Assembly: GCF_016863615.1 (NCBI RefSeq)
Contig: NZ_BOPF01000053.1
Coordinates: forward strand, 1-61,884
Length of the DNA: 61,884 bases
DNA from: Virgisporangium aliadipatigenens
GTDB taxonomy: Bacteria; Actinomycetota; Actinomycetes; Mycobacteriales; Micromonosporaceae
Reading direction: 5' to 3'
The notes under the pieces are model-generated. The model saw only the letters and a list, made by a program, of their open reading frames with translations, did no database searches and was not told the origin of the DNA. Positions 1 through 61,884 of the stretch are shown piece after piece (positions within the stretch are counted from its first letter, which is position 1; the number at the start of each line of letters is the position of its first letter). Position numbers and translations under genes: made by a program.

Positions 1-12
1 CAACGCGCTCAT
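1..12 (-). CDS. Start of a truncated gene running off the left edge
   Basis: An ATG at 12-10 overlaps the TGA of the capF-like gene (11-9) in an ATGA junction, the same coupling used elsewhere in this operon. Only four codons (MSAL) are inside the window, so the product cannot be identified. In capE-capF loci of other bacteria the next gene is often a UDP-N-acetylglucosamine 2-epimerase; that is an expectation from context only. Confidence 0.4.
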
Positions 13-1127
13 ACGATCTCCCTGTAGGTATCCGGCCTGGCCGGATCGAAGACCTCGTTCGCCCAGAACAGCGTGATGAGGTCGGCTCCGCCGACGTTGG
101 TGATGCTGTGGGCCCACAGCGCCGGCATGTCCACGGCGACCGGCTCGCGCCCGCTGACCCGCAGGGTGACCACGTCGTCGTGCAGCACCCGCCGCAGCCG
201 GATCTCGGCCTCGCCGCTGACCACCACGAAACGTTCGATCTTGTGCAGGTGGTAGTGCTGCCCGCGGGTCGCACCCGGCACCGTCGACGAGCAGAACGAC
301 TGCCCCGGCCCGCCGTGCGCCTTGACGGTCTCGACGAGTTCACCGCGCGCGTCGGCGTGCGTGGGCAGCGGCCGCGGCACCACCGGCAGGTGCGACCGGA
401 ACGTGTTGAACAGCCGCACGTCGAACCGGTCCAGCAGCACCGGCATCTCGCCGCCGGCGTACACGGCGGCGAAGCGGCCGATCCGTTCGGCCAGCTCGCC
501 GACGTGCATCCGGCGACTCTCCACAGTGGAGGATGTGCCGAGCAGCAGGGAAGCGGCATCCGTGGCGTGCAACAGCTCCAGCTTGCGGTCCTCGCCGACC
601 GACGGCTGTCCACCCTCGGCGTACACCCGGCAGAACGTCGCCACGACCGAGTTGTAGAAGGGCTTCCCGTGCTCCCCGAAGAGGTTCGGCAGCCGGACGT
701 CCCGGAACCCGGCTCCGATGCGCGTGGTCGTCTTCGCCAGCGTGGCGGCGGCGAACGCCTTCGCGTCCCCGTACGGCGTGCCGTTGTCGGCCTGCACCGA
801 GTTGGCGTAGACCACGTCCGGCGGCGGGCCGGGGACGCGTTCGATGCCGGCGGCGAGCCACGAGCCGAGCGTCATGTTGCCGGCGGCCACCTCGGTCGGG
901 TCGCCGCGGTTGACGCCCGCGACGTGGACCACCAGGTCGACGCCGGTGAGCAGCGCCGCCAGCCGGTCCGGGTCCACGAGGTCGGCGCGCTGCAGCACGA
1001 CCGGCTCCGGCCAGCCCAACGCCCGCGCCAGGACCCGCGTGTGCCACCCGAGGAACCCACTGCCCCCGGTGATCGCCCACCCGTTCACCGCTGTGCCCCG
1101 CTCAGTTGCTCCCCGCTCATCCCACAC
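9..1127 (-). CDS. capF: CapF-like NAD-dependent sugar reductase with C-terminal cupin
   Basis: 372 residues from a GTG at 1127. The protein joins an N-terminal Rossmann SDR domain (ITGGSGFLGW near residues 19-28) to a C-terminal cupin (about residues 255-372) with GQHYHLHKIERF. This architecture is that of CapF/WbjC, which reduces the 4-keto sugar made by CapE on the way to UDP-N-acetyl-L-fucosamine and uses a metal-binding cupin. Its GTG start overlaps the capE-like stop by 11 bases. A second GTG at 1088 (residue 14) sits just before the Rossmann fold, behind a GGGG-type ribosome site, and may be the true start. It is the third gene of a leftward operon (aminotransferase, capE, capF). The family assignment is secure; the exact sugar made here is inferred. 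Confidence 0.85.
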   Translation of the reverse strand: MWDERGATERGTAVNGWAITGGSGFLGWHTRVLARALGWPEPVVLQRADLVDPDRLAALLTGVDLVVHVAGVNRGDPTEVAAGNMTLGSWLAAGIERVPGPPPDVVYANSVQADNGTPYGDAKAFAAATLAKTTTRIGAGFRDVRLPNLFGEHGKPFYNSVVATFCRVYAEGGQPSVGEDRKLELLHATDAASLLLGTSSTVESRRMHVGELAERIGRFAAVYAGGEMPVLLDRFDVRLFNTFRSHLPVVPRPLPTHADARGELVETVKAHGGPGQSFCSSTVPGATRGQHYHLHKIERFVVVSGEAEIRLRRVLHDDVVTLRVSGREPVAVDMPALWAHSITNVGGADLITLFWANEVFDPARPDTYREIV

Positions 1128-2154
1128 CCACCAGGGAGCGGGTCAATTCCGCCTGGACCTCGGGCAGCGTGCGCAGCAGGGCCTCTATCTCGGGAACGCT
1201 CAGCCGTGGCGCGCTCGCCGAGTCGAAGTCGTCGGTGCGGGCCACCTTCGGATCGCCCTGGTCGAAGAAGAGCGCGTAGTTGAGGTCCCGGGTGTCGACC
1301 GGCACGCGGAAGTACTCGCCGAAGTCGTCGGCGTGCGCCAGTTCCTCGGCGGTGGCGAGCGTCTCGGAGAACTTCTCGCCGTGCCGGATGCCGATCACCT
1401 CCAGTTCCAGGGTGATCCCGAACAGGTTGCACAGGGCCACCGCGAGGTCCCCGATGGTGCACGCGGGCGCCTTGCGGATGAACAGGTCCCCGGGCCGGCC
1501 GTGCGCGAAGGCGTGCTCGACCAGCTGCACCGAGTCGGCGAGCGACATCATGAAGCGGGTCATCCCCGGGTCGGTGACGGTCAGCGGCCGTCCCTCGCGC
1601 AGCTGGTCGATGAAGAGCGGGATGACCGAACCGCGGGAGTACATGACGTTGCCGTAGCGCACGCCGCAGACGGTGGTGCGGCTGCCGGGGTGGTTCCGCG
1701 CGTGCGAACGGGCGACCTTCTCCATCAGCGCCTTGCTCATGCCCATGGCGTTCACCGGCCGGACGGCCTTGTCGGTGCTGAGCACGACGACGGTCTTCAC
1801 GCCGGCGCGCTCGGCCGCGTTGATGACGTTGCTGCTGCCGAGAACGTTGGTGCGCACGGCCTCCACGGGAAAGAACTCGCACGAGGGCACCTGCTTGAGC
1901 GCCGCCGCGTGGAACACGTACTCGACGTCCCGGCTGGCCCGCACCACCGAGTCGTAGTCGCGCACGTCGCCGAGGTGGTAGCGGATCCGCTCGTCGCGCA
2001 GTTCCTGGCGCATGGCGTCCTGCTTTGCCTCGTCGCGGCTGAGAACGCGCACCTCCGCGGCGCCGAGCGCGAGCAGCCGCCGCGCCATCGTGCGTCCGAA
2101 CGACCCGGTCCCCCCGGTGATGAGGAACCGCCGTCCGTGCATGTCGGATTTCAT
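1117..2154 (-). CDS. capE: CapE-like UDP-N-acetylglucosamine 4,6-dehydratase (5-epimerizing)
   Basis: 345 residues. The N-terminus carries the NAD-binding glycine motif GGTGSFG (14-20). At the place where most SDR enzymes have YxxxK the sequence reads M137-GMS-K141, with STDKA just before it. A Met in place of Tyr is characteristic of the CapE/FlaA1/PglF group of sugar-nucleotide dehydratases. The product of such enzymes is a UDP-4-keto-6-deoxy-N-acetylhexosamine, the substrate either for CapF-type reduction or for a PglE-type aminotransferase; both kinds of enzyme flank it. Start at ATG 2154, with a second possible ATG at residue 5. It lies 8 bases after the aminotransferase stop and overlaps the next gene. 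Confidence 0.88.
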   Translation of the reverse strand: MKSDMHGRRFLITGGTGSFGRTMARRLLALGAAEVRVLSRDEAKQDAMRQELRDERIRYHLGDVRDYDSVVRASRDVEYVFHAAALKQVPSCEFFPVEAVRTNVLGSSNVINAAERAGVKTVVVLSTDKAVRPVNAMGMSKALMEKVARSHARNHPGSRTTVCGVRYGNVMYSRGSVIPLFIDQLREGRPLTVTDPGMTRFMMSLADSVQLVEHAFAHGRPGDLFIRKAPACTIGDLAVALCNLFGITLELEVIGIRHGEKFSETLATAEELAHADDFGEYFRVPVDTRDLNYALFFDQGDPKVARTDDFDSASAPRLSVPEIEALLRTLPEVQAELTRSLVGVG

Positions 2155-2162
2155 TGGGCCCC

Positions 2163-3308
2163 CTACAGGTCGGCGAGTTGGCGGGCACGGCGGCTGAGCG
2201 CACCGGCCACCACCTCGATCACGTAATCGACGTCGGCCTCACTGAGCCCGGCGCCGCTCGGCAGGCACAGCCCCTGCCGGAACAGCCGGGCGGCCACGCC
2301 GCGGTCGAGCGCGGGCGCGGCGGCGTAGACCGGTTGCAGGTGCATGGGTTTCCACACCGCGCGCGCCTCGATCCCGTGCGTGGCAAGGGCCATGCGGAGT
2401 TCCTCGGCGGTGGAGCCGCAGCGCACCGGGTCGATGGTGACGACGGTGAGCCAGGCGTTGCCGGTGCCGTAGGCCGCCTCGGGCATCAGGTCGACGCCGG
2501 GCACCTGGCTGAAGAACGCCGCGTACTGGGCCCGGATCGCGCGCTTGCGCGCCACGATCTCGGGGAGCCGGGCGAGCTGGGCCCGGCCGAGCGCGGCGGG
2601 CAGGTTGCCGAGCCGGTAGTTGTAGCCGACCTCGGTGTGCTCGTAGTGCGGTGCCGGTTCGCGGGCCTGGGTCGCGAGGTGCCGGGCCCGGGCCGCCCGC
2701 CGCGGGTCGTCGGTCAGGAGCGCCCCGCCGCCGCCCGTGGTGATGATCTTGTTTCCGTTGAACGACAGCACGCCCAGCTCGCCCTGCGCCCCGGCCGGCT
2801 GCCCCCGGTGGAACGCCCCCAGCGCCTCCGCGGCGTCCTGCACGATCGGCACGCCGTGCGCCCCGCACACCTCGCGCAGGGCGTCGTAGTCGGCGCACTG
2901 GCCGAAGATGTCCACCGGCACCACGGCCGCGGGCGGGTCCTCCCGATGCCGGGCCAGGTAGTCGGCGACGAGTTCGGGATCCATGGTCCACGTGTCGGGA
3001 TGGCTGTCGACGAAGACCGGCGTCGCGCCGGTGTAGCGCACGGCGTTGGCCGTCGCGACGAAGGTGAGGCTCTGCACCAGCACCGAACGGCCGGCCGTGG
3101 CGCCCACCAGTTCCAGCGCCAGATGGAGGGCGGCGGTGCCGGAGGCGACCGCGACCGCCTCGCGCACGCCGGTGGTGGCGGCCAGCTCCCGCTCGAACGC
3201 GTCGAGGTCGGGGCCGACCGGCGCGATCCACCCCGAGTCGAACGCGCGCAGCAGGTACTCGCGTTCGAGCGGACCCACGCTCGGTGCCGACAGGTGCATC
3301 GTGGCCAT
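2163..3308 (-). CDS. PglE/LegC-like PLP sugar aminotransferase (DegT/DnrJ/EryC1/StrS family)
   Basis: 381 residues from ATG 3308, chosen because an AAGGAG site (3323-3318) lies 9 bases upstream; an upstream in-frame start at 3371 has no such support. The N-terminus (LSAPSVGPLEREYLLRAF, then GWIAPVGP) resembles PglE, the UDP-4-keto sugar aminotransferase of bacillosamine synthesis. PLP contacts seen are SGTAALHLAL (57-66), D158 in VQDAAEA and the Schiff-base lysine K187 in SFNGNKIIT. Reaction expected: transfer of an amino group from glutamate to a UDP-4-keto-6-deoxy sugar. First gene of the leftward sugar operon and divergent from the phosphatase gene. The resulting 4-amine could be the acyl acceptor for the cassette to the right. 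Confidence 0.87.
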   Translation of the reverse strand: MATMHLSAPSVGPLEREYLLRAFDSGWIAPVGPDLDAFERELAATTGVREAVAVASGTAALHLALELVGATAGRSVLVQSLTFVATANAVRYTGATPVFVDSHPDTWTMDPELVADYLARHREDPPAAVVPVDIFGQCADYDALREVCGAHGVPIVQDAAEALGAFHRGQPAGAQGELGVLSFNGNKIITTGGGGALLTDDPRRAARARHLATQAREPAPHYEHTEVGYNYRLGNLPAALGRAQLARLPEIVARKRAIRAQYAAFFSQVPGVDLMPEAAYGTGNAWLTVVTIDPVRCGSTAEELRMALATHGIEARAVWKPMHLQPVYAAAPALDRGVAARLFRQGLCLPSGAGLSEADVDYVIEVVAGALSRRARQLADL

Positions 3309-3321
3309 CTCTGTTGTCTCC

Positions 3322-3349
3322 TTGACCGGTACGATCCGGTTTATACATT
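3322..3349 (+). promoter_or_regulatory. Candidate promoter for the rightward glycan genes, in a divergent intergenic region
   Basis: TTGACC (3322-3327) is followed after 16 bases by TACATT (3344-3349), a reasonable primary sigma factor promoter for the phosphatase gene starting at 3372. The stretch TTTATACATTTTT is much more AT-rich than its surroundings. Read leftward, TATAAA (3345-3340) could act as a -10 for the aminotransferase operon. No obvious operator was identified. Confidence 0.45.
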
Positions 3350-3371
3350 TTTCGAGCGGGGGGAGCGGCAA

Positions 3372-3980
3372 ATGGAAGAGCGTCCGTTACGTCTGCTGCT
3401 GGTCTGCCACGCCAATGTGTGCCGGTCGCCGCTGGCCGAACGCCTCGCGCGGGACGCGTTCGCCGCGCGGCTGGGCGCGGGAGCGGCCGAGATCTTCAGC
3501 GCCGGCACGCATGCGACGCCCGGGCGGGCCATGCACGAGCACAGCGCCGCGGTGCTGCGCGAACGCGGCATCGACCCGGAGCGGTTCGCCACGCGCCTCG
3601 CGACGCCGGGCCTGCTGGCCGCCGCCGACCTGGTGCTGACGGCCACCCGCGCCCAGCGGGCGCACTGCGTCACGATCGCGCCGAGCACGCTGCGCCGGAC
3701 GTTCACGATGCGGCAGTTCGCCCGGCTGGCCGAAGCGGTTGCCCCGGAACGACTTCCGGCCGTCGCCGCGCCGCTGCGGCGGCTGCCGGCACTGATGGAC
3801 GAGATCGTGGTGGCCCGTTCGCGGCAGCAGGGATCGACCGACGCGGACGATCTCAAGGACCCGCTGAACTCGCCGATCGAGGCGTTCCGGGAGTGCGCCA
3901 AGGTGCTCGACGGCGTGGTGGACGTGCTGGTGACCCGGTTCGAGACCGGGGTGGCACCGGGAGCGATCCACGTTCACTAG
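3372..3980 (+). CDS. Low-molecular-weight protein-tyrosine phosphatase
   Basis: 202 residues from ATG 3372, preceded by a purine-rich GGGGGGAG site. The catalytic P-loop C12-HANVC-R18-S19 matches the CX5R(S/T) signature directly after the first beta strand, and a DP motif near residue 162 (DDLKDPLNSP) supplies the likely general acid. LMW phosphatases of the Wzb/CapC type dephosphorylate tyrosine kinases that control polysaccharide chain length and export. Its place between sugar-nucleotide genes and a phosphoglycosyl transferase fits that role, although no cognate BY-kinase is in the window. The C-terminal part (about 150-202) is longer than in minimal family members. Confidence 0.85.
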   Translation: MEERPLRLLLVCHANVCRSPLAERLARDAFAARLGAGAAEIFSAGTHATPGRAMHEHSAAVLRERGIDPERFATRLATPGLLAAADLVLTATRAQRAHCVTIAPSTLRRTFTMRQFARLAEAVAPERLPAVAAPLRRLPALMDEIVVARSRQQGSTDADDLKDPLNSPIEAFRECAKVLDGVVDVLVTRFETGVAPGAIHVH

Positions 3981-4054
3981 CTCCTTATTTCCGAATTGCC
4001 CAATAATAGCTTCATATATGGAGCTACCGTGGCAAATCGGACTAGGGGGCTCCG

Positions 4055-4645
4055 ATGGGATACGACTACGGGAAACGGCTGATCGACGTCGTCGGTGCCG
4101 CGTCGGTGCTGGTGTTGAGCGCTCCGGTGCAGGTGGGCGTGGCCGCGGTGATCCGGCTGCGGATGGGCCGGCCGGTGCTGTTCCGGCAGGTGCGCCCCGG
4201 GCGGGACGGCCGCCCGTTCGAACTGGTCAAGTTCCGCACCATGCGCACCGGTCCGGGAGCGGACGGCGAACGGCTCACCCGGCTCGGCCGGTTCCTGCGC
4301 GCCACCAGTCTCGACGAGCTGCCGACCATGTGGAACGTCCTGCGCGGCGACATGAGCCTGGTCGGGCCACGCCCGTTGCTGATGTCCTACCTCGAGCGCT
4401 ACTCGCCGGAGCAGGCCCGCCGGCACGAGGTGCGCCCCGGGGTCACCGGCCTGGCGCAGGCGCGTGGGCGCAACGCGCTCTCCTGGGAGGAGAAGTTCGC
4501 CCTCGACGTCTGGTACGTCGATCACCGGTCGCTGCGGCTGGACCTGCGGGTGCTCGTCGAGACCGCCGTGGCGGTGGTACGCCGGAAGGGCGTGGTCGCA
4601 CCGGGCGCGGCGACCATGACGGAGTTCCTGGGCAACGCCCGGTAG
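4055..4645 (+). CDS. PglC-like monotopic phosphoglycosyl transferase
   Basis: 196 residues, the size of the minimal small phosphoglycosyl transferases (PglC, WcaJ C-domain). One N-terminal hydrophobic re-entrant helix (about 10-35, IDVVGAASVLVLSAPVQVGV) precedes the globular catalytic domain. Family motifs are KFRTM (59-63), the catalytic D87-E88 dyad in SLDELP, the SLVGPRPLL block and RPGVTGLAQ. It should transfer a sugar-1-phosphate from a UDP-sugar onto undecaprenyl phosphate at the inner membrane face and so start assembly of a lipid-linked glycan. Likely donor: the UDP-amino sugar made by neighbouring enzymes (inference). A 74-base AT-rich gap separates it from the phosphatase gene. Confidence 0.9.
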   Translation: MGYDYGKRLIDVVGAASVLVLSAPVQVGVAAVIRLRMGRPVLFRQVRPGRDGRPFELVKFRTMRTGPGADGERLTRLGRFLRATSLDELPTMWNVLRGDMSLVGPRPLLMSYLERYSPEQARRHEVRPGVTGLAQARGRNALSWEEKFALDVWYVDHRSLRLDLRVLVETAVAVVRRKGVVAPGAATMTEFLGNAR

Positions 4646-4676
4646 AACTAGTCTTGTCCGATATATCCTCATATGC

Positions 4677-4913
4677 ATGGCAGTGGACAAGCTTCAGACA
4701 GTCTTCTCTGAAACGCTCGGCCTTCCCGCCGAGGTGGACTGGTCCGCCCTGGCGTACCGGAAGGTCCCCGAATGGGACTCAGTCGCGCACATGCAACTCG
4801 TCGGTGAGATCGAGGAGGCGTTCGGCGTCATGCTCGACACCGCCGACGTGCTCGGTATGAGCAGCTTCGCGGCCGCCCGCGACATCCTGTCCAAGCACGG
4901 CGTGGCCGCGTGA
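4677..4913 (+). CDS. Dedicated acyl carrier protein
   Basis: 78 residues, a typical free ACP. The phosphopantetheine attachment site is S35 in W33-DS-VAHMQLV; helix 3 and the acidic face (EIEEAFGV) are recognisable. The WDS(L/V)xH variant of the motif is typical of ACPs in secondary or surface-glycan loci rather than the fatty-acid synthase ACP. It is the first gene of a coupled cassette; its stop overlaps the SDR start in a GTGA junction at 4910. A dedicated AcpS-type transferase at 9959 would convert it to the holo form. The acyl group carried is unknown. Confidence 0.9.
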   Translation: MAVDKLQTVFSETLGLPAEVDWSALAYRKVPEWDSVAHMQLVGEIEEAFGVMLDTADVLGMSSFAAARDILSKHGVAA

Positions 4914-5665
4914 CCGGCCTGCGTCTCGACGGCCGGGTCGCGCTCGTCACCGGTTCGACCCGGGGGATCGGCTGGTGCACCGCGCGTGCGCTCGCCGCTC
5001 ACGGTGCCACGGTGATCGTGAACTCCCGAGCGGACGCCGAAGCAGCCAAGGCCCGCGCCGCCGAGCTGACCGAGGCACATTGCGTTCCCGCGGATGCTCT
5101 CGCCTGTGACGCCGCGGACCCGGAACAGATCCGGGAGGCCTACCGCCGGATCTTCGGCACCCACCGGCGCCTGGACATCCTGGTCAACAACGCCGGGATC
5201 CTCGAGGACGCCCTCATCGGGATGATCTCCGACGACCTGGTCGAACGGGTGCTGCGGGTCAACACGTTCGGCCCGCTGCACCACCTTCAGGCGGCGGCCC
5301 GCCTCATGCGGCGCCACGGCGGGGGCGCGATCGTCAACCTCACCTCGATCATCGGCACCCACGGCAACGTCGGACAGGCCGTGTACGGCTCGGCGAAGGC
5401 CGCGGTCGTCGGCCTGACCCGTTCCGCCGCGAAGGAACTGGCCCCGCACGGCATCCGCGTGAACGCCGTGGCGCCCGGCCTCATCGACACCGACATGACC
5501 CGCGGCATCCCGCCGGAGCGCTACCGGGAACTCGTCGACGGGATCGGTATGGGCCGCGTCGGCACACCCGAACAGGTGGCGAACGCCGTGCTGTTCCTCG
5601 CCGGCGACCTGGCCGCCTACATCACCGGGCAGGTGCTCGGCGTCGACGGAGGGATGCGGATCTGA
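4910..5665 (+). CDS. FabG-like short-chain dehydrogenase/reductase
   Basis: 251 residues from GTG 4910. Classical SDR features are complete: TGSTRGIG (14-21), NNAG (93-96), catalytic S146, Y159 and K163 in YGSAK, and the C-terminal VDGGMRI. Closest in style to 3-oxoacyl-ACP reductase FabG, so it may reduce a 3-oxo group on the ACP-bound acyl chain, or act on a sugar or aldehyde product. There is no ketosynthase in the window, so if it acts on a 3-oxoacyl substrate the chain must come from elsewhere. It overlaps the ACP gene by 4 bases and the ligase gene by 1 base (TGATG at 5663-5667), implying translational coupling. Confidence 0.85.
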   Translation: MTGLRLDGRVALVTGSTRGIGWCTARALAAHGATVIVNSRADAEAAKARAAELTEAHCVPADALACDAADPEQIREAYRRIFGTHRRLDILVNNAGILEDALIGMISDDLVERVLRVNTFGPLHHLQAAARLMRRHGGGAIVNLTSIIGTHGNVGQAVYGSAKAAVVGLTRSAAKELAPHGIRVNAVAPGLIDTDMTRGIPPERYRELVDGIGMGRVGTPEQVANAVLFLAGDLAAYITGQVLGVDGGMRI

Positions 5666-7047
5666 TGTCCCTCCTGGTGCGCTTCGACGATCTGGAGCCG
5701 GCGCTGATCGACGGCGTCGACGGCGCGGTCCTGACGCACGCCGCGCTCGCCGCACGGGTCGAGCGGCTCGCACCGGTTCTGGGCAGCCGGCGGTGTCTGG
5801 TCTTCGTGTTCGCCGACCCGAGCGTGCACACCGCCGTCCACTACCTCGCCGCGATCGAGAACGGGCACGCGGTAGCGCTCCTGGACGGTTCCGCGCCGCT
5901 CGGGCCGCTGCTCGCGCGGTACCGGCCGGAGGTCGTGGTGCATCCGCCGGGCACGCCACCGCCGGACGGGTACCACGCCGCGGGCGACGGGCTCGCGCGC
6001 TCCACCGCCCAGGGCGAGCCGCCGCACCCGGACCTCGCCGTGCTGCTCACCACCTCCGGCAGCACCGGCAGCCCCAAGTTCGTGCGGCTCTCCCGGGAGA
6101 ACATCGCGTCCAACGCGGCCGCCATCGCCGCCTCGCTCGGCCTGACCCGGGCCGATCGCGCGGTCTCCAGCCTGCCGCTGCACTACAGCTACGGCATGTC
6201 GGTGCTGCACTCCCACCTGTGGTCCGGCGGTAGCGTCCTGCTCACGCCGCCCGACGTGCTCTCCCCGGACTTCTGGGCGACGGTCCGCCGGCACGGCGTC
6301 ACCTTCTTCGGCGGGGTGCCGGCCACCTACGAGATCCTGCACCGACTGCGGTTCGACTTCACCGACCAGCCGGCACTACGCGCGCTGACCCAGGCCGGCG
6401 GCCGACTCTCCGCCGATCTCGTCAACGACTTCGCCGCCCGCGTCGGTGGCCGGTTCTACGTCATGTACGGGCAGACCGAGACGTCGCCGCGGATGACCTG
6501 CCTCCCCCCGGAACGCCTGCCCGACAAGCCCGGCTCGGTGGGGCCGGCCCTGCCCGGCGGCACGCTGACCGTGCGCGGCCCGGACGGGCTGCCGCTGCCC
6601 GCGGGCCGACCCGGCGCCGTCCACTACACCGGCCCGAACGTCATGCTCGGCTACGCGCACGAACGCGCCGACCTGAGCCTCGGCGACGTGCAGGGCGACA
6701 CGATCGACACCGGCGACCTCGGCCACCTCGACGACGAGGGCTACCTGTACGTCACCGGCCGGACCCGCCGCATCGGCAAGCTGTTCGGCACGCGGCTCAA
6801 CCTGGACGAGGTCGAGGGGCTGCTGCACGGGCACGGACCGGTCGCCGCCGTGAACGCCCTGCCGGACGAGCTGACGCTCTTCTGCGCGTGGGGCGACCCG
6901 ACCCGGTTCGCCGACGCGCGGCGCAGCCTCGCCAGCACGCTGCGGCTGCCACCCCGGGCCCTGCGTTTCGTGCACGTCGACACCCTGCCGGTGCTGGCCA
7001 GCGGCAAGACCGACTACCGCCGGCTGGCCGAACAGGCGGCGTCGTGA
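5665..7047 (+). CDS. Acyl-AMP ligase (ANL superfamily)
   Basis: 460 residues. The adenylation signature TTSGSTGSPK is at about 129-138, YGQTETSPRM near 269-278, and the hinge/C-domain block GDLGHLDDEGYLYVTGRTRR near 353-372. The catalytic lysine near the C-terminus appears as K448 in LASGKTDYRR. It should activate a carboxylic acid with ATP and load it on a thiol, most simply the neighbouring ACP. It is shorter than fatty acyl-CoA ligases (about 500-550), closer to small stand-alone adenylation proteins. The specificity pocket cannot be read reliably. Coupled on both sides: TGATG with the SDR gene, GTGA with the luxE-like gene. Confidence 0.85.
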   Translation: MSLLVRFDDLEPALIDGVDGAVLTHAALAARVERLAPVLGSRRCLVFVFADPSVHTAVHYLAAIENGHAVALLDGSAPLGPLLARYRPEVVVHPPGTPPPDGYHAAGDGLARSTAQGEPPHPDLAVLLTTSGSTGSPKFVRLSRENIASNAAAIAASLGLTRADRAVSSLPLHYSYGMSVLHSHLWSGGSVLLTPPDVLSPDFWATVRRHGVTFFGGVPATYEILHRLRFDFTDQPALRALTQAGGRLSADLVNDFAARVGGRFYVMYGQTETSPRMTCLPPERLPDKPGSVGPALPGGTLTVRGPDGLPLPAGRPGAVHYTGPNVMLGYAHERADLSLGDVQGDTIDTGDLGHLDDEGYLYVTGRTRRIGKLFGTRLNLDEVEGLLHGHGPVAAVNALPDELTLFCAWGDPTRFADARRSLASTLRLPPRALRFVHVDTLPVLASGKTDYRRLAEQAAS

Positions 7048-8111
7048 ACCTCCTGGACCTTCCGCAGTACGGCCTGCCGCAGGCCGAGAAGGAACTTCTC
7101 CTGCGCGCCGAACTCGACCGGCTCACCGAACACCACCGGGCGCACTGCCCCGAGTACCGCCGCCTGCTCACGATCTTCGGTTCGGCGCGGGGGACCGGCA
7201 TCGCCGGCGTGCCGTGGCTGCCGGTGTCGGTCTTCAAGACGCACCGGCTGCTGAGCGTCCCGGAGTCGGAGGTCTTCAAGACCATGACCTCCAGCGGCAC
7301 CACCGGCCAGCGGGTGAGCCGCATCGTGTTGGACCGGGCCACCGCGCAACGCCAGGCGCAGGCACTCGTGGCCATCATGGCGACGGTGCTCGGCCCCGAC
7401 CGGTTGCCCATGCTCATCGTGGACAGTCCCGCCGTGGTGGGCGACCGGCGGCAGATGAGCGCGCGCGGCGCCGGTGTGCTCGGCATGGCCGCGCTCGGTC
7501 GTCACCACACCTACGCGCTCGACACCGACATGCGGGTCGACGTCACCGCGATACGGCGCTTCCTGGAACGCTTCGGCGACCGCCCGTTCCTGATGTTCGG
7601 CTTCACGTACATGGTGTGGCGGCACCTGGTGACGGAACTGGGCGCCCAGGCGGATCTCTCCCGGGGAGTGCTTGTCCACAGTGGAGGGTGGAAGGCGCTC
7701 CAGGCGCAGGCGGTCGACAACCCGACGTTCAAGCGGGTCCTGCGCGAACGCTTCGGGCTGACCCGCGTACACAACTTCTACGGCATGGTGGAGCAGGTCG
7801 GCAGCGTCTTCCTGGAGGGCGACGACGGCTACCTGCACGCGCCGAACTTCGCGGACGTCCTCGTGCGTGACCCGGTCACCTGGGAGCCCGCCCCGAACGG
7901 CACGGTCGGCGTCCTCGAGGTGGTCAGCGCGTTGCCGACGAGCTACCCGGGACACGCCATCCTGACCGAGGACCTGGGCGTGGTGCACGACGCAGGCGAC
8001 CCGGCGACCGGCTGGGGCGGCACGCGGCTGTCGGTCGTGGGTCGTCTGCCCAGGGTCGAACTGCGCGGCTGCGGCGACACGCACGCCGTCAACACGGGCG
8101 CGGCGGCATGA
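7044..8111 (+). CDS. LuxE-like acyl-protein synthetase
   Basis: 355 residues from GTG 7044 in a GTGA overlap with the ligase stop. It has the ANL-like nucleotide motif MTSSGTTGQR (81-90) and ends with RVELRGCGDTHA, placing C343 where LuxE proteins carry the cysteine that accepts the acyl group (Cys364 in Vibrio harveyi). In luminous bacteria LuxE activates a fatty acid and passes it to the reductase LuxC; here the partner LuxC-like gene follows directly with a 4-base overlap. No luciferase genes (luxA/luxB) are present, so the chemistry has been reused. The presence of a separate AMP ligase suggests that acyl-ACP rather than a free acid may be the input (inference). Confidence 0.85.
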   Translation: MNLLDLPQYGLPQAEKELLLRAELDRLTEHHRAHCPEYRRLLTIFGSARGTGIAGVPWLPVSVFKTHRLLSVPESEVFKTMTSSGTTGQRVSRIVLDRATAQRQAQALVAIMATVLGPDRLPMLIVDSPAVVGDRRQMSARGAGVLGMAALGRHHTYALDTDMRVDVTAIRRFLERFGDRPFLMFGFTYMVWRHLVTELGAQADLSRGVLVHSGGWKALQAQAVDNPTFKRVLRERFGLTRVHNFYGMVEQVGSVFLEGDDGYLHAPNFADVLVRDPVTWEPAPNGTVGVLEVVSALPTSYPGHAILTEDLGVVHDAGDPATGWGGTRLSVVGRLPRVELRGCGDTHAVNTGAAA

Positions 8112-9337
8112 CCGCCCCGGCCGTCCTCGCCGAGCCGCAGGCGGGACCCGACGGGACGGCCGCGTGGATGCGGGCGACGCCCACGGGACGGCCGTTCGAC
8201 GCGGAGACGGTGGAGTTCGCGGGCGCGCTGTCGCGGCGGCTCGGCCGGGCCGGCGGGCGGGTCCCGGAACTGCAGGCGCTGGCGTACTGGACCCGGCCCG
8301 GTGAGATCCGCCGGCTCGCGGCCGATTTCGCGGCGCTCGAGAACGACGGTTGCCTGCTGGTGCCGCGCGGTACCGTCTTCCACGTTCCACCGTCCAATGT
8401 GGACACCATTTTCGTGTACTCCTGGCTGATGTCGGCACTGGTCGGCAACCGCAACGTCGTGCGCCTGTCGGACCGCGCCGGCGGCCACACCGAACTGATC
8501 GTCGGGCTGCTGCGGGAGTTGCTGGACGAGGGCTTCGACGGCGTGCGCGACGCGCTGCGCATCGTGCGGTACGGCCACGACGACACCTGGACGGCGGCGC
8601 TGTCCGCGGCGTGCGACCTGCGGGTCATCTGGGGCGGCGACTCCACTGTGGACACCATCCGGCGCAGTCCGCTGCCGCCGCACGCGACCGAGCTGACGTT
8701 TCCGGACCGGTTCTCGCTCGCCGTGATGCGGGCACCGGCGTACCTTGCCGCACCGGACCGCGACGCGCTGGTCTCGCGGTTCCGGGCCGACGCGTACATG
8801 TTCGACCAGCGGGCCTGCTCCTCGCCGCGCCTCGTGGTCTGGGTGGGCAGCCGCGCCGAGGCGGCACTGGCCTCGGAGGACTTCTTCGGCCGGCTGGCGA
8901 CACTGGTCGGCGCGGGCGGCTACCCGGTCGACGGTTCGCTCGCGGTCAGCAAACTCGGCTACGTCTACGGAGCGGTGCTCGACCAACCTGTGTCGGCGTG
9001 CCGCTGGTACGACAACGCCCTGGCGGTGCTGACGGTGGAGCGGTTCGGGCAGCCGCGCCGCGAGCACTGCGGTGGCGGCGTCTTCCACGAACTGCGCCTG
9101 GACGCACTGAACGACCTCGTGCCGCACATCGAACGTCGCGACCAGACGATCGTGCACCACGGGTTCACCGGGGCGGAGCTGACCGGCCTCGTGCGTGCGT
9201 TGAACGGCCGCGGCGTGGACCGGATAGTGCCGCTCGGCCAGGCGCTCACCTTCCAGCGGGTGTGGGACGGGCACGACCTGTTGCAGGCGTTCACCAGGCG
9301 GGTCACCGTCTCGACGGCGGAGGTGCTGCCCGGATGA
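8108..9337 (+). CDS. LuxC-like acyl-CoA/acyl-protein reductase
   Basis: 409 residues. The fold is aldehyde-dehydrogenase-like; the block PPSNVDTIFVYSW (94-106) and ALVGNRNVVRLSDRAG match LuxC. The nucleophile is C237 in FDQRACSSPR, the LuxC signature around the acyl-accepting cysteine. Expected reaction: NADPH-dependent reduction of the acyl thioester received from the LuxE-like partner to an aldehyde. It begins at an ATGA overlap (8108) with that partner and ends in an ATGA overlap (9334) with the acetyltransferase. In this context the aldehyde is probably an intermediate for a glycan or a small surface metabolite, not a luciferase substrate. Confidence 0.88.
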   Translation: MTAPAVLAEPQAGPDGTAAWMRATPTGRPFDAETVEFAGALSRRLGRAGGRVPELQALAYWTRPGEIRRLAADFAALENDGCLLVPRGTVFHVPPSNVDTIFVYSWLMSALVGNRNVVRLSDRAGGHTELIVGLLRELLDEGFDGVRDALRIVRYGHDDTWTAALSAACDLRVIWGGDSTVDTIRRSPLPPHATELTFPDRFSLAVMRAPAYLAAPDRDALVSRFRADAYMFDQRACSSPRLVVWVGSRAEAALASEDFFGRLATLVGAGGYPVDGSLAVSKLGYVYGAVLDQPVSACRWYDNALAVLTVERFGQPRREHCGGGVFHELRLDALNDLVPHIERRDQTIVHHGFTGAELTGLVRALNGRGVDRIVPLGQALTFQRVWDGHDLLQAFTRRVTVSTAEVLPG

Positions 9338-9969
9338 ACCCGATCGTGATCGTCGGGGCCGGTGGGTTCGGCCGCGAGGTGTGCGCGTACGCCGCCGATC
9401 TCGGTTGGCCGGTGGCCGGCTTCGCCGACGACGAGCCGCGGGCGCTGGACGGGTTCACGCTGCCGGTGGGTGTGCTGGGACCCGTGGACGCCGTCGACAT
9501 CACGCCGGCGACGCGGTTCATCGTCGCGGTGGGGGATCCGGCGTTGCGGCACAAACTCGCCGCCGCCGTCATCGGGCGCGGCGGAGTGTTGGGCACACTG
9601 GTGCACCCGCGCGCCTACGTGGCCGCCGGCGCCCGGCTCGAACCGGGCTGCGTGGTCTGCCCGTTCGCGTTCGTCGGCTCCGGTGCACACCTGGCGGCGA
9701 ACGCCGTCGTCAACATCCACGCCAGCGTGGGGCACGACGCGACGGTCGGTGAACACGCGGTGCTCTCGCCCTTCGCCGCCGTGAACGGCCACGCGTCGAT
9801 CGGCGCGGCCGCGTTCCTCGGCACACACGCGACCGTGACGCCGGGCCGGCGGGTCGGCACGGGCGCGAAGGTGAGCGCGGGATCCGTGGTGCTGCGGGAC
9901 GTGCCGGCCGGCGCGCTCGCGGTCGGAAACCCGGCCCGCTCCCGGGTGATGTTCCCCGATGCTGGCTGA
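9334..9969 (+). CDS. PglD/NeuD-like sugar O/N-acyltransferase (left-handed beta-helix)
   Basis: 211 residues from ATG 9334. It has an N-terminal Rossmann-like PglD domain (IVIVGAGGFGREV, 4-16) and C-terminal hexapeptide repeats forming a left-handed beta helix (about 90-205). H134-D135 in VGHDATVG matches the catalytic base region of PglD, which acetylates the 4-amine of UDP-4-amino sugars. Together with the PglE-like aminotransferase and PglC-like transferase this gives a nearly complete bacillosamine-like route. The donor could be acetyl-CoA or an acyl-ACP from the cassette; the sequence does not decide. Confidence 0.85.
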   Translation: MNPIVIVGAGGFGREVCAYAADLGWPVAGFADDEPRALDGFTLPVGVLGPVDAVDITPATRFIVAVGDPALRHKLAAAVIGRGGVLGTLVHPRAYVAAGARLEPGCVVCPFAFVGSGAHLAANAVVNIHASVGHDATVGEHAVLSPFAAVNGHASIGAAAFLGTHATVTPGRRVGTGAKVSAGSVVLRDVPAGALAVGNPARSRVMFPDAG

Positions 9970-10345
9970 CGCCCTGGCCCTGCTCACGGGCCTGCCCGCC
10001 CCGGACGGGTTCGGGGTGGGCGTGGACGTCGAGGAGGTGGACCGGTGGGCGGACCCGCCACGCGGCCTGTTCACCGAGGCGGAGCACGCGCACTGCCGCT
10101 CGATGGGGCGGCCGGCCGAGAGCTACGCGGGCCGATGGTGTGCCAAGGAGGCGACCGTCAAGGCGCTGGACCCGTTCGTCCGGGTGTCGCTGCGCGACGT
10201 CGAGATCGGCGTGGCCGCCGGTGGTGCCCCGGTCGTGCGGGTGCCGTGGAACGGCGCGGTGCGACTCTCCATCGCACACACGGAACGCATCGCCGTCGCC
10301 GTGGCGATAGCCGTCCCGGCACTTTCGCGCACGGACTGTGTCTGA
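9959..10345 (+). CDS. AcpS-type 4'-phosphopantetheinyl transferase
   Basis: 128 residues, usual AcpS length. Magnesium and CoA ligands are visible as D23 in GVGVDVEEVDR, the LFTEAEHAHC block (about 37-46), E64 in WCAKEATVKAL and the SIAHT motif near the C-terminus. It should transfer the phosphopantetheine arm of CoA to S35 of the ACP encoded at 4677. The ATG at 9959 lies 11 bases inside the acetyltransferase gene, so it is the last member of the coupled cassette. A private transferase implies that the ACP is chemically distinct from the fatty acid ACP. Confidence 0.88.
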   Translation: MLADALALLTGLPAPDGFGVGVDVEEVDRWADPPRGLFTEAEHAHCRSMGRPAESYAGRWCAKEATVKALDPFVRVSLRDVEIGVAAGGAPVVRVPWNGAVRLSIAHTERIAVAVAIAVPALSRTDCV

Positions 10346-10362
10346 ATTGCTACTTTATGTGA

Positions 10363-12213
10363 GTGATCGACCGATTGGACGATGCGATAGACGCCGAAGG
10401 CGGCGGGGGCGCCCCTGAGTCCCGACCCCACCGCGAGCGGCGCCGGCGGCGGCTGCGCAGCGTCGCGCTCCTCCTCGTCGGTCTCCTTCTCCTCGCCGGA
10501 ACCCCGGTGCTGTGGCTGGCCGTCCAGGTGCGCGACACGCGTACCCACCTGCTCGCGGCGGCTCAGCTCGTCCCGGCGCTTCAGCTCCAGTTGCAGACCG
10601 GCGACGCCGCGCAGGCCCGGAACACCCTGAACGAGCTGCGGCGGCACACGAACGCCGCGCGCGCGGGCGCCGACGACCCCACGTGGCGCCTGGCGGGGAG
10701 GTTCCCGTGGGTCGGTCACGACGCGTCGACCGTCCGGACGATCGCCGCCACGCTTGACGACCTGGCCGACGACGGGCTGGCCGCGCTGCTGGAGGCGGCC
10801 GGTGAGCTGCGCCCGGAGACGCTTCTGGCCGGCGACGGCCGGATCGACGTGGACCGGCTGAGGGCCGCCGCGCCGCACGTGGCGCGGGCCGACGCCGCGG
10901 TCCGCCGCGCACGCGACCGGGTGGTGACACTCGACCCGGCCGGGCTTCGCCCGCAGGTGCGCGACGCGGTGACCCGGCTGCGCGACGGGCTCGACAAGGC
11001 CGCGGGGATCACCGCGGCGGCCGTCACGCTGACCGGCCTGCTGCCGGGCATGCTCGGCGCCGACGGGCCGCGTACCTACCTCGCGATGTTCCAGAACCCC
11101 GCCGAGGTGCGGGCGACCGGCGGAATGCCCGGCTCCTTCGTGGTGCTGCGGGCGGATGCCGGCCGGATGGAGTTGACGAGCCAGGGTTCCACCGCGGTCG
11201 TGCTGCCTCCGTTCGAGGCGCCGGTCGTGCCGGTCGCGCCGAACATGCGCGCCCTCTACTCCGACAAGCTCGCCGTCTACCCGGCGAACGTCAACCTGAC
11301 GCCGTACTTCCCCTACGCGGCGAACACCCTGCGGGAGATGTTCCGCCTGCGCACCGGTACCACGGTCGACGGTGTGCTGGTCACCGATCCGGTGGTGCTC
11401 GGCTACCTGCTCCGCGCGACCGGGCCGGTGGAGGTGCCGGGCGGGCCGGCGCTCACCGCGGACACGGCGGTGCGGACCCTGCTGTCGGATGCGTACCGGG
11501 TGTTCGGCGACGATGACGACGCCCAGAACAGGTACTTCGGTGCCGCGGCGCGGGCGGCGTTCACCGCGCTGGCCGGCGGTGCCGCGTCCCCGGCCGCCCT
11601 CGTCGCGGCGCTGCGCCAGGCCACCGCCGAACGCCGCATCCTGATCTGGAGCGCGCGCCCGGAGGAGCAGAGCCTGATCGCCGGCACGGCGCTGGAGGGT
11701 GCCCTGCCGCCCCGCGACGGCGACCGGCCCACGATCGGGCTGTTCCTGAACGACGGCAGCGGCGCCAAGCTCGGCTACTACCTGCGCCAGCGCGCCGAGG
11801 TCGGCTACGAGTGCCGGCCGGACCGCCGGATGCGGCTCACGCTCTTCTTCGAGCTCTCCTCCGAGGCGCCGACCTCCGGCCTGCCCGCGTCGGTGCTGGG
11901 CCTCGGGCTGGCCGGCAACCCGTACACGGCCCGCACGATCGTGTCCGCGTTCAGCCCGACCGGCGGGGCCTTGGAGTCGGTGACCCTCGACGGCCAGCCG
12001 ATCCGGGTCAGCAGCGGCACGGAGCAGAACCGGATGGTCGGGCGGATGCTGGTCGACGTGCCGGCGGGAGGGGCCAGAGCGCTCGAAATCACCTTGCTCA
12101 CCGCGCCTCTGCCTGAGGCGGCACGCTGGCGGACACCGACGCTCCGTCTTACACCAACCGTCGAAAAAGCGGCAGTAAATGTGAAAAATACGGACAAGTG
12201 CGCGAGTGCGTAA
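10363..12213 (+). CDS. DUF4012-family membrane-anchored protein
   Basis: 616 residues from GTG 10363. A basic cytoplasmic stretch (about 20-32) precedes one transmembrane helix (LLLVGLLLLAGTPVLWLAV, about 36-54); the rest should be outside the membrane. The region before residue 200 is rich in helical segments, and FQNPAEVRATGGMPGSF (about 243-259) is the signature of DUF4012, a family often encoded inside exopolysaccharide loci. Function is unknown. An AT-rich gap of 17 bases separates it from the AcpS-type gene, so it may have its own promoter or be read through from the cassette. The last 30 codons are notably AT-richer than the rest. Confidence 0.8.
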   Translation: MIDRLDDAIDAEGGGGAPESRPHRERRRRRLRSVALLLVGLLLLAGTPVLWLAVQVRDTRTHLLAAAQLVPALQLQLQTGDAAQARNTLNELRRHTNAARAGADDPTWRLAGRFPWVGHDASTVRTIAATLDDLADDGLAALLEAAGELRPETLLAGDGRIDVDRLRAAAPHVARADAAVRRARDRVVTLDPAGLRPQVRDAVTRLRDGLDKAAGITAAAVTLTGLLPGMLGADGPRTYLAMFQNPAEVRATGGMPGSFVVLRADAGRMELTSQGSTAVVLPPFEAPVVPVAPNMRALYSDKLAVYPANVNLTPYFPYAANTLREMFRLRTGTTVDGVLVTDPVVLGYLLRATGPVEVPGGPALTADTAVRTLLSDAYRVFGDDDDAQNRYFGAAARAAFTALAGGAASPAALVAALRQATAERRILIWSARPEEQSLIAGTALEGALPPRDGDRPTIGLFLNDGSGAKLGYYLRQRAEVGYECRPDRRMRLTLFFELSSEAPTSGLPASVLGLGLAGNPYTARTIVSAFSPTGGALESVTLDGQPIRVSSGTEQNRMVGRMLVDVPAGGARALEITLLTAPLPEAARWRTPTLRLTPTVEKAAVNVKNTDKCASA

Positions 12214-12283
12214 TAGCCTCATCTTCGGCAAATTCACCAACCACAAATCGGGCAAATCGTCCCGAGATGCCTGAGGGGGAGCC

Positions 12284-12916
12284 TTGCGGGTACATCGGCT
12301 ACTACTTGTTCTCGCCACCGCCGCGACCGCGCTGTTCATCGCCGCACCGGCCGGTGCCGCGCCCAGCGCCGATCCCAGCACCGACACGAGCGTCGGGCCG
12401 AGCACCGACCCGAGCACCAACCCCTACCCCGACAACACGCCGCAGACCAATGTGGACAAGCCGGCTGTCGCCGCCGGGGGTCAGATCGAGTTCAGCGGCA
12501 CCGGCTTCTGGCCGTTCGAGGAAATCGCCATCGACGTCACCTTCACGTCGACGACCGCCGGGCTCAAGGAACACGCGAACGGGGCGTTCGTCGTCGCAGG
12601 CCTCCCCGTGCCCCGGGACTACATCACCTCGGTGCAGGCCGACGGCAACGGCAGCTTCTCCGTGATGCTGGACCTGGAACAGGTGGGTACCGCCATCCTG
12701 AAGGCGTCCGGCGCGCAGTCGGGTGCCGTTCTCACGGAGACCGTGACGGTCGTCGCGGCCGCCGCTACCACCACCTCGAGCGCGCAGCTCGCCGTGACCG
12801 GCCTCAACCCGCGGGTCGGCACCGAGGTGATCGGTGGCGCCGCCGCGATCGCGGTGGGTGCGTTCCTGGTCTGGTTCGCGTTCCGCAAGCGCCGGCGCGG
12901 ACAGTTCGAGTCGTAA
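12284..12916 (+). CDS. Secreted protein with LAVTG sorting signal (sortase E type substrate)
   Basis: 210 residues from TTG 12284, chosen for the GAGGGGGAG ribosome site just upstream. Signal peptide about 1-25 (cleavage near AGAA), a Ser/Thr/Pro/Asp linker (27-57), a compact beta-rich domain (about 60-155) and a textbook cell-wall sorting signal: L169-AVTG-173, a hydrophobic helix (about 183-199) and the tail RKRRR. LAxTG is the motif used by class E sortases of actinobacteria, so the protein is predicted to be attached to peptidoglycan. No sortase gene is in the window. It lies 70 bases after the DUF4012 gene and ends at a strong terminator. Confidence 0.85.
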   Translation: MRVHRLLLVLATAATALFIAAPAGAAPSADPSTDTSVGPSTDPSTNPYPDNTPQTNVDKPAVAAGGQIEFSGTGFWPFEEIAIDVTFTSTTAGLKEHANGAFVVAGLPVPRDYITSVQADGNGSFSVMLDLEQVGTAILKASGAQSGAVLTETVTVVAAAATTTSSAQLAVTGLNPRVGTEVIGGAAAIAVGAFLVWFAFRKRRRGQFES

Positions 12917-12933
12917 ACGCGGTGTCGATGCAG

Positions 12934-12966
12934 CGAGGGGTCCGACCGTCACGGTCGGACCCCTCG
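12934..12966 (+). terminator. Strong hairpin terminator after the LAVTG protein
   Basis: A 16-base arm (12934-12949) is repeated in inverted form at 12951-12966 with one base between; in practice a 14-bp stem with a 5-base loop. It starts 18 bases after the stop codon. No T-run follows, as is common for actinobacterial terminators. It closes the rightward glycan locus. Confidence 0.75.
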
Positions 12967-13068
12967 ACGTTCGTCCACGGGGACGCAATCCGACGATCCG
13001 GGGTTTTGCCGCGGCCGCGTTCCAGCGACCATGGTGAGTACTCGACTACGGAGCGAATGGGAGGCTGC

Positions 13069-15510
13069 GTGGCCGGACGGCTGACGGATCGTGTGGTGGA
13101 GGTGTCCGCCGGGAACAACGGCGCCCGTGGCACCGGCGTTCTCGTCGCCGAGCGGCTGATCCTGACGGCCGCCCACGTGGTCCGCGAGGGGCCGGTGTGG
13201 GTGCGCCTGTCCGGCGCCACCGACCCGTTGCAGGCCGACGAGCAGCCGGCGTCCGTCGCGTGGGACGGTTCCGCGCGCGGGCTCGACGCCGCGCTCCTGG
13301 AGATTCCGGTCGAACGGTGGGAGCCACCGCCGGGCGGCGTTACGCCCCTGCCGTTCGGGCGGATCCTGCGGCGCACCGGCGAGATCGGTGCCTCCGTGCT
13401 CGGGCTGCCCGGCACCAGGGGCGGCGGCTCCGTCCCGGCGCTCATCTCGGCGGCCGCACTGCCCGGGCGTTCCCGCCGGGGAAGCGTGACCTCGGCGCGG
13501 CATCAGGTGACGCTCGCCGGGCCGGGCGCGGACGCCCGTGGGCCCGGGGGAGCGCGGCCCGACTGGTCGCCCGGCAGCCCGGTGATCTGCGCCGACCCGC
13601 GGATGCCCGACGCGCAGCACCTGCTCGCGCTCGTCGTCGCCGAACTGCCCGACCGGCGGGCCGACCGGTTCGCGGCCGAACCGGTGTGGCGGCTGCTGCG
13701 CGTCCCGGACTTCGTCGCCGCCGTCGAACGGGTCATCGCCGGCCCGCACACCACCGCGGTCGAGCTCGACCCCGCCCTGCGGGAGCCCGTAGCGCCGCCC
13801 CCGTCGCCCGCCGCGCTGCTGAGCGCGTCCGCGGCATCCGTCGAGTTCTACGGCCGCGAGGCCGAACTCGGCGCGCTCGACCTGTGGTGCCGCGGCGGTG
13901 GCGTACGCGTCGCGTTGATCCACGGGCCGACCGGGCAGGGCAAGACGCGGCTCGCCGCCAAGCTGCTGGCCGACCAGCTCTCCGCCGGCTGGGTCGGCGG
14001 CTTCCTGCGAACGCCCCCGGCGCTCGGCCCCGCCGCCCAGGCCGCACTCGCCGAACCCGCCGCATCCGTGCTGCTCGTCGTCGACAACGCGGACATGTGC
14101 GCCCCGGCCGAACTGGCCGACCTCCTGCGCGACATCACCGGCGGCACCGACGCGGGGGTGCGGGTGCTGCTGCTGGCCCGTTCGGCCGGCGGCTGGTGGC
14201 GGGACCCGGGGCAGGACCCCCGGGTGCGCGACGCGCACGTGATCTCCCTCGGCCCGCTGGACCCCGAACCGGACCTGCGCGCCGCGGCGTACCGGCAGGT
14301 GGCGTGGCAGCTCGCGGACGCGTTCCACCGGGTCTTCGCACGGCACGGCGTACCCGGAGCGGAACGCCTGCCGGAGGTCGCGATGCTCCTGCCCGACCCC
14401 GACGACCTCGCGGATCCCCGGTACGCACACGCGCTGACGGTGCAGACCGCGGTCGCGACCCGGCTGCTGGACGCGGTGCGCCCGACCGCGGAGGGCCAGA
14501 GCTGGGCCGCCCGGCTGCTCTCCCACGAGGTCGAGTACTGGCGGGACACGGCCACCCGGCACGGCGTCAAACTGGGTGACCGGGCCCGCCTGCAGGCGGT
14601 GTGCGCCGCCGCGCTGTGCGGGGCGCAGGACGCCGACGAGGCCCGGCGGCTGCTGGCCGCCCTGCGGATGATGCCGGCCGACCGGACGCTGCGCGAGAAG
14701 GTCTCGACCTGGCTGCACGAGCTGTACCCGTCGCCGGACGGGGCCTACTGGCAGCCGCTGACCCCGGAGCGCTTCGCCGAGGAACTGGTCGGCGCCGCCC
14801 TGCGCGGCCCCGACCCGCTCGTGGACGCCCGGCAGCTGAACGCCGTCGCGGCGGCCGCCTTGGACGGCCAACGGCACCGGATGCTGACCGTGCTGAGCCG
14901 CGTCGCCGCGCACGACGGCCCGACCGCCGGCCTCCTCGCGGCGCTGGTCAGCGGCTCGGCCGAACTGCACCCGGTGGCCCGCCGCGTCGCCGCGCAGGTG
15001 CCCGACCCGGAACCGCTGCTGCGCGGCCTGCACCCGCCGCGGGAACAGCCGCCGGACGAGGTGTTCATCTACGTCGTCGCGCACCACGGCGGCCGGCGCC
15101 GCTGGTGGCACCTCGCCGCCGAACGCACCCACGACGGGGTGCGCCTGCCCGTGGTGACCGCGGCTCGGGACGGGCGGCGGCTGCACCTGCGTTCGGTGTT
15201 CCTGTCGCCGCGCCAGCTGCCGGGCGCCGCCGCACCCGATCCGGAGCACCTGGAGGTGCTGCTCGGCCAGGTCGTCGAACCCATCTGGGGGCTGGCCGAC
15301 GCCGGCGACGAGCACGGGGAGTTCGGGCCGGCGACGGTGCTCATCGCGGCCGATCCGCTCGTGTACGCGACCCCTGGCGGCGCGGTCGACGGGACCGCCG
15401 CCGCCGACCTGGACGACATCCTGGGCCGAATCGCGCAGCCGCCCGCCCCCACCCCCGCGCCCCGGAAACCACCGGCGAAGGCCGCTCCGGAATCGTTCCG
15501 CTGGTTCTGA
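13069..15510 (+). CDS. Trypsin-like domain fused to a P-loop (STAND-like) ATPase
   Basis: 813 residues from GTG 13069, chosen for GGGAGG 5 bases upstream. The N-terminal 220 residues form a chymotrypsin-fold domain: GTGVLV strand, H36 in ILTAAHVV and D73 in GLDAALLE. The expected GxSG around the nucleophile is changed to S167-PG-S170-PV, so catalysis is uncertain. A P-loop GPTGQGKT (286-293) and Walker B-like LLVVDNAD (about 335-342) follow, then a long helical region and a C-terminal domain (about 660-813). Proteases or protease-like domains in front of NACHT/STAND ATPases are known from bacterial immunity and signalling proteins. No partner gene is coupled to it. Exact role unknown. Confidence 0.75.
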   Translation: MAGRLTDRVVEVSAGNNGARGTGVLVAERLILTAAHVVREGPVWVRLSGATDPLQADEQPASVAWDGSARGLDAALLEIPVERWEPPPGGVTPLPFGRILRRTGEIGASVLGLPGTRGGGSVPALISAAALPGRSRRGSVTSARHQVTLAGPGADARGPGGARPDWSPGSPVICADPRMPDAQHLLALVVAELPDRRADRFAAEPVWRLLRVPDFVAAVERVIAGPHTTAVELDPALREPVAPPPSPAALLSASAASVEFYGREAELGALDLWCRGGGVRVALIHGPTGQGKTRLAAKLLADQLSAGWVGGFLRTPPALGPAAQAALAEPAASVLLVVDNADMCAPAELADLLRDITGGTDAGVRVLLLARSAGGWWRDPGQDPRVRDAHVISLGPLDPEPDLRAAAYRQVAWQLADAFHRVFARHGVPGAERLPEVAMLLPDPDDLADPRYAHALTVQTAVATRLLDAVRPTAEGQSWAARLLSHEVEYWRDTATRHGVKLGDRARLQAVCAAALCGAQDADEARRLLAALRMMPADRTLREKVSTWLHELYPSPDGAYWQPLTPERFAEELVGAALRGPDPLVDARQLNAVAAAALDGQRHRMLTVLSRVAAHDGPTAGLLAALVSGSAELHPVARRVAAQVPDPEPLLRGLHPPREQPPDEVFIYVVAHHGGRRRWWHLAAERTHDGVRLPVVTAARDGRRLHLRSVFLSPRQLPGAAAPDPEHLEVLLGQVVEPIWGLADAGDEHGEFGPATVLIAADPLVYATPGGAVDGTAAADLDDILGRIAQPPAPTPAPRKPPAKAAPESFRWF

Positions 15511-15545
15511 GGCGGCGCGCGGCGTCCATCGGTAGCGTGAAACTC

Positions 15546-16133
15546 ATGGACGGCATGGCGGCGGGGCTGCTCCTCGCGGCGGGCGGGGGCACCCGGTACG
15601 GCACGCCCAAGGCCCTGGTCGAACGCGACGGCCGGCTACTGGTCGAGACCGCGCTGGAGACGCTGGACGAGTGCCGGCCGCAGGTCGTGGTGCTCGGCGC
15701 CGCCGCCGAGAAGGTCGTCCGCCGCGCCTACCTGGGCGAGGCGCTGGTCGTCGTCAACCAACAGTGGACCAGCGGCGTGGCCTCCTCGCTGCGGGCCGGC
15801 CTGGAGGCGTTGATCCCGACGGCCGCGGAGGCGGTGGTCGTCATGCTGGTCGACACGCCGGGGATCACCATCGAGGCGGTGCGGCGGATCGCGGCGTTCG
15901 AGTGCCCGCAGGCGCTGGTGTCGGCCACGTACGGCGGCGAGCCGGGCCATCCCGTGCTGCTCGGGCGCGATCACTGGGGGCCGATCATCGCCGAGGCGCA
16001 CGGCGACGAGGGCGCCCGGGGGTACCTGCGCCGACACCCCCGGCTCGTGCGTCACGTGCCCTGCGACGACATCGCCGACGGCACCGACCTCGACTCACCC
16101 GCCGACGCGCTGGTCCCGTTCCAGACCTTCTAG
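15546..16133 (+). CDS. MobA/MocA-like nucleotidyltransferase
   Basis: 195 residues from ATG 15546 (a second ATG at residue 4). The N-terminal LLLAAGGGTRYGTPKAL is the NTP-binding signature of the MobA/MocA group, and MLVDTPGI (about 100-107) fills the metal-binding acidic motif. Such enzymes transfer a nucleotide to molybdopterin or to other small alcohols and phosphates. No molybdenum cofactor genes are nearby, so the substrate is open. The stop overlaps the convergent DUF885 gene stop by 4 bases. Confidence 0.75.
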   Translation: MDGMAAGLLLAAGGGTRYGTPKALVERDGRLLVETALETLDECRPQVVVLGAAAEKVVRRAYLGEALVVVNQQWTSGVASSLRAGLEALIPTAAEAVVVMLVDTPGITIEAVRRIAAFECPQALVSATYGGEPGHPVLLGRDHWGPIIAEAHGDEGARGYLRRHPRLVRHVPCDDIADGTDLDSPADALVPFQTF

Positions 16134-17824
16134 AGGCGGGCGACGGCGGCCTGGAGGACGTCCAGGCCGAGCGACCCGAGGTTGAGGGCATCCCGGTGGA
16201 ACGCCTTCAGGTCGAACTCGCCCGCCTTACGGACCTTCGCCTCGTCCCGCGCCTGCAGCCAGATCCGCTCGCCCAGCTTGTACGCCGGCGCCTGCCCCGG
16301 CCAACCCAGGTAGCGGAACAGCTCGAAGCGCAGGTTCTCGTCCGGCACCCGGCAGTGCGCCCGCATGAACTCCCAACCCAGCTCCGGCGTCCAGATCTCC
16401 CCGGGGTGGAACCCGAACGGGTTGTCGGCCGGCACCTTCAGCTCCAGGTGCATGCCGAGGTCGACGATCACCCGCGCCGCCCGGAACGCCTGCCCGTCCA
16501 GCATTCCCAGCCGGTCGCCGGGGTCGGCGAGGTAGCCCAGCTCGTCCATGAGGCGTTCGGCGTAGAGCGCCCAGCCCTCGCCGTGCCCGGAGACCCAGCA
16601 CAGCAGCCGCTGCCAGCGGTTGAGCAGCTCCGCGCGCACCGCCGTCTGCCCGATCTGCAGGTGGTGCCCGGGAACGCCCTCGTGGTACACGGTCGTGACC
16701 TCGCGCCACGTGGAGAACTCGTCGATGCCCTCCGGCACCGCCCACCACATCCGACCCGGGCGGCTGAAGTCCTCGCTCGGCCCGGTGTAGTAGATCGCCC
16801 CGTCGGAGGTGGGCGCGATGCACGCCTCGATCCGGCGCACCTGCTCCGGGATGTCGAAGTGGGTGCCGTTGAGCTCGGCCATGGCCTGCTCGGCGAGGGC
16901 CTGCATCCAGTCCCGGAACGCCTCCTTGCCGTGGATCGTGCGCGCCGGGTCGGCGTCGAGCGCCGTGACGGCCTCGTCGATGGTGCCGCCCGGGACGATC
17001 TTGTCCGAGACGGTGCGCATCTCCGCCTCCAGGCGCGCCAGCTCCTCGAACGCCCACGCGTAGGCCTCGTCGAAGTCGACCTTCGCGCCCAGGAAGTACT
17101 GCGAGTTGAGCCGGTAGCGCTCCAGCCCGGCGGCCTGATTTTCCTTGCCGAGCGGCGCCATGTCCCGCCGCAGGAACGTGGCGATCCCGGCGGTCGCCTC
17201 CCGCGCGGCGTCGGCGCCCCGGTCCAGGTCGGCGACGAGCGCCGCGGGCAGCCCCGGGTTGGCCCGCTTGACCCGGTCCACGAGGGCGTGGAAGAAGTTG
17301 TCCCGCTCGCGGTCGACCCAGATGTCGCACTGGTTGGCGACCTCGACCATCTGCGTGCGGGCCACCACGTGGCCGCCTTCGGCGGCGCGGCGCAGCGTCA
17401 CCCGCCAGGCGTCCAGCGCGCCGGGTGCGCCGGCCAGCCGCGCGGCGATGTCGGCGGCGGCCTGCGTGCCGTCGGTCGGCATGAGGTCGAAGATGCTGCG
17501 CACGGAGTGCAGCGGGCTGGCGATGACGTTCAGCTCGCTCTCGGTCTCGCCCGCGTCGTACATCGCGAGGGCGAGGCCGAGCCGCTCCTGCATGGCTTCC
17601 TGCGCGACGCGTTCACGCTCGTCGACGGGGCGCACGGCGTCGATGCGGGCGAGCGTGCGGCGGTCGTGCTCGGCGCGGGCGGCGTAGCCCTCCGGGGAGA
17701 AGTCGGTCAGCCGGTCGTCGTACCCGGCGATGCCCACGAATGTCGCGCCGATCGGTTCCAGTGCAGCCCATTCGTCGACGTACCGGTCGGCGATCTCATC
17801 GATTTCTCCCACGATCGCGACCAT
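16130..17824 (-). CDS. DUF885-family protein, predicted zinc metallopeptidase
   Basis: 564 residues, full length for DUF885. The motif HEGVPGHH (381-388) resembles a metallopeptidase zinc site, and RMWWAVPEG and LGWPGQAPAYKLGE blocks are typical of the family. No signal peptide, so it is cytoplasmic. DUF885 proteins are annotated as putative carboxypeptidase-like hydrolases; a defined substrate is not known here. Start at ATG 17824. The 84 bases upstream up to the PHP gene stop hold no clear promoter. Convergent with the nucleotidyltransferase gene. Confidence 0.85.
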   Translation of the reverse strand: MVAIVGEIDEIADRYVDEWAALEPIGATFVGIAGYDDRLTDFSPEGYAARAEHDRRTLARIDAVRPVDERERVAQEAMQERLGLALAMYDAGETESELNVIASPLHSVRSIFDLMPTDGTQAAADIAARLAGAPGALDAWRVTLRRAAEGGHVVARTQMVEVANQCDIWVDRERDNFFHALVDRVKRANPGLPAALVADLDRGADAAREATAGIATFLRRDMAPLGKENQAAGLERYRLNSQYFLGAKVDFDEAYAWAFEELARLEAEMRTVSDKIVPGGTIDEAVTALDADPARTIHGKEAFRDWMQALAEQAMAELNGTHFDIPEQVRRIEACIAPTSDGAIYYTGPSEDFSRPGRMWWAVPEGIDEFSTWREVTTVYHEGVPGHHLQIGQTAVRAELLNRWQRLLCWVSGHGEGWALYAERLMDELGYLADPGDRLGMLDGQAFRAARVIVDLGMHLELKVPADNPFGFHPGEIWTPELGWEFMRAHCRVPDENLRFELFRYLGWPGQAPAYKLGERIWLQARDEAKVRKAGEFDLKAFHRDALNLGSLGLDVLQAAVARL

Positions 17825-17908
17825 ACGGTATGTGCCGGGATCCGCGAGTCGAAAAGCATCCGTCGGGCGGGTCGCCCAAAGGGTGTTTCACGCCTCCCGG
17901 GTGACGCG

Positions 17909-19060
17909 TTACGGCTCGCGGATGATCTTTCGATTTTTCCCGCCCGATCGATGCGCCGCTGTCCACGCCAGCAGGTCGTCGGCGGACCAGGTGTTGACGA
18001 TGCGCTCGGCCGGGACGCCGCAGGCCACCGCCCGTTCGCAGCCGAAGCGCTGCCAGTCGAGCTGACCCGGCGCGTGCGCGTCGGTGTCGATGGAGAACCT
18101 GCAGCCCGCTTCGAGCGCACGGCGCAGCAGCCGCTTGGGCGGGTCGAGCCGCTCGGGGCGGCTGTTGATCTCGACCGCCTTGTCGTGCCGCGCGGCGGCG
18201 GCGAACACCGCGTCCGCGTCGAACGTGCTCTCGGCCCGCCCCTTGCCGCCGCCCCGCCGGCCGCGTTCGCCGCCCCTCCCGCCCTTCGACTCCTCCTCGC
18301 CTTCCTTCGCCGTCGGCTGGGAGGAACGCGGCAGCAACCGCCCCGTGCAGTGGCCGAGGATGTCCAGGTGCGGGTTGCCCAGGGCGTTGACCATGCGGCG
18401 GGTCATCGTGGGGGAGTCGTCCTTCAGTCCACTGTGGACGGAGCCGACCACGACGTCCAGCCGTTCGAGCAGTTCGTCGGTCTGGTCCAGCGAACCGTCG
18501 GCGAGGATGTCCACCTCGATGCCGCTCAGCAGCCGGAACGGGTTGTCCAGCGCGCGCAGGCCCTCGTTGATCGCCGCGACGACGTCGAGCTGCCGGCGCA
18601 GCCGGTCGGCGTCCAGCCCACGCGCCACGGTCAGCCGCGGGGAGTGGTCGGTGAGCACGAGGTACTCGTGGCCCAGTTCGATCGCGGCGGCCACCATCTC
18701 CTCGATCGGGGAGCCGCCGTCGGACCAGTCCGAATGGCTGTGGCAGTCGCCCTTGAGCGCCGCCCGCAGCGCCGCGGTCGCCTCGTCGAGGTCGGTGCCG
18801 GCCGTCGACTCCAGGCGGCGCAGGTAGACCGGCTCCTCGCCGGCGAGCGACTCGGCGATGCACTTCGCCGTCACCGCGCCGACGCCGGGCAGGTCACCGA
18901 TGGTGCCGGCCGCCGCGCGCGCCGCGAGGTCGTCCGGCGCCAGCTTCCCGAGGGTCGCCGCCGCGCCGCGGAACGCCCGGACGCGGTAGGTCGCCTCGTG
19001 CGCCCGTTCCAGGAGGAACGCGATGCGGTTCAGGTCGGCGATCGGATCACGCGGAGCCAT
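17909..19060 (-). CDS. PHP-domain phosphoesterase with N-terminal helix-hairpin-helix region
   Basis: 383 residues from ATG 19060 (a GTG two codons earlier is also possible). Residues 1-100 resemble the HhH part of family X DNA polymerases (IGDLPGVGAVTAKCIAE, 54-70) but no polymerase palm is present. A PHP domain follows, with metal ligands H107 and H109 in DCHSHSD, LTDHSPR, GIEVDI, GSVHSG and DTDAHAPG. Likely a metal-dependent phosphoesterase acting on nucleic acid or a small phosphate. A low-complexity Gly/Arg/Lys/Glu insertion of about 25 residues (encoded near 18229-18306) interrupts the PHP domain between two conserved blocks. Divergent from mtnA. Confidence 0.82.
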   Translation of the reverse strand: MAPRDPIADLNRIAFLLERAHEATYRVRAFRGAAATLGKLAPDDLAARAAAGTIGDLPGVGAVTAKCIAESLAGEEPVYLRRLESTAGTDLDEATAALRAALKGDCHSHSDWSDGGSPIEEMVAAAIELGHEYLVLTDHSPRLTVARGLDADRLRRQLDVVAAINEGLRALDNPFRLLSGIEVDILADGSLDQTDELLERLDVVVGSVHSGLKDDSPTMTRRMVNALGNPHLDILGHCTGRLLPRSSQPTAKEGEEESKGGRGGERGRRGGGKGRAESTFDADAVFAAAARHDKAVEINSRPERLDPPKRLLRRALEAGCRFSIDTDAHAPGQLDWQRFGCERAVACGVPAERIVNTWSADDLLAWTAAHRSGGKNRKIIREP

Positions 19061-19093
19061 GCGCACACGCTAGCGGGCAGTACCGTGGCCGGC

Positions 19094-20026
19094 ATGCGAA
19101 CGATCGACTGGGTCGACGGTGTCATCGAGATCATCGATCAGACCGCGCTGCCGGGGGAGACCACCGTGCTGCGCCTGTCCACAGTGGACGAACTCATCGA
19201 CGCCGTGCGGCGCCTGGCGGTGCGCGGCGCGCCGGCGCTCGGGGTGGCGGGTGCGTTCGGCGTGGCGCTCGCGGTGTCCACGCAGCCCGACCCCACGCGG
19301 GCGATCGAGGCCGTCGCCACGGCCCGCCCCACCGCGGTGAACCTGGCCCGTGGCGTGCGTCGGGCCGCCGCGCGGGTGCCCGAGGGGTTCGACGCGGTGC
19401 TCGCCGAGGCCGAACGGATCCGCGACGAGGAGATCGCCAGCTCGGTGGCGATGGCGAAGCGCGGCGCCGACCTGGTTCGCGAGCTGTGCGGAGAACGCCC
19501 GAAGCTGCTGACCCACTGCAACACCGGTGCGCTCGCGGCGGTCGAGATCGGCACGGCGCTCGGGGTGGTGCTCGAGCTGGCCGAACGGCAGCAGCTCGCG
19601 GGTGTCATCGCCAGCGAGACCCGGCCGCTGTTGCAGGGCGCCCGCCTCACCGCCTGGGAACTGCGTCGCGCCGGCGTGCCCTACCGGGTGGCGGTCGACG
19701 GCGCGGGACCGTTCCTCATGGCGCGGGGCGAGGTCGACGCGGTGATCCTGGGGGCCGACCGCATCTGCGCCAACCACGACGTGATCAACAAGATCGGCAC
19801 CTACTCCCACGCGCTCGGCGCACGGGCGGCGGGGATCCCGTTCATCGTGGTGGCGCCCGAGTCCACAGTGGACGAGGAGACGCCGAGCGGCGCGGACGTG
19901 GAGATCGAGGAGCGCGGCGCGGCCGAGGTGGCCGGCGACCTTCCCGCGGCGAACCCCGCCTTCGACGTGACGCCCGCGTCGCTGGTGACGGCAATCGTCA
20001 CCGAGTCCAGAGTGATCCGCCCATAG
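19094..20026 (+). CDS. mtnA: S-methyl-5-thioribose-1-phosphate isomerase
   Basis: 310 residues from ATG 19094, somewhat shorter than many MtnA proteins (about 340). Family motifs are LRLSTVDELIDAVRRLAVRGAPALG, THCNTGALA (catalytic cysteine), GADRICANHDVINKIGTY (catalytic aspartate) and the C-terminal APESTVDEETPSG. It isomerises methylthioribose-1-phosphate to the ribulose form in the methionine salvage pathway. No other salvage genes are adjacent; the gene stands alone between a divergent PHP gene and an inverted repeat. Two copies of the palindrome TCCACAGTGGA lie inside it (19178 and 19862). Confidence 0.9.
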   Translation: MRTIDWVDGVIEIIDQTALPGETTVLRLSTVDELIDAVRRLAVRGAPALGVAGAFGVALAVSTQPDPTRAIEAVATARPTAVNLARGVRRAAARVPEGFDAVLAEAERIRDEEIASSVAMAKRGADLVRELCGERPKLLTHCNTGALAAVEIGTALGVVLELAERQQLAGVIASETRPLLQGARLTAWELRRAGVPYRVAVDGAGPFLMARGEVDAVILGADRICANHDVINKIGTYSHALGARAAGIPFIVVAPESTVDEETPSGADVEIEERGAAEVAGDLPAANPAFDVTPASLVTAIVTESRVIRP

Positions 20027-20035
20027 TAGGCCCGC

Positions 20036-20110
20036 GCCGATCTTGCAGTTGTGGCGCCCGGCATGTCCGACCTGCGGGTGATATGCGCCCACCACAACTG
20101 CAAGATCGGC
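20036..20110. repeat. Long inverted repeat between convergent mtnA and tyrA
   Basis: The 19-base arm at 20036-20054 (GCCGATCTTGCAGTTGTGG) occurs as an exact reverse complement at 20092-20110, with 37 bases between. It lies between two convergent stop codons and begins 9 bases after mtnA. It could act as a bidirectional terminator, but the long loop and exact arms look more like a dispersed palindromic repeat unit. Confidence 0.75.
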
Positions 20111-20160
20111 GTGCCGGCGGCGCCGACGTCCGTCCGCGCGCCGGCCGCGTGCCCGGCGCC

Positions 20161-21165
20161 TCAGGCCGGGCGGACCGCCACCACCGTCCGGCGGGCGGCG
20201 TCGACCGTCGTCACCCAGCCGCCGGCGCGCCCCAACGCGCGCAGCGCCGACGGGTCGGCCCGCATCGGCTCCGGCGTGCCGGGCGTCACCGGCCACCGCG
20301 AACGTGCCGTGTAGCCGGGGGTCAGCCAGGGTTCCAGCGCGGCGATCGGATCCGGGCCGTCCAGCGCCGCGCGGGCGGCCTGCAGGTCGGCGATGACCGC
20401 GTCGAGCGTGTGCCGGGCCGCCTCGGCGTTGCCGCCGCACATGGCCGCCACGAGCCCGGGCCGGCTCGCCGCCACCCGGGTTCCGTCCCGGAACGAGCCG
20501 GCGCCGAGCGTGAGCGCGAGGGGGTCGTTCGCGGCGTGGCCGGCAAGCGAAGCGGCCAGCAGGTGCGGCACGTGCGAGACGGCAGCCACCGCGCGGTCGT
20601 GCTCGTCGGCCGTCGTCGGCACCACCCGCGCCCCGATCGCCGTGAACAGCGCCGCCAGCCGTAGCCAGTCGTCGAGCCCGGTGCCCTCCTCCAGGCACAG
20701 CACCCAGGCGCAGCCGTCGAAGAGTTCCGCCTCGGAGGCGCCGAACCCGGAGCGTTCGCGGCCGGCCATCGGATGCCCCCCGACGAAGCCGGCGAGGGAC
20801 TGGCCCGCGGCGTGCAGCGTCTTGGCGGCCAGTTCCCGAACGGGCTGTTTGACCGAGGTGACGTCGGTGACGAGGCCGCTGTAGCCGGAGGTCGCCAGTT
20901 CGCCGAAAATCGCCTCCACGGCCGGGAGCGGGACCGCGAGCAGCACCACGTCGGCGGGGGAGACCGCGTCGGCGACGGTGCCCGTGACCTGCCAGCGCGC
21001 CCCCTGCGGGGCCCGGGCGGCGGCGGTGCGGGCGGTCGCGCGCGTGGTCGGGTCGGCGTCGTACCCGAGCACCCGGTGTCCCGCGGCGGCGAGCGCCCGC
21101 AGCGCCGAACCGCCGATCAGCCCGAGGCCGATGACCGCGATGTCGAGGGGTTCCGCGCCGTTCAC
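20161..21165 (-). CDS. tyrA: Prephenate dehydrogenase
   Basis: 334 residues from GTG 21165. NAD-binding GLGLIGGS (13-20) is followed by the conserved TDVTSVKQP, GGHPMAGRERSGFG and SHVPHLLAASLA blocks of the prephenate/arogenate dehydrogenase family. It oxidatively decarboxylates prephenate to 4-hydroxyphenylpyruvate for tyrosine synthesis in the cytoplasm. There is no ACT domain; the short tail after about residue 290 differs from the ACT-bearing forms. Divergent from the secreted propeller gene, convergent with mtnA. Confidence 0.9.
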   Translation of the reverse strand: MNGAEPLDIAVIGLGLIGGSALRALAAAGHRVLGYDADPTTRATARTAAARAPQGARWQVTGTVADAVSPADVVLLAVPLPAVEAIFGELATSGYSGLVTDVTSVKQPVRELAAKTLHAAGQSLAGFVGGHPMAGRERSGFGASEAELFDGCAWVLCLEEGTGLDDWLRLAALFTAIGARVVPTTADEHDRAVAAVSHVPHLLAASLAGHAANDPLALTLGAGSFRDGTRVAASRPGLVAAMCGGNAEAARHTLDAVIADLQAARAALDGPDPIAALEPWLTPGYTARSRWPVTPGTPEPMRADPSALRALGRAGGWVTTVDAARRTVVAVRPA

Positions 21166-21250
21166 GCCAGAACTGTGTCACATCGGCCGTCCGGCCGACG
21201 CGCCTGGCCGAACAGCGCATCTCGCCCAGAGTGTCCTAAAAGGGTGATTT

Positions 21251-21270
21251 GTGGGGGTAACGTACCCCAC
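21251..21270 (+). promoter_or_regulatory. Short inverted repeat abutting the propeller gene start
   Basis: GTGGGG and CCCCAC arms (21251-21256 and 21265-21270) flank an 8-base centre and touch the GTG start at 21271. No separate ribosome site is seen, so the mRNA may be leaderless or the element may act as an operator or translational fold. Low certainty. Confidence 0.3.
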
Positions 21271-22425
21271 GTGCTCACACGACGAACTAAAGCGCGTCTG
21301 GCCGTGGTGTCCGGTCTGATCGCCGCCGCCGTCCTCGCCATGGTCACCGCCACGCCGGCGAGCGCCGAGGTTTCCGCCGACCCGGTCGCCACGCCGACGT
21401 TCAACGGGACGGTCCATGCCGTCGCCACCAAGGGCAACATCGTTTATGTCGGGGGAACGTTCACCGCGGCGCTGGTCCGGGGTAAGTCCGTACCGCGCAG
21501 AAGCCTCGCCGCGCTCGACGTGAACACCGGTGCCCTGCTCGGCTGGGCGCCCACCGCCGACCGCGCCGTGCGCGCCATCGCCGTCGACGGCGACAACGTC
21601 TGGATCGCCGGCGACTTCCAGTACGTCAACGGGCAGAACCGCGACAGCCTGGCCAGACTCAACGGCACCACGGCCGCGCTCGACCCCGTCTCGCACAAGA
21701 TCTCCGGCGGTTCCCCGCGCACGCTGGCCGTCGGGCACGGCCGGCTGTACATGGGCGGCCTCTTCACCACCGTGAACTCCGCCAACCGGCGCAACCTGGC
21801 GGCGTTCTCCCTGGCCACGGGGCAACTGTCGAGTTGGGCGCCGCGCACCGACGACATCGTCAACTCGATCGCCGTCACCGCCAACCGCGTCTACCTCGGC
21901 GGCGGCTTCCACCGCACGAACGACATCAGCTCCACCGGCCGCCTCATCGCGGTCAAGCCCGACACGGGCGCCGTCGACCTGGGGTTCCGTCCCCAACCCG
22001 ACGCCGAGGTCTACTCCGTGGCCGTCACCGAGAACCGCGTCTACGCCGCACTCGGCGGCCGGGGCGGCAAGGGTCTCTCGTACTCCACGAACGGCCGCGC
22101 GAACTGGGCCGTCACCACCGACGGCGACCTGCAGGCGATCACCGTGCTCGGCGATGCCGTCTACTTCGGCGGCCACTTCGACAACGTCTGCCGCACCTCC
22201 CGGAACGGCGACCACGGCGTCTGCCTCGACGGCGCGGTCCGGCGGATCAAGTTCGCCGCGGTCAGCGTGGACGGCAAACTGCTCCCCTGGGCCCCGAACG
22301 GCAACGGCGTCCGCGGCGTGCTCGCCATGGCCGCCGCCCCGGCCGCCGACGCGATCGTCGCCGGTGGGGAGTTCACCACGGTGGACGGCCGGGGCCAGCA
22401 GCGCTTCGCGGTCTTCACCGACTGA
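21271..22425 (+). CDS. Secreted beta-propeller protein (delta-60-like repeats)
   Basis: 384 residues from GTG 21271. A signal peptide (about 1-29, hydrophobic AVVSGLIAAAVLAM, cleavage after PASA) precedes repeated blades of about 45-55 residues: VHAVATKGNIVYVGGTFT, VRAIAVDGDNVWIAGDFQ, PRTLAVGHGRLYMGGLFT, VNSIAVTANRVYLGGGFH, VYSVAVTENRVYAALGG, LQAITVLGDAVYFGGHFD and a last VLAMAAAPAADAIVAGGEF. Such proteins fold as six- or seven-bladed propellers and are often surface or extracellular binding modules. There is no catalytic signature and no anchor, so it should be released. Function unknown. Confidence 0.8.
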   Translation: MLTRRTKARLAVVSGLIAAAVLAMVTATPASAEVSADPVATPTFNGTVHAVATKGNIVYVGGTFTAALVRGKSVPRRSLAALDVNTGALLGWAPTADRAVRAIAVDGDNVWIAGDFQYVNGQNRDSLARLNGTTAALDPVSHKISGGSPRTLAVGHGRLYMGGLFTTVNSANRRNLAAFSLATGQLSSWAPRTDDIVNSIAVTANRVYLGGGFHRTNDISSTGRLIAVKPDTGAVDLGFRPQPDAEVYSVAVTENRVYAALGGRGGKGLSYSTNGRANWAVTTDGDLQAITVLGDAVYFGGHFDNVCRTSRNGDHGVCLDGAVRRIKFAAVSVDGKLLPWAPNGNGVRGVLAMAAAPAADAIVAGGEFTTVDGRGQQRFAVFTD

Positions 22426-22449
22426 ACCGCCGTCGCGCTCCACGAACGT

Positions 22450-22499
22450 GCACGGATCGATCGGGCACACGGCTTGCGGGCCGTGCGCCCGATTCGTGC
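22450..22499 (+). terminator. Imperfect hairpin terminator after the propeller gene
   Basis: The arm starting GCACGG (22450) and ending CACGGC pairs imperfectly with the arm from GCCGTGC to CGTGC (ending 22499), giving a long GC-rich stem around a short TTGCGG loop, 24 bases after the stop codon. Confidence 0.5.
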
Positions 22500-22523
22500 G
22501 CAACGCGAGATAGGCTTCGCCTG

Positions 22524-24575
22524 GTGGACGGTACGGGTGTGACACGGCCTCACCGGCCGGACGGCGAACCGGGCGCGGCCGGGTGGCAGCCGCCCGACTC
22601 CGGCCCCGCGACCTCACCGGCGCAGCCCACTGAGTCGTCGGACTCCGCCAGCGGTGCGGAGTCGGCCCCGACCGGATCGGGCTCCTCCGCCGCTTCGCCC
22701 TCCACATCTGCGTCGCCCGCCGAGCCGGCACCTCTGGCGGCGTCCAGCGGTCCCGCGTCGTCCGCATCCTCGGCCGCGCAGCCCGTCCCCCCCGCCGCGT
22801 CGTCCACGGATCCTGCGTCGCCGGCTTCCTCTGCCGTGGAGCCGGCCGCGTCGTCCGTCGCTCCCGCCGTGCCGGAGTCGTCCGCCGGGCGGCCCGTCCC
22901 GCCCGCCGGGTCGGTGTCGCCCGCAGCAGCGGCTGCCGGTCCTGTCGCGCAGGACTCCTCCGCCGGGGAATCTGCCTCGCCGGCCTCGGCCGCAGAGGCA
23001 CCCGCCGCTCCTGCGTCGCCGGCCCCGCCGGCCGGGCGGCCCGTCCTACCCGCCGCATCTGCGTCGCTCGCGGATCCTGCGTCGCCGACCTCGCCGACCT
23101 CGCCGACCTCGCCGGCCGGGCCCACCGGCGACGCCGAGCCCGAGCGGGTCGGCCCCTTCCCCCCGTCGCTCAGCCACCCCGGCCTGCGCCGGCCCGGCGC
23201 CCGCCCCGGCCCGGTGGCTCCCCCAGGCGGCCCTCAGCGCCCAGCGCCGCTGCCGGGCGGCCCGCAGCACCCGGCCCCGGGACCGGCGGGCCGGCCCGTG
23301 CCACCCGGCCAGGCGGCGAGCTTCACCCCGCCACGGGGACCGTCCGTCCCACCCGGCGCGCTGCCCCCGCCACCCGCGCACTATGCCGGTCCCGGCGGCC
23401 CGTCCCGCGTCCCGTCGCCGCCCGGCAGCCCGCAGTCGAGGCCCGCTCCCGGCGGCCGGACCGGTGCGTTTCCCACCGTCGCAGGCCCCGCCGGTCCCGG
23501 CCGCCCGCCGGCCCCCGGTCGCCACCCCGGCGCTCCCGGGCATCCGCCCTACCCGCCGGGCTCCCAGACCGGCCCGATCCCGACCTCCGGCGCCCACACC
23601 GGCCCCAACCCGATGACGGGCGCCTACACCGGTCCCGTCCCGACGAGCGGCGCCTACTCCGGCCCGATGCCCTCGACGGGTCCCCGCCCGCCGGGCGGCC
23701 CGGTCCCTCCCGGCGGCCACGGAGCTCCCCCGCCTGCGGGCCCGCTGCCTCCCGGCGGCCCGGGCGCCCATCCGCACACAGGCCCGATTCCGCGCGGCGG
23801 CCCCGGCGCCCATCCGACCACCGGACCGATTCCACCCGGCGGCCCGGGCGCTCACCCGGCCACGGGCCCGATTCCGCGCGGCGGCCCCGGCGCTCACCCG
23901 GCCACGGGCCCGATTCCACCCGGCGGCCCCGGTCCGGCTCCGCGTGGCGGCCCCCGCCAGGCCACGGGTCCAGTTCCGGCCGGCGGCCAGCATCCCGCCG
24001 GCGGCCCCGCACACCAACAGCCGACCGGTGCACATCCTCCGGCCAATGTCCACACCGGACAGTGGCGCGTCCCCGGTTCCCCGCCTCCCCCCGGTGCGAC
24101 CGCCGCGTTCCCGGCGGTGCCGGCGCCGGGGCACCAGCGCATCGGTCTCCCCGGAGGCCCTCCACCGGCGCGCCCGGGCCCGACCCGGCCGATGGGCAGG
24201 TCCGACGCACCCGAGGCGTGGGACCCGGCCAAGCAGGCCCACTCCCAGCGCCCGCCGTCGGGCCTGTTCCCGAGCGGCCCGCAGCGCCCCACCTATCGGG
24301 AGCCGTTCCCGGTGCGGGCGGGCCGCTTCTCGGTCGGCCTGCTCGCGGGCACGCTGTGGATGGCGATCTTCGGTCTGCTGGGCAGTTCGGCCCGCTCGTA
24401 CGCGTGGTGGACGATCATCGCGGCGGTGCTCGCCTGGCCGGTGCTGGCCGTGCTGACGAAGTTCGGCGATCGGGGGGTGGCCGTGGGGGCGGCCATCGCG
24501 ACGGGGTTCGGGCTGGGCGTGGCCGGGTTCCTCGTGGCGATGCGGTGGAGCGACGGTCAGTGGCTTTTGTGGTGA
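22524..24575 (+). CDS. Proline-rich repeat protein with C-terminal membrane domain
   Basis: About 683 residues from GTG 22524 (GTG 22539 is also possible). Residues 1-200 are a Ser/Ala/Pro low-complexity region with repeated (A/S)SPAS-like units. The middle (about 200-560) is Pro/Gly-rich with a tandem unit of the form GPIP(P/R)GGPGAHP(A/T)T repeated four to five times near 23760-23940. The last 90 residues contain three hydrophobic helices (LLAGTLWMAIFGLL, WTIIAAVLAWPVLAVL, VAVGAAIATGFGLGVAGFLVAM). The long N-terminal part is probably cytoplasmic and disordered. No enzyme domain is recognisable; role unknown, perhaps a membrane scaffold. Confidence 0.7.
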   Translation: MDGTGVTRPHRPDGEPGAAGWQPPDSGPATSPAQPTESSDSASGAESAPTGSGSSAASPSTSASPAEPAPLAASSGPASSASSAAQPVPPAASSTDPASPASSAVEPAASSVAPAVPESSAGRPVPPAGSVSPAAAAAGPVAQDSSAGESASPASAAEAPAAPASPAPPAGRPVLPAASASLADPASPTSPTSPTSPAGPTGDAEPERVGPFPPSLSHPGLRRPGARPGPVAPPGGPQRPAPLPGGPQHPAPGPAGRPVPPGQAASFTPPRGPSVPPGALPPPPAHYAGPGGPSRVPSPPGSPQSRPAPGGRTGAFPTVAGPAGPGRPPAPGRHPGAPGHPPYPPGSQTGPIPTSGAHTGPNPMTGAYTGPVPTSGAYSGPMPSTGPRPPGGPVPPGGHGAPPPAGPLPPGGPGAHPHTGPIPRGGPGAHPTTGPIPPGGPGAHPATGPIPRGGPGAHPATGPIPPGGPGPAPRGGPRQATGPVPAGGQHPAGGPAHQQPTGAHPPANVHTGQWRVPGSPPPPGATAAFPAVPAPGHQRIGLPGGPPPARPGPTRPMGRSDAPEAWDPAKQAHSQRPPSGLFPSGPQRPTYREPFPVRAGRFSVGLLAGTLWMAIFGLLGSSARSYAWWTIIAAVLAWPVLAVLTKFGDRGVAVGAAIATGFGLGVAGFLVAMRWSDGQWLLW

Positions 24576-24661
24576 TCACGGATTTCCCCAGTGTGATCGG
24601 CATATTTCCCGGGTCCGCGGGGACTTGACGGATGCCCGGATCTTCCTTCACCCTCGGCGAC

Positions 24662-24829
24662 ATGGCTCTCAGGCTGGAACGGTTGGACCCGGACCGCCGC
24701 CGCAAGCGACTCGCGATCATCGCGGAGTTGGCCGGCGCGAAAGCGGTGCGGGAGCGGGCGATTCCCCGCCGGCTGCAGGCCGACCGGCTGCGCGAGTTGA
24801 TCGCCACGCGACGCCGCCTCGCCGGCTGA
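24662..24829 (+). CDS. Small basic hypothetical protein
   Basis: 55 residues from ATG 24662 (an ATG at 24632 would give 65). The product is arginine-rich and helical (LERLDPDRRRKRLAIIAELAG, then RLQADRLRELIATRRR), with GC-rich third codon positions as expected for real coding sequence here. It has no recognised domain, no membrane helix and no signal. It stands between the proline-rich protein and the tadA pair. Moderate confidence that it is expressed. Confidence 0.45.
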   Translation: MALRLERLDPDRRRKRLAIIAELAGAKAVRERAIPRRLQADRLRELIATRRRLAG

Positions 24830-24948
24830 GCGCGTTCCTCCGTCGCACCACCGGTGCGGCTTTGGCCCTGCCGGGTTAAGCCTGACGGGCCTTCGGCGCG
24901 TTACCCGCGTTCCATGCGGGTGTGGATCCCCATAATGAAGCGCCGAAC

Positions 24949-25506
24949 ATGACAAAACGCCCGGGGGATCCCGTGTCGCACTTTGCCGCTGCCGTGGTCC
25001 GTGACCGCGAAGGTTGGACCGCCACCGAACTCGACCTGACCGGCGCCGCCGATCTGGAGGACGTCGCCGACCGCCTGCGCGACGCCGATCCGGACAGCCC
25101 GCTGTCGGTGCTGTTCGTGGAGGCCGACGACACCTTTCTCGCGATCCTGCGCCTCGACGAGGGCGAGGACCTGCGGGTCTTCGGTTCCGACTCGGCGTTC
25201 ATCGCGGAGTCACGTCTGGGGGCGTTGCTGCTGAGCGACGCCGAGGAACCCACCGCCGAACCGGCCGCGGTCGCCGTGGACGACACCGACGAGGAACCGT
25301 CCACAGTGGAGCAGGAGGAGGACACGCCGGTCGCCACCGACGCCGACCCGGTCGGGGATCCCGATCTGCTGACCGATCTCGGCGTTCCGGCACCCCGGCT
25401 GTTGAGCCTGTGCGGGCGGGAGGGCATGCTTCCGGCTGACGTGATCGCCGAGGTGTGCCAGTTGATCGGCTGCGGCGACGAGGTGGAGGAGCTGCGCGAC
25501 GCGTGA
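24949..25506 (+). CDS. tRNA adenosine deaminase-associated protein
   Basis: 185 residues from ATG 24949; starts at GTG 24922 and GTG 24973 are also possible, and the last gives an N-terminus VSHFAAAVVRD that resembles family members. The protein is strongly acidic, with an Asp/Glu/Ala linker (about 95-125) separating an N-terminal alpha/beta domain and a short C-terminal helical domain. The family is named for its constant position just before tadA in actinobacteria, and here its stop overlaps the tadA start in a GTGA junction. Biochemical role not established. Confidence 0.75.
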   Translation: MTKRPGDPVSHFAAAVVRDREGWTATELDLTGAADLEDVADRLRDADPDSPLSVLFVEADDTFLAILRLDEGEDLRVFGSDSAFIAESRLGALLLSDAEEPTAEPAAVAVDDTDEEPSTVEQEEDTPVATDADPVGDPDLLTDLGVPAPRLLSLCGREGMLPADVIAEVCQLIGCGDEVEELRDA

Positions 25507-25994
25507 CGGAACGCCGGGAGCGCCACGAACGCTGGATGCGCCGCGCACTAGAGGCGGCCACGAGCGTGGACGCGCCCGACGACGTCCCGGTGGGGGCCGT
25601 GCTCTACGGGCCCGACGGTGCCGAACTGGCAGCCGCCCGCAACGAGCGCGAGGCCACGCACGACCCCACCGCCCACGCGGAAGTGCTGGTGCTGCGCGCC
25701 GCCGCGAGGAAACGACGGTCGTGGCGGCTCGACGGCTGCACCCTGGTCGTCACCCTGGAACCGTGCACGATGTGTGCCGGGGCGCTGGTGCTGGCCCGCA
25801 TCGACACGCTCGTCTTCGGTGCGTGGGAGCCGAAGACCGGTGCGGTCGGTTCGCTCTGGGACGTGGTGCGCGACCGCCGCAGCTTTCACCGCCCGGAGGT
25901 CTACGGCGGCGTGCTCGAGGCGGAGTGCGCCTTGCTGCTACGCGACTTTTTCCGGGAGGACGGCCCCCGCGGCGGCGCCCTCGGGGAGCAGTAG
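25503..25994 (+). CDS. tadA: tRNA-specific adenosine deaminase
   Basis: 163 residues from GTG 25503. Zinc-dependent deaminase motifs are complete: H58-A-E60 (proton shuttle E60) and P87-C-T-M-C91. The length and the PVGAVL block fit TadA, which converts A34 of tRNA-Arg(ACG) to inosine. The last 57 bases overlap the convergent thioesterase gene, an unusually long tail-to-tail overlap. Translationally coupled to the preceding gene. Confidence 0.92.
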   Translation: MTERRERHERWMRRALEAATSVDAPDDVPVGAVLYGPDGAELAAARNEREATHDPTAHAEVLVLRAAARKRRSWRLDGCTLVVTLEPCTMCAGALVLARIDTLVFGAWEPKTGAVGSLWDVVRDRRSFHRPEVYGGVLEAECALLLRDFFREDGPRGGALGEQ

Positions 25995-26396
25995 CGAGGC
26001 GACCGCGCGGCTCTCGTCGCTCCACGGCGTGGGCCGTCGCGTCGACTGGTCGACCCGGATGTTCACGCGGTGCCCCTCGGCGTGCGTGACGGAACCGTCC
26101 ACAGAGGACACCCGGAACCCGTAGCGCGCACTGGACCCGCCGAGGTGTTCCAGCCACAGGTGCACGTGAACGGTGCCGGTGCCCGGAATCGGTGCCAGGT
26201 ACCGCACCCCGAACTCGGCCACCACGTGGAACACGTCAGGCTTCGTCGGCCGGCCGTCGCGGAAGCTGAACCCGTGCCGCCGCCAGAAGGCGCCGAGAAC
26301 GCGTTCGATGAAAAGGGCGTAGCGGGAATTGTGCACGACCCCCTGCGGGTCGAGGTCGTCGAAGTGGATCTCCACGGGTTCGGTCAGCACGGTCAC
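25938..26396 (-). CDS. Acyl-CoA thioesterase (hotdog fold)
   Basis: 152 residues from GTG 26396 in a GTGA overlap with the TetR gene stop. The 4HBT/YbgC motif reads DDLDPQGVVHNSRY with the catalytic aspartate D16. It should hydrolyse short or aromatic acyl-CoA thioesters. Coupled behind a TetR regulator, it is probably the regulated target of that operon. The C-terminal region overlaps tadA by 57 bases on the other strand. Confidence 0.8.
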   Translation of the reverse strand: MTVLTEPVEIHFDDLDPQGVVHNSRYALFIERVLGAFWRRHGFSFRDGRPTKPDVFHVVAEFGVRYLAPIPGTGTVHVHLWLEHLGGSSARYGFRVSSVDGSVTHAEGHRVNIRVDQSTRRPTPWSDESRAVASLLLPEGAAAGAVLPEKVA

Positions 26397-27031
26397 TCCT
26401 CGGGAAGCACGGTGGGGTCGACGGCCGCGTTGCGCAGCAGGTCCAGGGCGGCCCGTCGGGAGCGGGCGTTCACCTCGTCGGCGTCGCCCAGGCGGGCCTG
26501 GTGCACCGACGCGATGGCGAACGTGTTGAGCGTGAACGCGAGCTGCCGCGGCTCCACGTCGGGTTTGAGCGGGGCGGCTGCCGCGAGGCGTTCCAGAAAA
26601 AGAAGCCACTCCTCGAGAACCCGGATCAGACGGTCGCGCACCGGCCCCGGTCTCATGTCGAACTCGAATTGGGCGTTGGTGAAGAAGCACCCGCCGGGCT
26701 GCTCCTCGGCGTCGACGCTCCACGCCTGGTGCACCTCGTGCGCGCGCCACAGGCGCAGCATCCGGTCCGGCTCGGCGAGCACCGGGGCGACGACCTTCTC
26801 CTGGAACCGCGTGACGGCGTACTCCACGGTCGCCAGTTGCAGCTCTTCCTTGCTGGTGAAGTGCGCGAAGAGCCCGGCCTTGCTGACGCCGAGCCGCCCG
26901 GCGAGCTGGCTGAGGGAGAGCCCGTCGAGCCCGTCGACGGTGGCGATCGTCATCGAGGTGCGCAGGATCGCCTCGCGTGCGCGAAGGCCCCGGGCCTGTG
27001 CCCGGGGCCTCGGCGGGTCGGAAGGAGCCAT
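26393..27031 (-). CDS. TetR/AcrR-family transcriptional regulator
   Basis: 212 residues from ATG 27031 (a GTG three codons earlier is possible). The N-terminal helix-turn-helix is clear: AREAILRTSMTIATVDGLDGLSL, then LAGRLGVSKAGLFAHFTSKEEL. The C-terminal ligand domain is of the kind seen with acyl-CoA metabolism regulators. It is cotranscribed with the thioesterase. A palindrome CGACCGGTCG 28 bases upstream is a likely autoregulatory operator. Confidence 0.88.
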   Translation of the reverse strand: MAPSDPPRPRAQARGLRAREAILRTSMTIATVDGLDGLSLSQLAGRLGVSKAGLFAHFTSKEELQLATVEYAVTRFQEKVVAPVLAEPDRMLRLWRAHEVHQAWSVDAEEQPGGCFFTNAQFEFDMRPGPVRDRLIRVLEEWLLFLERLAAAAPLKPDVEPRQLAFTLNTFAIASVHQARLGDADEVNARSRRAALDLLRNAAVDPTVLPEE

Positions 27032-27054
27032 GCGGGTCACCGTACCCGCAATTG

Positions 27055-27070
27055 CGACCGACCGGTCGTT
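27055..27070. promoter_or_regulatory. Candidate TetR operator
   Basis: The perfect palindrome CGACCGGTCG (27059-27068) lies in the gap between the TetR gene and the convergently placed end of the 27085 gene, upstream of the TetR start. Its form (ACCGACCGGT-like) resembles sites bound by TetR-family regulators. Confidence 0.5.
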
Positions 27071-27084
27071 AGTTTTTGAGTGAG

Positions 27085-28371
27085 CTAAGCCACCCGCGCC
27101 AGATCGAGCAGCAGAATCTCGTCTCCCTCCTGCCAGGACATGAGCAGCAGGTTCGGCGCGGACTCGACGAGCGGCAGCGGCTGGCCCGCGTCGTCACGGG
27201 CCATCATCCGGTTGGCGACCTTCCCCGTCGTGACGTCCCACAACGCCGCCGACGTGATCTCCACTTCGTTCGAACGGCTGCCGGCGAGCGGCCGGAAGAA
27301 CACCACCTCCGCGAACCGGCCACCCATCAGCGGCGTGACGACACCGGTCGCGGGCAGCACGACGACACCCGAACCGTCGATGCGCTGGACCGCCGCGTGA
27401 CCGTCGGTGCTCGAACCGCCGCACCACTCCACCGTGCCGCACGCCATGCGCGACAGCTGCGGGCTGCGGGTGTAGCGCACCTTCCGACCCGACACCAGGT
27501 CCCACACGGTGCCGTCGGGCGGCCCGTCGCCTCCGTAGTGCGTGGTGTTCACGACGCCGGGCAGGCGCCACGACGGGATGAACCCGTTGCCGTCCGGCAC
27601 CCGTTCGGCCGTCCCGCCGGTCAGCGGCACCCGCCACAGCCCGGTGAACTGGCCCTCCCACGTGAACATGCCGCCCTTCGAAGTGCCCCACACCACGGAC
27701 TCGCCGGCGATCGTCACGAGGCTGACCCGTTCGCCCGCCGGCGCCGTCAGCTCGGCGACCGGAGCCGTCCCGGAGCCGTCCAGCTTCGAAGCCATGACCG
27801 TGGGGTTCCGCAGCTGCACGCCGATGGAACCCGTGCTCCACACCACCCGTCCGGCGACCACGCCCAGCAGCGTCACGCTGCCCGGGCCGAGGGCCGGACT
27901 GAGCGGCGTCCGCGCCCCGTTCGTCACGTCCCAGGCCACGAAGCGGGACGCCGGGTTGCCGGGCTGATCCCGGATCAGGAGCCGGCCGTCCGGCAGCCAC
28001 ACCAGCGGCGTGTAGCCGTGCCCGTCCGGCGTCTGCCTCGGCAGCCGCCGCACCGCCTCCGGCCAGATCTCCGCCGGTGAGCGCGGGTTCGTGAAGTCGG
28101 GCAGTCGCGCGGCGTCCGTCGGGGGCAGCGGCGCGGCCACCACCACCGGCGGCGGCCGGAGCTCGGGCGCGGGCCGTTTGATCAGGGGCACCGCACCCAC
28201 TCCGAGAGCCATGACAAGAGCGACCGCCGTCCCGGCCCGGATCCGCCTGATCCTGCGGCGTCGCGCGATCCCGCGCTCTATTTCCGTGTAGAACTGGGGA
28301 AGCGGCGCCCGGGCCGCCCCGCCGGCCTCCTGGATGGCCTGGGCGAGTTCCTCTTCGAGAGCGGTGTTCAC
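27085..28371 (-). CDS. Membrane-anchored extracytoplasmic protein cotranscribed with a sigma factor
   Basis: 428 residues from GTG 28371, in a GTGA overlap with the sigma factor gene stop. A cytoplasmic N-terminal segment (1-about 48) ends in a basic RRRRIRRIR run, then one membrane helix (AGTAVALVMALGVGAVPLI). The extracellular part reads as a beta-propeller-like domain with repeated strands (GYTPLVWLPDGRLLIRD, VTLLGVVAGRVVWST, VSLVTIAGESVVWGT). Its N-terminus is short for a zinc-binding anti-sigma domain and no HxxxCxxC motif is visible. It may still control or be controlled by the coupled sigma factor (inference). Confidence 0.7.
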   Translation of the reverse strand: MNTALEEELAQAIQEAGGAARAPLPQFYTEIERGIARRRRIRRIRAGTAVALVMALGVGAVPLIKRPAPELRPPPVVVAAPLPPTDAARLPDFTNPRSPAEIWPEAVRRLPRQTPDGHGYTPLVWLPDGRLLIRDQPGNPASRFVAWDVTNGARTPLSPALGPGSVTLLGVVAGRVVWSTGSIGVQLRNPTVMASKLDGSGTAPVAELTAPAGERVSLVTIAGESVVWGTSKGGMFTWEGQFTGLWRVPLTGGTAERVPDGNGFIPSWRLPGVVNTTHYGGDGPPDGTVWDLVSGRKVRYTRSPQLSRMACGTVEWCGGSSTDGHAAVQRIDGSGVVVLPATGVVTPLMGGRFAEVVFFRPLAGSRSNEVEITSAALWDVTTGKVANRMMARDDAGQPLPLVESAPNLLLMSWQEGDEILLLDLARVA

Positions 28372-28889
28372 GACGACCTCCGGGACAGGAGAGAGCGGGC
28401 TGCTGACCCCGTTCCACCGAGGTCTGAACGAAGTCGCTCCAGTGCCCGGAACGCGGTGCTGCGCACGGTCCCACGCGATATGCCGAGTACGGCCGCGACC
28501 TGTTCGTCGGAGAGACGCTCGTAATAACGCAGCACCAGGACGGCCCGCTGCCGCGGTGCCAGCCCGCGCAGGGCCTGCCAGAGGCCGCCGCGACTGTCGA
28601 CGTCGGCCAGCCCGCCGTCGTCGTATCCCCGCTCGGGAACGGCGCCGACCAGCCGTTCCCGCCGCCGGCGCCGCCACCAACTGATGTGCAGCCGCACCAT
28701 GATCGTGCGGACGTACCCCTCCGGGTCGCCCTTCTGACGCACCCGTTCCCACGCGGCACCCAGCCGGATCAGCGCTTCCTGCGCCAGATCGTCGGCGTCA
28801 TGCTGGTTGCCGGTCAGGACGTAGCCGAACCTGACCAGGCTCGGCGCCCGCGCCCGGGCATACTCGGCGAAACTCTCACTCGGATCCAC
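28368..28889 (-). CDS. SigE-family (ECF-type) RNA polymerase sigma factor
   Basis: 173 residues, the normal size for this group. Region 2 is at about 10-75 (FGYVLTGNQHDADDLAQEALIRL, then YVRTIMVRLHISWWRRRRRER) and region 4 at about 105-155 (LAPRQRAVLVLRYYERLSDEQVAAVLGISRGTVRS). It belongs to the actinobacterial SigE-type subfamily. It is the first gene of a two-gene operon with the membrane protein at 27085. No extra C-terminal domain is present. Confidence 0.9.
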   Translation of the reverse strand: MDPSESFAEYARARAPSLVRFGYVLTGNQHDADDLAQEALIRLGAAWERVRQKGDPEGYVRTIMVRLHISWWRRRRRERLVGAVPERGYDDGGLADVDSRGGLWQALRGLAPRQRAVLVLRYYERLSDEQVAAVLGISRGTVRSTAFRALERLRSDLGGTGSAARSLLSRRSS

Positions 28890-28940
28890 CGGACCTCCCC
28901 TCGCACCAGGGACGCCCGGGACGGGGTGTTCTGCTGCTCC

Positions 28941-29654
28941 CTACCCGGCTTTGACCACGGTGTCGAGCGCGACCTCGACCATCTGGGCGAACGTCTCCTG
29001 ACGCTCCTGCGAGGTCGTCTTCTCCCCGGTCGTGATCTGATCGCTGACCGTCAGCAGCGTCAACGCCTTCGCCCTGAACCGCGCCGCGATCGTGTAGAGC
29101 GCCGCGGACTCCATCTCGACGGCCAGCACGCCGTAATCCGCGAGGCGGTCGTAGAGATCGGGACGATCCGTGTAGAAGAAGTCGGCCGCGAGAATCGGCC
29201 CCACGGTGACCGGGATCGACCGCGCCTCGGCCGTGTCCACCGCGGCGCGCAGCAGCCCGAAGTCCGCCACCGGCGCGTAGTCGATCAGCCCGTCGAAGCG
29301 GATCCGGTTCATGTTCGAATCGGTGCACGACCCGCTGGCGGCGATGACGTCCCGCAGCTTCAACGTGGTGCCCAGCGCCCCGCACGTGCCGACGCGCACC
29401 AGCGTCTGGACGCCGTAGTCGTTGATCAGCTCGTGCGTGTAGATCGACGCGGACGGCATGCCCATACCCGTCCCCTGCACCGACACCGGAACGCCCTGGT
29501 ACGTACCCGTGTACCCGAGCATGCCCCGCACGTTGTTGTAACACTTCGCGTCGGTCAGGAACGTCTCGGCGATCCACTTCGCCCGTAGCGGGTCGCCGGG
29601 CAGAAGAACGCGAGGAGCGATCTCACCGGGCGCCGCGCCGATATGCGTGCTCAT
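28941..29654 (-). CDS. deoD: Purine-nucleoside phosphorylase, hexameric type
   Basis: 237 residues from ATG 29654. Motifs include the phosphate-binding [14 protein letters not shown] (18-31), [18 protein letters not shown] and the nucleoside-binding [17 protein letters not shown] is at the catalytic aspartate. It reversibly cleaves purine nucleosides to base and ribose-1-phosphate. The gene lies 51 bases downstream, in the reading direction, of nothing coupled: it stands alone, with the tRNA-Ser gene divergent upstream. Confidence 0.93.
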
Positions 29655-29720
29655 GGGTTCGATCCTGCCAGGGGGAGGGGGTGCGGCGAGGCCGGGGAGC
29701 GTTCCGGTAATGTACTCGCC

Positions 29721-29810
29721 GGTGGTGTGTCCGAGCGGCCTAAGGAGCACGCCTCGAAAGCGTGTGAGGGTGCAAGCCCTCCAAGGGTTCAAATCCCTTC
29801 ACCACCGCCA
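29721..29810 (+). tRNA. tRNA-Ser (anticodon CGA), CCA encoded
   Basis: The acceptor arms GGTGGTG (29721-29727) and CACCACC (29800-29806) pair perfectly, followed by discriminator G and CCA. The anticodon stem CACGC/GCGTG encloses the loop CTCGAAA with anticodon CGA at 29755-29757. A long variable arm, as in class II tRNAs, and the T-loop GGTTCAAATCC are present. Confidence 0.95.
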
Positions 29811-29822
29811 CTGAGCAGGTCA

Positions 29823-29858
29823 AACGCCCGGCAGGTCCACGCGGACAGGCCGGGCGTT
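29823..29858 (+). terminator. Terminator behind tRNA-Ser(CGA)
   Basis: Arms AACGCCCGGC (29823-29832) and GCCGGGCGTT (29849-29858) pair over 10 bp, with an inner GTCC/GGAC helix. It sits 12 bases after the tRNA and runs into the convergent 29872 gene, so it may act in both directions. A closely similar hairpin stands beside the other tRNA-Ser at 33799. Confidence 0.75.
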
Positions 29859-29871
29859 GTGGCGTCTGGTC

Positions 29872-30585
29872 TCACGGGCGCTCGTGCCGCTTCGCACCTG
29901 TCCGGTCGTAGGTTCTGACGGAGAAATACACCGTCAACGCCAACTCCCCATCGGACGGCAACCCGAACCGACGGTCGACGAGCCCACCGAACGCCCCGCA
30001 CCCGTACGACACCGGCACCGCCAAATCGTCGTCCACCACCGCGAACCGCAGCACCAGCGGCTCCTCCTGAACGGGCACCCGCTCCCCGACGATTTCTCCC
30101 ACGACGACGATGGGATCTGTCGTGGTGCCGATGGCGCAGTTGCCAGCGACGTGTCGGCCGCGCACCCGGTACCGCAGATGCAGGATTTCGGCCATCGGCG
30201 GCCCGGCGACGAAATCGATATGGCCGGCGTATTCGGGCGCGACCGTGATTGCCGACCGGCCCGGAATGCGTACCGGATCCGCGCGCAGGGCGCCGAAAAT
30301 GAATCGGGTCTGCGGATCGTCCGGCAGGCGACCCTCGGCGTGCGTGGTTTTGAGAGCGATCGGAACGGTGACGGTGCCCAGCCGAATCGTTCCCGAGGCG
30401 TGCATTTCCTCGCACCGCCACCTGGTCGGGTCGGCGCCGGCGGGAATCGCGGGGCAGTCGTCGAAAGCGAATATCGGCACCTCCGGCGACGCGGCGACCG
30501 CCGAGGTCGGGACTACTGCCGCCGCGCCCATTACGGCGCACGCCACCACCAGCGAGATTTTCCGGAACGGCATTGTCATGTCCAT
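29872..30585 (-). CDS. Secreted hypothetical protein
   Basis: 237 residues from ATG 30585; in-frame ATGs at residues 3 and 5 are also possible. A signal peptide (about 1-31, hydrophobic ISLVVACAVMGAAAVV, cleavage near AVAA) is followed by a beta-rich domain with four cysteines (in FDDCPAI, RWRCEE, AGNCAIG and YGCGAF) that could form two disulfides. No known domain. GC content is lower near the start than in neighbouring genes. It lies in the accessory patch between two tRNA-Ser genes. Confidence 0.65.
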   Translation of the reverse strand: MDMTMPFRKISLVVACAVMGAAAVVPTSAVAASPEVPIFAFDDCPAIPAGADPTRWRCEEMHASGTIRLGTVTVPIALKTTHAEGRLPDDPQTRFIFGALRADPVRIPGRSAITVAPEYAGHIDFVAGPPMAEILHLRYRVRGRHVAGNCAIGTTTDPIVVVGEIVGERVPVQEEPLVLRFAVVDDDLAVPVSYGCGAFGGLVDRRFGLPSDGELALTVYFSVRTYDRTGAKRHERP

Positions 30586-30629
30586 GTCCGCCAGTACACG
30601 GGAGCGGTGGCATGAGCGCAGTGGGCCTC

Positions 30630-30655
30630 GTTCTACGGCACCGGTAGAACTTTTT
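30630..30655. terminator. Inverted repeat with T-run
   Basis: GTTCTAC (30630-30636) and GTAGAAC (30644-30650) pair over 7 bp around a 7-base loop and are followed on the + strand by five T. It is placed just after the stop (minus strand) of the DUF6069-like gene; the T-run favours rightward termination, so its use is uncertain. Confidence 0.4.
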
Positions 30656-30664
30656 GTACCGGCG

Positions 30665-31297
30665 TCACGCCGGACGGTCCATGAGGCACCACTGCCCGAC
30701 GATCGCCGCGCCGGCGCCGACGAGCGTGGTGGACATGCCGGTGACGATGCCGGCGTTCATGGCGTCGGTGACCCAGTAGACGAACGGCGCGGCCACGGCC
30801 ATCGCGACCGCGGTCATCACCACGTGCGTCGCCGTGAGGCTCAGCCGGATCCGCGAGCCGCGCAGCAGCAGGATCACCGGAACGCCCACCACGATCGCGA
30901 CGAGCGACACGGCCAGCCCGAACAGGCCGCCGTAGAACATGATCCCCAGGGTGGCGACACTGCTGGAGAGCGGGTCGTCGTCGAACGCACCGAGCTCGGG
31001 CCACGCCTGGACGAGCGCGGTCACGACAACGCCCACCACCGCCGTTCCGCCCAGCCATCTGTCGGACGCCACCGTGTCCGCGGCCAGCCGCCGGCCGATC
31101 AGGACCAGCAGCACGAGGGGCAGACCGGTCACGAGGATCCGCGCGACGGGCGAGACTCCGGTCGCCCCGAAGCTCAGGGCCAGGGCCGCGGTCGCGACAC
31201 CGCCGACGACACCCATCCCCAGGGCGGCGACGGAGAGTCGACACGCCAGCGCCGACTGCGATCCGGACCGGGTTTCCACGTCACCTGTGATCGTCAT
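30665..31297 (-). CDS. Four-helix membrane protein (DUF6069-like)
   Basis: 210 residues from ATG 31297, chosen for AGGAGG directly upstream. At least five hydrophobic stretches are seen (ALGMGVVGGVATAALAL, ILVTGLPLVLLVLI, TAVVGVVVTALVQAW, LFGLAVSLVAIVVGVPVILLL, VVMTAVAMAVAAPFVYWV) plus a C-terminal one. The family has no known activity. Its promoter region carries two exact copies, in opposite orientation, of a 16-base palindrome, so it is under tight control by a regulator that is not encoded alongside. Confidence 0.75.
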   Translation of the reverse strand: MTITGDVETRSGSQSALACRLSVAALGMGVVGGVATAALALSFGATGVSPVARILVTGLPLVLLVLIGRRLAADTVASDRWLGGTAVVGVVVTALVQAWPELGAFDDDPLSSSVATLGIMFYGGLFGLAVSLVAIVVGVPVILLLRGSRIRLSLTATHVVMTAVAMAVAAPFVYWVTDAMNAGIVTGMSTTLVGAGAAIVGQWCLMDRPA

Positions 31298-31323
31298 GGC
31301 ATTCCTCCTGCTCCAGGGCGCTT

Positions 31324-31372
31324 TTGAGCGGGTGCTCAACACGAAGGTACATCGATTTGAGCACCCGCTCAA
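31324..31372 (-). promoter_or_regulatory. Promoter with two TetR-type operators upstream of the 31297 gene
   Basis: Palindromes TTGAGCGGGTGCTCAA (31324-31339) and its exact reverse complement (31357-31372) are centred 33 bp apart, three helical turns. Read leftward, TTGAGC (31372-31367) and TACCTT (31349-31344) with 17 bases between make a plausible -35/-10 pair. One operator therefore covers the -35 and the other lies just past the -10. Confidence 0.65.
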
Positions 31373-31631
31373 GGTCGCCGAGTCCCGGATTGATGCCACC
31401 CGCCGGGCGGCACGGTCGGCCGTCAGGCGCCGTCGCGTCTCATCGACGCCGACCGGATTGATCTCGACCGCGACGATGTCCAGCCTCTGGTGGCCGTGAG
31501 AACGGCGAAGAGCGCGGCGACCGGTACGGGCCCCCGAAGATTCATGCCCATGGCGCTATGAATGCAGCGGCGGCCGATTCTGCCGAGCGCATTCATGAAA
31601 GCCTTTAAAGGGGATCGATTGCCCGAATGGA
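31373..31631. other. Intergenic region without a recognisable gene
   Basis: I find no convincing reading frame here on either strand. Short open stretches have no ribosome site and poor third-position bias. A TetR regulator gene would be expected beside the paired operators but is absent. Confidence 0.5.
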
Positions 31632-32078
31632 CTAAGTCGGCCCGATCTCGTGCCCGGGCTGCCCCTCGGTGCGCCGCTTCATTTTGAGTTCCGCCTCGAA
31701 CAGGTGGCGTCGCCCGCCGGCGAGGTCGTCGCGGACGGCGTTCTCGGTGTGGCGGAATGCGCTGTAGTAGCCGTCGTCGTACTCCTCCATCACCTGGAAC
31801 GTCCACCGCCCTTCGAGCACGTTGCGGCCGATGAGTTCGCGTTCGATCCGCTCGGCCCATTCCTTGTGCCCGGCCTGGCGCAGCAGTTCGACGGCGGCGT
31901 CCAGTTCGAAATCCGCGGTGCCGGTGAGCTGGTGCCATGCGTACAGGTGCCCGCGCGCCCGTTCGATGGTCTCCAGGGCCTTGCTTATCTTTCCCAGCGC
32001 GTCGACGGTGGCGTCGTCGAGCCCGTCCGGACGCCGGTGTTCGTCGTCGGTCGGTGTAGGAACCCCGTTGGTGCTCAC
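31632..32078 (-). CDS. Conserved-looking hypothetical cytoplasmic protein
   Basis: 148 residues from GTG 32078, supported by AGGGGGA 5 bases upstream. After a hydrophilic N-terminus (1-23) the protein is helical and charged: LGKISKALETIERARGHLYAWHQL, ELDAAVELLRQAGHKEWAERIEREL, then YYSAFRHTENAVRDDLAGG. No signal peptide or membrane helix. The family is not one I can name with confidence; codon bias indicates a real gene. It replaces the 3' end of a decayed glycosyltransferase gene lying just upstream. Confidence 0.65.
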   Translation of the reverse strand: MSTNGVPTPTDDEHRRPDGLDDATVDALGKISKALETIERARGHLYAWHQLTGTADFELDAAVELLRQAGHKEWAERIERELIGRNVLEGRWTFQVMEEYDDGYYSAFRHTENAVRDDLAGGRRHLFEAELKMKRRTEGQPGHEIGPT

Positions 32079-32109
32079 ATCATCCCCCTGTGTGTGTCCC
32101 GCAACGCGA

Positions 32110-32599
32110 GGCCCGCGCCCGGTCAGCGGACCGGCTGAGTGATGGCCGGGCCGGTCATTCGCGATACAGAAGGCCGGTCCCGGCGATGCGATGCCCCGGG
32201 CTGACGACGCCCGCGGCGAGCGGCATGTCCGTATCCGACACCGGGAGAGCCATTCCACCGGCCCAGCGCCAGGGCGGCCGGCGGTCGACACCCACGCCTC
32301 GAACATCTCCTCACCCGTCAGCGATCTCTCCGAAAGGCTCGTCCCCGTCCCATCCCCTGGTAGAGCCCACCGGAAACAGGTCAGCGGCCTTCGGCATGGT
32401 CCGGATGCCGCGCGAGGACGTCGGGAATCAACGCGTCGTCGGCGTCCAACGCCTTCACGAGACCGCCTCCGGCGCGCTGGAGCGCGACCGTGCGGGCGAC
32501 GCCGGGGCCGCCGTGCCGGCTACGGCCGAAACCGAGGCGGGGCTCGTCAGGCAGCAGATTCACCACGGCACCGTCGAGTCCGTTCGCTGCACGAGCCAC
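32110..32599 (-). pseudogene. Decayed family 2 glycosyltransferase
   Basis: Pieces of one GT2-type protein can be followed leftward through all three reading frames. The first piece (32599-32381) gives GGPGVARTVALQRAGGG then LVKALDADDALIPDVLAR, the nucleotide-sugar and DxD region, and ends at a premature TGA. A second frame (about 32385-32317) gives DLFPVGSTRGWDGDEPFGEI. A third piece (about 32310-32170) gives EEMFEAWVSTAGRPG, and another frame MALPVSDTD ... GLLYRE before a stop at 32155. The N-terminal part is missing. This is frameshifted and truncated, so no active enzyme is made. Confidence 0.7.
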
Positions 32600-32697
32600 A
32601 TCCCAGGGTCAACCGGCGGCCGAGCCGAGATGACAAAAGTGGTGACGTCCACCGGCGCGGCACGGGCAGTCCGCCCGACGACGGCGGGATCGCCGCG

Positions 32698-32730
32698 GCG
32701 CCCGGCGGCTGCGAGTGGGCCGCCGGGCGC
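32698..32730 (-). terminator. Hairpin terminator after the 32750 secreted protein
   Basis: Perfect 12-bp arms GCGCCCGGCGGC (32698-32709) and GCCGCCGGGCGC (32719-32730) enclose a 9-base loop, 20 bases past the stop codon in the direction of transcription. Confidence 0.75.
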
Positions 32731-32749
32731 CGTACGTTCGGGCGGCTCG

Positions 32750-33190
32750 TCAGGCCGGCCGCGTCGACGAGGCGACGAGGAAGACCTTGGCGTCGCCGCG
32801 CCCCTCCGGACCGACGATCCGAACCTCGTGGACGCCGGCCGTCAGGACCACGTCGCTCCCGCTGTAGTAGCGCTGGCCGGGGCCGCCTCCGGCGTAGCCG
32901 AGCGGCGTCGTCCACCCGTTGAAGTAGCTGCTGTAGTAGGCCCAACCGTTCAGGATCTCGTACGCGATGGTGTAGGTACCGGCGCACGGCACCTTCACCT
33001 GGAACGTCGCGGAGAGGTTGTAGACGGTCCCGATGTAGATCTCCGTCACTGTGGCCGTCGATACGACGGATCGGCCGGGGGTGGCTGCGGAGGCAGGGCT
33101 GATGCCGGGCAACAGGCCGCCGGCGGCAGCGAGTGCGACGCCGCATGCCGCGGCGATCAGTCTGCGTCGTCCTCGGGAGGGCGTTCTCAT
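32750..33190 (-). CDS. Small secreted hypothetical protein
   Basis: 146 residues from ATG 33190. A signal peptide with a basic start (RGRRR), hydrophobic LIAAACGVALAAAGGLL and cleavage near SPASA-A (about residue 35) is followed by a 110-residue beta-rich domain rich in aromatic residues (YAYYSSYFNGW-like stretch near 80-95). It ends with a strand pattern like a carbohydrate-binding or jelly-roll module (GSDVVLTAGVHEVRIVG). A single cysteine (VPCAGTY) is present in the mature part. Family unknown. Confidence 0.65.
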   Translation of the reverse strand: MRTPSRGRRRLIAAACGVALAAAGGLLPGISPASAATPGRSVVSTATVTEIYIGTVYNLSATFQVKVPCAGTYTIAYEILNGWAYYSSYFNGWTTPLGYAGGGPGQRYYSGSDVVLTAGVHEVRIVGPEGRGDAKVFLVASSTRPA

Positions 33191-33437
33191 CGGCGATCCT
33201 CTCGATCACGTCAATCGGTTGTTGTCGATGCTATTGCAGGGCCGGCTGCTGTGCGGTCGATGGAGCGAATCCCATGCGGAACGGCGCGGTCGACCGGCGC
33301 ATTGAGCAGGCAGCAGGATGTCCGGCGACCAGATGCGAACGTCCCCGTACTGGGACGGTTGCTTTGCCTACTACGTGCAAAGGCCGATCCGGGGAAATCG
33401 GAACGGAGCGGTCGTGCCTGGGGAAGGCTCAGAGGCT
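33191..33437. other. Intergenic region, nothing recognised
   Basis: Between the secreted protein gene and the small membrane protein gene I see no supported gene. Rightward open frame from 33318 continues into the next gene, but its first 40 codons lack typical bias. Confidence 0.4.
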
Positions 33438-33770
33438 GTGACTACCGGGGACGGGCCGCGATCGCAGACTGACCTGGTGCGTAAGGCACCCGGGTATCCG
33501 GGCTTTCTGAGGGCGGCCCGGCTGTACGCCGGTGGGTTCGCCATCCTGCCTTGCGCTCTGGTGCCGCTGAACCTCGGCTCGGACCTGGGCTTCGCACTGC
33601 TCGTCGGGATCGCTGCCGCGCTGGTGGCCGCCGGCGTCGTGCTGCTACGGCGTGCGCTTCGGCTTCTCGATCACGACCTCGCCGGTGAGTCCAGGGAGGG
33701 GATCGGGTCGGCGGCGACCATCGCGGCGTTCCAGGACCTGATCCGGGCCCGGCGTGCGCCGGGCCGCTGA
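33438..33770 (+). CDS. Small membrane protein
   Basis: 110 residues from GTG 33438; GTG 33414 and ATG 33318 are alternative starts. A hydrophilic N-terminus (about 30 residues) is followed by two hydrophobic helices (LYAGGFAILPCALVPLNLG and FALLVGIAAALVAAGVVLL) and a cytoplasmic arginine-rich tail with two short helices. The topology resembles small two-helix accessory proteins, but I cannot name the family. The gene ends 29 bases before a strong hairpin that also faces the tRNA-Ser(GGA). Confidence 0.55.
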   Translation: MTTGDGPRSQTDLVRKAPGYPGFLRAARLYAGGFAILPCALVPLNLGSDLGFALLVGIAAALVAAGVVLLRRALRLLDHDLAGESREGIGSAATIAAFQDLIRARRAPGR

Positions 33771-33798
33771 GTCGCAGGCCGCCTGAGACCACAAAGTG

Positions 33799-33833
33799 AC
33801 GCCCGGCCGGTCCGAGGTGGACCGTCCGGGCGT
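33799..33833. terminator. Bidirectional terminator between 33770 gene and tRNA-Ser(GGA)
   Basis: The 15-base arms at 33799-33813 and 33819-33833 pair with one mismatch around a 5-base loop. It resembles the hairpin at 29823, including the CGCCCGG core and GGTCC inner helix. Confidence 0.7.
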
Positions 33834-33852
33834 TGTGCCTGGTCAGGCGGTG

Positions 33853-33937
33853 CGGAGGATACGAGATTCGAACTCGTGAGGGTGTGAACCCAACACGCTT
33901 TCCAAGCGTGCGCCCTAGGCCTCTAGGCGAATCCTCC
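33853..33937 (-). tRNA. tRNA-Ser (anticodon GGA)
   Basis: Read leftward from 33937, acceptor GGAGGAT pairs with ATCCTCC (33860-33854), discriminator G at 33853. The anticodon stem CACGC/GCGTG encloses TTGGAAA with anticodon GGA (33903-33901). A long variable arm and the T-loop GAGTTCGAATCTC are present. CCA is not encoded. Confidence 0.95.
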
Positions 33938-33993
33938 GTCGAAGAGGATACCCATCGCCGTCCGCTCCCGCGCACGGGGTAGACTTCCAATCA

Positions 33994-34079
33994 CCTCTCG
34001 TGCGGCGTGTATCCCGCAAACCCCCCCAGGGCCGGAAGGCAGCAAGGGTACGCGGGCTCTGACGGGTGCACGAGAGGCC
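33994..34079 (+). ncRNA. ffs: Signal recognition particle RNA, small bacterial type
   Basis: The terminal helix CCTCTCGTGC (33994-34003) pairs with GCACGAGAGG (34068-34077). The conserved apical domain reads CAGGGCCGGAAGGCAGCAAG with the GGAA tetraloop that binds Ffh. A T-rich run (CCTTTTTCTTTC, 34078-34089) terminates the transcript. Located directly before dnaX, a common actinobacterial arrangement. Confidence 0.93.
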
Positions 34080-34204
34080 TTTTTCTTTCGGTACCTGCTG
34101 CGTACCCACCCACGGATGACACCTGGACGACTCCCAGGCGCTTCGTGTTCCTGTCGGACCCGGGCGGTACGGTAGTGCCCGGCGTGCAGGGGAGGGGGTA
34201 CGAG

Positions 34205-37200
34205 GTGGCGCTGGCGCTCTACCGCAAATACCGGCCGCGCACATTTGCCGAGGTCATCGGCCAGGAGCATGTGACGGAGCCGCTGGCTCAGGCGCTTCGT
34301 TCGGGCCGGCTCAACCATGCCTACCTCTTCTCCGGTCCACGCGGCTGCGGCAAGACGTCGAGCGCGCGGATCCTCGCCCGTTCGCTCAACTGCGAGAAGG
34401 GCCCGACGCCCGAGCCGTGCGGCGTGTGTGACAGCTGTGTCGCGCTGGCGCCCGACGGTTCCGGGTCGATCGACGTCATCGAGATCGACGCGGCCAGTCA
34501 CGGTGGCGTCGACGACGCCCGTGAGCTGCGCGAACGCGCGTTCTTCGCACCCGTCTCCAGCCGCTTCAAGGTGTACGTCATCGACGAGGCGCACATGGTC
34601 TCGTCCGCCGGGTTCAACGCGCTGCTCAAGCTGGTCGAGGAGCCGCCGGAGTACGTCAAGTTCGTGTTCGCGACGACCGAGCCGGAGAAGGTGCTCGGCA
34701 CGATCAAGTCGCGGACGCACCACTACCCGTTCCGGCTGATCCCGCCGGGGGTGCTGCGGCCCTACCTGGAGCAGCTGTGCGCCACCGAGGGAGTGAAGGT
34801 CGACCCGGCCGTGTTCCCGCTGGTGGTGCGGGCCGGCGGGGGTAGCGCCCGGGACTCGCTGTCGGTGTTGGACCAGCTCATCGCCGGGGCGGGTCCGGAC
34901 GGGGTCAGTTACGCACGGGCGATCGCTCTGCTGGGGGTCACCGACGCGGGGCTGCTCGACGAGATGTGCGACGCGCTCGCGGCGACCGACGGCGCGGCCA
35001 TGTACGGGGCGATCGACCGGGTGATGGAGGCGGGGCATGATCCGCGCCGGTTCGCCAGTGATCTTCTGGAGCGGTTCCGCGACCTGATCGTCCTCCAGCA
35101 GGTGCCCGACGCCGTGGCCAAGGGGCTGCTCGACTTCCCGCAGGACCAGCTCGAACGCATGACGTCCCAGGCGAGCCGCATCGGCGCCGCGACGTTGACC
35201 CGCGCCGCCGGCCTCGTTCACGACGGACTCACCGAGATGCGCGGCACGACCGCGCCCCGGTTGTTGTTGGAGCTGATCAGCGCCCGCATGTTGCTGCCGG
35301 GTGCCGACGACTCGACCGGGGCGTTGCTCCAGCGCCTTGAGCGTCTGGAGCGCCGCCTTACCGCCTCCGATTTTCCGGGGGAACGCCCAGAGCCCGCAGC
35401 GGCTCCCCGTCAGACACCCGCCCGCGCGCCCGAGGCAGCACCCCAGGTGAGCGCCCCGCCGCAGAGCGCACCACCCGCCGCGCCTCCGGCCGCCGCACCA
35501 CCACCGAGCGCTGTGCCCCAGGCGAGCGCCCCCTTGCCGGCAACCGCCCCGCCGCAGGCAGTCGCCCCGCCCCAGGCGAGCGCCCCGCAGGCTGTCGCGC
35601 GACCGCCGGCGCAGCCGGGTTCGGCACCCGAGCGGCAGCCCGAATACGCGTCGGCTCCGGCGGCTCCCGCCGCACCCGGCTCGCTCGACGCGGCGGCCAT
35701 CCGGCGGGTCTGGGACGAGGTGCTCATCTCGGTGCGGCGCAGCAGCCAGCGCGCCTGGGCCGTGGTGCGCGAGGCGACCGTGCGTGACGTCGACGGCAAC
35801 ACGCTGGTCCTGCTGTTCCAGCACCAGGTGCACGCGACGATGCTGGCCAACAACACCAAGGCGCTCTCCGACGCGGTGGCCCAACTCGTCGGCGGCACGT
35901 GGCAGATCCGCTGCGAGGTCGGCGGTGCGTCCGGTGGTGACAGCGGCGCGTCGGGACCCGTGCGCCAACAGCGCCCCCCGTCGTCGCCCGCGCCGGCACC
36001 AGCAGCCCAGCCCACCGACCGAACGGCCCCACCCGACCCGTGGGCGTCGGCCACCCCGGTCCAGACGGCACCGCCCTCCGGCCCGGCACCCCACGCTTCC
36101 GCCGCCCCGTATCCCTCGCCGGCCCCGCAGGCGGCCGCAGCACACCCGGGCGCTGCGCCACACCCAAGCGCCGCGCCATATCCGGGCGGTGCGTCGCACC
36201 CAAGCGGTGCGTCGCACCCGGGCGGATCGCCTTACGTGGGCGGCACGTCGACGGCCGGCGGGCAACTCGGTCCGGCCGGCGGTAGCCCGGCGGGCCCGGG
36301 CAACGGCGGCGCGCCGACGTGGACACCCGGTGGCGCGCCGTCTTCGGACCACGGCACGGCCCAGGCCCCGACCGCCGCCGGCGCGTCGGCGTCAGGCGGC
36401 TACGGTGCGGTCCCGGGTCTGGGCACCGGCCACGCCCCGGATTCGGGCCAGCATGCCCCCTCCGTCTCGGGCGCCCGCCAGACACCGGCTTCGGGCCACT
36501 ACACCGCTCCGGCCCCGGGCGCCGGCCACGCGCCCGCATCGGGCCACCACGCAGCCGCCATTTCGGACGGCGCCGGCCAGCCGCCGACTTCGGGCTACTA
36601 CACCGCCCCGTCGTCAGGCGCCGGCCACGTGCCGGATCCGGGCCACAACGCTGCCCAGGGTGCCGGTCACGCGGCGGCCGCGGGCGATCACGCCGCGACG
36701 GCTCCGGGCGTCGGAGGCGCTTCGGCATCGGGTTACGGGGCCGTCTCGGGCGCCGGCAACACGCCGAGTTCCGGCCTCGGTGCGGCCCAAGGCAACGGTG
36801 CGGGACATTCCGCGCCGGTGGGGGACGACGGGTGGCCGGCGGCGGCCGTTCCGGGGGGCCGGTCCGTGCAGGCGGCAGCACCCGCGCCGGCCGTCGAGGA
36901 GGACTGGCCGGCTGCCGCGGTGCCCGGCGGGCGTTCCGCGCCGGCGACCGCACCGGCTGCCGAGCCCACAGCGGTGGCGGCCTCGACCGCGGCTCCGGCA
37001 AGGCCAGCAGCTCCAGCCCGGCCGGCGGCTCCGGTGAAGGCGGTTCCCGACAAGGGCGTTCCCGCGAAACAGGCCCGGCGGGTGTCCGGCGCGGCGGAGG
37101 CGGCAAGAGCGGCTGCGGCGGCGGCCCGCTCGTCCGTCGGTGCGCGGACGGCGACCGTCCGCCAGCCGGAGGCGCCCCCGGCACAGACCTGGGACGAGGA

Positions 37201-37378
37201 ACCGCCCTACGACCCCGAGTACGACGGTGCCGCCGGACCGGACCCGCGCTACCCCGGCTTCGATCCCGGCGACGAGCCGCTCGACGACGAGGACGGCTCG
37301 GCCGCGCCGCGCGAGACCAGCGAGGAAACGGCGATGCGCCTGCTCCGCGAGCACCTCGGCGCCGAACGCATCGACTGA
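34205..37378 (+). CDS. dnaX: DNA polymerase III subunits gamma and tau
   Basis: 1057 residues from GTG 34205, supported by GGGAGGGGG upstream. Walker A GPRGCGKT (44-51), zinc cysteines C63, C72, C75, C78 and Walker B D127-E128 in YVIDEAH identify the clamp-loader ATPase. The sequence then has a Pro/Ala/Gln linker (about 395-495), a folded domain (about 495-585, [20 protein letters not shown]) and a very long low-complexity region (about 585-970). That region contains degenerate repeats of the type GAGHAPxSGHHAA (near 36430-36790). A conserved acidic C-terminus ends the protein. The protein is well above the length of most DnaX proteins because of this region. Confidence 0.93.
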
Positions 37379-37472
37379 GAGTGTCGGCACGGACGATCCC
37401 CGTGGGCGGCGACTAGGCTGCGAAACGGCCATCGAAGACAGTGGCGACAGCCCCCGACGAAGGAGTGCCCTG

Positions 37473-37802
37473 GTGCAAGGCGGAACGCCCAACCTGCAAC
37501 AGATGCTTCAGCAGGCGCAGCAGATGCAGCAGCAGCTCGCCAACGCCCAGGCCGAGCTGGCCAGCGCTCAGGTCAGCGGCACCGCCGGTGGCGGCCTCGT
37601 GACGATCACGCTCAGCGGCAGCGGCGAGATCCTGGGCGTGTCGATCGACCCGAAGGCCGTCGACCCGGCCGACGTGGAGACGCTCGAGGACCTGATCACG
37701 GCGGCGTTCACGGCCGCGTCGGAAAACATGCGCAAGCTCACCGAGCAGAAGATGGGCCCGTTGACCGCCGGACTCGGCGGACTCGGCCTCCCCGGAATGT
37801 AA
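37473..37802 (+). CDS. ybaB: YbaB/EbfC-family nucleoid-associated protein
   Basis: 109 residues from GTG 37473, chosen for AAGGAG 7 bases upstream. An N-terminal Gln-rich helix ([20 protein letters not shown]), the central [27 protein letters not shown] sheet and a C-terminal helix are typical. The family forms dimers that bind DNA with little sequence preference, and is nearly always encoded between dnaX and recR, as here. The Met/Gly-rich tail is disordered. Confidence 0.92.
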
Positions 37803-37809
37803 GGCAGCG

Positions 37810-38403
37810 GTGTACGAGGGAGCCATCCAGGATCTGATCGACGAGCTGGGCCGGCTGCCGGGCGTCGGGCCGAAGAGCGCGCAGCGGATCGCGTTCCACG
37901 TGCTGGCGGCGGACCCGACGGACGTGAAGCGGCTGGCGGCGGCGCTGCACCGGGTCAAGGACCTGGTCCGGTTCTGTACCACGTGCTTCAACGTCGCCGA
38001 GAGCGAGCAGTGCCGCATCTGCCGCGATCCGCGCCGCCACGACGAGGCGATCTGCGTGGTCGAGGAGCCGAAGGACGTCGTCGCGATCGAGAAGACCGGC
38101 GAGTTCCGGGGGCGGTACCACGTGCTCGGCGGGGCGATCAATCCGCTCGAAGGCGTCGGGCCGGACAACCTCAAGATCCGTGAACTGATGGCGCGGCTGT
38201 CGTCGGGGGAGGTCAAGGAGCTGATCCTGGCCACCGATCCCAACACCGAGGGCGAGGCGACGGCCACCTACCTGGCGTTGCTGGTCAAGCCGATGGGGTT
38301 GCGGGTGACGCGGCTGGCCAGCGGGTTGCCCGTCGGTGGCGACCTCGAATACGCCGATGAGGTGACGCTCGGGCGGGCGTTCGAGGGGCGCAGAGTTCTA
38401 TAA
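37810..38403 (+). CDS. recR: Recombination mediator RecR
   Basis: 197 residues from GTG 37810. Helix-hairpin-helix [17 protein letters not shown] (13-29), zinc-binding cysteines C56, C59, C68, C71, and a Toprim domain (about 80-175; [12 protein letters not shown], then [13 protein letters not shown]) are all present. RecR works with RecO and RecF to load RecA at gaps. It lies 7 bases after ybaB, probably in one operon with dnaX and ybaB. Confidence 0.95.
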
Positions 38404-38420
38404 CTTCGCGCCATATGAAA

Positions 38421-38438
38421 GCGGAGGGTTCCCTCCGC
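38421..38438 (+). terminator. Hairpin terminator after recR
   Basis: GCGGAGGG (38421-38428) and CCCTCCGC (38431-38438) pair perfectly with only two T between them, 18 bases after the stop codon. Confidence 0.6.
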
Positions 38439-38490
38439 CCCACGACGGGACCGTGAGGTGTCTGGGATGGTGAAAGCATGAGCTCCCGTC

Positions 38491-38502
38491 AAGGAGGTGA
38501 TC
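38491..38502 (+). promoter_or_regulatory. Full-length Shine-Dalgarno sequence
   Basis: AAGGAGGTGATC is complementary to the 3' end of bacterial 16S rRNA over all twelve bases, 7 bases (from GGAGG) before ATG 38505. This decides the start of the Uma2-like gene and is far stronger than other sites in the window. Confidence 0.8.
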
Positions 38503-38504
38503 CG

Positions 38505-39110
38505 ATGTCGGAAGCTGCGTTGCTTCTGCAAAAGCGCGAGACCTACACCGTCGACGACCTGTTTGCGATGCCCGACGACGGGCGCCGCTACGAGGTCTTC
38601 GGGGGAGCTCTCCACGTGTCACCGGCGCCGGCAACGATGCATCAGATCGCGATCAGTAAGCTTGATCGGCTTCTGGGGCCAATCGTGGAGCCACTGGGAG
38701 CACTCTCTGTGCCGGGAGTCGCTGTGCGGGTGAGCGACGAGGACGGGCCGATTCCTGATCTCGCGGTGATCGGCAGGTATGCAGGCGACCTGGGCGGGCC
38801 CGTGCCGCTCGATATGGTGTACACCACCGTCGAGGTGGTCTCGCCGTCGAGCACCCTGATGGATCGGACGCTCAAGCCGGCGCTCTACGGCGACGCGGGC
38901 ATTCCGTGCTACTGGCGGGTGGAGCTCAAGCCGACCCGGAAGTACAAGGGGCCACTACCGCTCGTGGTGGTGCGGGTGGCGGACGGGGATGGGTGGCGGA
39001 CGGTCGAGGCGGCCGCCGGGACCGTCGCCGACCTACCTGTGGCGGTCGGCCCGAAAGCCGACGATCTCATCACTATTCAGCTTGATCCGGGCACTCTGGT
39101 TGATCTTTAA
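38505..39110 (+). CDS. Uma2-family (DUF820) restriction-endonuclease-fold protein
   Basis: 201 residues from ATG 38505. The N-terminal YTVDDLFAMPDDGRRYEVFGG is the Uma2 signature. The PD-(D/E)xK-type active site is visible as D85 in PIPDLAVIG, E110 in VEVVSPSS and K124 in DRTLKPALY. The family is abundant in cyanobacteria and actinobacteria, and its biological target is unclear. It carries a remarkably strong ribosome site. No transposase or partner gene is adjacent. Confidence 0.8.
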   Translation: MSEAALLLQKRETYTVDDLFAMPDDGRRYEVFGGALHVSPAPATMHQIAISKLDRLLGPIVEPLGALSVPGVAVRVSDEDGPIPDLAVIGRYAGDLGGPVPLDMVYTTVEVVSPSSTLMDRTLKPALYGDAGIPCYWRVELKPTRKYKGPLPLVVVRVADGDGWRTVEAAAGTVADLPVAVGPKADDLITIQLDPGTLVDL

Positions 39111-39119
39111 GTGCGCGCC

Positions 39120-39142
39120 GAACACCACGCTCCGTGGTGTTC
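39120..39142 (+). terminator. Hairpin terminator after the Uma2-like gene
   Basis: GAACACCACG (39120-39129) and CGTGGTGTTC (39133-39142) pair perfectly over 10 bp around a 3-base loop, 9 bases after the stop codon. Confidence 0.8.
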
Positions 39143-39227
39143 ACTGGTTGGGACGGTAGACGGATCTCGGGAGGTCGGGCGCCCTCACCGACACGCCCGC
39201 GATGTAAGGACACGATCCGATACCAAG

Positions 39228-39283
39228 CCTGCCGGTCCCCGTTCACCGGCAGGTATAACGCCGATTAAGGTGCCCCCAATCGG
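39228..39283 (+). promoter_or_regulatory. Inverted repeats and promoter-like element upstream of the peptide transporter operon
   Basis: CCTGCCGGT (39228-39236) and ACCGGCAGG (39245-39253) form a 9-bp inverted repeat directly followed by TATAAC (39254-39259), a good -10 box. CCGATT (39261-39266) and AATCGG (39278-39283) form a second repeat over the likely start of transcription. A repressor site or a leader fold is possible. Confidence 0.4.
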
Positions 39284-39321
39284 TGACCACAGTCATCACT
39301 TCAGGGCAGAGGTGAAACCTT

Positions 39322-40986
39322 ATGCGTGCACCAAGGCTGAGGGCCGCTTTCGCGGTCGCCGCGGTTGCCAGCCTTGTCGTAGCGGGTTGCGCAGAGAGCG
39401 ACCGCGACGACTCGGGCAGTGGATCGGACAAGACTCTCGTCTTCGGGGCGGCGGGCGACGCGAAGGTCCTCGACCCGACGTTCGCCAGTGACGGCGAGAC
39501 GTTCCGTGTGTTGCGTCAGATGTACGAAGGGCTCGTGCGGTCGGAGGAGGGCGGCACCAAGCCGGTCGCCGGCCTGGCCGAGAGCTGGAGTTCTGACGCC
39601 GCCGGTCTGGTCTGGACGTTCAAGCTCCGCAAGGGCGTGAAGTTCCACGACGGTACGGACTTCAACGGCGAGGCGGTCTGCGTCAACTTCAACCGCTGGT
39701 ACAACGCGAAGGGCCTCATGCAGAGCCCCGACGTGACGGCCTACTGGCAGGACATCTTCGGCGGCTTCGCCAAGAACGAGTCGGACAAGCTCCCGGAGAG
39801 CCTGTTCAAGTCCTGCTCGGCGCCGGACGCCGGCACCGCGGTCATCACGATCTCCCGGGTGACGAGCAAGTTCCCGGCGGCGCTGATGCTTCCGGCGTTC
39901 TCGATCTCCAGCCCCGAGGCGCTGAAGAAGTACAACGCGGACGGTCTGGGCGGCACCGCCGACAGCGTCACCTACCCCGAGTACGCGACGGGACACCCGG
40001 TCGGCACCGGCCCGTTCAAGTTCGTCAAGTGGGACACCGCCAACAAGTCGGTCGAGCTTGAGCGCAACGACGCCTACTACGGCGAAAAGGCGAAGGTCAA
40101 GAAGCTCATCTTCAAGACCATCTCCGACGTCAACGCCCGTAAGCAGGCGCTGAAGAACGGTGAGATCCAGGGCTACGACCTGGTCGACCCGGCCGACATC
40201 CCGGGCCTCAAGTCCGACGGCTTCAACATCCTGCCGCGGCCGGCGTTCAACGTTCTGTACCTGGCGATCAACCAGTCGGGTCCGGGCAAGGCGGCCACCA
40301 GCAACGTGAAGGTGCGCCAGGCCATCGCCCACGCCATCAACCGCGAGGCGATCGTCAAGGCCAAGTACCCGGACGGCTCCTCGGTGGCGATCAACTTCCA
40401 GCCTCCGGGCCTGGAGGGCTACAACGACGGGGTCACCAAGTACGAGTACAGCACCGAGAAGGCCAAGCAGCTGCTGGCCGAGGCGGGCGTGACCAACCTG
40501 AAGCTCAAGTTCCACTACCCGACCGAGGTGACCCGGCCGTACATGCCGGCGCCGAAGGACATCTACGAGCTGATCGCCGCCGACCTCACCAAGGCCGGCA
40601 TCACCACCGAGGCCGTTCCGCTGAAGTGGAACCCGGACTACCTCAACGCCGTGCAGACCGGTGCGGACCACGACCTGCACCTGCTCGGCTGGACCGGTGA
40701 CTACGGTGACGCCTACAACTTCATCGGCACCTTCTTCGACCGGCAGAAGGACGAGTGGGGCTTCAACAACCCGACTCTCTTCGAGGCCTTCAAGAAGGCC
40801 GACTCCGAGCCCGACGCCACCAAGCGGACGGCTCAGTACAAGGAGATCAACAAGCAGGTCATGGACTTCCTCCCGGGTGTCCCGATCGCTCACGGACCTC
40901 CGTCGCTCGTGTTCAACAAGAGCGTCTCGGGCATCAAGGCGAGCCCGCTGACCGACGAGCGGTTCGTCACGGCCGAAGTCAAGTAA
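39322..40986 (+). CDS. Peptide/oligopeptide ABC transporter substrate-binding lipoprotein (SBP family 5)
   Basis: 554 residues from ATG 39322. The lipoprotein signal ends at the lipobox VVAGC with C23 as the lipidated residue. The mature protein has the SBP_bac_5 pattern: DPTFASDGETFRVLRQMYEGLVR, LAESWSSDAAGLVWTFKLRKGVKFHDGTDFN, and NVKVRQAIAHAINREAIV. It binds peptide-like solutes outside the membrane and delivers them to the permease pair encoded downstream. The Ala/Lys-rich codon choice suggests high expression. A 16-bp hairpin follows the gene before the permeases. Confidence 0.9.
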   Translation: MRAPRLRAAFAVAAVASLVVAGCAESDRDDSGSGSDKTLVFGAAGDAKVLDPTFASDGETFRVLRQMYEGLVRSEEGGTKPVAGLAESWSSDAAGLVWTFKLRKGVKFHDGTDFNGEAVCVNFNRWYNAKGLMQSPDVTAYWQDIFGGFAKNESDKLPESLFKSCSAPDAGTAVITISRVTSKFPAALMLPAFSISSPEALKKYNADGLGGTADSVTYPEYATGHPVGTGPFKFVKWDTANKSVELERNDAYYGEKAKVKKLIFKTISDVNARKQALKNGEIQGYDLVDPADIPGLKSDGFNILPRPAFNVLYLAINQSGPGKAATSNVKVRQAIAHAINREAIVKAKYPDGSSVAINFQPPGLEGYNDGVTKYEYSTEKAKQLLAEAGVTNLKLKFHYPTEVTRPYMPAPKDIYELIAADLTKAGITTEAVPLKWNPDYLNAVQTGADHDLHLLGWTGDYGDAYNFIGTFFDRQKDEWGFNNPTLFEAFKKADSEPDATKRTAQYKEINKQVMDFLPGVPIAHGPPSLVFNKSVSGIKASPLTDERFVTAEVK

Positions 40987-41009
40987 GGCGCCCCCTCACA
41001 CCATTCCTG

Positions 41010-41048
41010 CGACTGCCGGCTTCCGTCACAAGCGGAGGCCGGCAGTCG
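41010..41048 (+). terminator. Intra-operon attenuating hairpin
   Basis: The arms at 41010-41025 and 41033-41048 form a 16-bp stem (one G-U pair) with a 7-base loop, between the binding-protein gene and the first permease gene. Such hairpins commonly stabilise the upstream message and limit read-through so that the binding protein is made in excess. Confidence 0.7.
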
Positions 41049-41076
41049 TGGGACATGACCAATCAAGAAGGCGGCC

Positions 41077-42081
41077 ATGTTCCGCTTCATCGTGCGGCGG
41101 CTCCTACAGCTCATTCCCACGCTGTTCGGCCTCTCGCTTCTCCTCTTCGTCTGGCTGCACCGCCTTCCCGGCGGCCCCGAGACCGCGATTCTCGGCGAGC
41201 GCAGCACCCCCGAACTCCGTGCCCGCATCCGCGAGGAGATGGGCCTCGACCAGCCGATCTGGGTGCAGTACGGCCGGTTCATGAAGCGCGTGCTCTCCGG
41301 CGACCTCGGTACGTCGATCGGCACCAAGCGCCCGGTCACCACGGAGTTCCTCGAACGCTTCCCCGGCACCGTCGAGCTGACGATCACCGCGCTGATCATC
41401 GCCGTCGGGATCGGTATCCCCCTCGGTTACATCGCGGCGCGGCGGCGCGGCACCTGGATCGACCAGCTCTCGGTCGGTGGCGCGCTGCTCGGCATCTGCA
41501 TCCCGGTCTTCTTCCTGGGCTACATCGTCAAGGAGGTGCTGGCCGTCAACTTCGGCTGGTTCCCCACGACGGGCCGGCAGGACGTGACGATCGACGCGAC
41601 GCGGGTGACCGGGTTCTTCGTCCTGGACGGGCTGTTGACCCGCGAGTGGGACGCCGCGGCCGACGCCATCATGCATCTGATCCTGCCGGGCATCGTGCTG
41701 GCGAGCATCCCGCTGGCGTCCATCGTGCGGATCACCCGGGCCAGCGTGCTCGAGGTCGTTCAGGAGGACTACGTCAGGACCGCCGAGGCCAAGGGGCTGA
41801 CCGAGCAGACGGTCCGCAGTCGGCACATTCTGCGGAACGCCATGCTCCCCGTCGCCACCACCATCGGCCTGCTCACGGGCAGCCTGCTGTCGGGCGCGGT
41901 GCTGACGGAGACGGTCTTCGCGTTCAGCGGCATCGGCGCGTTCATCGTGGAGGCGATCGACCGCCGCGACTATCCCGTCCTGATGGGCTTCATCATGATC
42001 GTGGCTGTCATATACGTGCTGGTGAACCTGCTGGTTGACCTCTCGTACTCGTTGATCGACCCGCGGGTGCGTGTGCGATGA
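41077..42081 (+). CDS. Peptide ABC transporter permease, DppB type
   Basis: 334 residues from ATG 41077. The first helix (LLQLIPTLFGLSLLLFVWL) and the following GGPETAILGERSTPE are typical of DppB/OppB. The EAA loop that contacts the ATPase is RTAEAKGLTEQTVRSRHILRNAMLP (about 230-255). Six membrane helices are expected. It pairs with the DppC-type permease whose start overlaps it by 4 bases (ATGA at 42078). Confidence 0.9.
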   Translation: MFRFIVRRLLQLIPTLFGLSLLLFVWLHRLPGGPETAILGERSTPELRARIREEMGLDQPIWVQYGRFMKRVLSGDLGTSIGTKRPVTTEFLERFPGTVELTITALIIAVGIGIPLGYIAARRRGTWIDQLSVGGALLGICIPVFFLGYIVKEVLAVNFGWFPTTGRQDVTIDATRVTGFFVLDGLLTREWDAAADAIMHLILPGIVLASIPLASIVRITRASVLEVVQEDYVRTAEAKGLTEQTVRSRHILRNAMLPVATTIGLLTGSLLSGAVLTETVFAFSGIGAFIVEAIDRRDYPVLMGFIMIVAVIYVLVNLLVDLSYSLIDPRVRVR

Positions 42082-43043
42082 CCCTCACCGGACGCAAGAA
42101 AGAGAAGATCGACCGCCTCGGCGAACTGGCCGGTGCGCCCGAGGAGTCGGGTCAGAGCCTGCTGCGGGAGGCGTTCAAGCGGCTGCGGCGCAATCCGGCG
42201 GCGATCGCGGGTGCGATCATCCTCGGGCTGTTCGTGCTGATCGCGCTCTTCGGGCCGTTCCTCGTGCCGCACGACCCGGTCGAACCGATCGGCGTGGACA
42301 ACGGCGAGGTGCGTTCCGGCCAGGGCATCATCCCGGGGATCTCCGGGGAGCACTGGCTGGGTTACGACCACCAGGGGCGCGACGAGTTCAGCCGGATGAT
42401 CGTGGGCGCGCGGCAGACGCTGTGGGTGGGTGTCGTCGCGACGTTCTTCGGGCTGGCGGTCGGTTCGCTGGTCGGCGGCCTCGCCGGTGCGTCGTACGGG
42501 CTGGGCGGCAAGTGGGGCCGGCGGCTGGACGGGTTCCTCATGCGGACCGTGGACATCCTGCTGGCGATGCCGAGCCTGCTGCTGGCGGTGAGCATCGTGG
42601 CGATCCTGGGCCGGAGCCTGCTGTCGGTGATGATCGCCGTCGGCATGGTGTCGGTGCCGGTCTTCGCGCGGCTGCTGCGCGGTTCGATGATCGCGCAGTC
42701 GTCCAGCGACTACGTGCTCGCGGCGACCGCGCTCGGGGTGAAGCGCAACAAGATCGCGCTGTCGCACCTGCTGCCGAACTCGCTGGCCCCGGTGCTGGTG
42801 CAGGCCACGCTCACGCTCGCCACGGCGATCATCGAGGCGGCCGGCCTGTCGTTCCTGGGGCTGGGCAATCCCGACTCGGCGGCGCCGGAGTGGGGCGTCA
42901 TGCTCGCCGACGCGCAGGGTTTCCTGGACGTGCGGCCGGGCCTGGCGATCTACCCGGCGGTCGGGATCATCATCACCGCGCTCGGCTTCACCCTGCTGGG
43001 CGAGGCGATGCGTGAGGCCCTCGATCCCAAGCTGCGCAAGTGA
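42078..43043 (+). CDS. Peptide ABC transporter permease, DppC type
   Basis: 321 residues from ATG 42078. An N-terminal cytoplasmic stretch of about 40 residues leads to the first helix (AAIAGAIILGLFVLIALFGPFLV). The DppC landmarks HWLGYDHQGRDEFSRMIVGARQTLWVG and the EAA loop (AATALGVKRNKIALSHLLPN) are present, and SFLGLGNPDSAAPEWG is highly typical. Inner-membrane subunit of the peptide importer. Confidence 0.9.
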   Translation: MTLTGRKKEKIDRLGELAGAPEESGQSLLREAFKRLRRNPAAIAGAIILGLFVLIALFGPFLVPHDPVEPIGVDNGEVRSGQGIIPGISGEHWLGYDHQGRDEFSRMIVGARQTLWVGVVATFFGLAVGSLVGGLAGASYGLGGKWGRRLDGFLMRTVDILLAMPSLLLAVSIVAILGRSLLSVMIAVGMVSVPVFARLLRGSMIAQSSSDYVLAATALGVKRNKIALSHLLPNSLAPVLVQATLTLATAIIEAAGLSFLGLGNPDSAAPEWGVMLADAQGFLDVRPGLAIYPAVGIIITALGFTLLGEAMREALDPKLRK

Positions 43044-43055
43044 GGGGAAGTACAC

Positions 43056-44042
43056 ATGGCGTTGCTTGAGGTCAAGGACCTGTCCGTGGTGTTCGCCCGC
43101 AAGGGTGAGCGGGAGGTCCGCGCCGTCGACGGGGTGTCGTTCGACGTGGACGCGGGCGAAGTGGTGGGCCTGGTCGGGGAGTCCGGCTGCGGCAAGAGTG
43201 TGACGTCGCTGGCGATCATGGGATTGCTGCCGAAACGCGGGGTCCGCGTCAGCGGGCAGGCGACGTTCGACGGAATGAACCTGCTGCAGACGGACGAGCG
43301 CACGCTCCGCGACATCCGGGGCCGCGACGTCGCGATGATCTTCCAGGATCCGCTGTCGTCCCTGAACCCGGTCGTGCCGATCGGGCTGCAGGTCACGGAG
43401 GTGCTCACCCGGCACCGGGGGATGAAGGGTGAGGCGGCGAAGAAGGAGGCCGCGCACCTGCTGGAACGGGTCGGCATCCCGGACCCGACGCGGCGGCTCA
43501 AGGAGTATCCGCACCAGCTGTCGGGCGGGATGCGCCAGCGCGCGTTGATCGCCATGGCGGTGGCCTGCGCGCCGCGCCTGCTGATCGCGGACGAACCGAC
43601 CACGGCGCTCGACGTGACGATCCAGGCCCAGATCCTGGAACTGCTGAAGGACCTCGTCCGCGACTCCGGCACCGCGCTGCTGATGATCACCCACGACCTG
43701 GGCGTCGTCGCCGGGATGTGCAAGTCGATCAACGTGTTGTACGCGGGTCGGCGGGTCGAGTCGGCGCCGCGGCGGGTGCTGTTCGCGCAGCGGCACCACC
43801 CCTACACGGTCGGCCTGCTCGGCTCGATCCCGCGCCTGGACGCGCCGAAGGGGGAGAAGCTGCGGCCGATCACCGGTTCGGTGCGGGACGTGCTGCCCTG
43901 GGCGGAGGGGTGCGCGTTCGCGCCGCGCTGCTTCAACCGGGTCGACAGGTGCGTCGACGGGCCGCCGGAGTTGGTGTGGACGGCGGCGCAGCACGGGTAC
44001 CGCTGCGTCAACCCGGTGATGGAAGCGGAGACGGCCAAATGA
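43056..44042 (+). CDS. Peptide ABC transporter ATP-binding protein, DppD type
   Basis: 328 residues from ATG 43056. Walker A GESGCGKS (42-49), the ABC signature LSGGMRQRA (about 153-161), Walker B LLIADEP and the H-loop THDLG are present. The C-terminal oligopeptide domain has cysteines in [11 protein letters not shown] and YRC that suit the iron-sulfur-like or zinc site of this subfamily. Forms the ATPase pair with the next gene, to which it is coupled by an ATGA overlap. Confidence 0.92.
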
Positions 44043-45181
44043 CGAGCCTCGCCAAGGACGGGACGCCGGCGTCGCCGCTGGTGGAGGTCAAGGACCTCAA
44101 GGTGCACTTCCCGATCAAGAAGGGCGTCATCTTCGACAAGGTCATCGGCCACGTGAAGGCGGTCGACGGGGTGGACCTGTCGATCCCGCGCGGACGGACC
44201 TACGGCCTGGTGGGCGAGTCCGGCTGCGGCAAGTCCACGCTCGGCCGGGCGTTGTTGCAGCTCACGCCGCCGACGGGCGGGAGCGTGGAGTTCGACGGGC
44301 AGGAGCTGACGAAGCTCGCGCCGGGCAAGCTGCGGTCGATGCGCCGCCGCATGCAGATGATCTTCCAGGACCCGCTGTCGAGCCTGGACCCCCGGCAGAA
44401 CGTCGAGTCGATCCTGATCGAGGGCCTGGCCGCGCACGGCATCGGCGCCGACCGGGGTGAGCGGCGCAAGAAGGTCGCCGAGACGCTCGACGCCGTGGGC
44501 CTGCCGCGGTGGGCGCTGTCGCGCTACCCGCACGAGTTCTCCGGCGGTCAGCGCCAGCGCATCGGCATCGCGCGGGCGCTGGTCCTCGGCCCGGACCTGA
44601 TCGTCGCGGACGAGCCGGTCTCGGCCCTGGACGTCTCGATCCAGGCCCAGGTGATCAACCTTCTGGAGGAACTCCAGGACCAGCTCAACCTCACGTACCT
44701 GGTGATCGCCCACGACCTCGCGGTGGTGCGGCACATCTCCGACGTCGTCGGCGTGATGTACCTGGGTGCGCTGGTCGAGGAGGCGCCGAGCGACGACATC
44801 TACGCCGCTCCGCTGCATCCGTACACACGGGCGTTGATGTCGGCCGTTCCGGTCCCCGACCCCGATGTCGAGGATCAGCGGGAACGGATTCTGCTCGCCG
44901 GCGACCTGCCCTCGCCGGCCAATCCGCCGAAGGGGTGCCGGTTCCACACGCGGTGCCCGTGGGCGCAGCCGACGAGGTGTGCCGACGAGCGGCCGGTCCT
45001 GCGTCAGATCACGGTCGAGGGGCTGGAGACGGGGTCCGACCACCGGGTGGCGTGCCACTGGGCGGAGGACATCGCGACCGGCAAGCTGCGGCCGCACGAG
45101 GTGAAGGCCGAGCTGGTGCATCAGGAGGCGGAGACGCCGACCGAGGTGGCCCCGCCGTCGGAGCCCACCTCGATCATCTAG
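44039..45181 (+). CDS. Peptide ABC transporter ATP-binding protein, DppF type
   Basis: 380 residues from ATG 44039 in an ATGA overlap. Walker A GESGCGKS (about 58-65), the Q-loop region [16 protein letters not shown], the signature [15 protein letters not shown] and Walker B LIVADEP are intact. The C-terminal oligopeptide domain ([19 protein letters not shown]) carries conserved cysteines. The tail of about 40 residues is acidic and proline-rich. Last gene of the five-gene operon. Confidence 0.92.
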
Positions 45182-45185
45182 TTCT

Positions 45186-45590
45186 CTATTCGGCGGACCG
45201 CCCGCGAAGCAGTGCGCGCGTGCGGTCCCGCCGGCCCCAGGCGACGATCGCGGCCAGCACGAGCAGGACCAGTGCGGGGGTCGGATCGCCGTCGTCGAGG
45301 ATGAAGGCGTCGGTGATGACCGCGCCCGACATCACCCCGACGAGGCCGAGTGCCGCCAGGCCCGCGAGGCGGGGGACGAGCAGCCCGATGGCGCCCGCCA
45401 GTTCCAGCGCGCCGACCACGTAGCGGAACCACTGGCCGATGCCGATCTCCTCGAAGATCTGCACGCTCTTCTCGATACCCACGAGCTTGCTGATGCCGCT
45501 CATGGTGAACCCGGCGGCCAGGAGTACCTGCAGCAGCCAGAGGCCGATGTTCAGCACAGGTGAGGTGCGCGTCCGCGTGTCGGTAGACAT
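45186..45590 (-). CDS. DoxX-family membrane protein
   Basis: 134 residues from ATG 45590. Four hydrophobic helices (NIGLWLLQVLLAAGFTMSGISKL, FRYVVGALELAGAIGLLV, AALGLVGVMSGAVITDAFI, PALVLLVLAAIVAW) and the GxxKL motif after helix 1 fit DoxX/DoxD-like proteins, some of which act in redox or quinone-linked stress responses. It is divergent from a MarR regulator across a gap with two palindromes, so it is probably repressed by it. Confidence 0.85.
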   Translation of the reverse strand: MSTDTRTRTSPVLNIGLWLLQVLLAAGFTMSGISKLVGIEKSVQIFEEIGIGQWFRYVVGALELAGAIGLLVPRLAGLAALGLVGVMSGAVITDAFILDDGDPTPALVLLVLAAIVAWGRRDRTRALLRGRSAE

Positions 45591-45604
45591 GGTTTACTCC
45601 CCCG

Positions 45605-45668
45605 ATCGTTGAGCTAGTAAACGATTTGGCGAGGCAACCATAAGCGGAGAAGGTTGAGTAGGTCAACC
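45605..45668. promoter_or_regulatory. Two palindromic operators between doxX-like and marR-like genes
   Basis: ATCGTT (45605-45610) with AACGAT (45620-45625), and GGTTGA (45652-45657) with TCAACC (45663-45668), are inverted repeats of 21 and 17 bp. Their placement close to each divergent start suits MarR-type control of both genes. Confidence 0.55.
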
Positions 45669-45685
45669 GTCGTTACCATGGACCG

Positions 45686-46135
45686 GTGACCCGTTCGAAC
45701 GGCCGGCAGGAGACGATCGACCTGCTCATGGGGCTCTCGCACGCCCTGTCGACCAACTTCAACACCGTCGCCGGCGAACTCGGCGTCTCGGCACTGCACG
45801 CGCGCGCCCTGTTCAACCTCGACCAGCCGGCCGCGATGCGCGATCTCGCCGCCACCCTGCACTGCGACAAGTCCCACGTCACCGGCATCGCCGACGGGCT
45901 GGAGAGCCGCGGGCTCGTCACGCGCGAGCCGGACCCCCGGGACCGGCGCGTCAAGCAGCTCGTCCTGACGACAGAGGGCCGCCGCCTGCGGACCGAACTG
46001 CGCCGCCGCCTCGTCGACGACGCGCCCGTCCTGTCGCGGCTCACCGCCGACGAGGAGACCCAGCTCCGTGGCCTGCTCAGGGCGGCGTTCGAGCGGCACA
46101 CCGAGGAGAACGGCGGCGGCCCCGGCTGTGGATGA
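45686..46135 (+). CDS. MarR-family transcriptional regulator
   Basis: 149 residues from GTG 45686. Winged helix-turn-helix: ALHARALFNLDQPAAMRDLAATLHCDKSHVTGIADGLESRGLV then the wing REPDPRDRRVKQLVLT. A dimerisation helix at each end completes the family pattern. It likely represses itself and the divergent DoxX gene in response to small molecules or oxidants. No cysteine is placed near the N-terminus as in OhrR-type sensors; C53 lies at the recognition helix. Confidence 0.88.
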   Translation: MTRSNGRQETIDLLMGLSHALSTNFNTVAGELGVSALHARALFNLDQPAAMRDLAATLHCDKSHVTGIADGLESRGLVTREPDPRDRRVKQLVLTTEGRRLRTELRRRLVDDAPVLSRLTADEETQLRGLLRAAFERHTEENGGGPGCG

Positions 46136-46156
46136 TCCTGGCTAACATCGGCCGTC

Positions 46157-46633
46157 ATGAACGCAGATGTCGCCGCGATCCGAAGCACACTCGCCCTGCA
46201 CCGGTTCGGGGCGCTGGTGTTCCCCGTGGCGTTCCTGGGCTTCCTGGGCTTCTGCGCCTGGACCTACGCCGTGGGACCCGACGACATCCTCTGGCTGCTG
46301 CTGGCCGGGTGCCTCGCCGGCCTCGTTCCCTCCGCGCTCAACGCCGTCGCCCTCTGGCTGGGGCACGGCGCGCTGCGCGACCCCGGCCGACCGGACCGGC
46401 TCGCTGCGGCGATGCGCATCGTGACGGCCGCGTTCTGGATCAGCTGCTTCGGGTGGATGGTGCCGGCGGTGGTCGGCCTGCTGCTGGAGTTCGGCAGCGG
46501 CGCGACCGTCTTCCTGATCGGCCTCATGTGGGCGTTGCCGCTGATCACCGTGGCCACGTCGATCCACACGTCGCGAAAGCGGCTGGCCCGGGCACGGGAC
46601 GCCCTGGCCGCTACTCCTCTTCCGGCCGGTTGA
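46157..46633 (+). CDS. Four-helix integral membrane protein
   Basis: 158 residues from ATG 46157. Hydrophobic helices are at about 17-40 (GALVFPVAFLGFLGFCAWTYAV), 44-68 (ILWLLLAGCLAGLVPSALNAVALWL), 88-112 (IVTAAFWISCFGWMVPAVVGLLLEF) and 115-135 (ATVFLIGLMWALPLITVATSI). The C-terminus is basic and cytoplasmic. No known family recognised. It begins 21 bases after the MarR gene and its last 23 bases overlap the convergent gene at 46611. Confidence 0.65.
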   Translation: MNADVAAIRSTLALHRFGALVFPVAFLGFLGFCAWTYAVGPDDILWLLLAGCLAGLVPSALNAVALWLGHGALRDPGRPDRLAAAMRIVTAAFWISCFGWMVPAVVGLLLEFGSGATVFLIGLMWALPLITVATSIHTSRKRLARARDALAATPLPAG

Positions 46634-46868
46634 TCAGCGCCACCGCCACGCGGTGCAGCGCGTCGAGGTCCGCCGGATTCTTCAGCGGCACCTTGCTGCC
46701 GGTGATCGTGTACCACTCCTCCGCGTCCTTGTACTGCACGCGGAGGAGGGCGCTGCCGTTGTTCAGTTCGGTCCGCAGCGTGAGAACGCCGGTGATGACG
46801 CCCACCTCGTCCGTCATCACCCCGCCGGGACCGGCGGTCACGTCTGTTACGAGCTCTGCTTTCGGCAT
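46611..46868 (-). CDS. Small conserved-looking hypothetical protein
   Basis: 85 residues from ATG 46868. The start lies inside the 3' end of the HNH lipoprotein gene (22-base overlap), so the two are probably cotranscribed. The protein looks like a small beta-sheet domain (TGVLTLRTELNNGSALLRVQYKDAEEWYTITGSKVPL) with a short C-terminal helix. No signal peptide or cysteine. Function unknown. Confidence 0.6.
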   Translation of the reverse strand: MPKAELVTDVTAGPGGVMTDEVGVITGVLTLRTELNNGSALLRVQYKDAEEWYTITGSKVPLKNPADLDALHRVAVALINRPEEE

Positions 46869-47485
46869 GTTCCCAGCATCTCCTGGAGGACGGATTTCTC
46901 CTTCTCCGTGACGCTCAGTTTCCAGAACGCCTTCACGGCGATCCAGCGCTGCGCGTACTCGCAGTGGTAGGCGGTGTTCGTCGGCTTCCACTGCGCGGGG
47001 GTCTGGTCGCCCTTTGCCCGGTTCGACGACGCGCTAACCGCGATGAGCTGTGGCCGGGTCAGATCGTTGGCGAACTCCGAGCGCTTCTCGTCGGTCCACT
47101 GCTTGGCCCCGGAACGCCAGGCCGCCGCGAGCGGCACCGTGTGGTCGATGTCGAGATCCCCGGGATCCGTGAACGACTTCTTGTCGTACACGCTGTACCA
47201 GGAGCCCGACGTGATCTTGCAGTCCTGGGTGGTCTTGACGTCCTTGCCGTCCCGCTTCAGGACGGTGTCCCGGGTGTCGCAGCCATCGCCCTGGCTGATC
47301 CAGTGCGGGAACTTCTCCCGCGAATAGCCCGCCATCGAGCCCTCCGCGGCGACGGCCAATGAGTCGAGCTCGCCGCTCGCGCCCGCAGGTGCAGCGGGTG
47401 CGGCCGTGCCGTCGGTGGAAGGCGGGGGAACCTCGCAGCCCGTGAGCAACAGCGTGAGCGCGAGGAGTAATCCAAGGGGACGCAT
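46847..47485 (-). CDS. Secreted HNH endonuclease-like lipoprotein (DUF1524/GmrSD C-domain type)
   Basis: 212 residues from ATG 47485. The lipoprotein signal ends at LLLTGC with C17 lipidated. After an Ala/Pro linker the nuclease-like domain has SREKFPHW, the DIDHTVPLAAAWRSGA motif with the HNH histidine, ANDLTRPQLIAVSASSNRAKGDQTPAQW with the conserved asparagine, and a final YAQRWIAVKAFWKLS helix. Two cysteine pairs may form disulfides. As an exported nuclease it may help in nutrient recovery or DNA processing at the surface. Confidence 0.82.
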   Translation of the reverse strand: MRPLGLLLALTLLLTGCEVPPPSTDGTAAPAAPAGASGELDSLAVAAEGSMAGYSREKFPHWISQGDGCDTRDTVLKRDGKDVKTTQDCKITSGSWYSVYDKKSFTDPGDLDIDHTVPLAAAWRSGAKQWTDEKRSEFANDLTRPQLIAVSASSNRAKGDQTPAQWKPTNTAYHCEYAQRWIAVKAFWKLSVTEKEKSVLQEMLGTCRKQSS

Positions 47486-47557
47486 ACCGTAACCATGAGC
47501 CCAGAAGCGCGGTCCCGGAAACATCCACGCGGGATGTCGCCGGGACCGCGTCGAAGA

Positions 47558-49483
<1,926 letters not shown>

Positions 49484-50266
49484 TCACCGACGGGTGGTAC
49501 CCGGGGGGTTGCGCGGCGTGGTACGGCCCCCGCCGCCCTGCCCGCTGGCCACCGGAACGGGCGCCGTGACGAACGGCTGCCCGCCGGTCAGCGGCCCCGG
49601 CAGCGACACCGTCCCGGGAGCCTCGCCCGCCGGCCCGGCCAGCAACAACGTCCCGAACTTCGACTTCACGCCGGTCAGCAGCCCCGAGTCGTCGAAGCAG
49701 AGGGTCGCCCCGGTGATCGGCGGCGCCACGGCCACGGTGGTGGGTTCGACGGTGAAGCAGACGCCGGAGGCGCCCTCCAGCCCCGCGGTCACCACCTGCA
49801 CGGCCGCGTGCCGGTCGGTCAGCACATCCAGCCAGTCCGTGAACGCGTGATGCACCTGCGGATCGCTCCCCGACGGCACGGCACCGGGCGTCCGCGCGGC
49901 GCGCACGCAACCCGAACCGCCGCACTGGTAGACGCCCTCCGGGCGCCCCACGACGGAGACCGCGCCCTGGTTGGTGTACACGCCCGGCGGCAGGTCGATC
50001 CGCCACGAACCGTCGCCCGCCTTCGTCACGGCCACCGCGCGCTTGCCGCCGGTGCCGGTCCAGGTATAGCTCGCCACGTACCGGCGGTCCTTGGCCGAGG
50101 CGGCCCGGCGGGCGAGGTCGGCGTGCGGCTCCGCGCTGCCCGTCGCCGACGACGGCGAGGGACTCGTCGATGCCGCGGGTGCCGCGTCCGGCGTACAGCC
50201 CGTCATGGCGGCACCGCAGAGGGCCACCGAGATGCACGATGCAATTCGGACGAGACGGGCGTTCAC
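49484..50266 (-). CDS. Putative lipoprotein of unknown function
   Basis: 260 residues from GTG 50266. The signal peptide ([18 protein letters not shown]) ends with lipobox MTGC at C21. After a Ser/Pro/Ala linker a beta-rich domain runs through [31 protein letters not shown], and two cysteine pairs ([11 protein letters not shown] with LCF) could form disulfides. The fold suggests a LolA/LppX-like lipid-carrier barrel, but that is a guess. The C-terminal 40 residues are Pro/Gly-rich. Divergent from lysC; its stop lies 23 bases before the leuA leader peptide start. Confidence 0.7.
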
Positions 50267-50404
50267 CGCCCCATTGTCAGCCAGGCCACTGCCGGATCGT
50301 GGGATCGCCACTCCCGAGCCGTCCCAGCCGCCGGTACGCTCGGTGCCGCGATCCGGGCGGTCGTCGTGGGTTTGCGGGAGGTCGTCGCAGTTCCGGGAGG
50401 TTTC

Positions 50405-51670
50405 GTGGCCATCATCGTCCAGAAGTACGGCGGGTCTTCCGTCGCCGACGCGGAGCGGATCAAACGCGTCGCCGAGCGGATCGTCGCCGCGCGCAAGGCG
50501 GGCCACGAGGTCGTGGTGGTGGTCTCCGCGATGGGGGACACCACGGACGAGCTGCTCGACCTGGCGTCGCAGGTCAGTCCCGTTCCGCCCGGTCGGGAGC
50601 TGGACATGTTGCTGACCGCCGGCGAGCGCATCTCGATGGCGCTGCTCGCCATGGCGATCACCAACCTCGGCTTCGAGGCGCGCTCGTACACGGGTTCGCA
50701 GGCGGGCGTGCTCACCACGTCGGCGCACGGGCGCGCCCGGATCATCGACGTGACGCCGGGTCGGCTGCGCGGTGCGCTCGACGAGGGCGCGATCGCGATC
50801 GTCGCCGGGTTCCAGGGCGTCTCCCAGGACACCAAGGACATCACCACACTCGGGCGGGGCGGTTCGGACACCACCGCGGTGGCGCTCGCGGCCGCGCTCA
50901 AGGCCGACGTGTGCGAGATCTACACCGACGTCGACGGCGTGTTCACGGCGGATCCGCGTATCGTCCCCAACGCACGCAAGATCGATCAGGTCACCTACGA
51001 GGAAATGCTCGAAATGGCCGCCTGCGGGGCCAAGGTGCTCATGCTGCGGTGCGTCGAGTACGCCCGGCGGTCGAGGATCCCGATCCACGTGCGCTCGTCG
51101 TACTCGCAGAAGCCCGGCACGATGGTCACCGGAGCGATGGAGGATCTTGCGTTGGAACAGGCACTCATCACCGGCGTCGCGCACGACCGGAGCGAAGCGA
51201 AGATCACCATCGTCGGTGTGCCCGACGAGCCGGGGATCGCCGCGCAGATCTTCCAGACCGTCGCCGGCGCCGAGATCAACCTCGACATGATCGTTCAGAA
51301 TGTCTCTACCGAGGGAACCGGGCGAACGGACATCTCGTTCACATTGCCGAAGGCGGACGGTCCCACGGCGATGGCCGCGCTCAACAAGGCGTCCGATCTG
51401 ATCAAGTTCAAGACGCTGCTGTACGACGACCACATCGGCAAGGTTTCCCTGATCGGAGCCGGTATGCGCTCCCACCCGGGCGTGGCGGCGAAGTTCTTCG
51501 CGGCACTCGGTCAGGCCGGCCTCAACATCGAAATGATCTCCACTTCGGAGATCCGGGTCTCGGTGGTCTGCCGCGACACCGATCTGGACGCGGCGGTCCG
51601 CGCGGTGCACGATGCCTTCGAACTCGGGGGTGACGAGGAGGCCGTGGTCTACGCGGGTACCGGTCGATAG
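50405..51670 (+). CDS. lysC: Aspartate kinase
   Basis: 421 residues from GTG 50405, supported by GGGAGG upstream; the same length as corynebacterial and mycobacterial aspartokinases. Kinase motif KYGGSSV (7-13), catalytic [13 protein letters not shown] and [15 protein letters not shown] are present. Two ACT domains (about 260-421) bind lysine and threonine. An in-frame ATG near 51120-51135 ([13 protein letters not shown]) could serve an internal start for a separate beta subunit, as known in related genera. Forms an operon with asd, 15 bases downstream. Confidence 0.95.
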
Positions 51671-51685
51671 GACGGAGATTCGGTA

Positions 51686-52750
51686 GTGGGGGATCAACCC
51701 ACGCTCGCGGTCGTGGGGGCGACCGGGGCGGTCGGCACGGTCATGTGCGAGTTGCTCTCGTCCCGGCGCAACGTCTGGGGCGAGATTCGGGTGGTCGCCT
51801 CGAAGCGGTCCGTCGGCCGGACGCTGTTCGTGCGGGGTGCGGAGCTTCCCGTTCTCGAACTGGCACCGGACGTCTTCGACGGCGTCGACGTCGCCATGTT
51901 CGACGTGCCGGACGAGGTGTCGGCCGAGTGGGCGCCGATCGCCGTGCAGCACGGGGCGATCGCCGTCGACAACTCGGGCGCGTTCCGGATGGATCGCGAC
52001 GTGCCCCTGGTCGTCCCGGAGATCAACCCGGAGCAGGTGCGCAACCGCCCACGCGGCATCATCGCGAACGCCAACTGCACCACGCTCGCGATGATCGTGG
52101 CCATCGCCCCGCTGCACCACGAGTACGGGCTCAAGGAGCTCGTCATCGCCTCGTACCAGTCCGTCTCCGGCGCGGGCAAGGCCGGTGTCGACGCGCTGCT
52201 CGACCAGTTGCAGCGGGTCGCCGGCGATCGCACGCTCGGCTCGCGTTCGGGCAACGTGCGGCAGGCGATCGGCGACGACCTGGGGCCGTTCCCGGCGCCG
52301 CTGGCGCTCAACGTGGTGCCGTGGGCCGGATCGCTGCGCGACGCCGGATGGTCCTCCGAGGAGCTGAAGGTCCGCAACGAGACCCGGAAGATCCTCGGCC
52401 TGCCGGACCTGAAGATCTCGGCCACGTGCGTGCGGGTGCCGGTCGTCACGGGTCACTCGGTCGCCGTGCACGCCGTCTTCGGGACCGAGGTCGACTGCGA
52501 GGACGCGCGGGAGGTGCTGCGGCACGCGCCGGGCGTGATCCTGGTGGACGAGCCGCAGTCGGGGGAGTTTCCGATGCCGATCGACGCGGTGGGGACGGAT
52601 CCGGCGTGGGTGGGGCGGCTGCGGCGCTCGATCGACGATCCGCGGGCGTTGGACTTCTTCGTCGTGGGGGACAACCTGCGCAAGGGGTCGGCGCTCAACA
52701 CGGCCCAGATCGCCGAACTCGTCGCCGCGGAGCTGACCACCCGGGCATAA
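51686..52750 (+). CDS. asd: Aspartate-semialdehyde dehydrogenase
   Basis: 354 residues from GTG 51686. NADP-binding GATGAVG (11-17), catalytic C131 in NANCTT, and the later catalytic histidine region are in the usual places. It reduces aspartyl phosphate to the semialdehyde, the branch point for lysine, diaminopimelate, threonine and methionine. Cotranscribed with lysC. A promoter-like element and a strong terminator follow the gene. Confidence 0.94.
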   Translation: MGDQPTLAVVGATGAVGTVMCELLSSRRNVWGEIRVVASKRSVGRTLFVRGAELPVLELAPDVFDGVDVAMFDVPDEVSAEWAPIAVQHGAIAVDNSGAFRMDRDVPLVVPEINPEQVRNRPRGIIANANCTTLAMIVAIAPLHHEYGLKELVIASYQSVSGAGKAGVDALLDQLQRVAGDRTLGSRSGNVRQAIGDDLGPFPAPLALNVVPWAGSLRDAGWSSEELKVRNETRKILGLPDLKISATCVRVPVVTGHSVAVHAVFGTEVDCEDAREVLRHAPGVILVDEPQSGEFPMPIDAVGTDPAWVGRLRRSIDDPRALDFFVVGDNLRKGSALNTAQIAELVAAELTTRA

Positions 52751-52761
52751 GACGGTATGAT
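52733..52761 (+). promoter_or_regulatory. Promoter-like element inside the end of asd
   Basis: CTGACC (52733-52738), 17 bases, then TATGAT (52756-52761) match the -35/-10 arrangement of a primary sigma promoter. A transcript starting near 52768 would be a short RNA ending at the terminator below. Confidence 0.4.
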
Positions 52762-52874
52762 GATCCCCGTTTAGACACGACCCCCGCTTGTGGTAGCGGA
52801 ACCAGTCACGGGGATCGTGCCGTTCTATGTTTGTGGCTCTACCGAGTTAGCGCTCAGTGGAGCCACAGTTTTTT
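52762..52874 (+). ncRNA. Structured RNA downstream of asd, candidate small RNA or 3' UTR element
   Basis: GATCCCCGT (52762-52770) pairs with ACGGGGATC (52808-52816), enclosing a small CCGCT/AGCGG hairpin. A second, very stable hairpin and a T-run follow. The region contains no rightward reading frame. It may be the structured 3' end of the lysC-asd mRNA, or an independent short RNA (about 105 bases) from the promoter-like element at 52733. The two readings conflict in detail: the promoter would remove part of the first stem. Confidence 0.45.
52832..52874 (+). terminator. Intrinsic terminator with T-run after asd
   Basis: The arms 52832-52846 and 52853-52867 form a 15-bp stem with one mismatch and a 6-base loop, followed by T6 (52869-52874). 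One of the few classic T-run terminators in the window. Its 3' half lies inside the end of a small gene on the other strand. Confidence 0.88.
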
Positions 52875-53000
52875 CACCGACTCGATCACGATTGACCCGG
52901 CGATCTTCGCCGCCAGGACGGCGACGAAGATCCGCCGCGTCGTGAGTCGATGTCGATGCCGGCCTCTGTAGAACGCGGGCCGGTCACGCCTGACATCCAC
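52854..53000 (-). CDS. Small membrane-type peptide with regulated ribosome site
   Basis: 48 residues from GTG 53000, preceded by AGGAGGTG (53010-53003), one of the best ribosome sites in the window. The N-terminal half is very basic (RRDRPAFYRGRHRHRLTTRR) and the second half has a short hydrophobic helix (IFVAVLAAKIAGSIVI) ending in KKLWLH. Third codon positions are GC-rich, mainly in the second half. No family is recognised. The ribosome site can be masked by an upstream complementary CACCTCCT. The alternative ATG 52996 in another frame gives an arginine-rich 36-residue product and seems less likely. Confidence 0.5.
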   Translation of the reverse strand: MDVRRDRPAFYRGRHRHRLTTRRIFVAVLAAKIAGSIVIESVKKLWLH

Positions 53001-53002
53001 TT

Positions 53003-53064
53003 CACCTCCTCCCTACGAGGGGTGACCCTCACCCCTCCGCTTGGGTGAGGGTCCAGGAGGTGGA
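53003..53064 (-). promoter_or_regulatory. Bistable RNA leader that can hide the ribosome site of the 48-residue gene
   Basis: On the minus-strand transcript CACCTCCT (53063-53056) can pair with the ribosome site AGGAGGTG (53010-53003), joined to an 11-bp inner helix formed by 53053-53043 and 53034-53024. A competing perfect 9-bp hairpin (53037-53029 with 53025-53017, 3-base loop) uses part of the same sequence and would free the ribosome site. Two mutually exclusive folds, one of them masking the start, is riboswitch-like design. Confidence 0.5.
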
Positions 53065-53133
53065 TCGAAGCGAAATCCGAGGCGCGTCGGGAAGTTTAGG
53101 CGCTGCCGTCCGTTCCGTGTGTCCCGGTCGGGG

Positions 53134-53164
53134 TTGACTGTCGGTAGCTAGTGAGAGTTACTAT
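53134..53164 (+). promoter_or_regulatory. Promoter and palindromic operator of the MFS gene
   Basis: TTGACT (53134-53139) lies 18-19 bases before TTACTA/TACTAT (53158-53164). TAGTGA (53149-53154) and TTACTA (53158-53163) form an inverted repeat with one mismatch across the -10, a good site for the TetR regulator encoded behind the MFS gene. Confidence 0.5.
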
Positions 53165-53170
53165 CAAATT

Positions 53171-54634
53171 ATGGTTGCTCTCATGAAGCGCCGTTGGTGG
53201 GCGCTCGGCGCGCTGATGCTGAGCCTGCTGACCATCGGCTTCGACGCGACGATCCTCAACGTCGCCCTCGACCCGCTCGCCGCCGCGCTCCATGCCGACA
53301 CCGACGACCTTCAATGGATCATCGACGCCTACGTGCTCGTCTTCGCCGGTCTGCTCCTGCCCGCCGGCGCCCTCGCCGACCGCTACGGGCGCAAGACGTT
53401 CCTGGTGGTGGGGCTGGGACTCTTCGGTGCCGCGTCGGTCGTGGCGAGCCTCGCCGGCAGTGCGGCCACCGTGATCGCCGCGCGCTGCCTGATGGGCGTC
53501 GGGGCGGCCGTTCTCACGCCGACGATCACCGCCGTCGTGACCCGGATCTTCCCCGCCGACGAGCGGCCGAGGGCGGTGGCGTTCATGGCGATCGGGTTGG
53601 GCGCCGGGGTGCCGTTGGGGCCGATCGTCGGCGGCTACCTGCTGCGGCACTTCTGGTGGGGGTCGGTGTTCCTGGTGAACGTTCCGGTGGTGGCGGTCGC
53701 GCTCATCGCCGTCGCGGTGCTCGTGCCGCAGTCGCGCGACCCTCGGCCGCGGCCGGTCGACCTGGTCGGCGGGCTGCTGTCCACCGGCGGGCTGGTGCTC
53801 CTGGTCTACGCGGTCATCGCCGCCCCGGCCGCCGGCTGGACGTCCGCGCGGGTCCTGGTCGCGGGCCCGCTCGGCGTTCTGCTCCTGGTCGCTTTTCTCT
53901 CGTGGGAACGGCGTCAGCGCGCGCCCCTCATCGACCTGTCCCTGTTCGGCCGGCCACGCTTCGTGTGGGGCTCGACGGCGGCGACGGTCGCCGCGTTCGC
54001 GATGTTCGGGCTGCTGTTCGTGGTGCCGCTGTACCTGCAGGCGGTGCGCGGGCACGACGCGTTGGCGGCCGGTGTGCGGCTGCTGCCGATGATGGCAGGT
54101 CTCATGATCGGCGCCAAGACGGGCGAACGCGTGGCGGCCCGAACCGGCGCCCGCCTGCCGATGACGGCCGGCCTGCTGCTGCTCGCCGCCGGACTCGCCG
54201 TCGGCGCACTGACCCGGGCCGGCAGCGGATACGGGTTCGTGGCGGGATGGCTCGCCGTCGCCGGGGCCGGTGTGGGGCTGACGACGGCCCCCGCGCTCGA
54301 CGCCGTCATGGGCGAACTCCCGCCCGAGCGCAGCGGCTCCGGGGCCGCCCTCACGCTGGCCATGCGCCAGGTGGGCGCCGCGCTCGGCGTGGCCCTGCTG
54401 GGCAGCCTCAGCTCGGTGACGTTCCATCGGAAGGAAGGGGTGACCCGGGCGATGGCCGAGGCGCTGGCGAACGGCGACGCGACGCTGGCCGCGGAGATCC
54501 GGGACGACTACGCCGGTGCGATGGCCGCGGTGCTGGTCGCCTGCGCGGCGGTGTGCGCGCTCGGCGCCGCCGGCACGGCGCGATGGATGCGCGACGCGGA
54601 ACGACCCGAGGAGGCCGTCGCCGCACCGAGGTAG
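53171..54634 (+). CDS. MFS drug exporter, DHA2 (EmrB/QacA) type
   Basis: 487 residues from ATG 53171, with the 14-helix layout of DHA2 transporters. Motif A appears as GALADRYGRKTFLVVG (about 67-82), motif B/C-like stretches as ARCLMGVGAAVLTPTITAVV and GLGAGVPLGPIVGGYLL. The first helix reads TIGFDATILNVALDPLA, typical of proton-driven drug exporters. A TetR gene begins 4 bases after its stop, so the pair forms a regulated resistance operon. Substrate unknown. Confidence 0.9.
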   Translation: MVALMKRRWWALGALMLSLLTIGFDATILNVALDPLAAALHADTDDLQWIIDAYVLVFAGLLLPAGALADRYGRKTFLVVGLGLFGAASVVASLAGSAATVIAARCLMGVGAAVLTPTITAVVTRIFPADERPRAVAFMAIGLGAGVPLGPIVGGYLLRHFWWGSVFLVNVPVVAVALIAVAVLVPQSRDPRPRPVDLVGGLLSTGGLVLLVYAVIAAPAAGWTSARVLVAGPLGVLLLVAFLSWERRQRAPLIDLSLFGRPRFVWGSTAATVAAFAMFGLLFVVPLYLQAVRGHDALAAGVRLLPMMAGLMIGAKTGERVAARTGARLPMTAGLLLLAAGLAVGALTRAGSGYGFVAGWLAVAGAGVGLTTAPALDAVMGELPPERSGSGAALTLAMRQVGAALGVALLGSLSSVTFHRKEGVTRAMAEALANGDATLAAEIRDDYAGAMAAVLVACAAVCALGAAGTARWMRDAERPEEAVAAPR

Positions 54635-54638
54635 CACG

Positions 54639-55226
54639 ATGGGAGCCGTGGCGGGACTGCGGGAGTTGAAGAAGCAGCGCACTCGGGCGGCGATCCAGGA
54701 GCACGCGCTGCGGCTCTTCACCGAGCAGGGCTACGACGCGACCACCATCGAGCAGATCGCGGCGGCGGCGGAGATCTCGCCGGCGACCTTCTTCCGGTAC
54801 TTCCCCACCAAGGAGGACCTGCTCATCCAGGACGACCACGACCCGCTGCTGACCGCCGCGCTGCTCGCCGCCCCGCCGGACATGCCCACGGTCGCGGCCG
54901 TGCGCAAGGCGATGCGCGACGTGTTCGGCAACATGCCGGAGGAGCAGCTGGCCTCGATCAAGGTCCGGCTGAGGATGATCGTGTCCGTCCCGTCCGCCCG
55001 GGCGCGCGCGATCGACAACATCATGGCCAGCGTGGACGTTCTCGCCGAGCCGCTCGGGCGGCGGCAGGGCGTCCCGGCCACCGATCCGCGGGTGCGCGCC
55101 CAGGCCGGTGCGCTCATCGGCGCGATGACGGCGGGCGCCCTGGGCTGGGTCGGCGACGACGGGCCGGGGGACCTGCGCGACGTGGTCGACGACGCGCTCG
55201 CCGCACTGGACGGGTTGACCGGCTGA
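54639..55226 (+). CDS. TetR-family regulator of the adjacent MFS exporter
   Basis: 195 residues from ATG 54639 (GTG at residue 4 also possible). Helix-turn-helix: RTRAAIQEHALRLFTEQGYDATTIEQIAAAAEISPATFFRYFPTKEDLL. The C-terminal ligand domain ends with ALIGAMTAGALGWVG. Very short spacing to the exporter gene indicates cotranscription; it likely binds the palindrome overlapping the exporter promoter and releases on drug binding. Confidence 0.9.
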   Translation: MGAVAGLRELKKQRTRAAIQEHALRLFTEQGYDATTIEQIAAAAEISPATFFRYFPTKEDLLIQDDHDPLLTAALLAAPPDMPTVAAVRKAMRDVFGNMPEEQLASIKVRLRMIVSVPSARARAIDNIMASVDVLAEPLGRRQGVPATDPRVRAQAGALIGAMTAGALGWVGDDGPGDLRDVVDDALAALDGLTG

Positions 55227-55267
55227 AAGCCGTTGTGCGGCAGGGGTTCCTGGACCATTCTCGTTGG

Positions 55268-56356
55268 GTGAACATTCCGGCTTCCTTCGCGTACCGGCTG
55301 GAGCCGAGCCATGATCCGGAGGACGCCCTCGACCTCCTGATCCTGCACCGCTTCATCGAGGGCGAGCAGCCGTTCGCGCGGGAGGCCCGGGTCGGTGACG
55401 CGCGGCCCGACGCCCCGCTGCACCCGCCCGGCGCGGCCCCGATCCGCTCGGTGGCCCTCTCCAACGGCACCCGCACCGACATGTACGAGGGTCCGGGGTG
55501 GACACTGCTCGTTCGCCGGTGGAAGAGCGGGGACGCGTACCTCACGGCCACGTCGACCGACCCGGAGATCGTCGAACGGGTGCTCGCCGAGTCCACGAAG
55601 GACGCCGCCAAGCCGCGGCCGCTCGACGACGTGTCCGTGCCGGTCGGGTTCTGGCAGGGCGGGGATCGCCCGAGCCGCCGCGAACGCCGCATCACCGCCC
55701 AGCCGTGGCAGGCGATCCGCCGCAACTACTCGCACGAGGCGGTCGCGGCGCTCGACCGGTTGGCGGCGTTCGACGGGGAACGCATCGCCGGCCGCATCCT
55801 GCTGCTGCACGGGCCGCCCGGCACCGGCAAGACCACGCTCCTGCGCACGCTCGCCTGGGAGTGGCGCGCGTGGTGCCAGTTCGACTGCGTGCTCGACCCG
55901 GAACGGCTGTTCAACACGCCGGGCTACCTCGCCGAGGCGGCCCTGGGCGACGAGGACGACCCCGAGGAGGGCAAACGCCGCCGCTGGCGACTGCTGCTGC
56001 TCGAGGACTGCGACGAGCTGATCATGGGCGACGCCAAGCGCTCGTCCGGTCAGGCGCTCTCCCGCCTGCTGAACGTCACCGACGGCATGCTCGGCCAGGG
56101 CCGCGACGTGCTCGTGGCGATCACCACCAACGAGGACGTCGCCAAACTGCACCCCGCCGTCACCCGGCCCGGCCGCTGCCTCGGCCAGGTCCACCTGGAC
56201 CGCCTCGGCCCCACGCAGGCCCAGGACTGGCTGGGTGGCCCGCACCGGGGCGTGGGCCCGCTCGGTGCCACGCTCGCCGAGCTGTACGCCCTGCGCGACG
56301 GCACCGACCCGGTCGCCGTGGAGACCGAGCCGGAGCCGACCGGGATGTACCTGTAG
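55268..56356 (+). CDS. AAA ATPase with N-terminal DUF5925-type domain
   Basis: 362 residues from GTG 55268; GTG 55235 would add 11 residues. An N-terminal alpha/beta domain (about 1-130) is followed by an AAA core: Walker A GPPGTGKT (182-189), Walker B LLLLEDCDEL, sensor-1-like VAITTNEDV and an arginine finger region HPAVTRPGRC. The layout resembles BCS1/CbbX-type remodelling ATPases. No partner gene is coupled. It is convergent with the XPB helicase gene. Confidence 0.78.
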   Translation: MNIPASFAYRLEPSHDPEDALDLLILHRFIEGEQPFAREARVGDARPDAPLHPPGAAPIRSVALSNGTRTDMYEGPGWTLLVRRWKSGDAYLTATSTDPEIVERVLAESTKDAAKPRPLDDVSVPVGFWQGGDRPSRRERRITAQPWQAIRRNYSHEAVAALDRLAAFDGERIAGRILLLHGPPGTGKTTLLRTLAWEWRAWCQFDCVLDPERLFNTPGYLAEAALGDEDDPEEGKRRRWRLLLLEDCDELIMGDAKRSSGQALSRLLNVTDGMLGQGRDVLVAITTNEDVAKLHPAVTRPGRCLGQVHLDRLGPTQAQDWLGGPHRGVGPLGATLAELYALRDGTDPVAVETEPEPTGMYL

Positions 56357-56371
56357 ATCCGGGGGAACGCC

Positions 56372-58015
56372 TCAGCCGCTGTGCACGTCGTCCGCGTCGA
56401 TGATCGTGTACGCGTAGCCCTGTTCGGCGAGGAACCGCTGCCGGTGCGCGGCGTACTCGGTGTCGATCGTGTCGCGGGCGACCACGGTGTAGAAGTGCGC
56501 CTGCCGACCGTCGGCCTTCGGCCGCAGCACCCGGCCGAGCCGCTGCGCCTCCTCCTGCCGCGAGCCGAACGACCCGGACACCTGGATCGCCACCGCCGCC
56601 TCGGGCAGGTCGATCGAGAAGTTTCCCACCTTGGAGATGACGAGCGTCTTCAGCTCCCCGGAGCGGAACGCGTCGAAGAGGCGTTCGCGCTCCTTGTTGG
56701 TCGTCGACCCCTGCACGATCGGCGCGTCGAGATACTCCCCGAGCTGGTGCAACTGGTCGATGTAGCCGCCGATCACCAGCACCTGGTCGCCGATGTGCCG
56801 CTCGACGAGGGCCCGCACCACCGGGAGCTTCGTCCTCGCGGTGGCCGCCACCCGGTAGCGTTCCTCCGGCTCGGCGACGGCGTAGCGCATGCGCTCCTCG
56901 TCGGTGAGCGTGACCCGCACCTCGACGCACTCGGCCGGGGCGATCCAGCCCTGCGACTCGATGTCCTTCCACGGGGCGTCGTACCGCTTCGGGCCGATCA
57001 GCGAGAAGACGTCGCCCTCGCGGCCGTCCTCCCGGACCAGCGTCGCCGTCAGGCCCAGCCGCCGCCGCGCCTGCAGGTCGGCGGTGAACCGGAAGATCGG
57101 CGCCGGCAGCAGGTGCACCTCGTCGTAGATGATCAGGCCCCAGTCGCGCGCCCCGAACAGGTCGAGGTGCGGGAAGACGCCACCGCGCCGGGTGGTCAAC
57201 ACCTGGTACGTGGCGATCGTGACCGGCCGGATCTCCTTGCGTTCGCCCGAGTACTCGCCGACCTCGTCCTCGGTGAGGCTGGTGCGGGCGACCAGCTCGC
57301 GCTTCCACTGCCGGCCGGCGACGGTGTTGGTGACCAGGATCAGCGTGGTCGCCTTGGCGGTGGCCATCGCGGCGGCACCCACCAGCGTCTTGCCGGCGCC
57401 GCACGGGAGCACCACCACACCCGAGCCGCCGGCCCAGAACCCGTCGACCGCCTCCTGCTGGTACGAACGCAGCTTCCAGCCGTCCTCGGCCAGGTCGATG
57501 GCGTGCGCCTCGCCGTCGACGTAGCCGGCGAGATCCTCGGCGGGCCAGCCGAGCTTGAGCAGCGCCTGCTTGAGGCGGCCGCGTTCGGAGGCGTGCACGG
57601 CGATCGTGTCGTCGTCGAGCTTCGCGCCGAGCATCCCGGCGAGCTTCTTCGACTTGGCCACCTCGATCAGCACGACCCGGTCGAGCGCCTTGAGGACGAG
57701 GCCGTGCGCGGGGTCGTTCACCAGCTGGAGGCGCCCGTAGCGGTCCATCGTCTCGGCCACGTCGACCAGCAGCGCGTGCGGCACCGGGTAGCGCGAGAAG
57801 CGCAGCAGCGCGTCGACCACGCTCTCGGCGTCGTGGCCGGCGGCGCGGGCGTTCCACAGGCCCAACGGGGTGAGCCGGTAGGTGTGGACGTGCTCGGGCG
57901 AGCGCTCGAGCTCGGCGAACGGCGCGATCGCCATGCGGCAGGCGGACGCGTCCGGATGGTCGATCTCCAGCAGGAGAGTCTTGTCGGACTGAACGATCAG
58001 GGGGCCGTCGGTCAC
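56372..58015 (-). CDS. DNA repair helicase XPB (bacterial)
   Basis: 547 residues from ATG 58015. After an N-terminal damage-recognition-like domain, helicase motif I is LPCGAGKTLVG, motif II is DEVH in IIYDEVHLLPAP, and motif III is LTATLVREDGRE. That last block includes the RED motif of XPB. Motif VI is QRLGRVLRPK. It is a 3'-5' superfamily 2 helicase related to archaeal/eukaryotic XPB, common in actinobacteria. A helicase-associated protein is encoded nearby at 59172 on the same strand. Confidence 0.93.
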   Translation of the reverse strand: MTDGPLIVQSDKTLLLEIDHPDASACRMAIAPFAELERSPEHVHTYRLTPLGLWNARAAGHDAESVVDALLRFSRYPVPHALLVDVAETMDRYGRLQLVNDPAHGLVLKALDRVVLIEVAKSKKLAGMLGAKLDDDTIAVHASERGRLKQALLKLGWPAEDLAGYVDGEAHAIDLAEDGWKLRSYQQEAVDGFWAGGSGVVVLPCGAGKTLVGAAAMATAKATTLILVTNTVAGRQWKRELVARTSLTEDEVGEYSGERKEIRPVTIATYQVLTTRRGGVFPHLDLFGARDWGLIIYDEVHLLPAPIFRFTADLQARRRLGLTATLVREDGREGDVFSLIGPKRYDAPWKDIESQGWIAPAECVEVRVTLTDEERMRYAVAEPEERYRVAATARTKLPVVRALVERHIGDQVLVIGGYIDQLHQLGEYLDAPIVQGSTTNKERERLFDAFRSGELKTLVISKVGNFSIDLPEAAVAIQVSGSFGSRQEEAQRLGRVLRPKADGRQAHFYTVVARDTIDTEYAAHRQRFLAEQGYAYTIIDADDVHSG

Positions 58016-58096
58016 CGACCAACAATATCCGCGCCGTGCGCAACCCGAAGGTCACCTTGGGGCGTCTATGGGAGTAACGACGGGCGGGGGGACGCC

Positions 58097-58942
58097 ATGG
58101 TGCCTACACGCATCAACCTCGGGGTAGGCGTTCTGCTCGTCGTCCTGCTGGGCGCTGGGGCCTGCGCAGGCGGGGAAGGCGACGGGTCGGCGGGGAACCG
58201 GCCCGTCGCTGCCGCACCCGCGCCGTCGTCCCCGGAGCCCACGGAGGCGTCGCCGGAGCCGCCGCCTCCCGCGGTTTCGTCGGCGCCGCCCTCGGTCGCC
58301 CCGACCGTCTCACCGCCGAAGTCGTCGCCGTCGCCGCAGGGCTGCCCCACCGGGGAGAAGCAGCGCGAGGTCGAGACCGCGCTCGACGCGATCGGCGGCT
58401 ACGGGCCGGTCACCGTCGACGGGGTGCAGTCGGCGGCGGACTGCGCGGCGATCGTGAAGTTCCAGAAACGCTTCGGGATCAGTCCGCCCAACGGCCGCGC
58501 GGGGCCGACGACGGCCGACGTCTCGCGGCGCATCGCCGCCAGCCTGACCCCGGCGGAGCGCGCCAAGTGTGCCGCCGGCGGTGGGCTGACCGCGTGCGTG
58601 GACCTGTCGCAGCAGACGATGTGGGTGGTTCGCGACGGCGAGGTGATCATGGGCCCGACCGTCGTGCGCACGGGATTCTCGGGCTACGCGACGCCCGCGG
58701 GCACCTTCAAGATTGACTATCGGAACGTCAAGGAGTGGTCGAAGCCGTACAAGGTGTGGCTCCCGTACTGGCAGCACTTCATCGACGGCATCGGCTTCCA
58801 CGAGACCACGACCTACCTGCACAACATGGGCAACGGCTCGCACGGCTGCGTCAACCTGCTGCACGCCGACGCCGTGCAGCTGTGGGGCCTGCTGAAGAAC
58901 GGCACCACGGTCAAGACGTTCGGCCGAAGATCAGGGACATGA
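58097..58942 (+). CDS. L,D-transpeptidase-type (YkuD) lipoprotein
   Basis: 281 residues from ATG 58097. The lipoprotein signal ends at GAGAC (C23), followed by a Pro/Ser/Ala linker to about residue 80. A peptidoglycan-binding-like helical region (ETALDAIGGYGPVTVDGVQ, AAIVKFQKRFGI) precedes the YkuD domain. The catalytic signature is GSHGCVNL with nucleophile C251, and HETTTYLHNMG carries the upstream histidine. It should cross-link peptidoglycan or attach proteins to it outside the membrane. Divergent from XPB. Confidence 0.85.
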   Translation: MVPTRINLGVGVLLVVLLGAGACAGGEGDGSAGNRPVAAAPAPSSPEPTEASPEPPPPAVSSAPPSVAPTVSPPKSSPSPQGCPTGEKQREVETALDAIGGYGPVTVDGVQSAADCAAIVKFQKRFGISPPNGRAGPTTADVSRRIAASLTPAERAKCAAGGGLTACVDLSQQTMWVVRDGEVIMGPTVVRTGFSGYATPAGTFKIDYRNVKEWSKPYKVWLPYWQHFIDGIGFHETTTYLHNMGNGSHGCVNLLHADAVQLWGLLKNGTTVKTFGRRSGT

Positions 58943-58980
58943 CCCATAGGCTCTGCGCAATCGGTCGGCGACAATGGGTC

Positions 58981-59175
58981 ATGGCTGCTGGTGGTAACGG
59001 GCTCAGCCCGCGACAGTTCGCCGGAGTGCTGGCCGTCCTGACCGGCGCGGCGGCGTGGTTCATGGTCGCGATGACCGTGCGCGACAAGCCGCTCGTCGAG
59101 GCCGTCGGGGAGACCGTGGGAGCCACGACGGCGTTCCTGGTGCTGATCAGCGTCGCCGGCGTGACCCGCCGTTAG
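58981..59175 (+). CDS. Small two-helix membrane protein
   Basis: 64 residues from ATG 58981; an ATG at 58939 overlapping the transpeptidase stop would add 14 residues. Two hydrophobic helices (FAGVLAVLTGAAAWFMVAMTV and VGATTAFLVLISVAGV) are joined by a charged loop. No known family. Its stop overlaps the convergent helicase-associated gene by 4 bases. Confidence 0.6.
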   Translation: MAAGGNGLSPRQFAGVLAVLTGAAAWFMVAMTVRDKPLVEAVGETVGATTAFLVLISVAGVTRR

Positions 59176-61526
59176 GTGGTCTCCAGTTCGGCGGCGGTGA
59201 TGCGGTGCAGGGCGAACGTGTGCTGCGTCTCCGTGCGTTCGTCCTCGGCACGCAGGTAACCCCCGCCGATCGACACCGGCCGCACCAGCCGCGACATCGA
59301 CGAGCCGTGCGCGTCCACGTAGCCCACCCAGACCCGGGCCCGGTCCCGAACGGCCTGCTGCAGCACCACCATCGCGTCGTTGTGCGCGTTGGTGCCGTTC
59401 TGCGTGGCGGTGCGCACGGACAGCGGCGCCCGGCGGGCCGCACGCGCGGCGGCGTCACCCCGGCGCAGCTGCTCCACGACCCCGCCCAGCCGAGCGGGAC
59501 TCAGCAGCGGCATGGCCAGCGGATCCTCCCGCCGAACGGTCACCGCCGGCCGCGCCGGCGCGCGCCGCGCCTTGGGCCGGGCGAGCACCGCCGCACCCGT
59601 CGCGTCCTCGCGCACCGGTGCGTACCCGGCCGCCCGCAACGCCTCCAGCAGCCGCGCGGGCGGCGTAGCCGTGATCAACACCGTGGGTGCCAGCCGGCGC
59701 AGCCCCAGTGCGGCGAGCCGGCGGTCCGCCTGCACCTCCGCCACCAGCGACTCGTCCTCGCTGCGCAGGTACGCGGCGGCCGTTCCGGCCCGGAGCCCGC
59801 CGTGTCGCCGGGCGACGTCGTCGACCAGGTAGGTCAGCGCCTGCGGCACCGGTGTGCGGGACCGCCGGGCGAACAGCGCGTGCAGGTCCGTGGCCGAGTA
59901 GCCGGCGTCCAGGGCGCGCCGCACCGAGGTGGTGGTGATCCGCAGCGCGTTCGCGGACTCGGCGTCGGCGACGAGTGCCAGTTCGGCCGCGAGAGCGGGT
60001 TCGGCCGGCCCCGGCACCACGACCGACAGGTCGGCCTGGATCAGCACCGCGTCGACCGGCGGCGGCAGCAACGCGTCGAGCACGGCGGCGGCGTCCGGTG
60101 CGCCCGTGTCGTTGACGCCGAGCGGGTCCTCGTCCGGATCGGCCTGCTCCGCCAGCAGCGGCCGGGCGTAGGACGTGAGCATGCCGAGCGCGGTGAACCC
60201 GAGCGCGGCCGCCTCGCCGAGGATTCCGGCGACGGGCAGCGACCGGTTGCGCCCGTGGCGCCGCGGCGAACGCCACGCCAGCACGGCGGCGAGTTCCTCG
60301 GCGGTCGCCGCGATCCCCTCGGGCAGGTCGGCCAGCACGTCGAAGAGCGCGCGTCGGGCGGCGGGGGCGCCGAGGCGTTCGACCTCGGGGGAGAGCGCGG
60401 CGATCAGCCGGTCCTTGTCGTCTCGCTGGCCCACCAGCCCCGCACTGCGCGGCATGCCGAACCACGCCGCCGCGAGCATCCGCCAGCGCATCGCCAGCGG
60501 GGCGACCTGCCAGCCGTCGTACAGCGTGCTCGGCAGGAACCCGGTCTCGTCGTCGCCCAGGATCCCGGCCGCGTGCGCCACCTCCAGCAGGAGCGCGGCG
60601 GTGGGCTCGTCGACGCCGGTCGCCCGGGAGATCCGCCGCAGGTCGCGAACGCCTAGGCCGCCGGTGCGCAGTTCGGCCGCGGGTTCCTCGGCCAGCGCCT
60701 CCAGCAGCGCCTCGGTCTGGCGGACGGCTTCGAGCGCCTGGCCGGCGCCGGCCCGGTCGGCCTTCTTCTGCGCCTCCCGCAGCGCCCGCGTCCCGATCCC
60801 GCCCTGCGCCCGCGCATCGTCGGGCCCGGCCAGCGGCGGCGGGTCGGGGTGCAGCTGGCCCAGCGGTCCCGCGTCCCGGCGCAGCACCAGCGCCATCTCG
60901 CGGGGCAGTTCGACGGTGTCCTCGCTGACCCGCACGAGCAGGTGGTGCTCGAGCAGGTAGCGCACCGGTGAGTCATCGGCGAGCGGCGTGGCGAGGGCCC
61001 CGAGTGGCGGCCCCGCGGCGAGCCGGTCGAGCACGGCACGGGCGGCCGGCGGCGCGCCGAGCACCGTGCGGCGCAGCTTCGCGGGATCCGCGGCGAGTTC
61101 GGCGGCGGCCGGGTCCAGTTCGGCGGCGGTGCGTCCGAGCCCCGCCGGCAACGCCATCACCTCGTCGACGGTCCCGACCACGTGCAGCGCGTGATCGGAC
61201 CCGTACACGAGCGCCAACGCCCGCAGCTCGTCGATCGCCGCCCGGACCCGGGCCGGGCCGGCACCGCCCTGAGCGGTCAGCGCGAGCACCGCGTCGAGCG
61301 ACGGATCGGGCCGCAGGTAGCGCACCGCGTCGAGGACCTCCACGGTGAAGCGGTCGAGCCCGTCCAGCGCGCGCGCCACCGACAGCCGCGACTGTGCCCG
61401 AACGGCCAGGGCCGAGAGATCGCTCGGCAGTGGTATCACAAGATCCGGGCGCAGCCGGATGAGCGCCGCCAGCCCGTCGTCGGGCAGCGCGCGTAAGTGG
61501 TCAGCGAGAGTCGACATCCTGACCAT
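59172..61526 (-). CDS. Helicase-associated protein (XPB/Ssl2-like N-domain family)
   Basis: 784 residues from ATG 61526 (ATG 61517 equally possible). The N-terminus (LADHLRALPDDGLAALIRLRPDLVIPLPSDLSALAVRAQSR) and the C-terminal block with LPPPVDAVLIQADLSVVVPGPAEPAL are typical of the large actinobacterial helicase-associated family. No helicase motifs or P-loop are present. The last domain (about 690-784) resembles a WYL-like ligand or nucleic-acid domain (VWVGYVDAHGSSMSRLVRPVSIGGGYLRAEDE). Probably works with XPB encoded 1.2 kb away on the same strand. Confidence 0.8.
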   Translation of the reverse strand: MVRMSTLADHLRALPDDGLAALIRLRPDLVIPLPSDLSALAVRAQSRLSVARALDGLDRFTVEVLDAVRYLRPDPSLDAVLALTAQGGAGPARVRAAIDELRALALVYGSDHALHVVGTVDEVMALPAGLGRTAAELDPAAAELAADPAKLRRTVLGAPPAARAVLDRLAAGPPLGALATPLADDSPVRYLLEHHLLVRVSEDTVELPREMALVLRRDAGPLGQLHPDPPPLAGPDDARAQGGIGTRALREAQKKADRAGAGQALEAVRQTEALLEALAEEPAAELRTGGLGVRDLRRISRATGVDEPTAALLLEVAHAAGILGDDETGFLPSTLYDGWQVAPLAMRWRMLAAAWFGMPRSAGLVGQRDDKDRLIAALSPEVERLGAPAARRALFDVLADLPEGIAATAEELAAVLAWRSPRRHGRNRSLPVAGILGEAAALGFTALGMLTSYARPLLAEQADPDEDPLGVNDTGAPDAAAVLDALLPPPVDAVLIQADLSVVVPGPAEPALAAELALVADAESANALRITTTSVRRALDAGYSATDLHALFARRSRTPVPQALTYLVDDVARRHGGLRAGTAAAYLRSEDESLVAEVQADRRLAALGLRRLAPTVLITATPPARLLEALRAAGYAPVREDATGAAVLARPKARRAPARPAVTVRREDPLAMPLLSPARLGGVVEQLRRGDAAARAARRAPLSVRTATQNGTNAHNDAMVVLQQAVRDRARVWVGYVDAHGSSMSRLVRPVSIGGGYLRAEDERTETQHTFALHRITAAELETT

Positions 61527-61532
61527 CTAAGG

Positions 61533-61544
61533 TACCGGCCGGTA
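61533..61544. promoter_or_regulatory. Palindrome in a divergent promoter region
   Basis: TACCGGCCGGTA is a perfect 12-base palindrome 7 bases before the helicase-associated gene and 57 bases before the divergent partial gene. It may be an operator. Confidence 0.35.
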
Positions 61545-61601
61545 TTGCCGTTGAAGATGAGCGCGTCGTTGACGGCGGGTTTCGGGGAGGACTGGTCGTA
61601 C

Positions 61602-61884
61602 ATGGCTTATGAGGGGTTCCCGCCGGGGCCACCGCGTAGGGAGGAAGAGAGCGGCGGGTCCACGGACCTCAGCGCCGCCGGCGACGCGGCGGAGGCCGTG
61701 ATCGAGGGAGCCTCCGACGGGTGCAGCTCCTTCGACGGCTGCAGCAGCTTCGACGGCTGTGACGGCTGCGGCGGTTGTGACCTGGGCGGATGCATGCTCT
61801 ACCTGACGATGCCCAGGCTCCTGGCGTTGGCCGCGCCGACCAAGGCGCCCCGCTCGCGTCCGAGCGTGCCGGCGCGGGCCGGCA
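61602..61884 (+). CDS. Cys-rich hypothetical protein, truncated by the window end
   Basis: At least 94 residues from ATG 61602, with GGGGAGG 14 bases upstream. After an acidic N-terminus (MAYEGFPPGPPRREEE) there is a run of cysteines spaced CSSFDGCSSFDGC then CDGCGGCDLGGC (about 41-64), followed by a hydrophobic segment (MLYLTMPRLLALAA). The C-terminus is outside the window. Clustered cysteines could bind metal or be lipid-modified. Family not recognised. Confidence 0.6.
   Translation, partial: MAYEGFPPGPPRREEESGGSTDLSAAGDAAEAVIEGASDGCSSFDGCSSFDGCDGCGGCDLGGCMLYLTMPRLLALAAPTKAPRSRPSVPARAG

What the first reader, a model, noticed from the sequence alone, without database searches (positions are those of the whole stretch)
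4677..10345. ACP-LuxE-LuxC cassette inside a glycan locus, without luciferase
Seven genes joined by 1- to 11-base overlaps encode a dedicated ACP (S35), FabG-like reductase, acyl-AMP ligase, LuxE-like protein (acyl-acceptor C343), LuxC-like reductase (C237), PglD-like acyltransferase and private AcpS. Together they could activate an acid, carry it on ACP, pass it through LuxE to LuxC and release an aldehyde, beside genes that build a UDP-amino sugar. No luxAB is present. The aldehyde could be joined to an amino sugar or polymer, a modification I do not know from actinobacteria. The chemistry is inferred; the gene content and motifs are seen.
Basis: partly seen in the sequence, partly recalled or inferred. 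Interest (0 to 1): 0.85.

Follow-up and report, generated by a model that had tools for sequence, protein, structure and literature searches.

The report
LuxE-LuxC module for amino-sugar acylation
A run of genes that looks like part of a bacterial light-producing pathway is most likely a small assembly line that makes a short hydroxy-acid and hangs it on an amino sugar of a surface glycan; it is a new arrangement of a system already proposed for the cholera O1 antigen.

Summary
Seven overlapping genes (4677-10345) encode a WDS-type ACP, SDR/FabG-like reductase, AMP ligase, LuxE, LuxC, PglD/NeuD-type acyltransferase and AcpS, with the stated catalytic residues; a PglC-like sugar transferase (4055) precedes them. 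ACP-SDR-ligase-LuxE-LuxC is complete in 87 of 92 cassette-type loci examined, and the eight-gene order recurs on a Deinococcus plasmid.

The interpretation changes. An aldehyde is probably formed, but as an intermediate: an LpxA-like or NeuD/PglD-type acyltransferase adjoins the cassette in 46 of 92 loci, and a related Vibrionaceae cassette holds an iron alcohol dehydrogenase (though an SDR lies near it too). The closest precedent is V. cholerae O1 RfbK-O (carrier, ligase, Fe-ADH, LuxE/LuxC-like RfbN, acyltransferase), proposed to make 2,4-dihydroxybutyrate for perosamine N. The five-gene block is also in print for Aeromonas flagellin islands. I read the window as an actinobacterial variant that builds a short hydroxyacyl-ACP for N-acylation of a UDP-4-amino sugar. 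The acid is not proven. New variant of a known kind.

The parts
4055..4645 (+). PglC/WcaJ-like polyprenyl-phosphate sugar-phosphate transferase; first gene of the run
   Evidence: PF02397 2.5e-59; 60% identical to the C-terminal part of the sugar transferase in the same position on Deinococcus plasmid L164
4677..4913 (+). dedicated acyl carrier protein, WDS motif, phosphopantetheine Ser35
   Evidence: PF00550; Ser in 95/95 loci with a hit
4910..5665 (+). SDR reductase (FabG-like); proposed aldehyde-to-alcohol reductase
   Evidence: PF13561 2.5e-67; S146-Y159-K163 conserved in all 91 resolved loci
5665..7047 (+). AMP-forming acid:ACP ligase
   Evidence: PF00501; catalytic Lys448 in 98/98 loci with a hit; best PDB match an NRPS adenylation domain, then oxalate- and malonate-CoA ligases among others
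7044..8111 (+). LuxE-type acyl-protein synthetase, acyl acceptor Cys343
   Evidence: PF04443 5.3e-48; PDB 7xc6_E profile match 3.9e-26; Cys 100/100
8108..9337 (+). LuxC-type acyl-thioester reductase, catalytic Cys237
   Evidence: PF05893 2.8e-26; AF2 pLDDT 84.9, best PDB match 7xc6_A LuxC; Cys 99/99 with a hit
9334..9969 (+). PglD/NeuD/VioB-type sugar N-acyltransferase, GHD His134
   Evidence: TIGR03570 181.9 bits over cut-off 160.8 (scanned from 9325); best PDB matches VioB and perosamine N-acetyltransferase; role of the His recalled
9959..10345 (+). AcpS-type phosphopantetheinyl transferase
   Evidence: PF01648 1.7e-13; also downstream in L031, L032, L052, L054 and L164
10363..12213 (+). DUF4012 protein, 17 bases after AcpS; membership in the operon by spacing only
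   Evidence: PF13196 1.2e-45
2163..3308 (-). DegT/LegC-PglE-type aminotransferase, likely making a 4-amino sugar nucleotide (context)
   Evidence: PF01041 6.6e-95; TIGR04181 374 bits, cut-off 420 not met
1117..2154 (-). FnlA/CapE-type UDP-GlcNAc 4,6-dehydratase (context)
   Evidence: TIGR04130 419 bits, cut-off 730 not met; PF02719
9..1127 (-). WbjC/CapF-type reductase (context; at the contig end)
   Evidence: NF047837 186 bits, cut-off 500 not met; PF14667

Best explanation
The operon is an acyl-group building and transfer module for an amino sugar. LuxE adenylates a small carboxylic acid (probably a C4 hydroxy-dicarboxylate such as malate) and takes it as a thioester on Cys343; LuxC takes it over on Cys237 and reduces it with NADPH to an aldehyde; the SDR reduces the aldehyde to an alcohol, giving a hydroxy-acid such as a dihydroxybutyrate; the AMP ligase loads this acid on the dedicated ACP, which the linked AcpS has primed; PglD moves the acyl group to the free amino group of the UDP-4-amino-4,6-dideoxy sugar made by the DegT aminotransferase; the PglC-like transferase starts the glycan with that sugar. 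Shown: genes, order, conserved catalytic residues, neighbours, family relations. Inferred: every chemical step, the order of reduction and ACP loading (LuxE/LuxC could also reduce an acid already on ACP), and the acid. I put the general reading (hydroxyacyl-ACP for sugar acylation, aldehyde only an intermediate) at 0.68 and a dihydroxybutyryl group specifically at about 0.4. The 0.68 is lowered from 0.72 on re-checking, because L156 carries an SDR near its Fe-ADH cassette as well.
For: (1) Acyl-transfer enzymes beside the cassette: an LpxA-like one (acyl-ACP family; 2 of the 42 scanned, 181.5 and 169.6 bits, cut-off 226 not met; the rest by tblastn) within 700 bases on the same strand in 42 of 92 loci, NeuD/PglD-type in 4, a GNAT within 5 kb in 10 others, DegT within 5 kb in 74, window included. 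(2) In Vibrionaceae L156 the order is ACP, ligase, Fe-ADH, LuxE/LuxC fusion, like V. cholerae VC0249-VC0252; a second, unrelated alcohol dehydrogenase going with LuxE/LuxC points to aldehyde reduction. (3) Precedent with a known product: O1 antigen carries N-linked 3-deoxy-L-glycero-tetronate = (S)-2,4-dihydroxybutyrate; RfbL is said to activate that acid and load CoA or RfbK; a wbeL deletion has no O1 antigen; RfbN holds a LuxE domain in that pathway. (4) Flavobacterium psychrophilum: a PglD homologue is predicted to move a dihydroxyhexanoyl group from a dedicated ACP to UDP-Qui2NAc4NH2, the group being seen by NMR. (5) Aeromonas group II islands carry the five-gene block downstream of pseH, and AH-3 has a 376.14 Da Pse derivative and an unknown 102 Da terminal moiety; mono-acetyl Pse plus C4H6O3 (102.03) is 376.148. 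(6) The eight-gene order is kept on a Deinococcus plasmid. (7) The genome also has a PglF-type dehydratase, 51% identical to the one just before DegT, sugar transferase and cassette in L052.
Against: No chemistry was tested. The SDR scores best as FabG (245 bits, below the 297.75 cut-off), so it may act on an acyl-ACP. Fe-ADH was confirmed in one locus (L156; in L155 the gene in that place was not scanned). In L156 the Fe-ADH lies between ligase and LuxE, not where the SDR lies here (between ACP and ligase), and L156 has an SDR of its own (30% identity, PF13561 1.2e-30) just upstream of the ACP, so the exchange of one enzyme for the other is not clean. By the distances used, 36 of 92 loci show none of the three acyltransferase types; L053 and L107 show no SDR; L033 has LuxE and LuxC without ligase or ACP. 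Many loci are close relatives (mostly Amycolatopsis and Micromonosporaceae), so the counts are not independent. The mass fit is not unique: O-methylglyceroyl has the same formula. In V. cholerae the early steps are themselves only proposed.
Confidence: 0.68

Rival explanations
1. One reading: LuxC releases an aldehyde that is itself joined to an amino sugar or polymer, for example as an imine reduced to an N-alkyl amine.
For: LuxE and LuxC are intact with conserved cysteines; an amino sugar is probably made next door. In L157 a TPP enzyme with NeuB, and in L165 a transketolase, lies nearby, enzymes that can use aldehydes.
Against: No imine reductase or other coupling enzyme among the scanned genes of the 4.0-12.2 kb run. 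Ligase and ACP accompany LuxE/LuxC in most loci (87 of 93 have the full block; L033 lacks both), and acyltransferases adjoin it in 46 of 92. The O1 precedent ends in an amide-linked acyl group.
Confidence: 0.08
2. Liposugar reading: the SDR is a true 3-oxoacyl-ACP reductase and the module makes a 3-hydroxy fatty acyl or fatty aldehyde for a glycolipid, as suggested in print for flagellin islands.
For: SDR scores best as FabG; published suggestion of a liposugar component.
Against: No ketosynthase among the scanned genes of the window run (not searched in the other loci); Fe-ADH in the L156 cassette; LuxE is far from three bioluminescent LuxE rows (branch 6.7) and below the NCBIfam fatty-acid LuxE cut-off (85 of 550 bits); in Aeromonas the 376.14 Da Pse derivative leaves no room for a fatty chain.
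Confidence: 0.15
3. The SDR and ligase/ACP make one acyl group (hydroxyacyl-ACP for PglD) while LuxE/LuxC serve a separate purpose, such as making a chain-extended precursor with enzymes coded on the missing side of the locus.
For: The window is cut at a contig end; L157 and L165 carry TPP or transketolase enzymes with LuxE/LuxC; L033 has LuxE/LuxC without ligase and ACP; ligase and LuxE both activate acids, which looks redundant for one pathway.
Against: The five genes stay together in 87 of 92 loci, as expected for one pathway; O1 has ligase and RfbN in one proposed pathway.
Confidence: 0.09

Closest known systems
Vibrio cholerae O1 rfbKLMNO (wbe) tetronate module
   Same: Carrier protein, AMP ligase, alcohol dehydrogenase, LuxE/LuxC-type RfbN, acyltransferase in a locus for a 4-amino-6-deoxy sugar
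   Different: There a Fe-ADH is the alcohol dehydrogenase and RfbN is one gene for both Lux functions (fused in its look-alike L156). Here an SDR, separate LuxE and LuxC, a PglC-like transferase and a linked AcpS
Aeromonas group II and Enterobacteriaceae flagellin glycosylation island block (acp-fabG-AMP ligase-luxE-luxC)
   Same: Same five gene types; in Aeromonas listed in the same order
   Different: There tied to pse genes and Maf; here no nonulosonate gene among the scanned neighbours, and only one partial NeuB hit (29 bits, over the 22.1 cut-off) elsewhere in the genome
Flavobacterium psychrophilum wfp locus (dedicated ACP + PglD homologue on UDP-Qui2NAc4NH2)
   Same: Dedicated ACP feeding a PglD-type N-acyltransferase; genes for UDP-L-FucNAc and pglE beside it
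   Different: Acyl group thought to be built by ketosynthases, not by LuxE/LuxC
Bioluminescent LuxCDE fatty acid reductase
   Same: Related by sequence and fold, acyl-transfer cysteines kept
   Different: No luxAB nearby; far apart in the LuxE tree; NCBIfam equivalog cut-offs not met

Membership tests
RfbKLMNO-type tetronate acylation module | Dedicated carrier protein and AMP ligase in the same run | tested here: met
RfbKLMNO-type tetronate acylation module | LuxE and LuxC functions in one gene (RfbN) | tested here: not met
   Two genes with a 4-base overlap; fused in L155, L156
RfbKLMNO-type tetronate acylation module | Iron-containing alcohol dehydrogenase | tested here: not met
   SDR instead; the L156 Fe-ADH query gave no hit within 5 kb in any of 92 loci
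RfbKLMNO-type tetronate acylation module | Acyltransferase and 4-amino-6-deoxy sugar genes in the locus | tested here: met
   PglD/NeuD type and DegT
RfbKLMNO-type tetronate acylation module | Product is N-linked 2,4-dihydroxybutyryl | not testable with these tools
   Needs glycan analysis
Flagellin-island acp-fabG-ligase-luxE-luxC block | Five gene types, in the listed order | tested here: met
Flagellin-island acp-fabG-ligase-luxE-luxC block | Pse/nonulosonate pathway and flagellin target | tested here: inconclusive
   One partial NeuB hit, 29 bits, over cut-off, near a contig start; two flagellin hits on another contig
Bioluminescent Lux fatty acid reductase | PF04443 and PF05893 with acyl-transfer cysteines | tested here: met
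Bioluminescent Lux fatty acid reductase | luxAB in the same operon | tested here: not met
   None among the scanned operon genes; luxB query: no hit on this contig, 9 hits of 22-33% identity elsewhere. luxD was not searched
Bioluminescent Lux fatty acid reductase | LuxE groups with lux-operon LuxE | tested here: not met
   3 lux rows apart from 43 others, 100/100, midpoint root; NF052244 85 of 550 bits
PglD/NeuD sugar N-acyltransferase | TIGR03570 over cut-off, PglD_N and hexapeptide repeats | tested here: met
PglD/NeuD sugar N-acyltransferase | Uses acyl-ACP rather than acetyl-CoA | not testable with these tools
   Inferred from the gene neighbourhood only

The most novel reading that the evidence does not exclude
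LuxE/LuxC is a widespread carboxylate-to-aldehyde hub for glycan chemistry whose aldehyde is passed to exchangeable second enzymes: SDR or Fe-ADH (alcohol), a TPP enzyme with NeuB (L157, and by look L158), or a transketolase (L165). Together with the acyltransferase (PglD, LpxA-like or GNAT) this gives a plug-in kit that diversifies sugar acyl groups, moving between phyla as a unit (this actinobacterium and a Deinococcus plasmid share the eight-gene order).
Probability: 0.35. Interest if true: 0.62.

Novelty: new variant of a known kind. Interest (0 to 1): 0.45.

Why it matters
It gives a testable chemical role to LuxE/LuxC gene pairs that databases name after bioluminescence and that papers on flagellin islands read as a liposugar. 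If right, a class of surface glycans in actinobacteria, acidobacteria, vibrios, aeromonads and others carries short hydroxyacyl amides built by reduction of a carboxylic acid, and the acyl group might be predicted from which reductase and acyltransferase accompany the cassette.

Tried and rejected
Considered and set aside: (a) Shewanella oneidensis sfmABCDE as a match: NeuB, TPP enzyme, FabG-like, methyltransferase and ATP-grasp; no LuxE in the text (PMC3765264, passages). (b) Nonulosonate pathway as the general partner: of 6 genomes tested 4 had no NeuB hit (G300-G303, the first a MAG), G018 one of 26.7 bits, G304 a full one and a second. (c) Phage origin: LuxC has no match in 50,697 phage records. 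(d) A sole 'private' PPTase: 4 hits in the genome. (e) Prevalence: a LuxE protein search of 396 genomes of the phylum gave 3 with a hit at E <= 1e-40, the window's included, but the answer shows only 5 candidates scored per genome; the order search with PF04443 gave 31 of 298, the window's included; I fetched 20 of the other 30 regions and 11 hold the full block. The other fetched ones were L033, kept in the count of 93 loci, and L043-L050, which showed no cassette and were left out. (f) Promoter and terminator scans: 1 found against 0.4 expected, 5 against 3.6. (g) The LuxE fold model is weak (pLDDT 71.7, five models 47-72); its best matches are PaaK-type and similar ligases and LuxE of 7xc6 is not among the 50 rows shown, so I rely on the sequence profile. 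(h) Paper searches (terms) listed no description of this block in actinobacteria; the library lacks most subscription papers, and the key 1995 Gene paper was seen only as a citation. PMC9290775 gave no useful mass. Gene calling in neighbour loci by a crude GC3 or length rule was replaced by tblastn for the counts.


Full report
Observation. Family searches give PP-binding, adh_short_C2 (FabG-like), AMP-binding, LuxE, LuxC (residues 85-244), PglD_N with hexapeptide repeats, and ACPS; NeuD/PglB/VioB TIGR03570 is over its cut-off, whereas the fatty-acid equivalogs of LuxE and LuxC are far below theirs (85 of 550 and 33 of 750 bits). The gene before, 4055-4645, is a PglC/WcaJ-like sugar transferase 31 bases upstream, and a DUF4012 gene follows 17 bases downstream. 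On the other strand lie a DegT aminotransferase (best to LegC), a FnlA/CapE-type dehydratase and a WbjC/CapF-type reductase, all below the NCBIfam cut-offs (Pfam). The window is contig C53 of a 10.29 Mb genome in 112 contigs, so the locus is cut at base 1.

Is it more than chance? With 12 loci of the order and the window, 93 loci were examined; eight more fetched loci of the order (L043-L050) had shown no cassette and were left out. One of the 93 (L033) was dropped from the count because no ligase was found, and 87 of the remaining 92 have ACP, SDR, ligase, LuxE and LuxC together on one strand. Of the five partial ones, three lie on contigs of at most 5.2 kb, and two (L053, L107) show no SDR. 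The loci come from Actinomycetota, Acidobacteriota, Chloroflexota, Thermodesulfobacteriota, Pseudomonadota and others; many are close relatives. Catalytic residues over 100 loci (these 93, four Vibrionaceae and three plasmid loci): ACP Ser 95 of 95 (5 without hit), LuxE Cys 100 of 100, LuxC Cys 99 of 99 (1 without hit), SDR Ser-Tyr-Lys 91 of 91 resolved (1 unresolved, 8 without hit), ligase Lys 98 of 98 (2 without hit).

The same gene order elsewhere. On a plasmid of Deinococcus sp. NW-56 the annotated order is sugar transferase, ACP, SDR, AMP-binding, LuxE, LuxC, acetyltransferase, with glycosyltransferases before and transposases after. tblastn with the window proteins gives 60, 57, 64, 48, 60, 53 and 55% identity, and an unannotated AcpS follows (48%; PF01648 8e-17). 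The Deinococcus sugar transferase is longer; the match covers its C-terminal part. In a LuxE tree of 46 rows that I chose, the window sits in a supported six-row set (97/97) with this plasmid, Actinoplanes liguriensis, a Pseudonocardia and two genomes of the order; three bioluminescent LuxE rows are far away (midpoint root, four rows with unusual letter make-up). A transfer between phyla is the simplest reading.

What the neighbours say. An LpxA-like acyltransferase (family that takes acyl-ACP; below the LpxA cut-off) lies within 700 bases on the same strand in 42 of 92 loci, a NeuD/PglD-type one in 4 (window, L041, L051, L118), a GNAT lies within 5 kb in 10 others, and DegT within 5 kb in 74. 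In 36 loci none of the three acyltransferase types met these limits. In L052 the order is PglF-type dehydratase, DegT, sugar transferase, then the cassette and AcpS. The window genome has a PglF-type protein 51% identical to that of L052, on contig C72, so the means to make UDP-4-amino-4,6-dideoxy-GlcNAc are probably present; whether C72 adjoins is not known.

The second enzyme. In Vibrionaceae locus L156 the cassette reads ACP, ligase, Fe-ADH, fused LuxE-LuxC (827 aa), downstream of ORFs that look like NeuB and NeuD (by sequence start or weak match, not scanned). Against a clean exchange of enzymes, the Fe-ADH there lies between ligase and LuxE, and an SDR of 30% identity lies just upstream of the ACP. 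L155 has the same layout, but its ACP was not called and its Fe-ADH-like gene not scanned. The L156 layout is that named for V. cholerae O1 VC0249-VC0252 in a table I saw as a passage. L157 has a TPP enzyme, a NeuB-family and a FabA-like gene with LuxE/LuxC; L158 looks alike. A Rhizobium plasmid region has transketolase genes, an LpxA-named gene, an ACP-size protein, AMP ligase, DegT, LuxE-like and LuxC-like genes. So LuxE/LuxC is found with different enzymes that could use an aldehyde.

Literature. V. cholerae O1: perosamine N-acylated with 3-deoxy-L-glycero-tetronate; wbeL predicted for tetronate synthesis; its deletion removes O1 antigen (PMC3441752, passages). [quoted passage not shown] RfbN is described as holding a LuxE domain in tetronate synthesis (PMC4772473, passages). 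The 1995 pathway paper (Gene 166:19) was seen only as a citation. A V. vulnificus gene list has a carrier protein and RfbN-named genes near NeuC and PglD-like names (PMC11264103, passage). Aeromonas group II islands (98 strains) hold ACP, 3-oxoacyl-ACP reductase, AMP-dependent synthetase, luxE and luxC; in AH-3 the five ORFs lie downstream of pseH, and its flagellin carries a 376.14 Da pseudaminic acid derivative and an unknown 102 Da moiety (PMC7874193, passages). My calculation gives 376.148 for mono-acetyl Pse with a C4H6O3 (102.03) acyl group; O-methylglyceroyl is an isomer. Enterobacteriaceae islands have the same gene types in 71-80 strains each; the authors suggest a liposugar (PMC4875605, passages). 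F. psychrophilum shows a PglD homologue with a dedicated ACP and a dihydroxyhexanoyl amide seen by NMR (PMC6519341, passages).

Structure. The LuxC model (pLDDT 84.9) matches LuxC of the Photobacterium LuxC-LuxE complex best (7xc6_A, E 1.3e-15). LuxE matches 7xc6_E by profile (3.9e-26), its Cys343 aligned with a Cys there (the role of that Cys is recalled); its own model is weak and looks like PaaK-type ligases. PglD is nearest to VioB and perosamine N-acetyltransferase.

Conclusion. The best reading is a module that makes a short hydroxyacyl-ACP by reducing a carboxylic acid through LuxE, LuxC and an SDR, and hands it to PglD for N-acylation of a UDP-4-amino sugar. The aldehyde is an intermediate. 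It works like the V. cholerae O1 tetronate module, but is not filed as a member: the Fe-ADH and the one-gene LuxE/LuxC were tested and not met, and the product is unknown. It is a new variant of a known kind.

Noticed in passing
L157, L158 (Vibrionaceae G439, G456): LuxE/LuxC with ACP, a FabA-like protein, a TPP enzyme and a NeuB-family protein (scanned in L157 only); the aldehyde might be used for C-C bond formation.
   Followed up: partly
L165 (Rhizobium anhuiense plasmid, locus 2218-14401): Transketolase genes, LpxA-named acyltransferase, ACP-size protein, AMP ligase, DegT, LuxE-like, LuxC-like, SDR, GMC oxidoreductase and FabZ in one region.
   Followed up: partly
L159-L162 (Vibrionaceae): Other PF04443 genes beside an NifS-like aminotransferase, an adenylating enzyme, an ACP-size protein and a large transporter-like protein; a different LuxE-containing cluster (labels from sequence starts, not scanned).
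   Followed up: no
window 12284-12916: Secreted-looking protein with a C-terminal LAVTG motif, hydrophobic stretch and basic tail, like a sortase substrate (motif recalled); no Pfam match.
   Followed up: no
window 3372-3980: Low-molecular-weight phosphotyrosine phosphatase (PF01451) between the sugar genes and the operon; a Wzz/tyrosine-kinase-like protein lies on contig C72 of the same genome.
   Followed up: partly
G000 contig C72 (L186): Contig end with a WcaI-like glycosyltransferase (below cut-off), a Wzz-kinase and a PglF-type dehydratase; may be the missing side of this glycan locus.
   Followed up: partly
window 29721-29810 and 33852-33937: Two tRNA-Ser genes (anticodons cga and gga) on opposite strands, 4 kb apart.
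   Followed up: no
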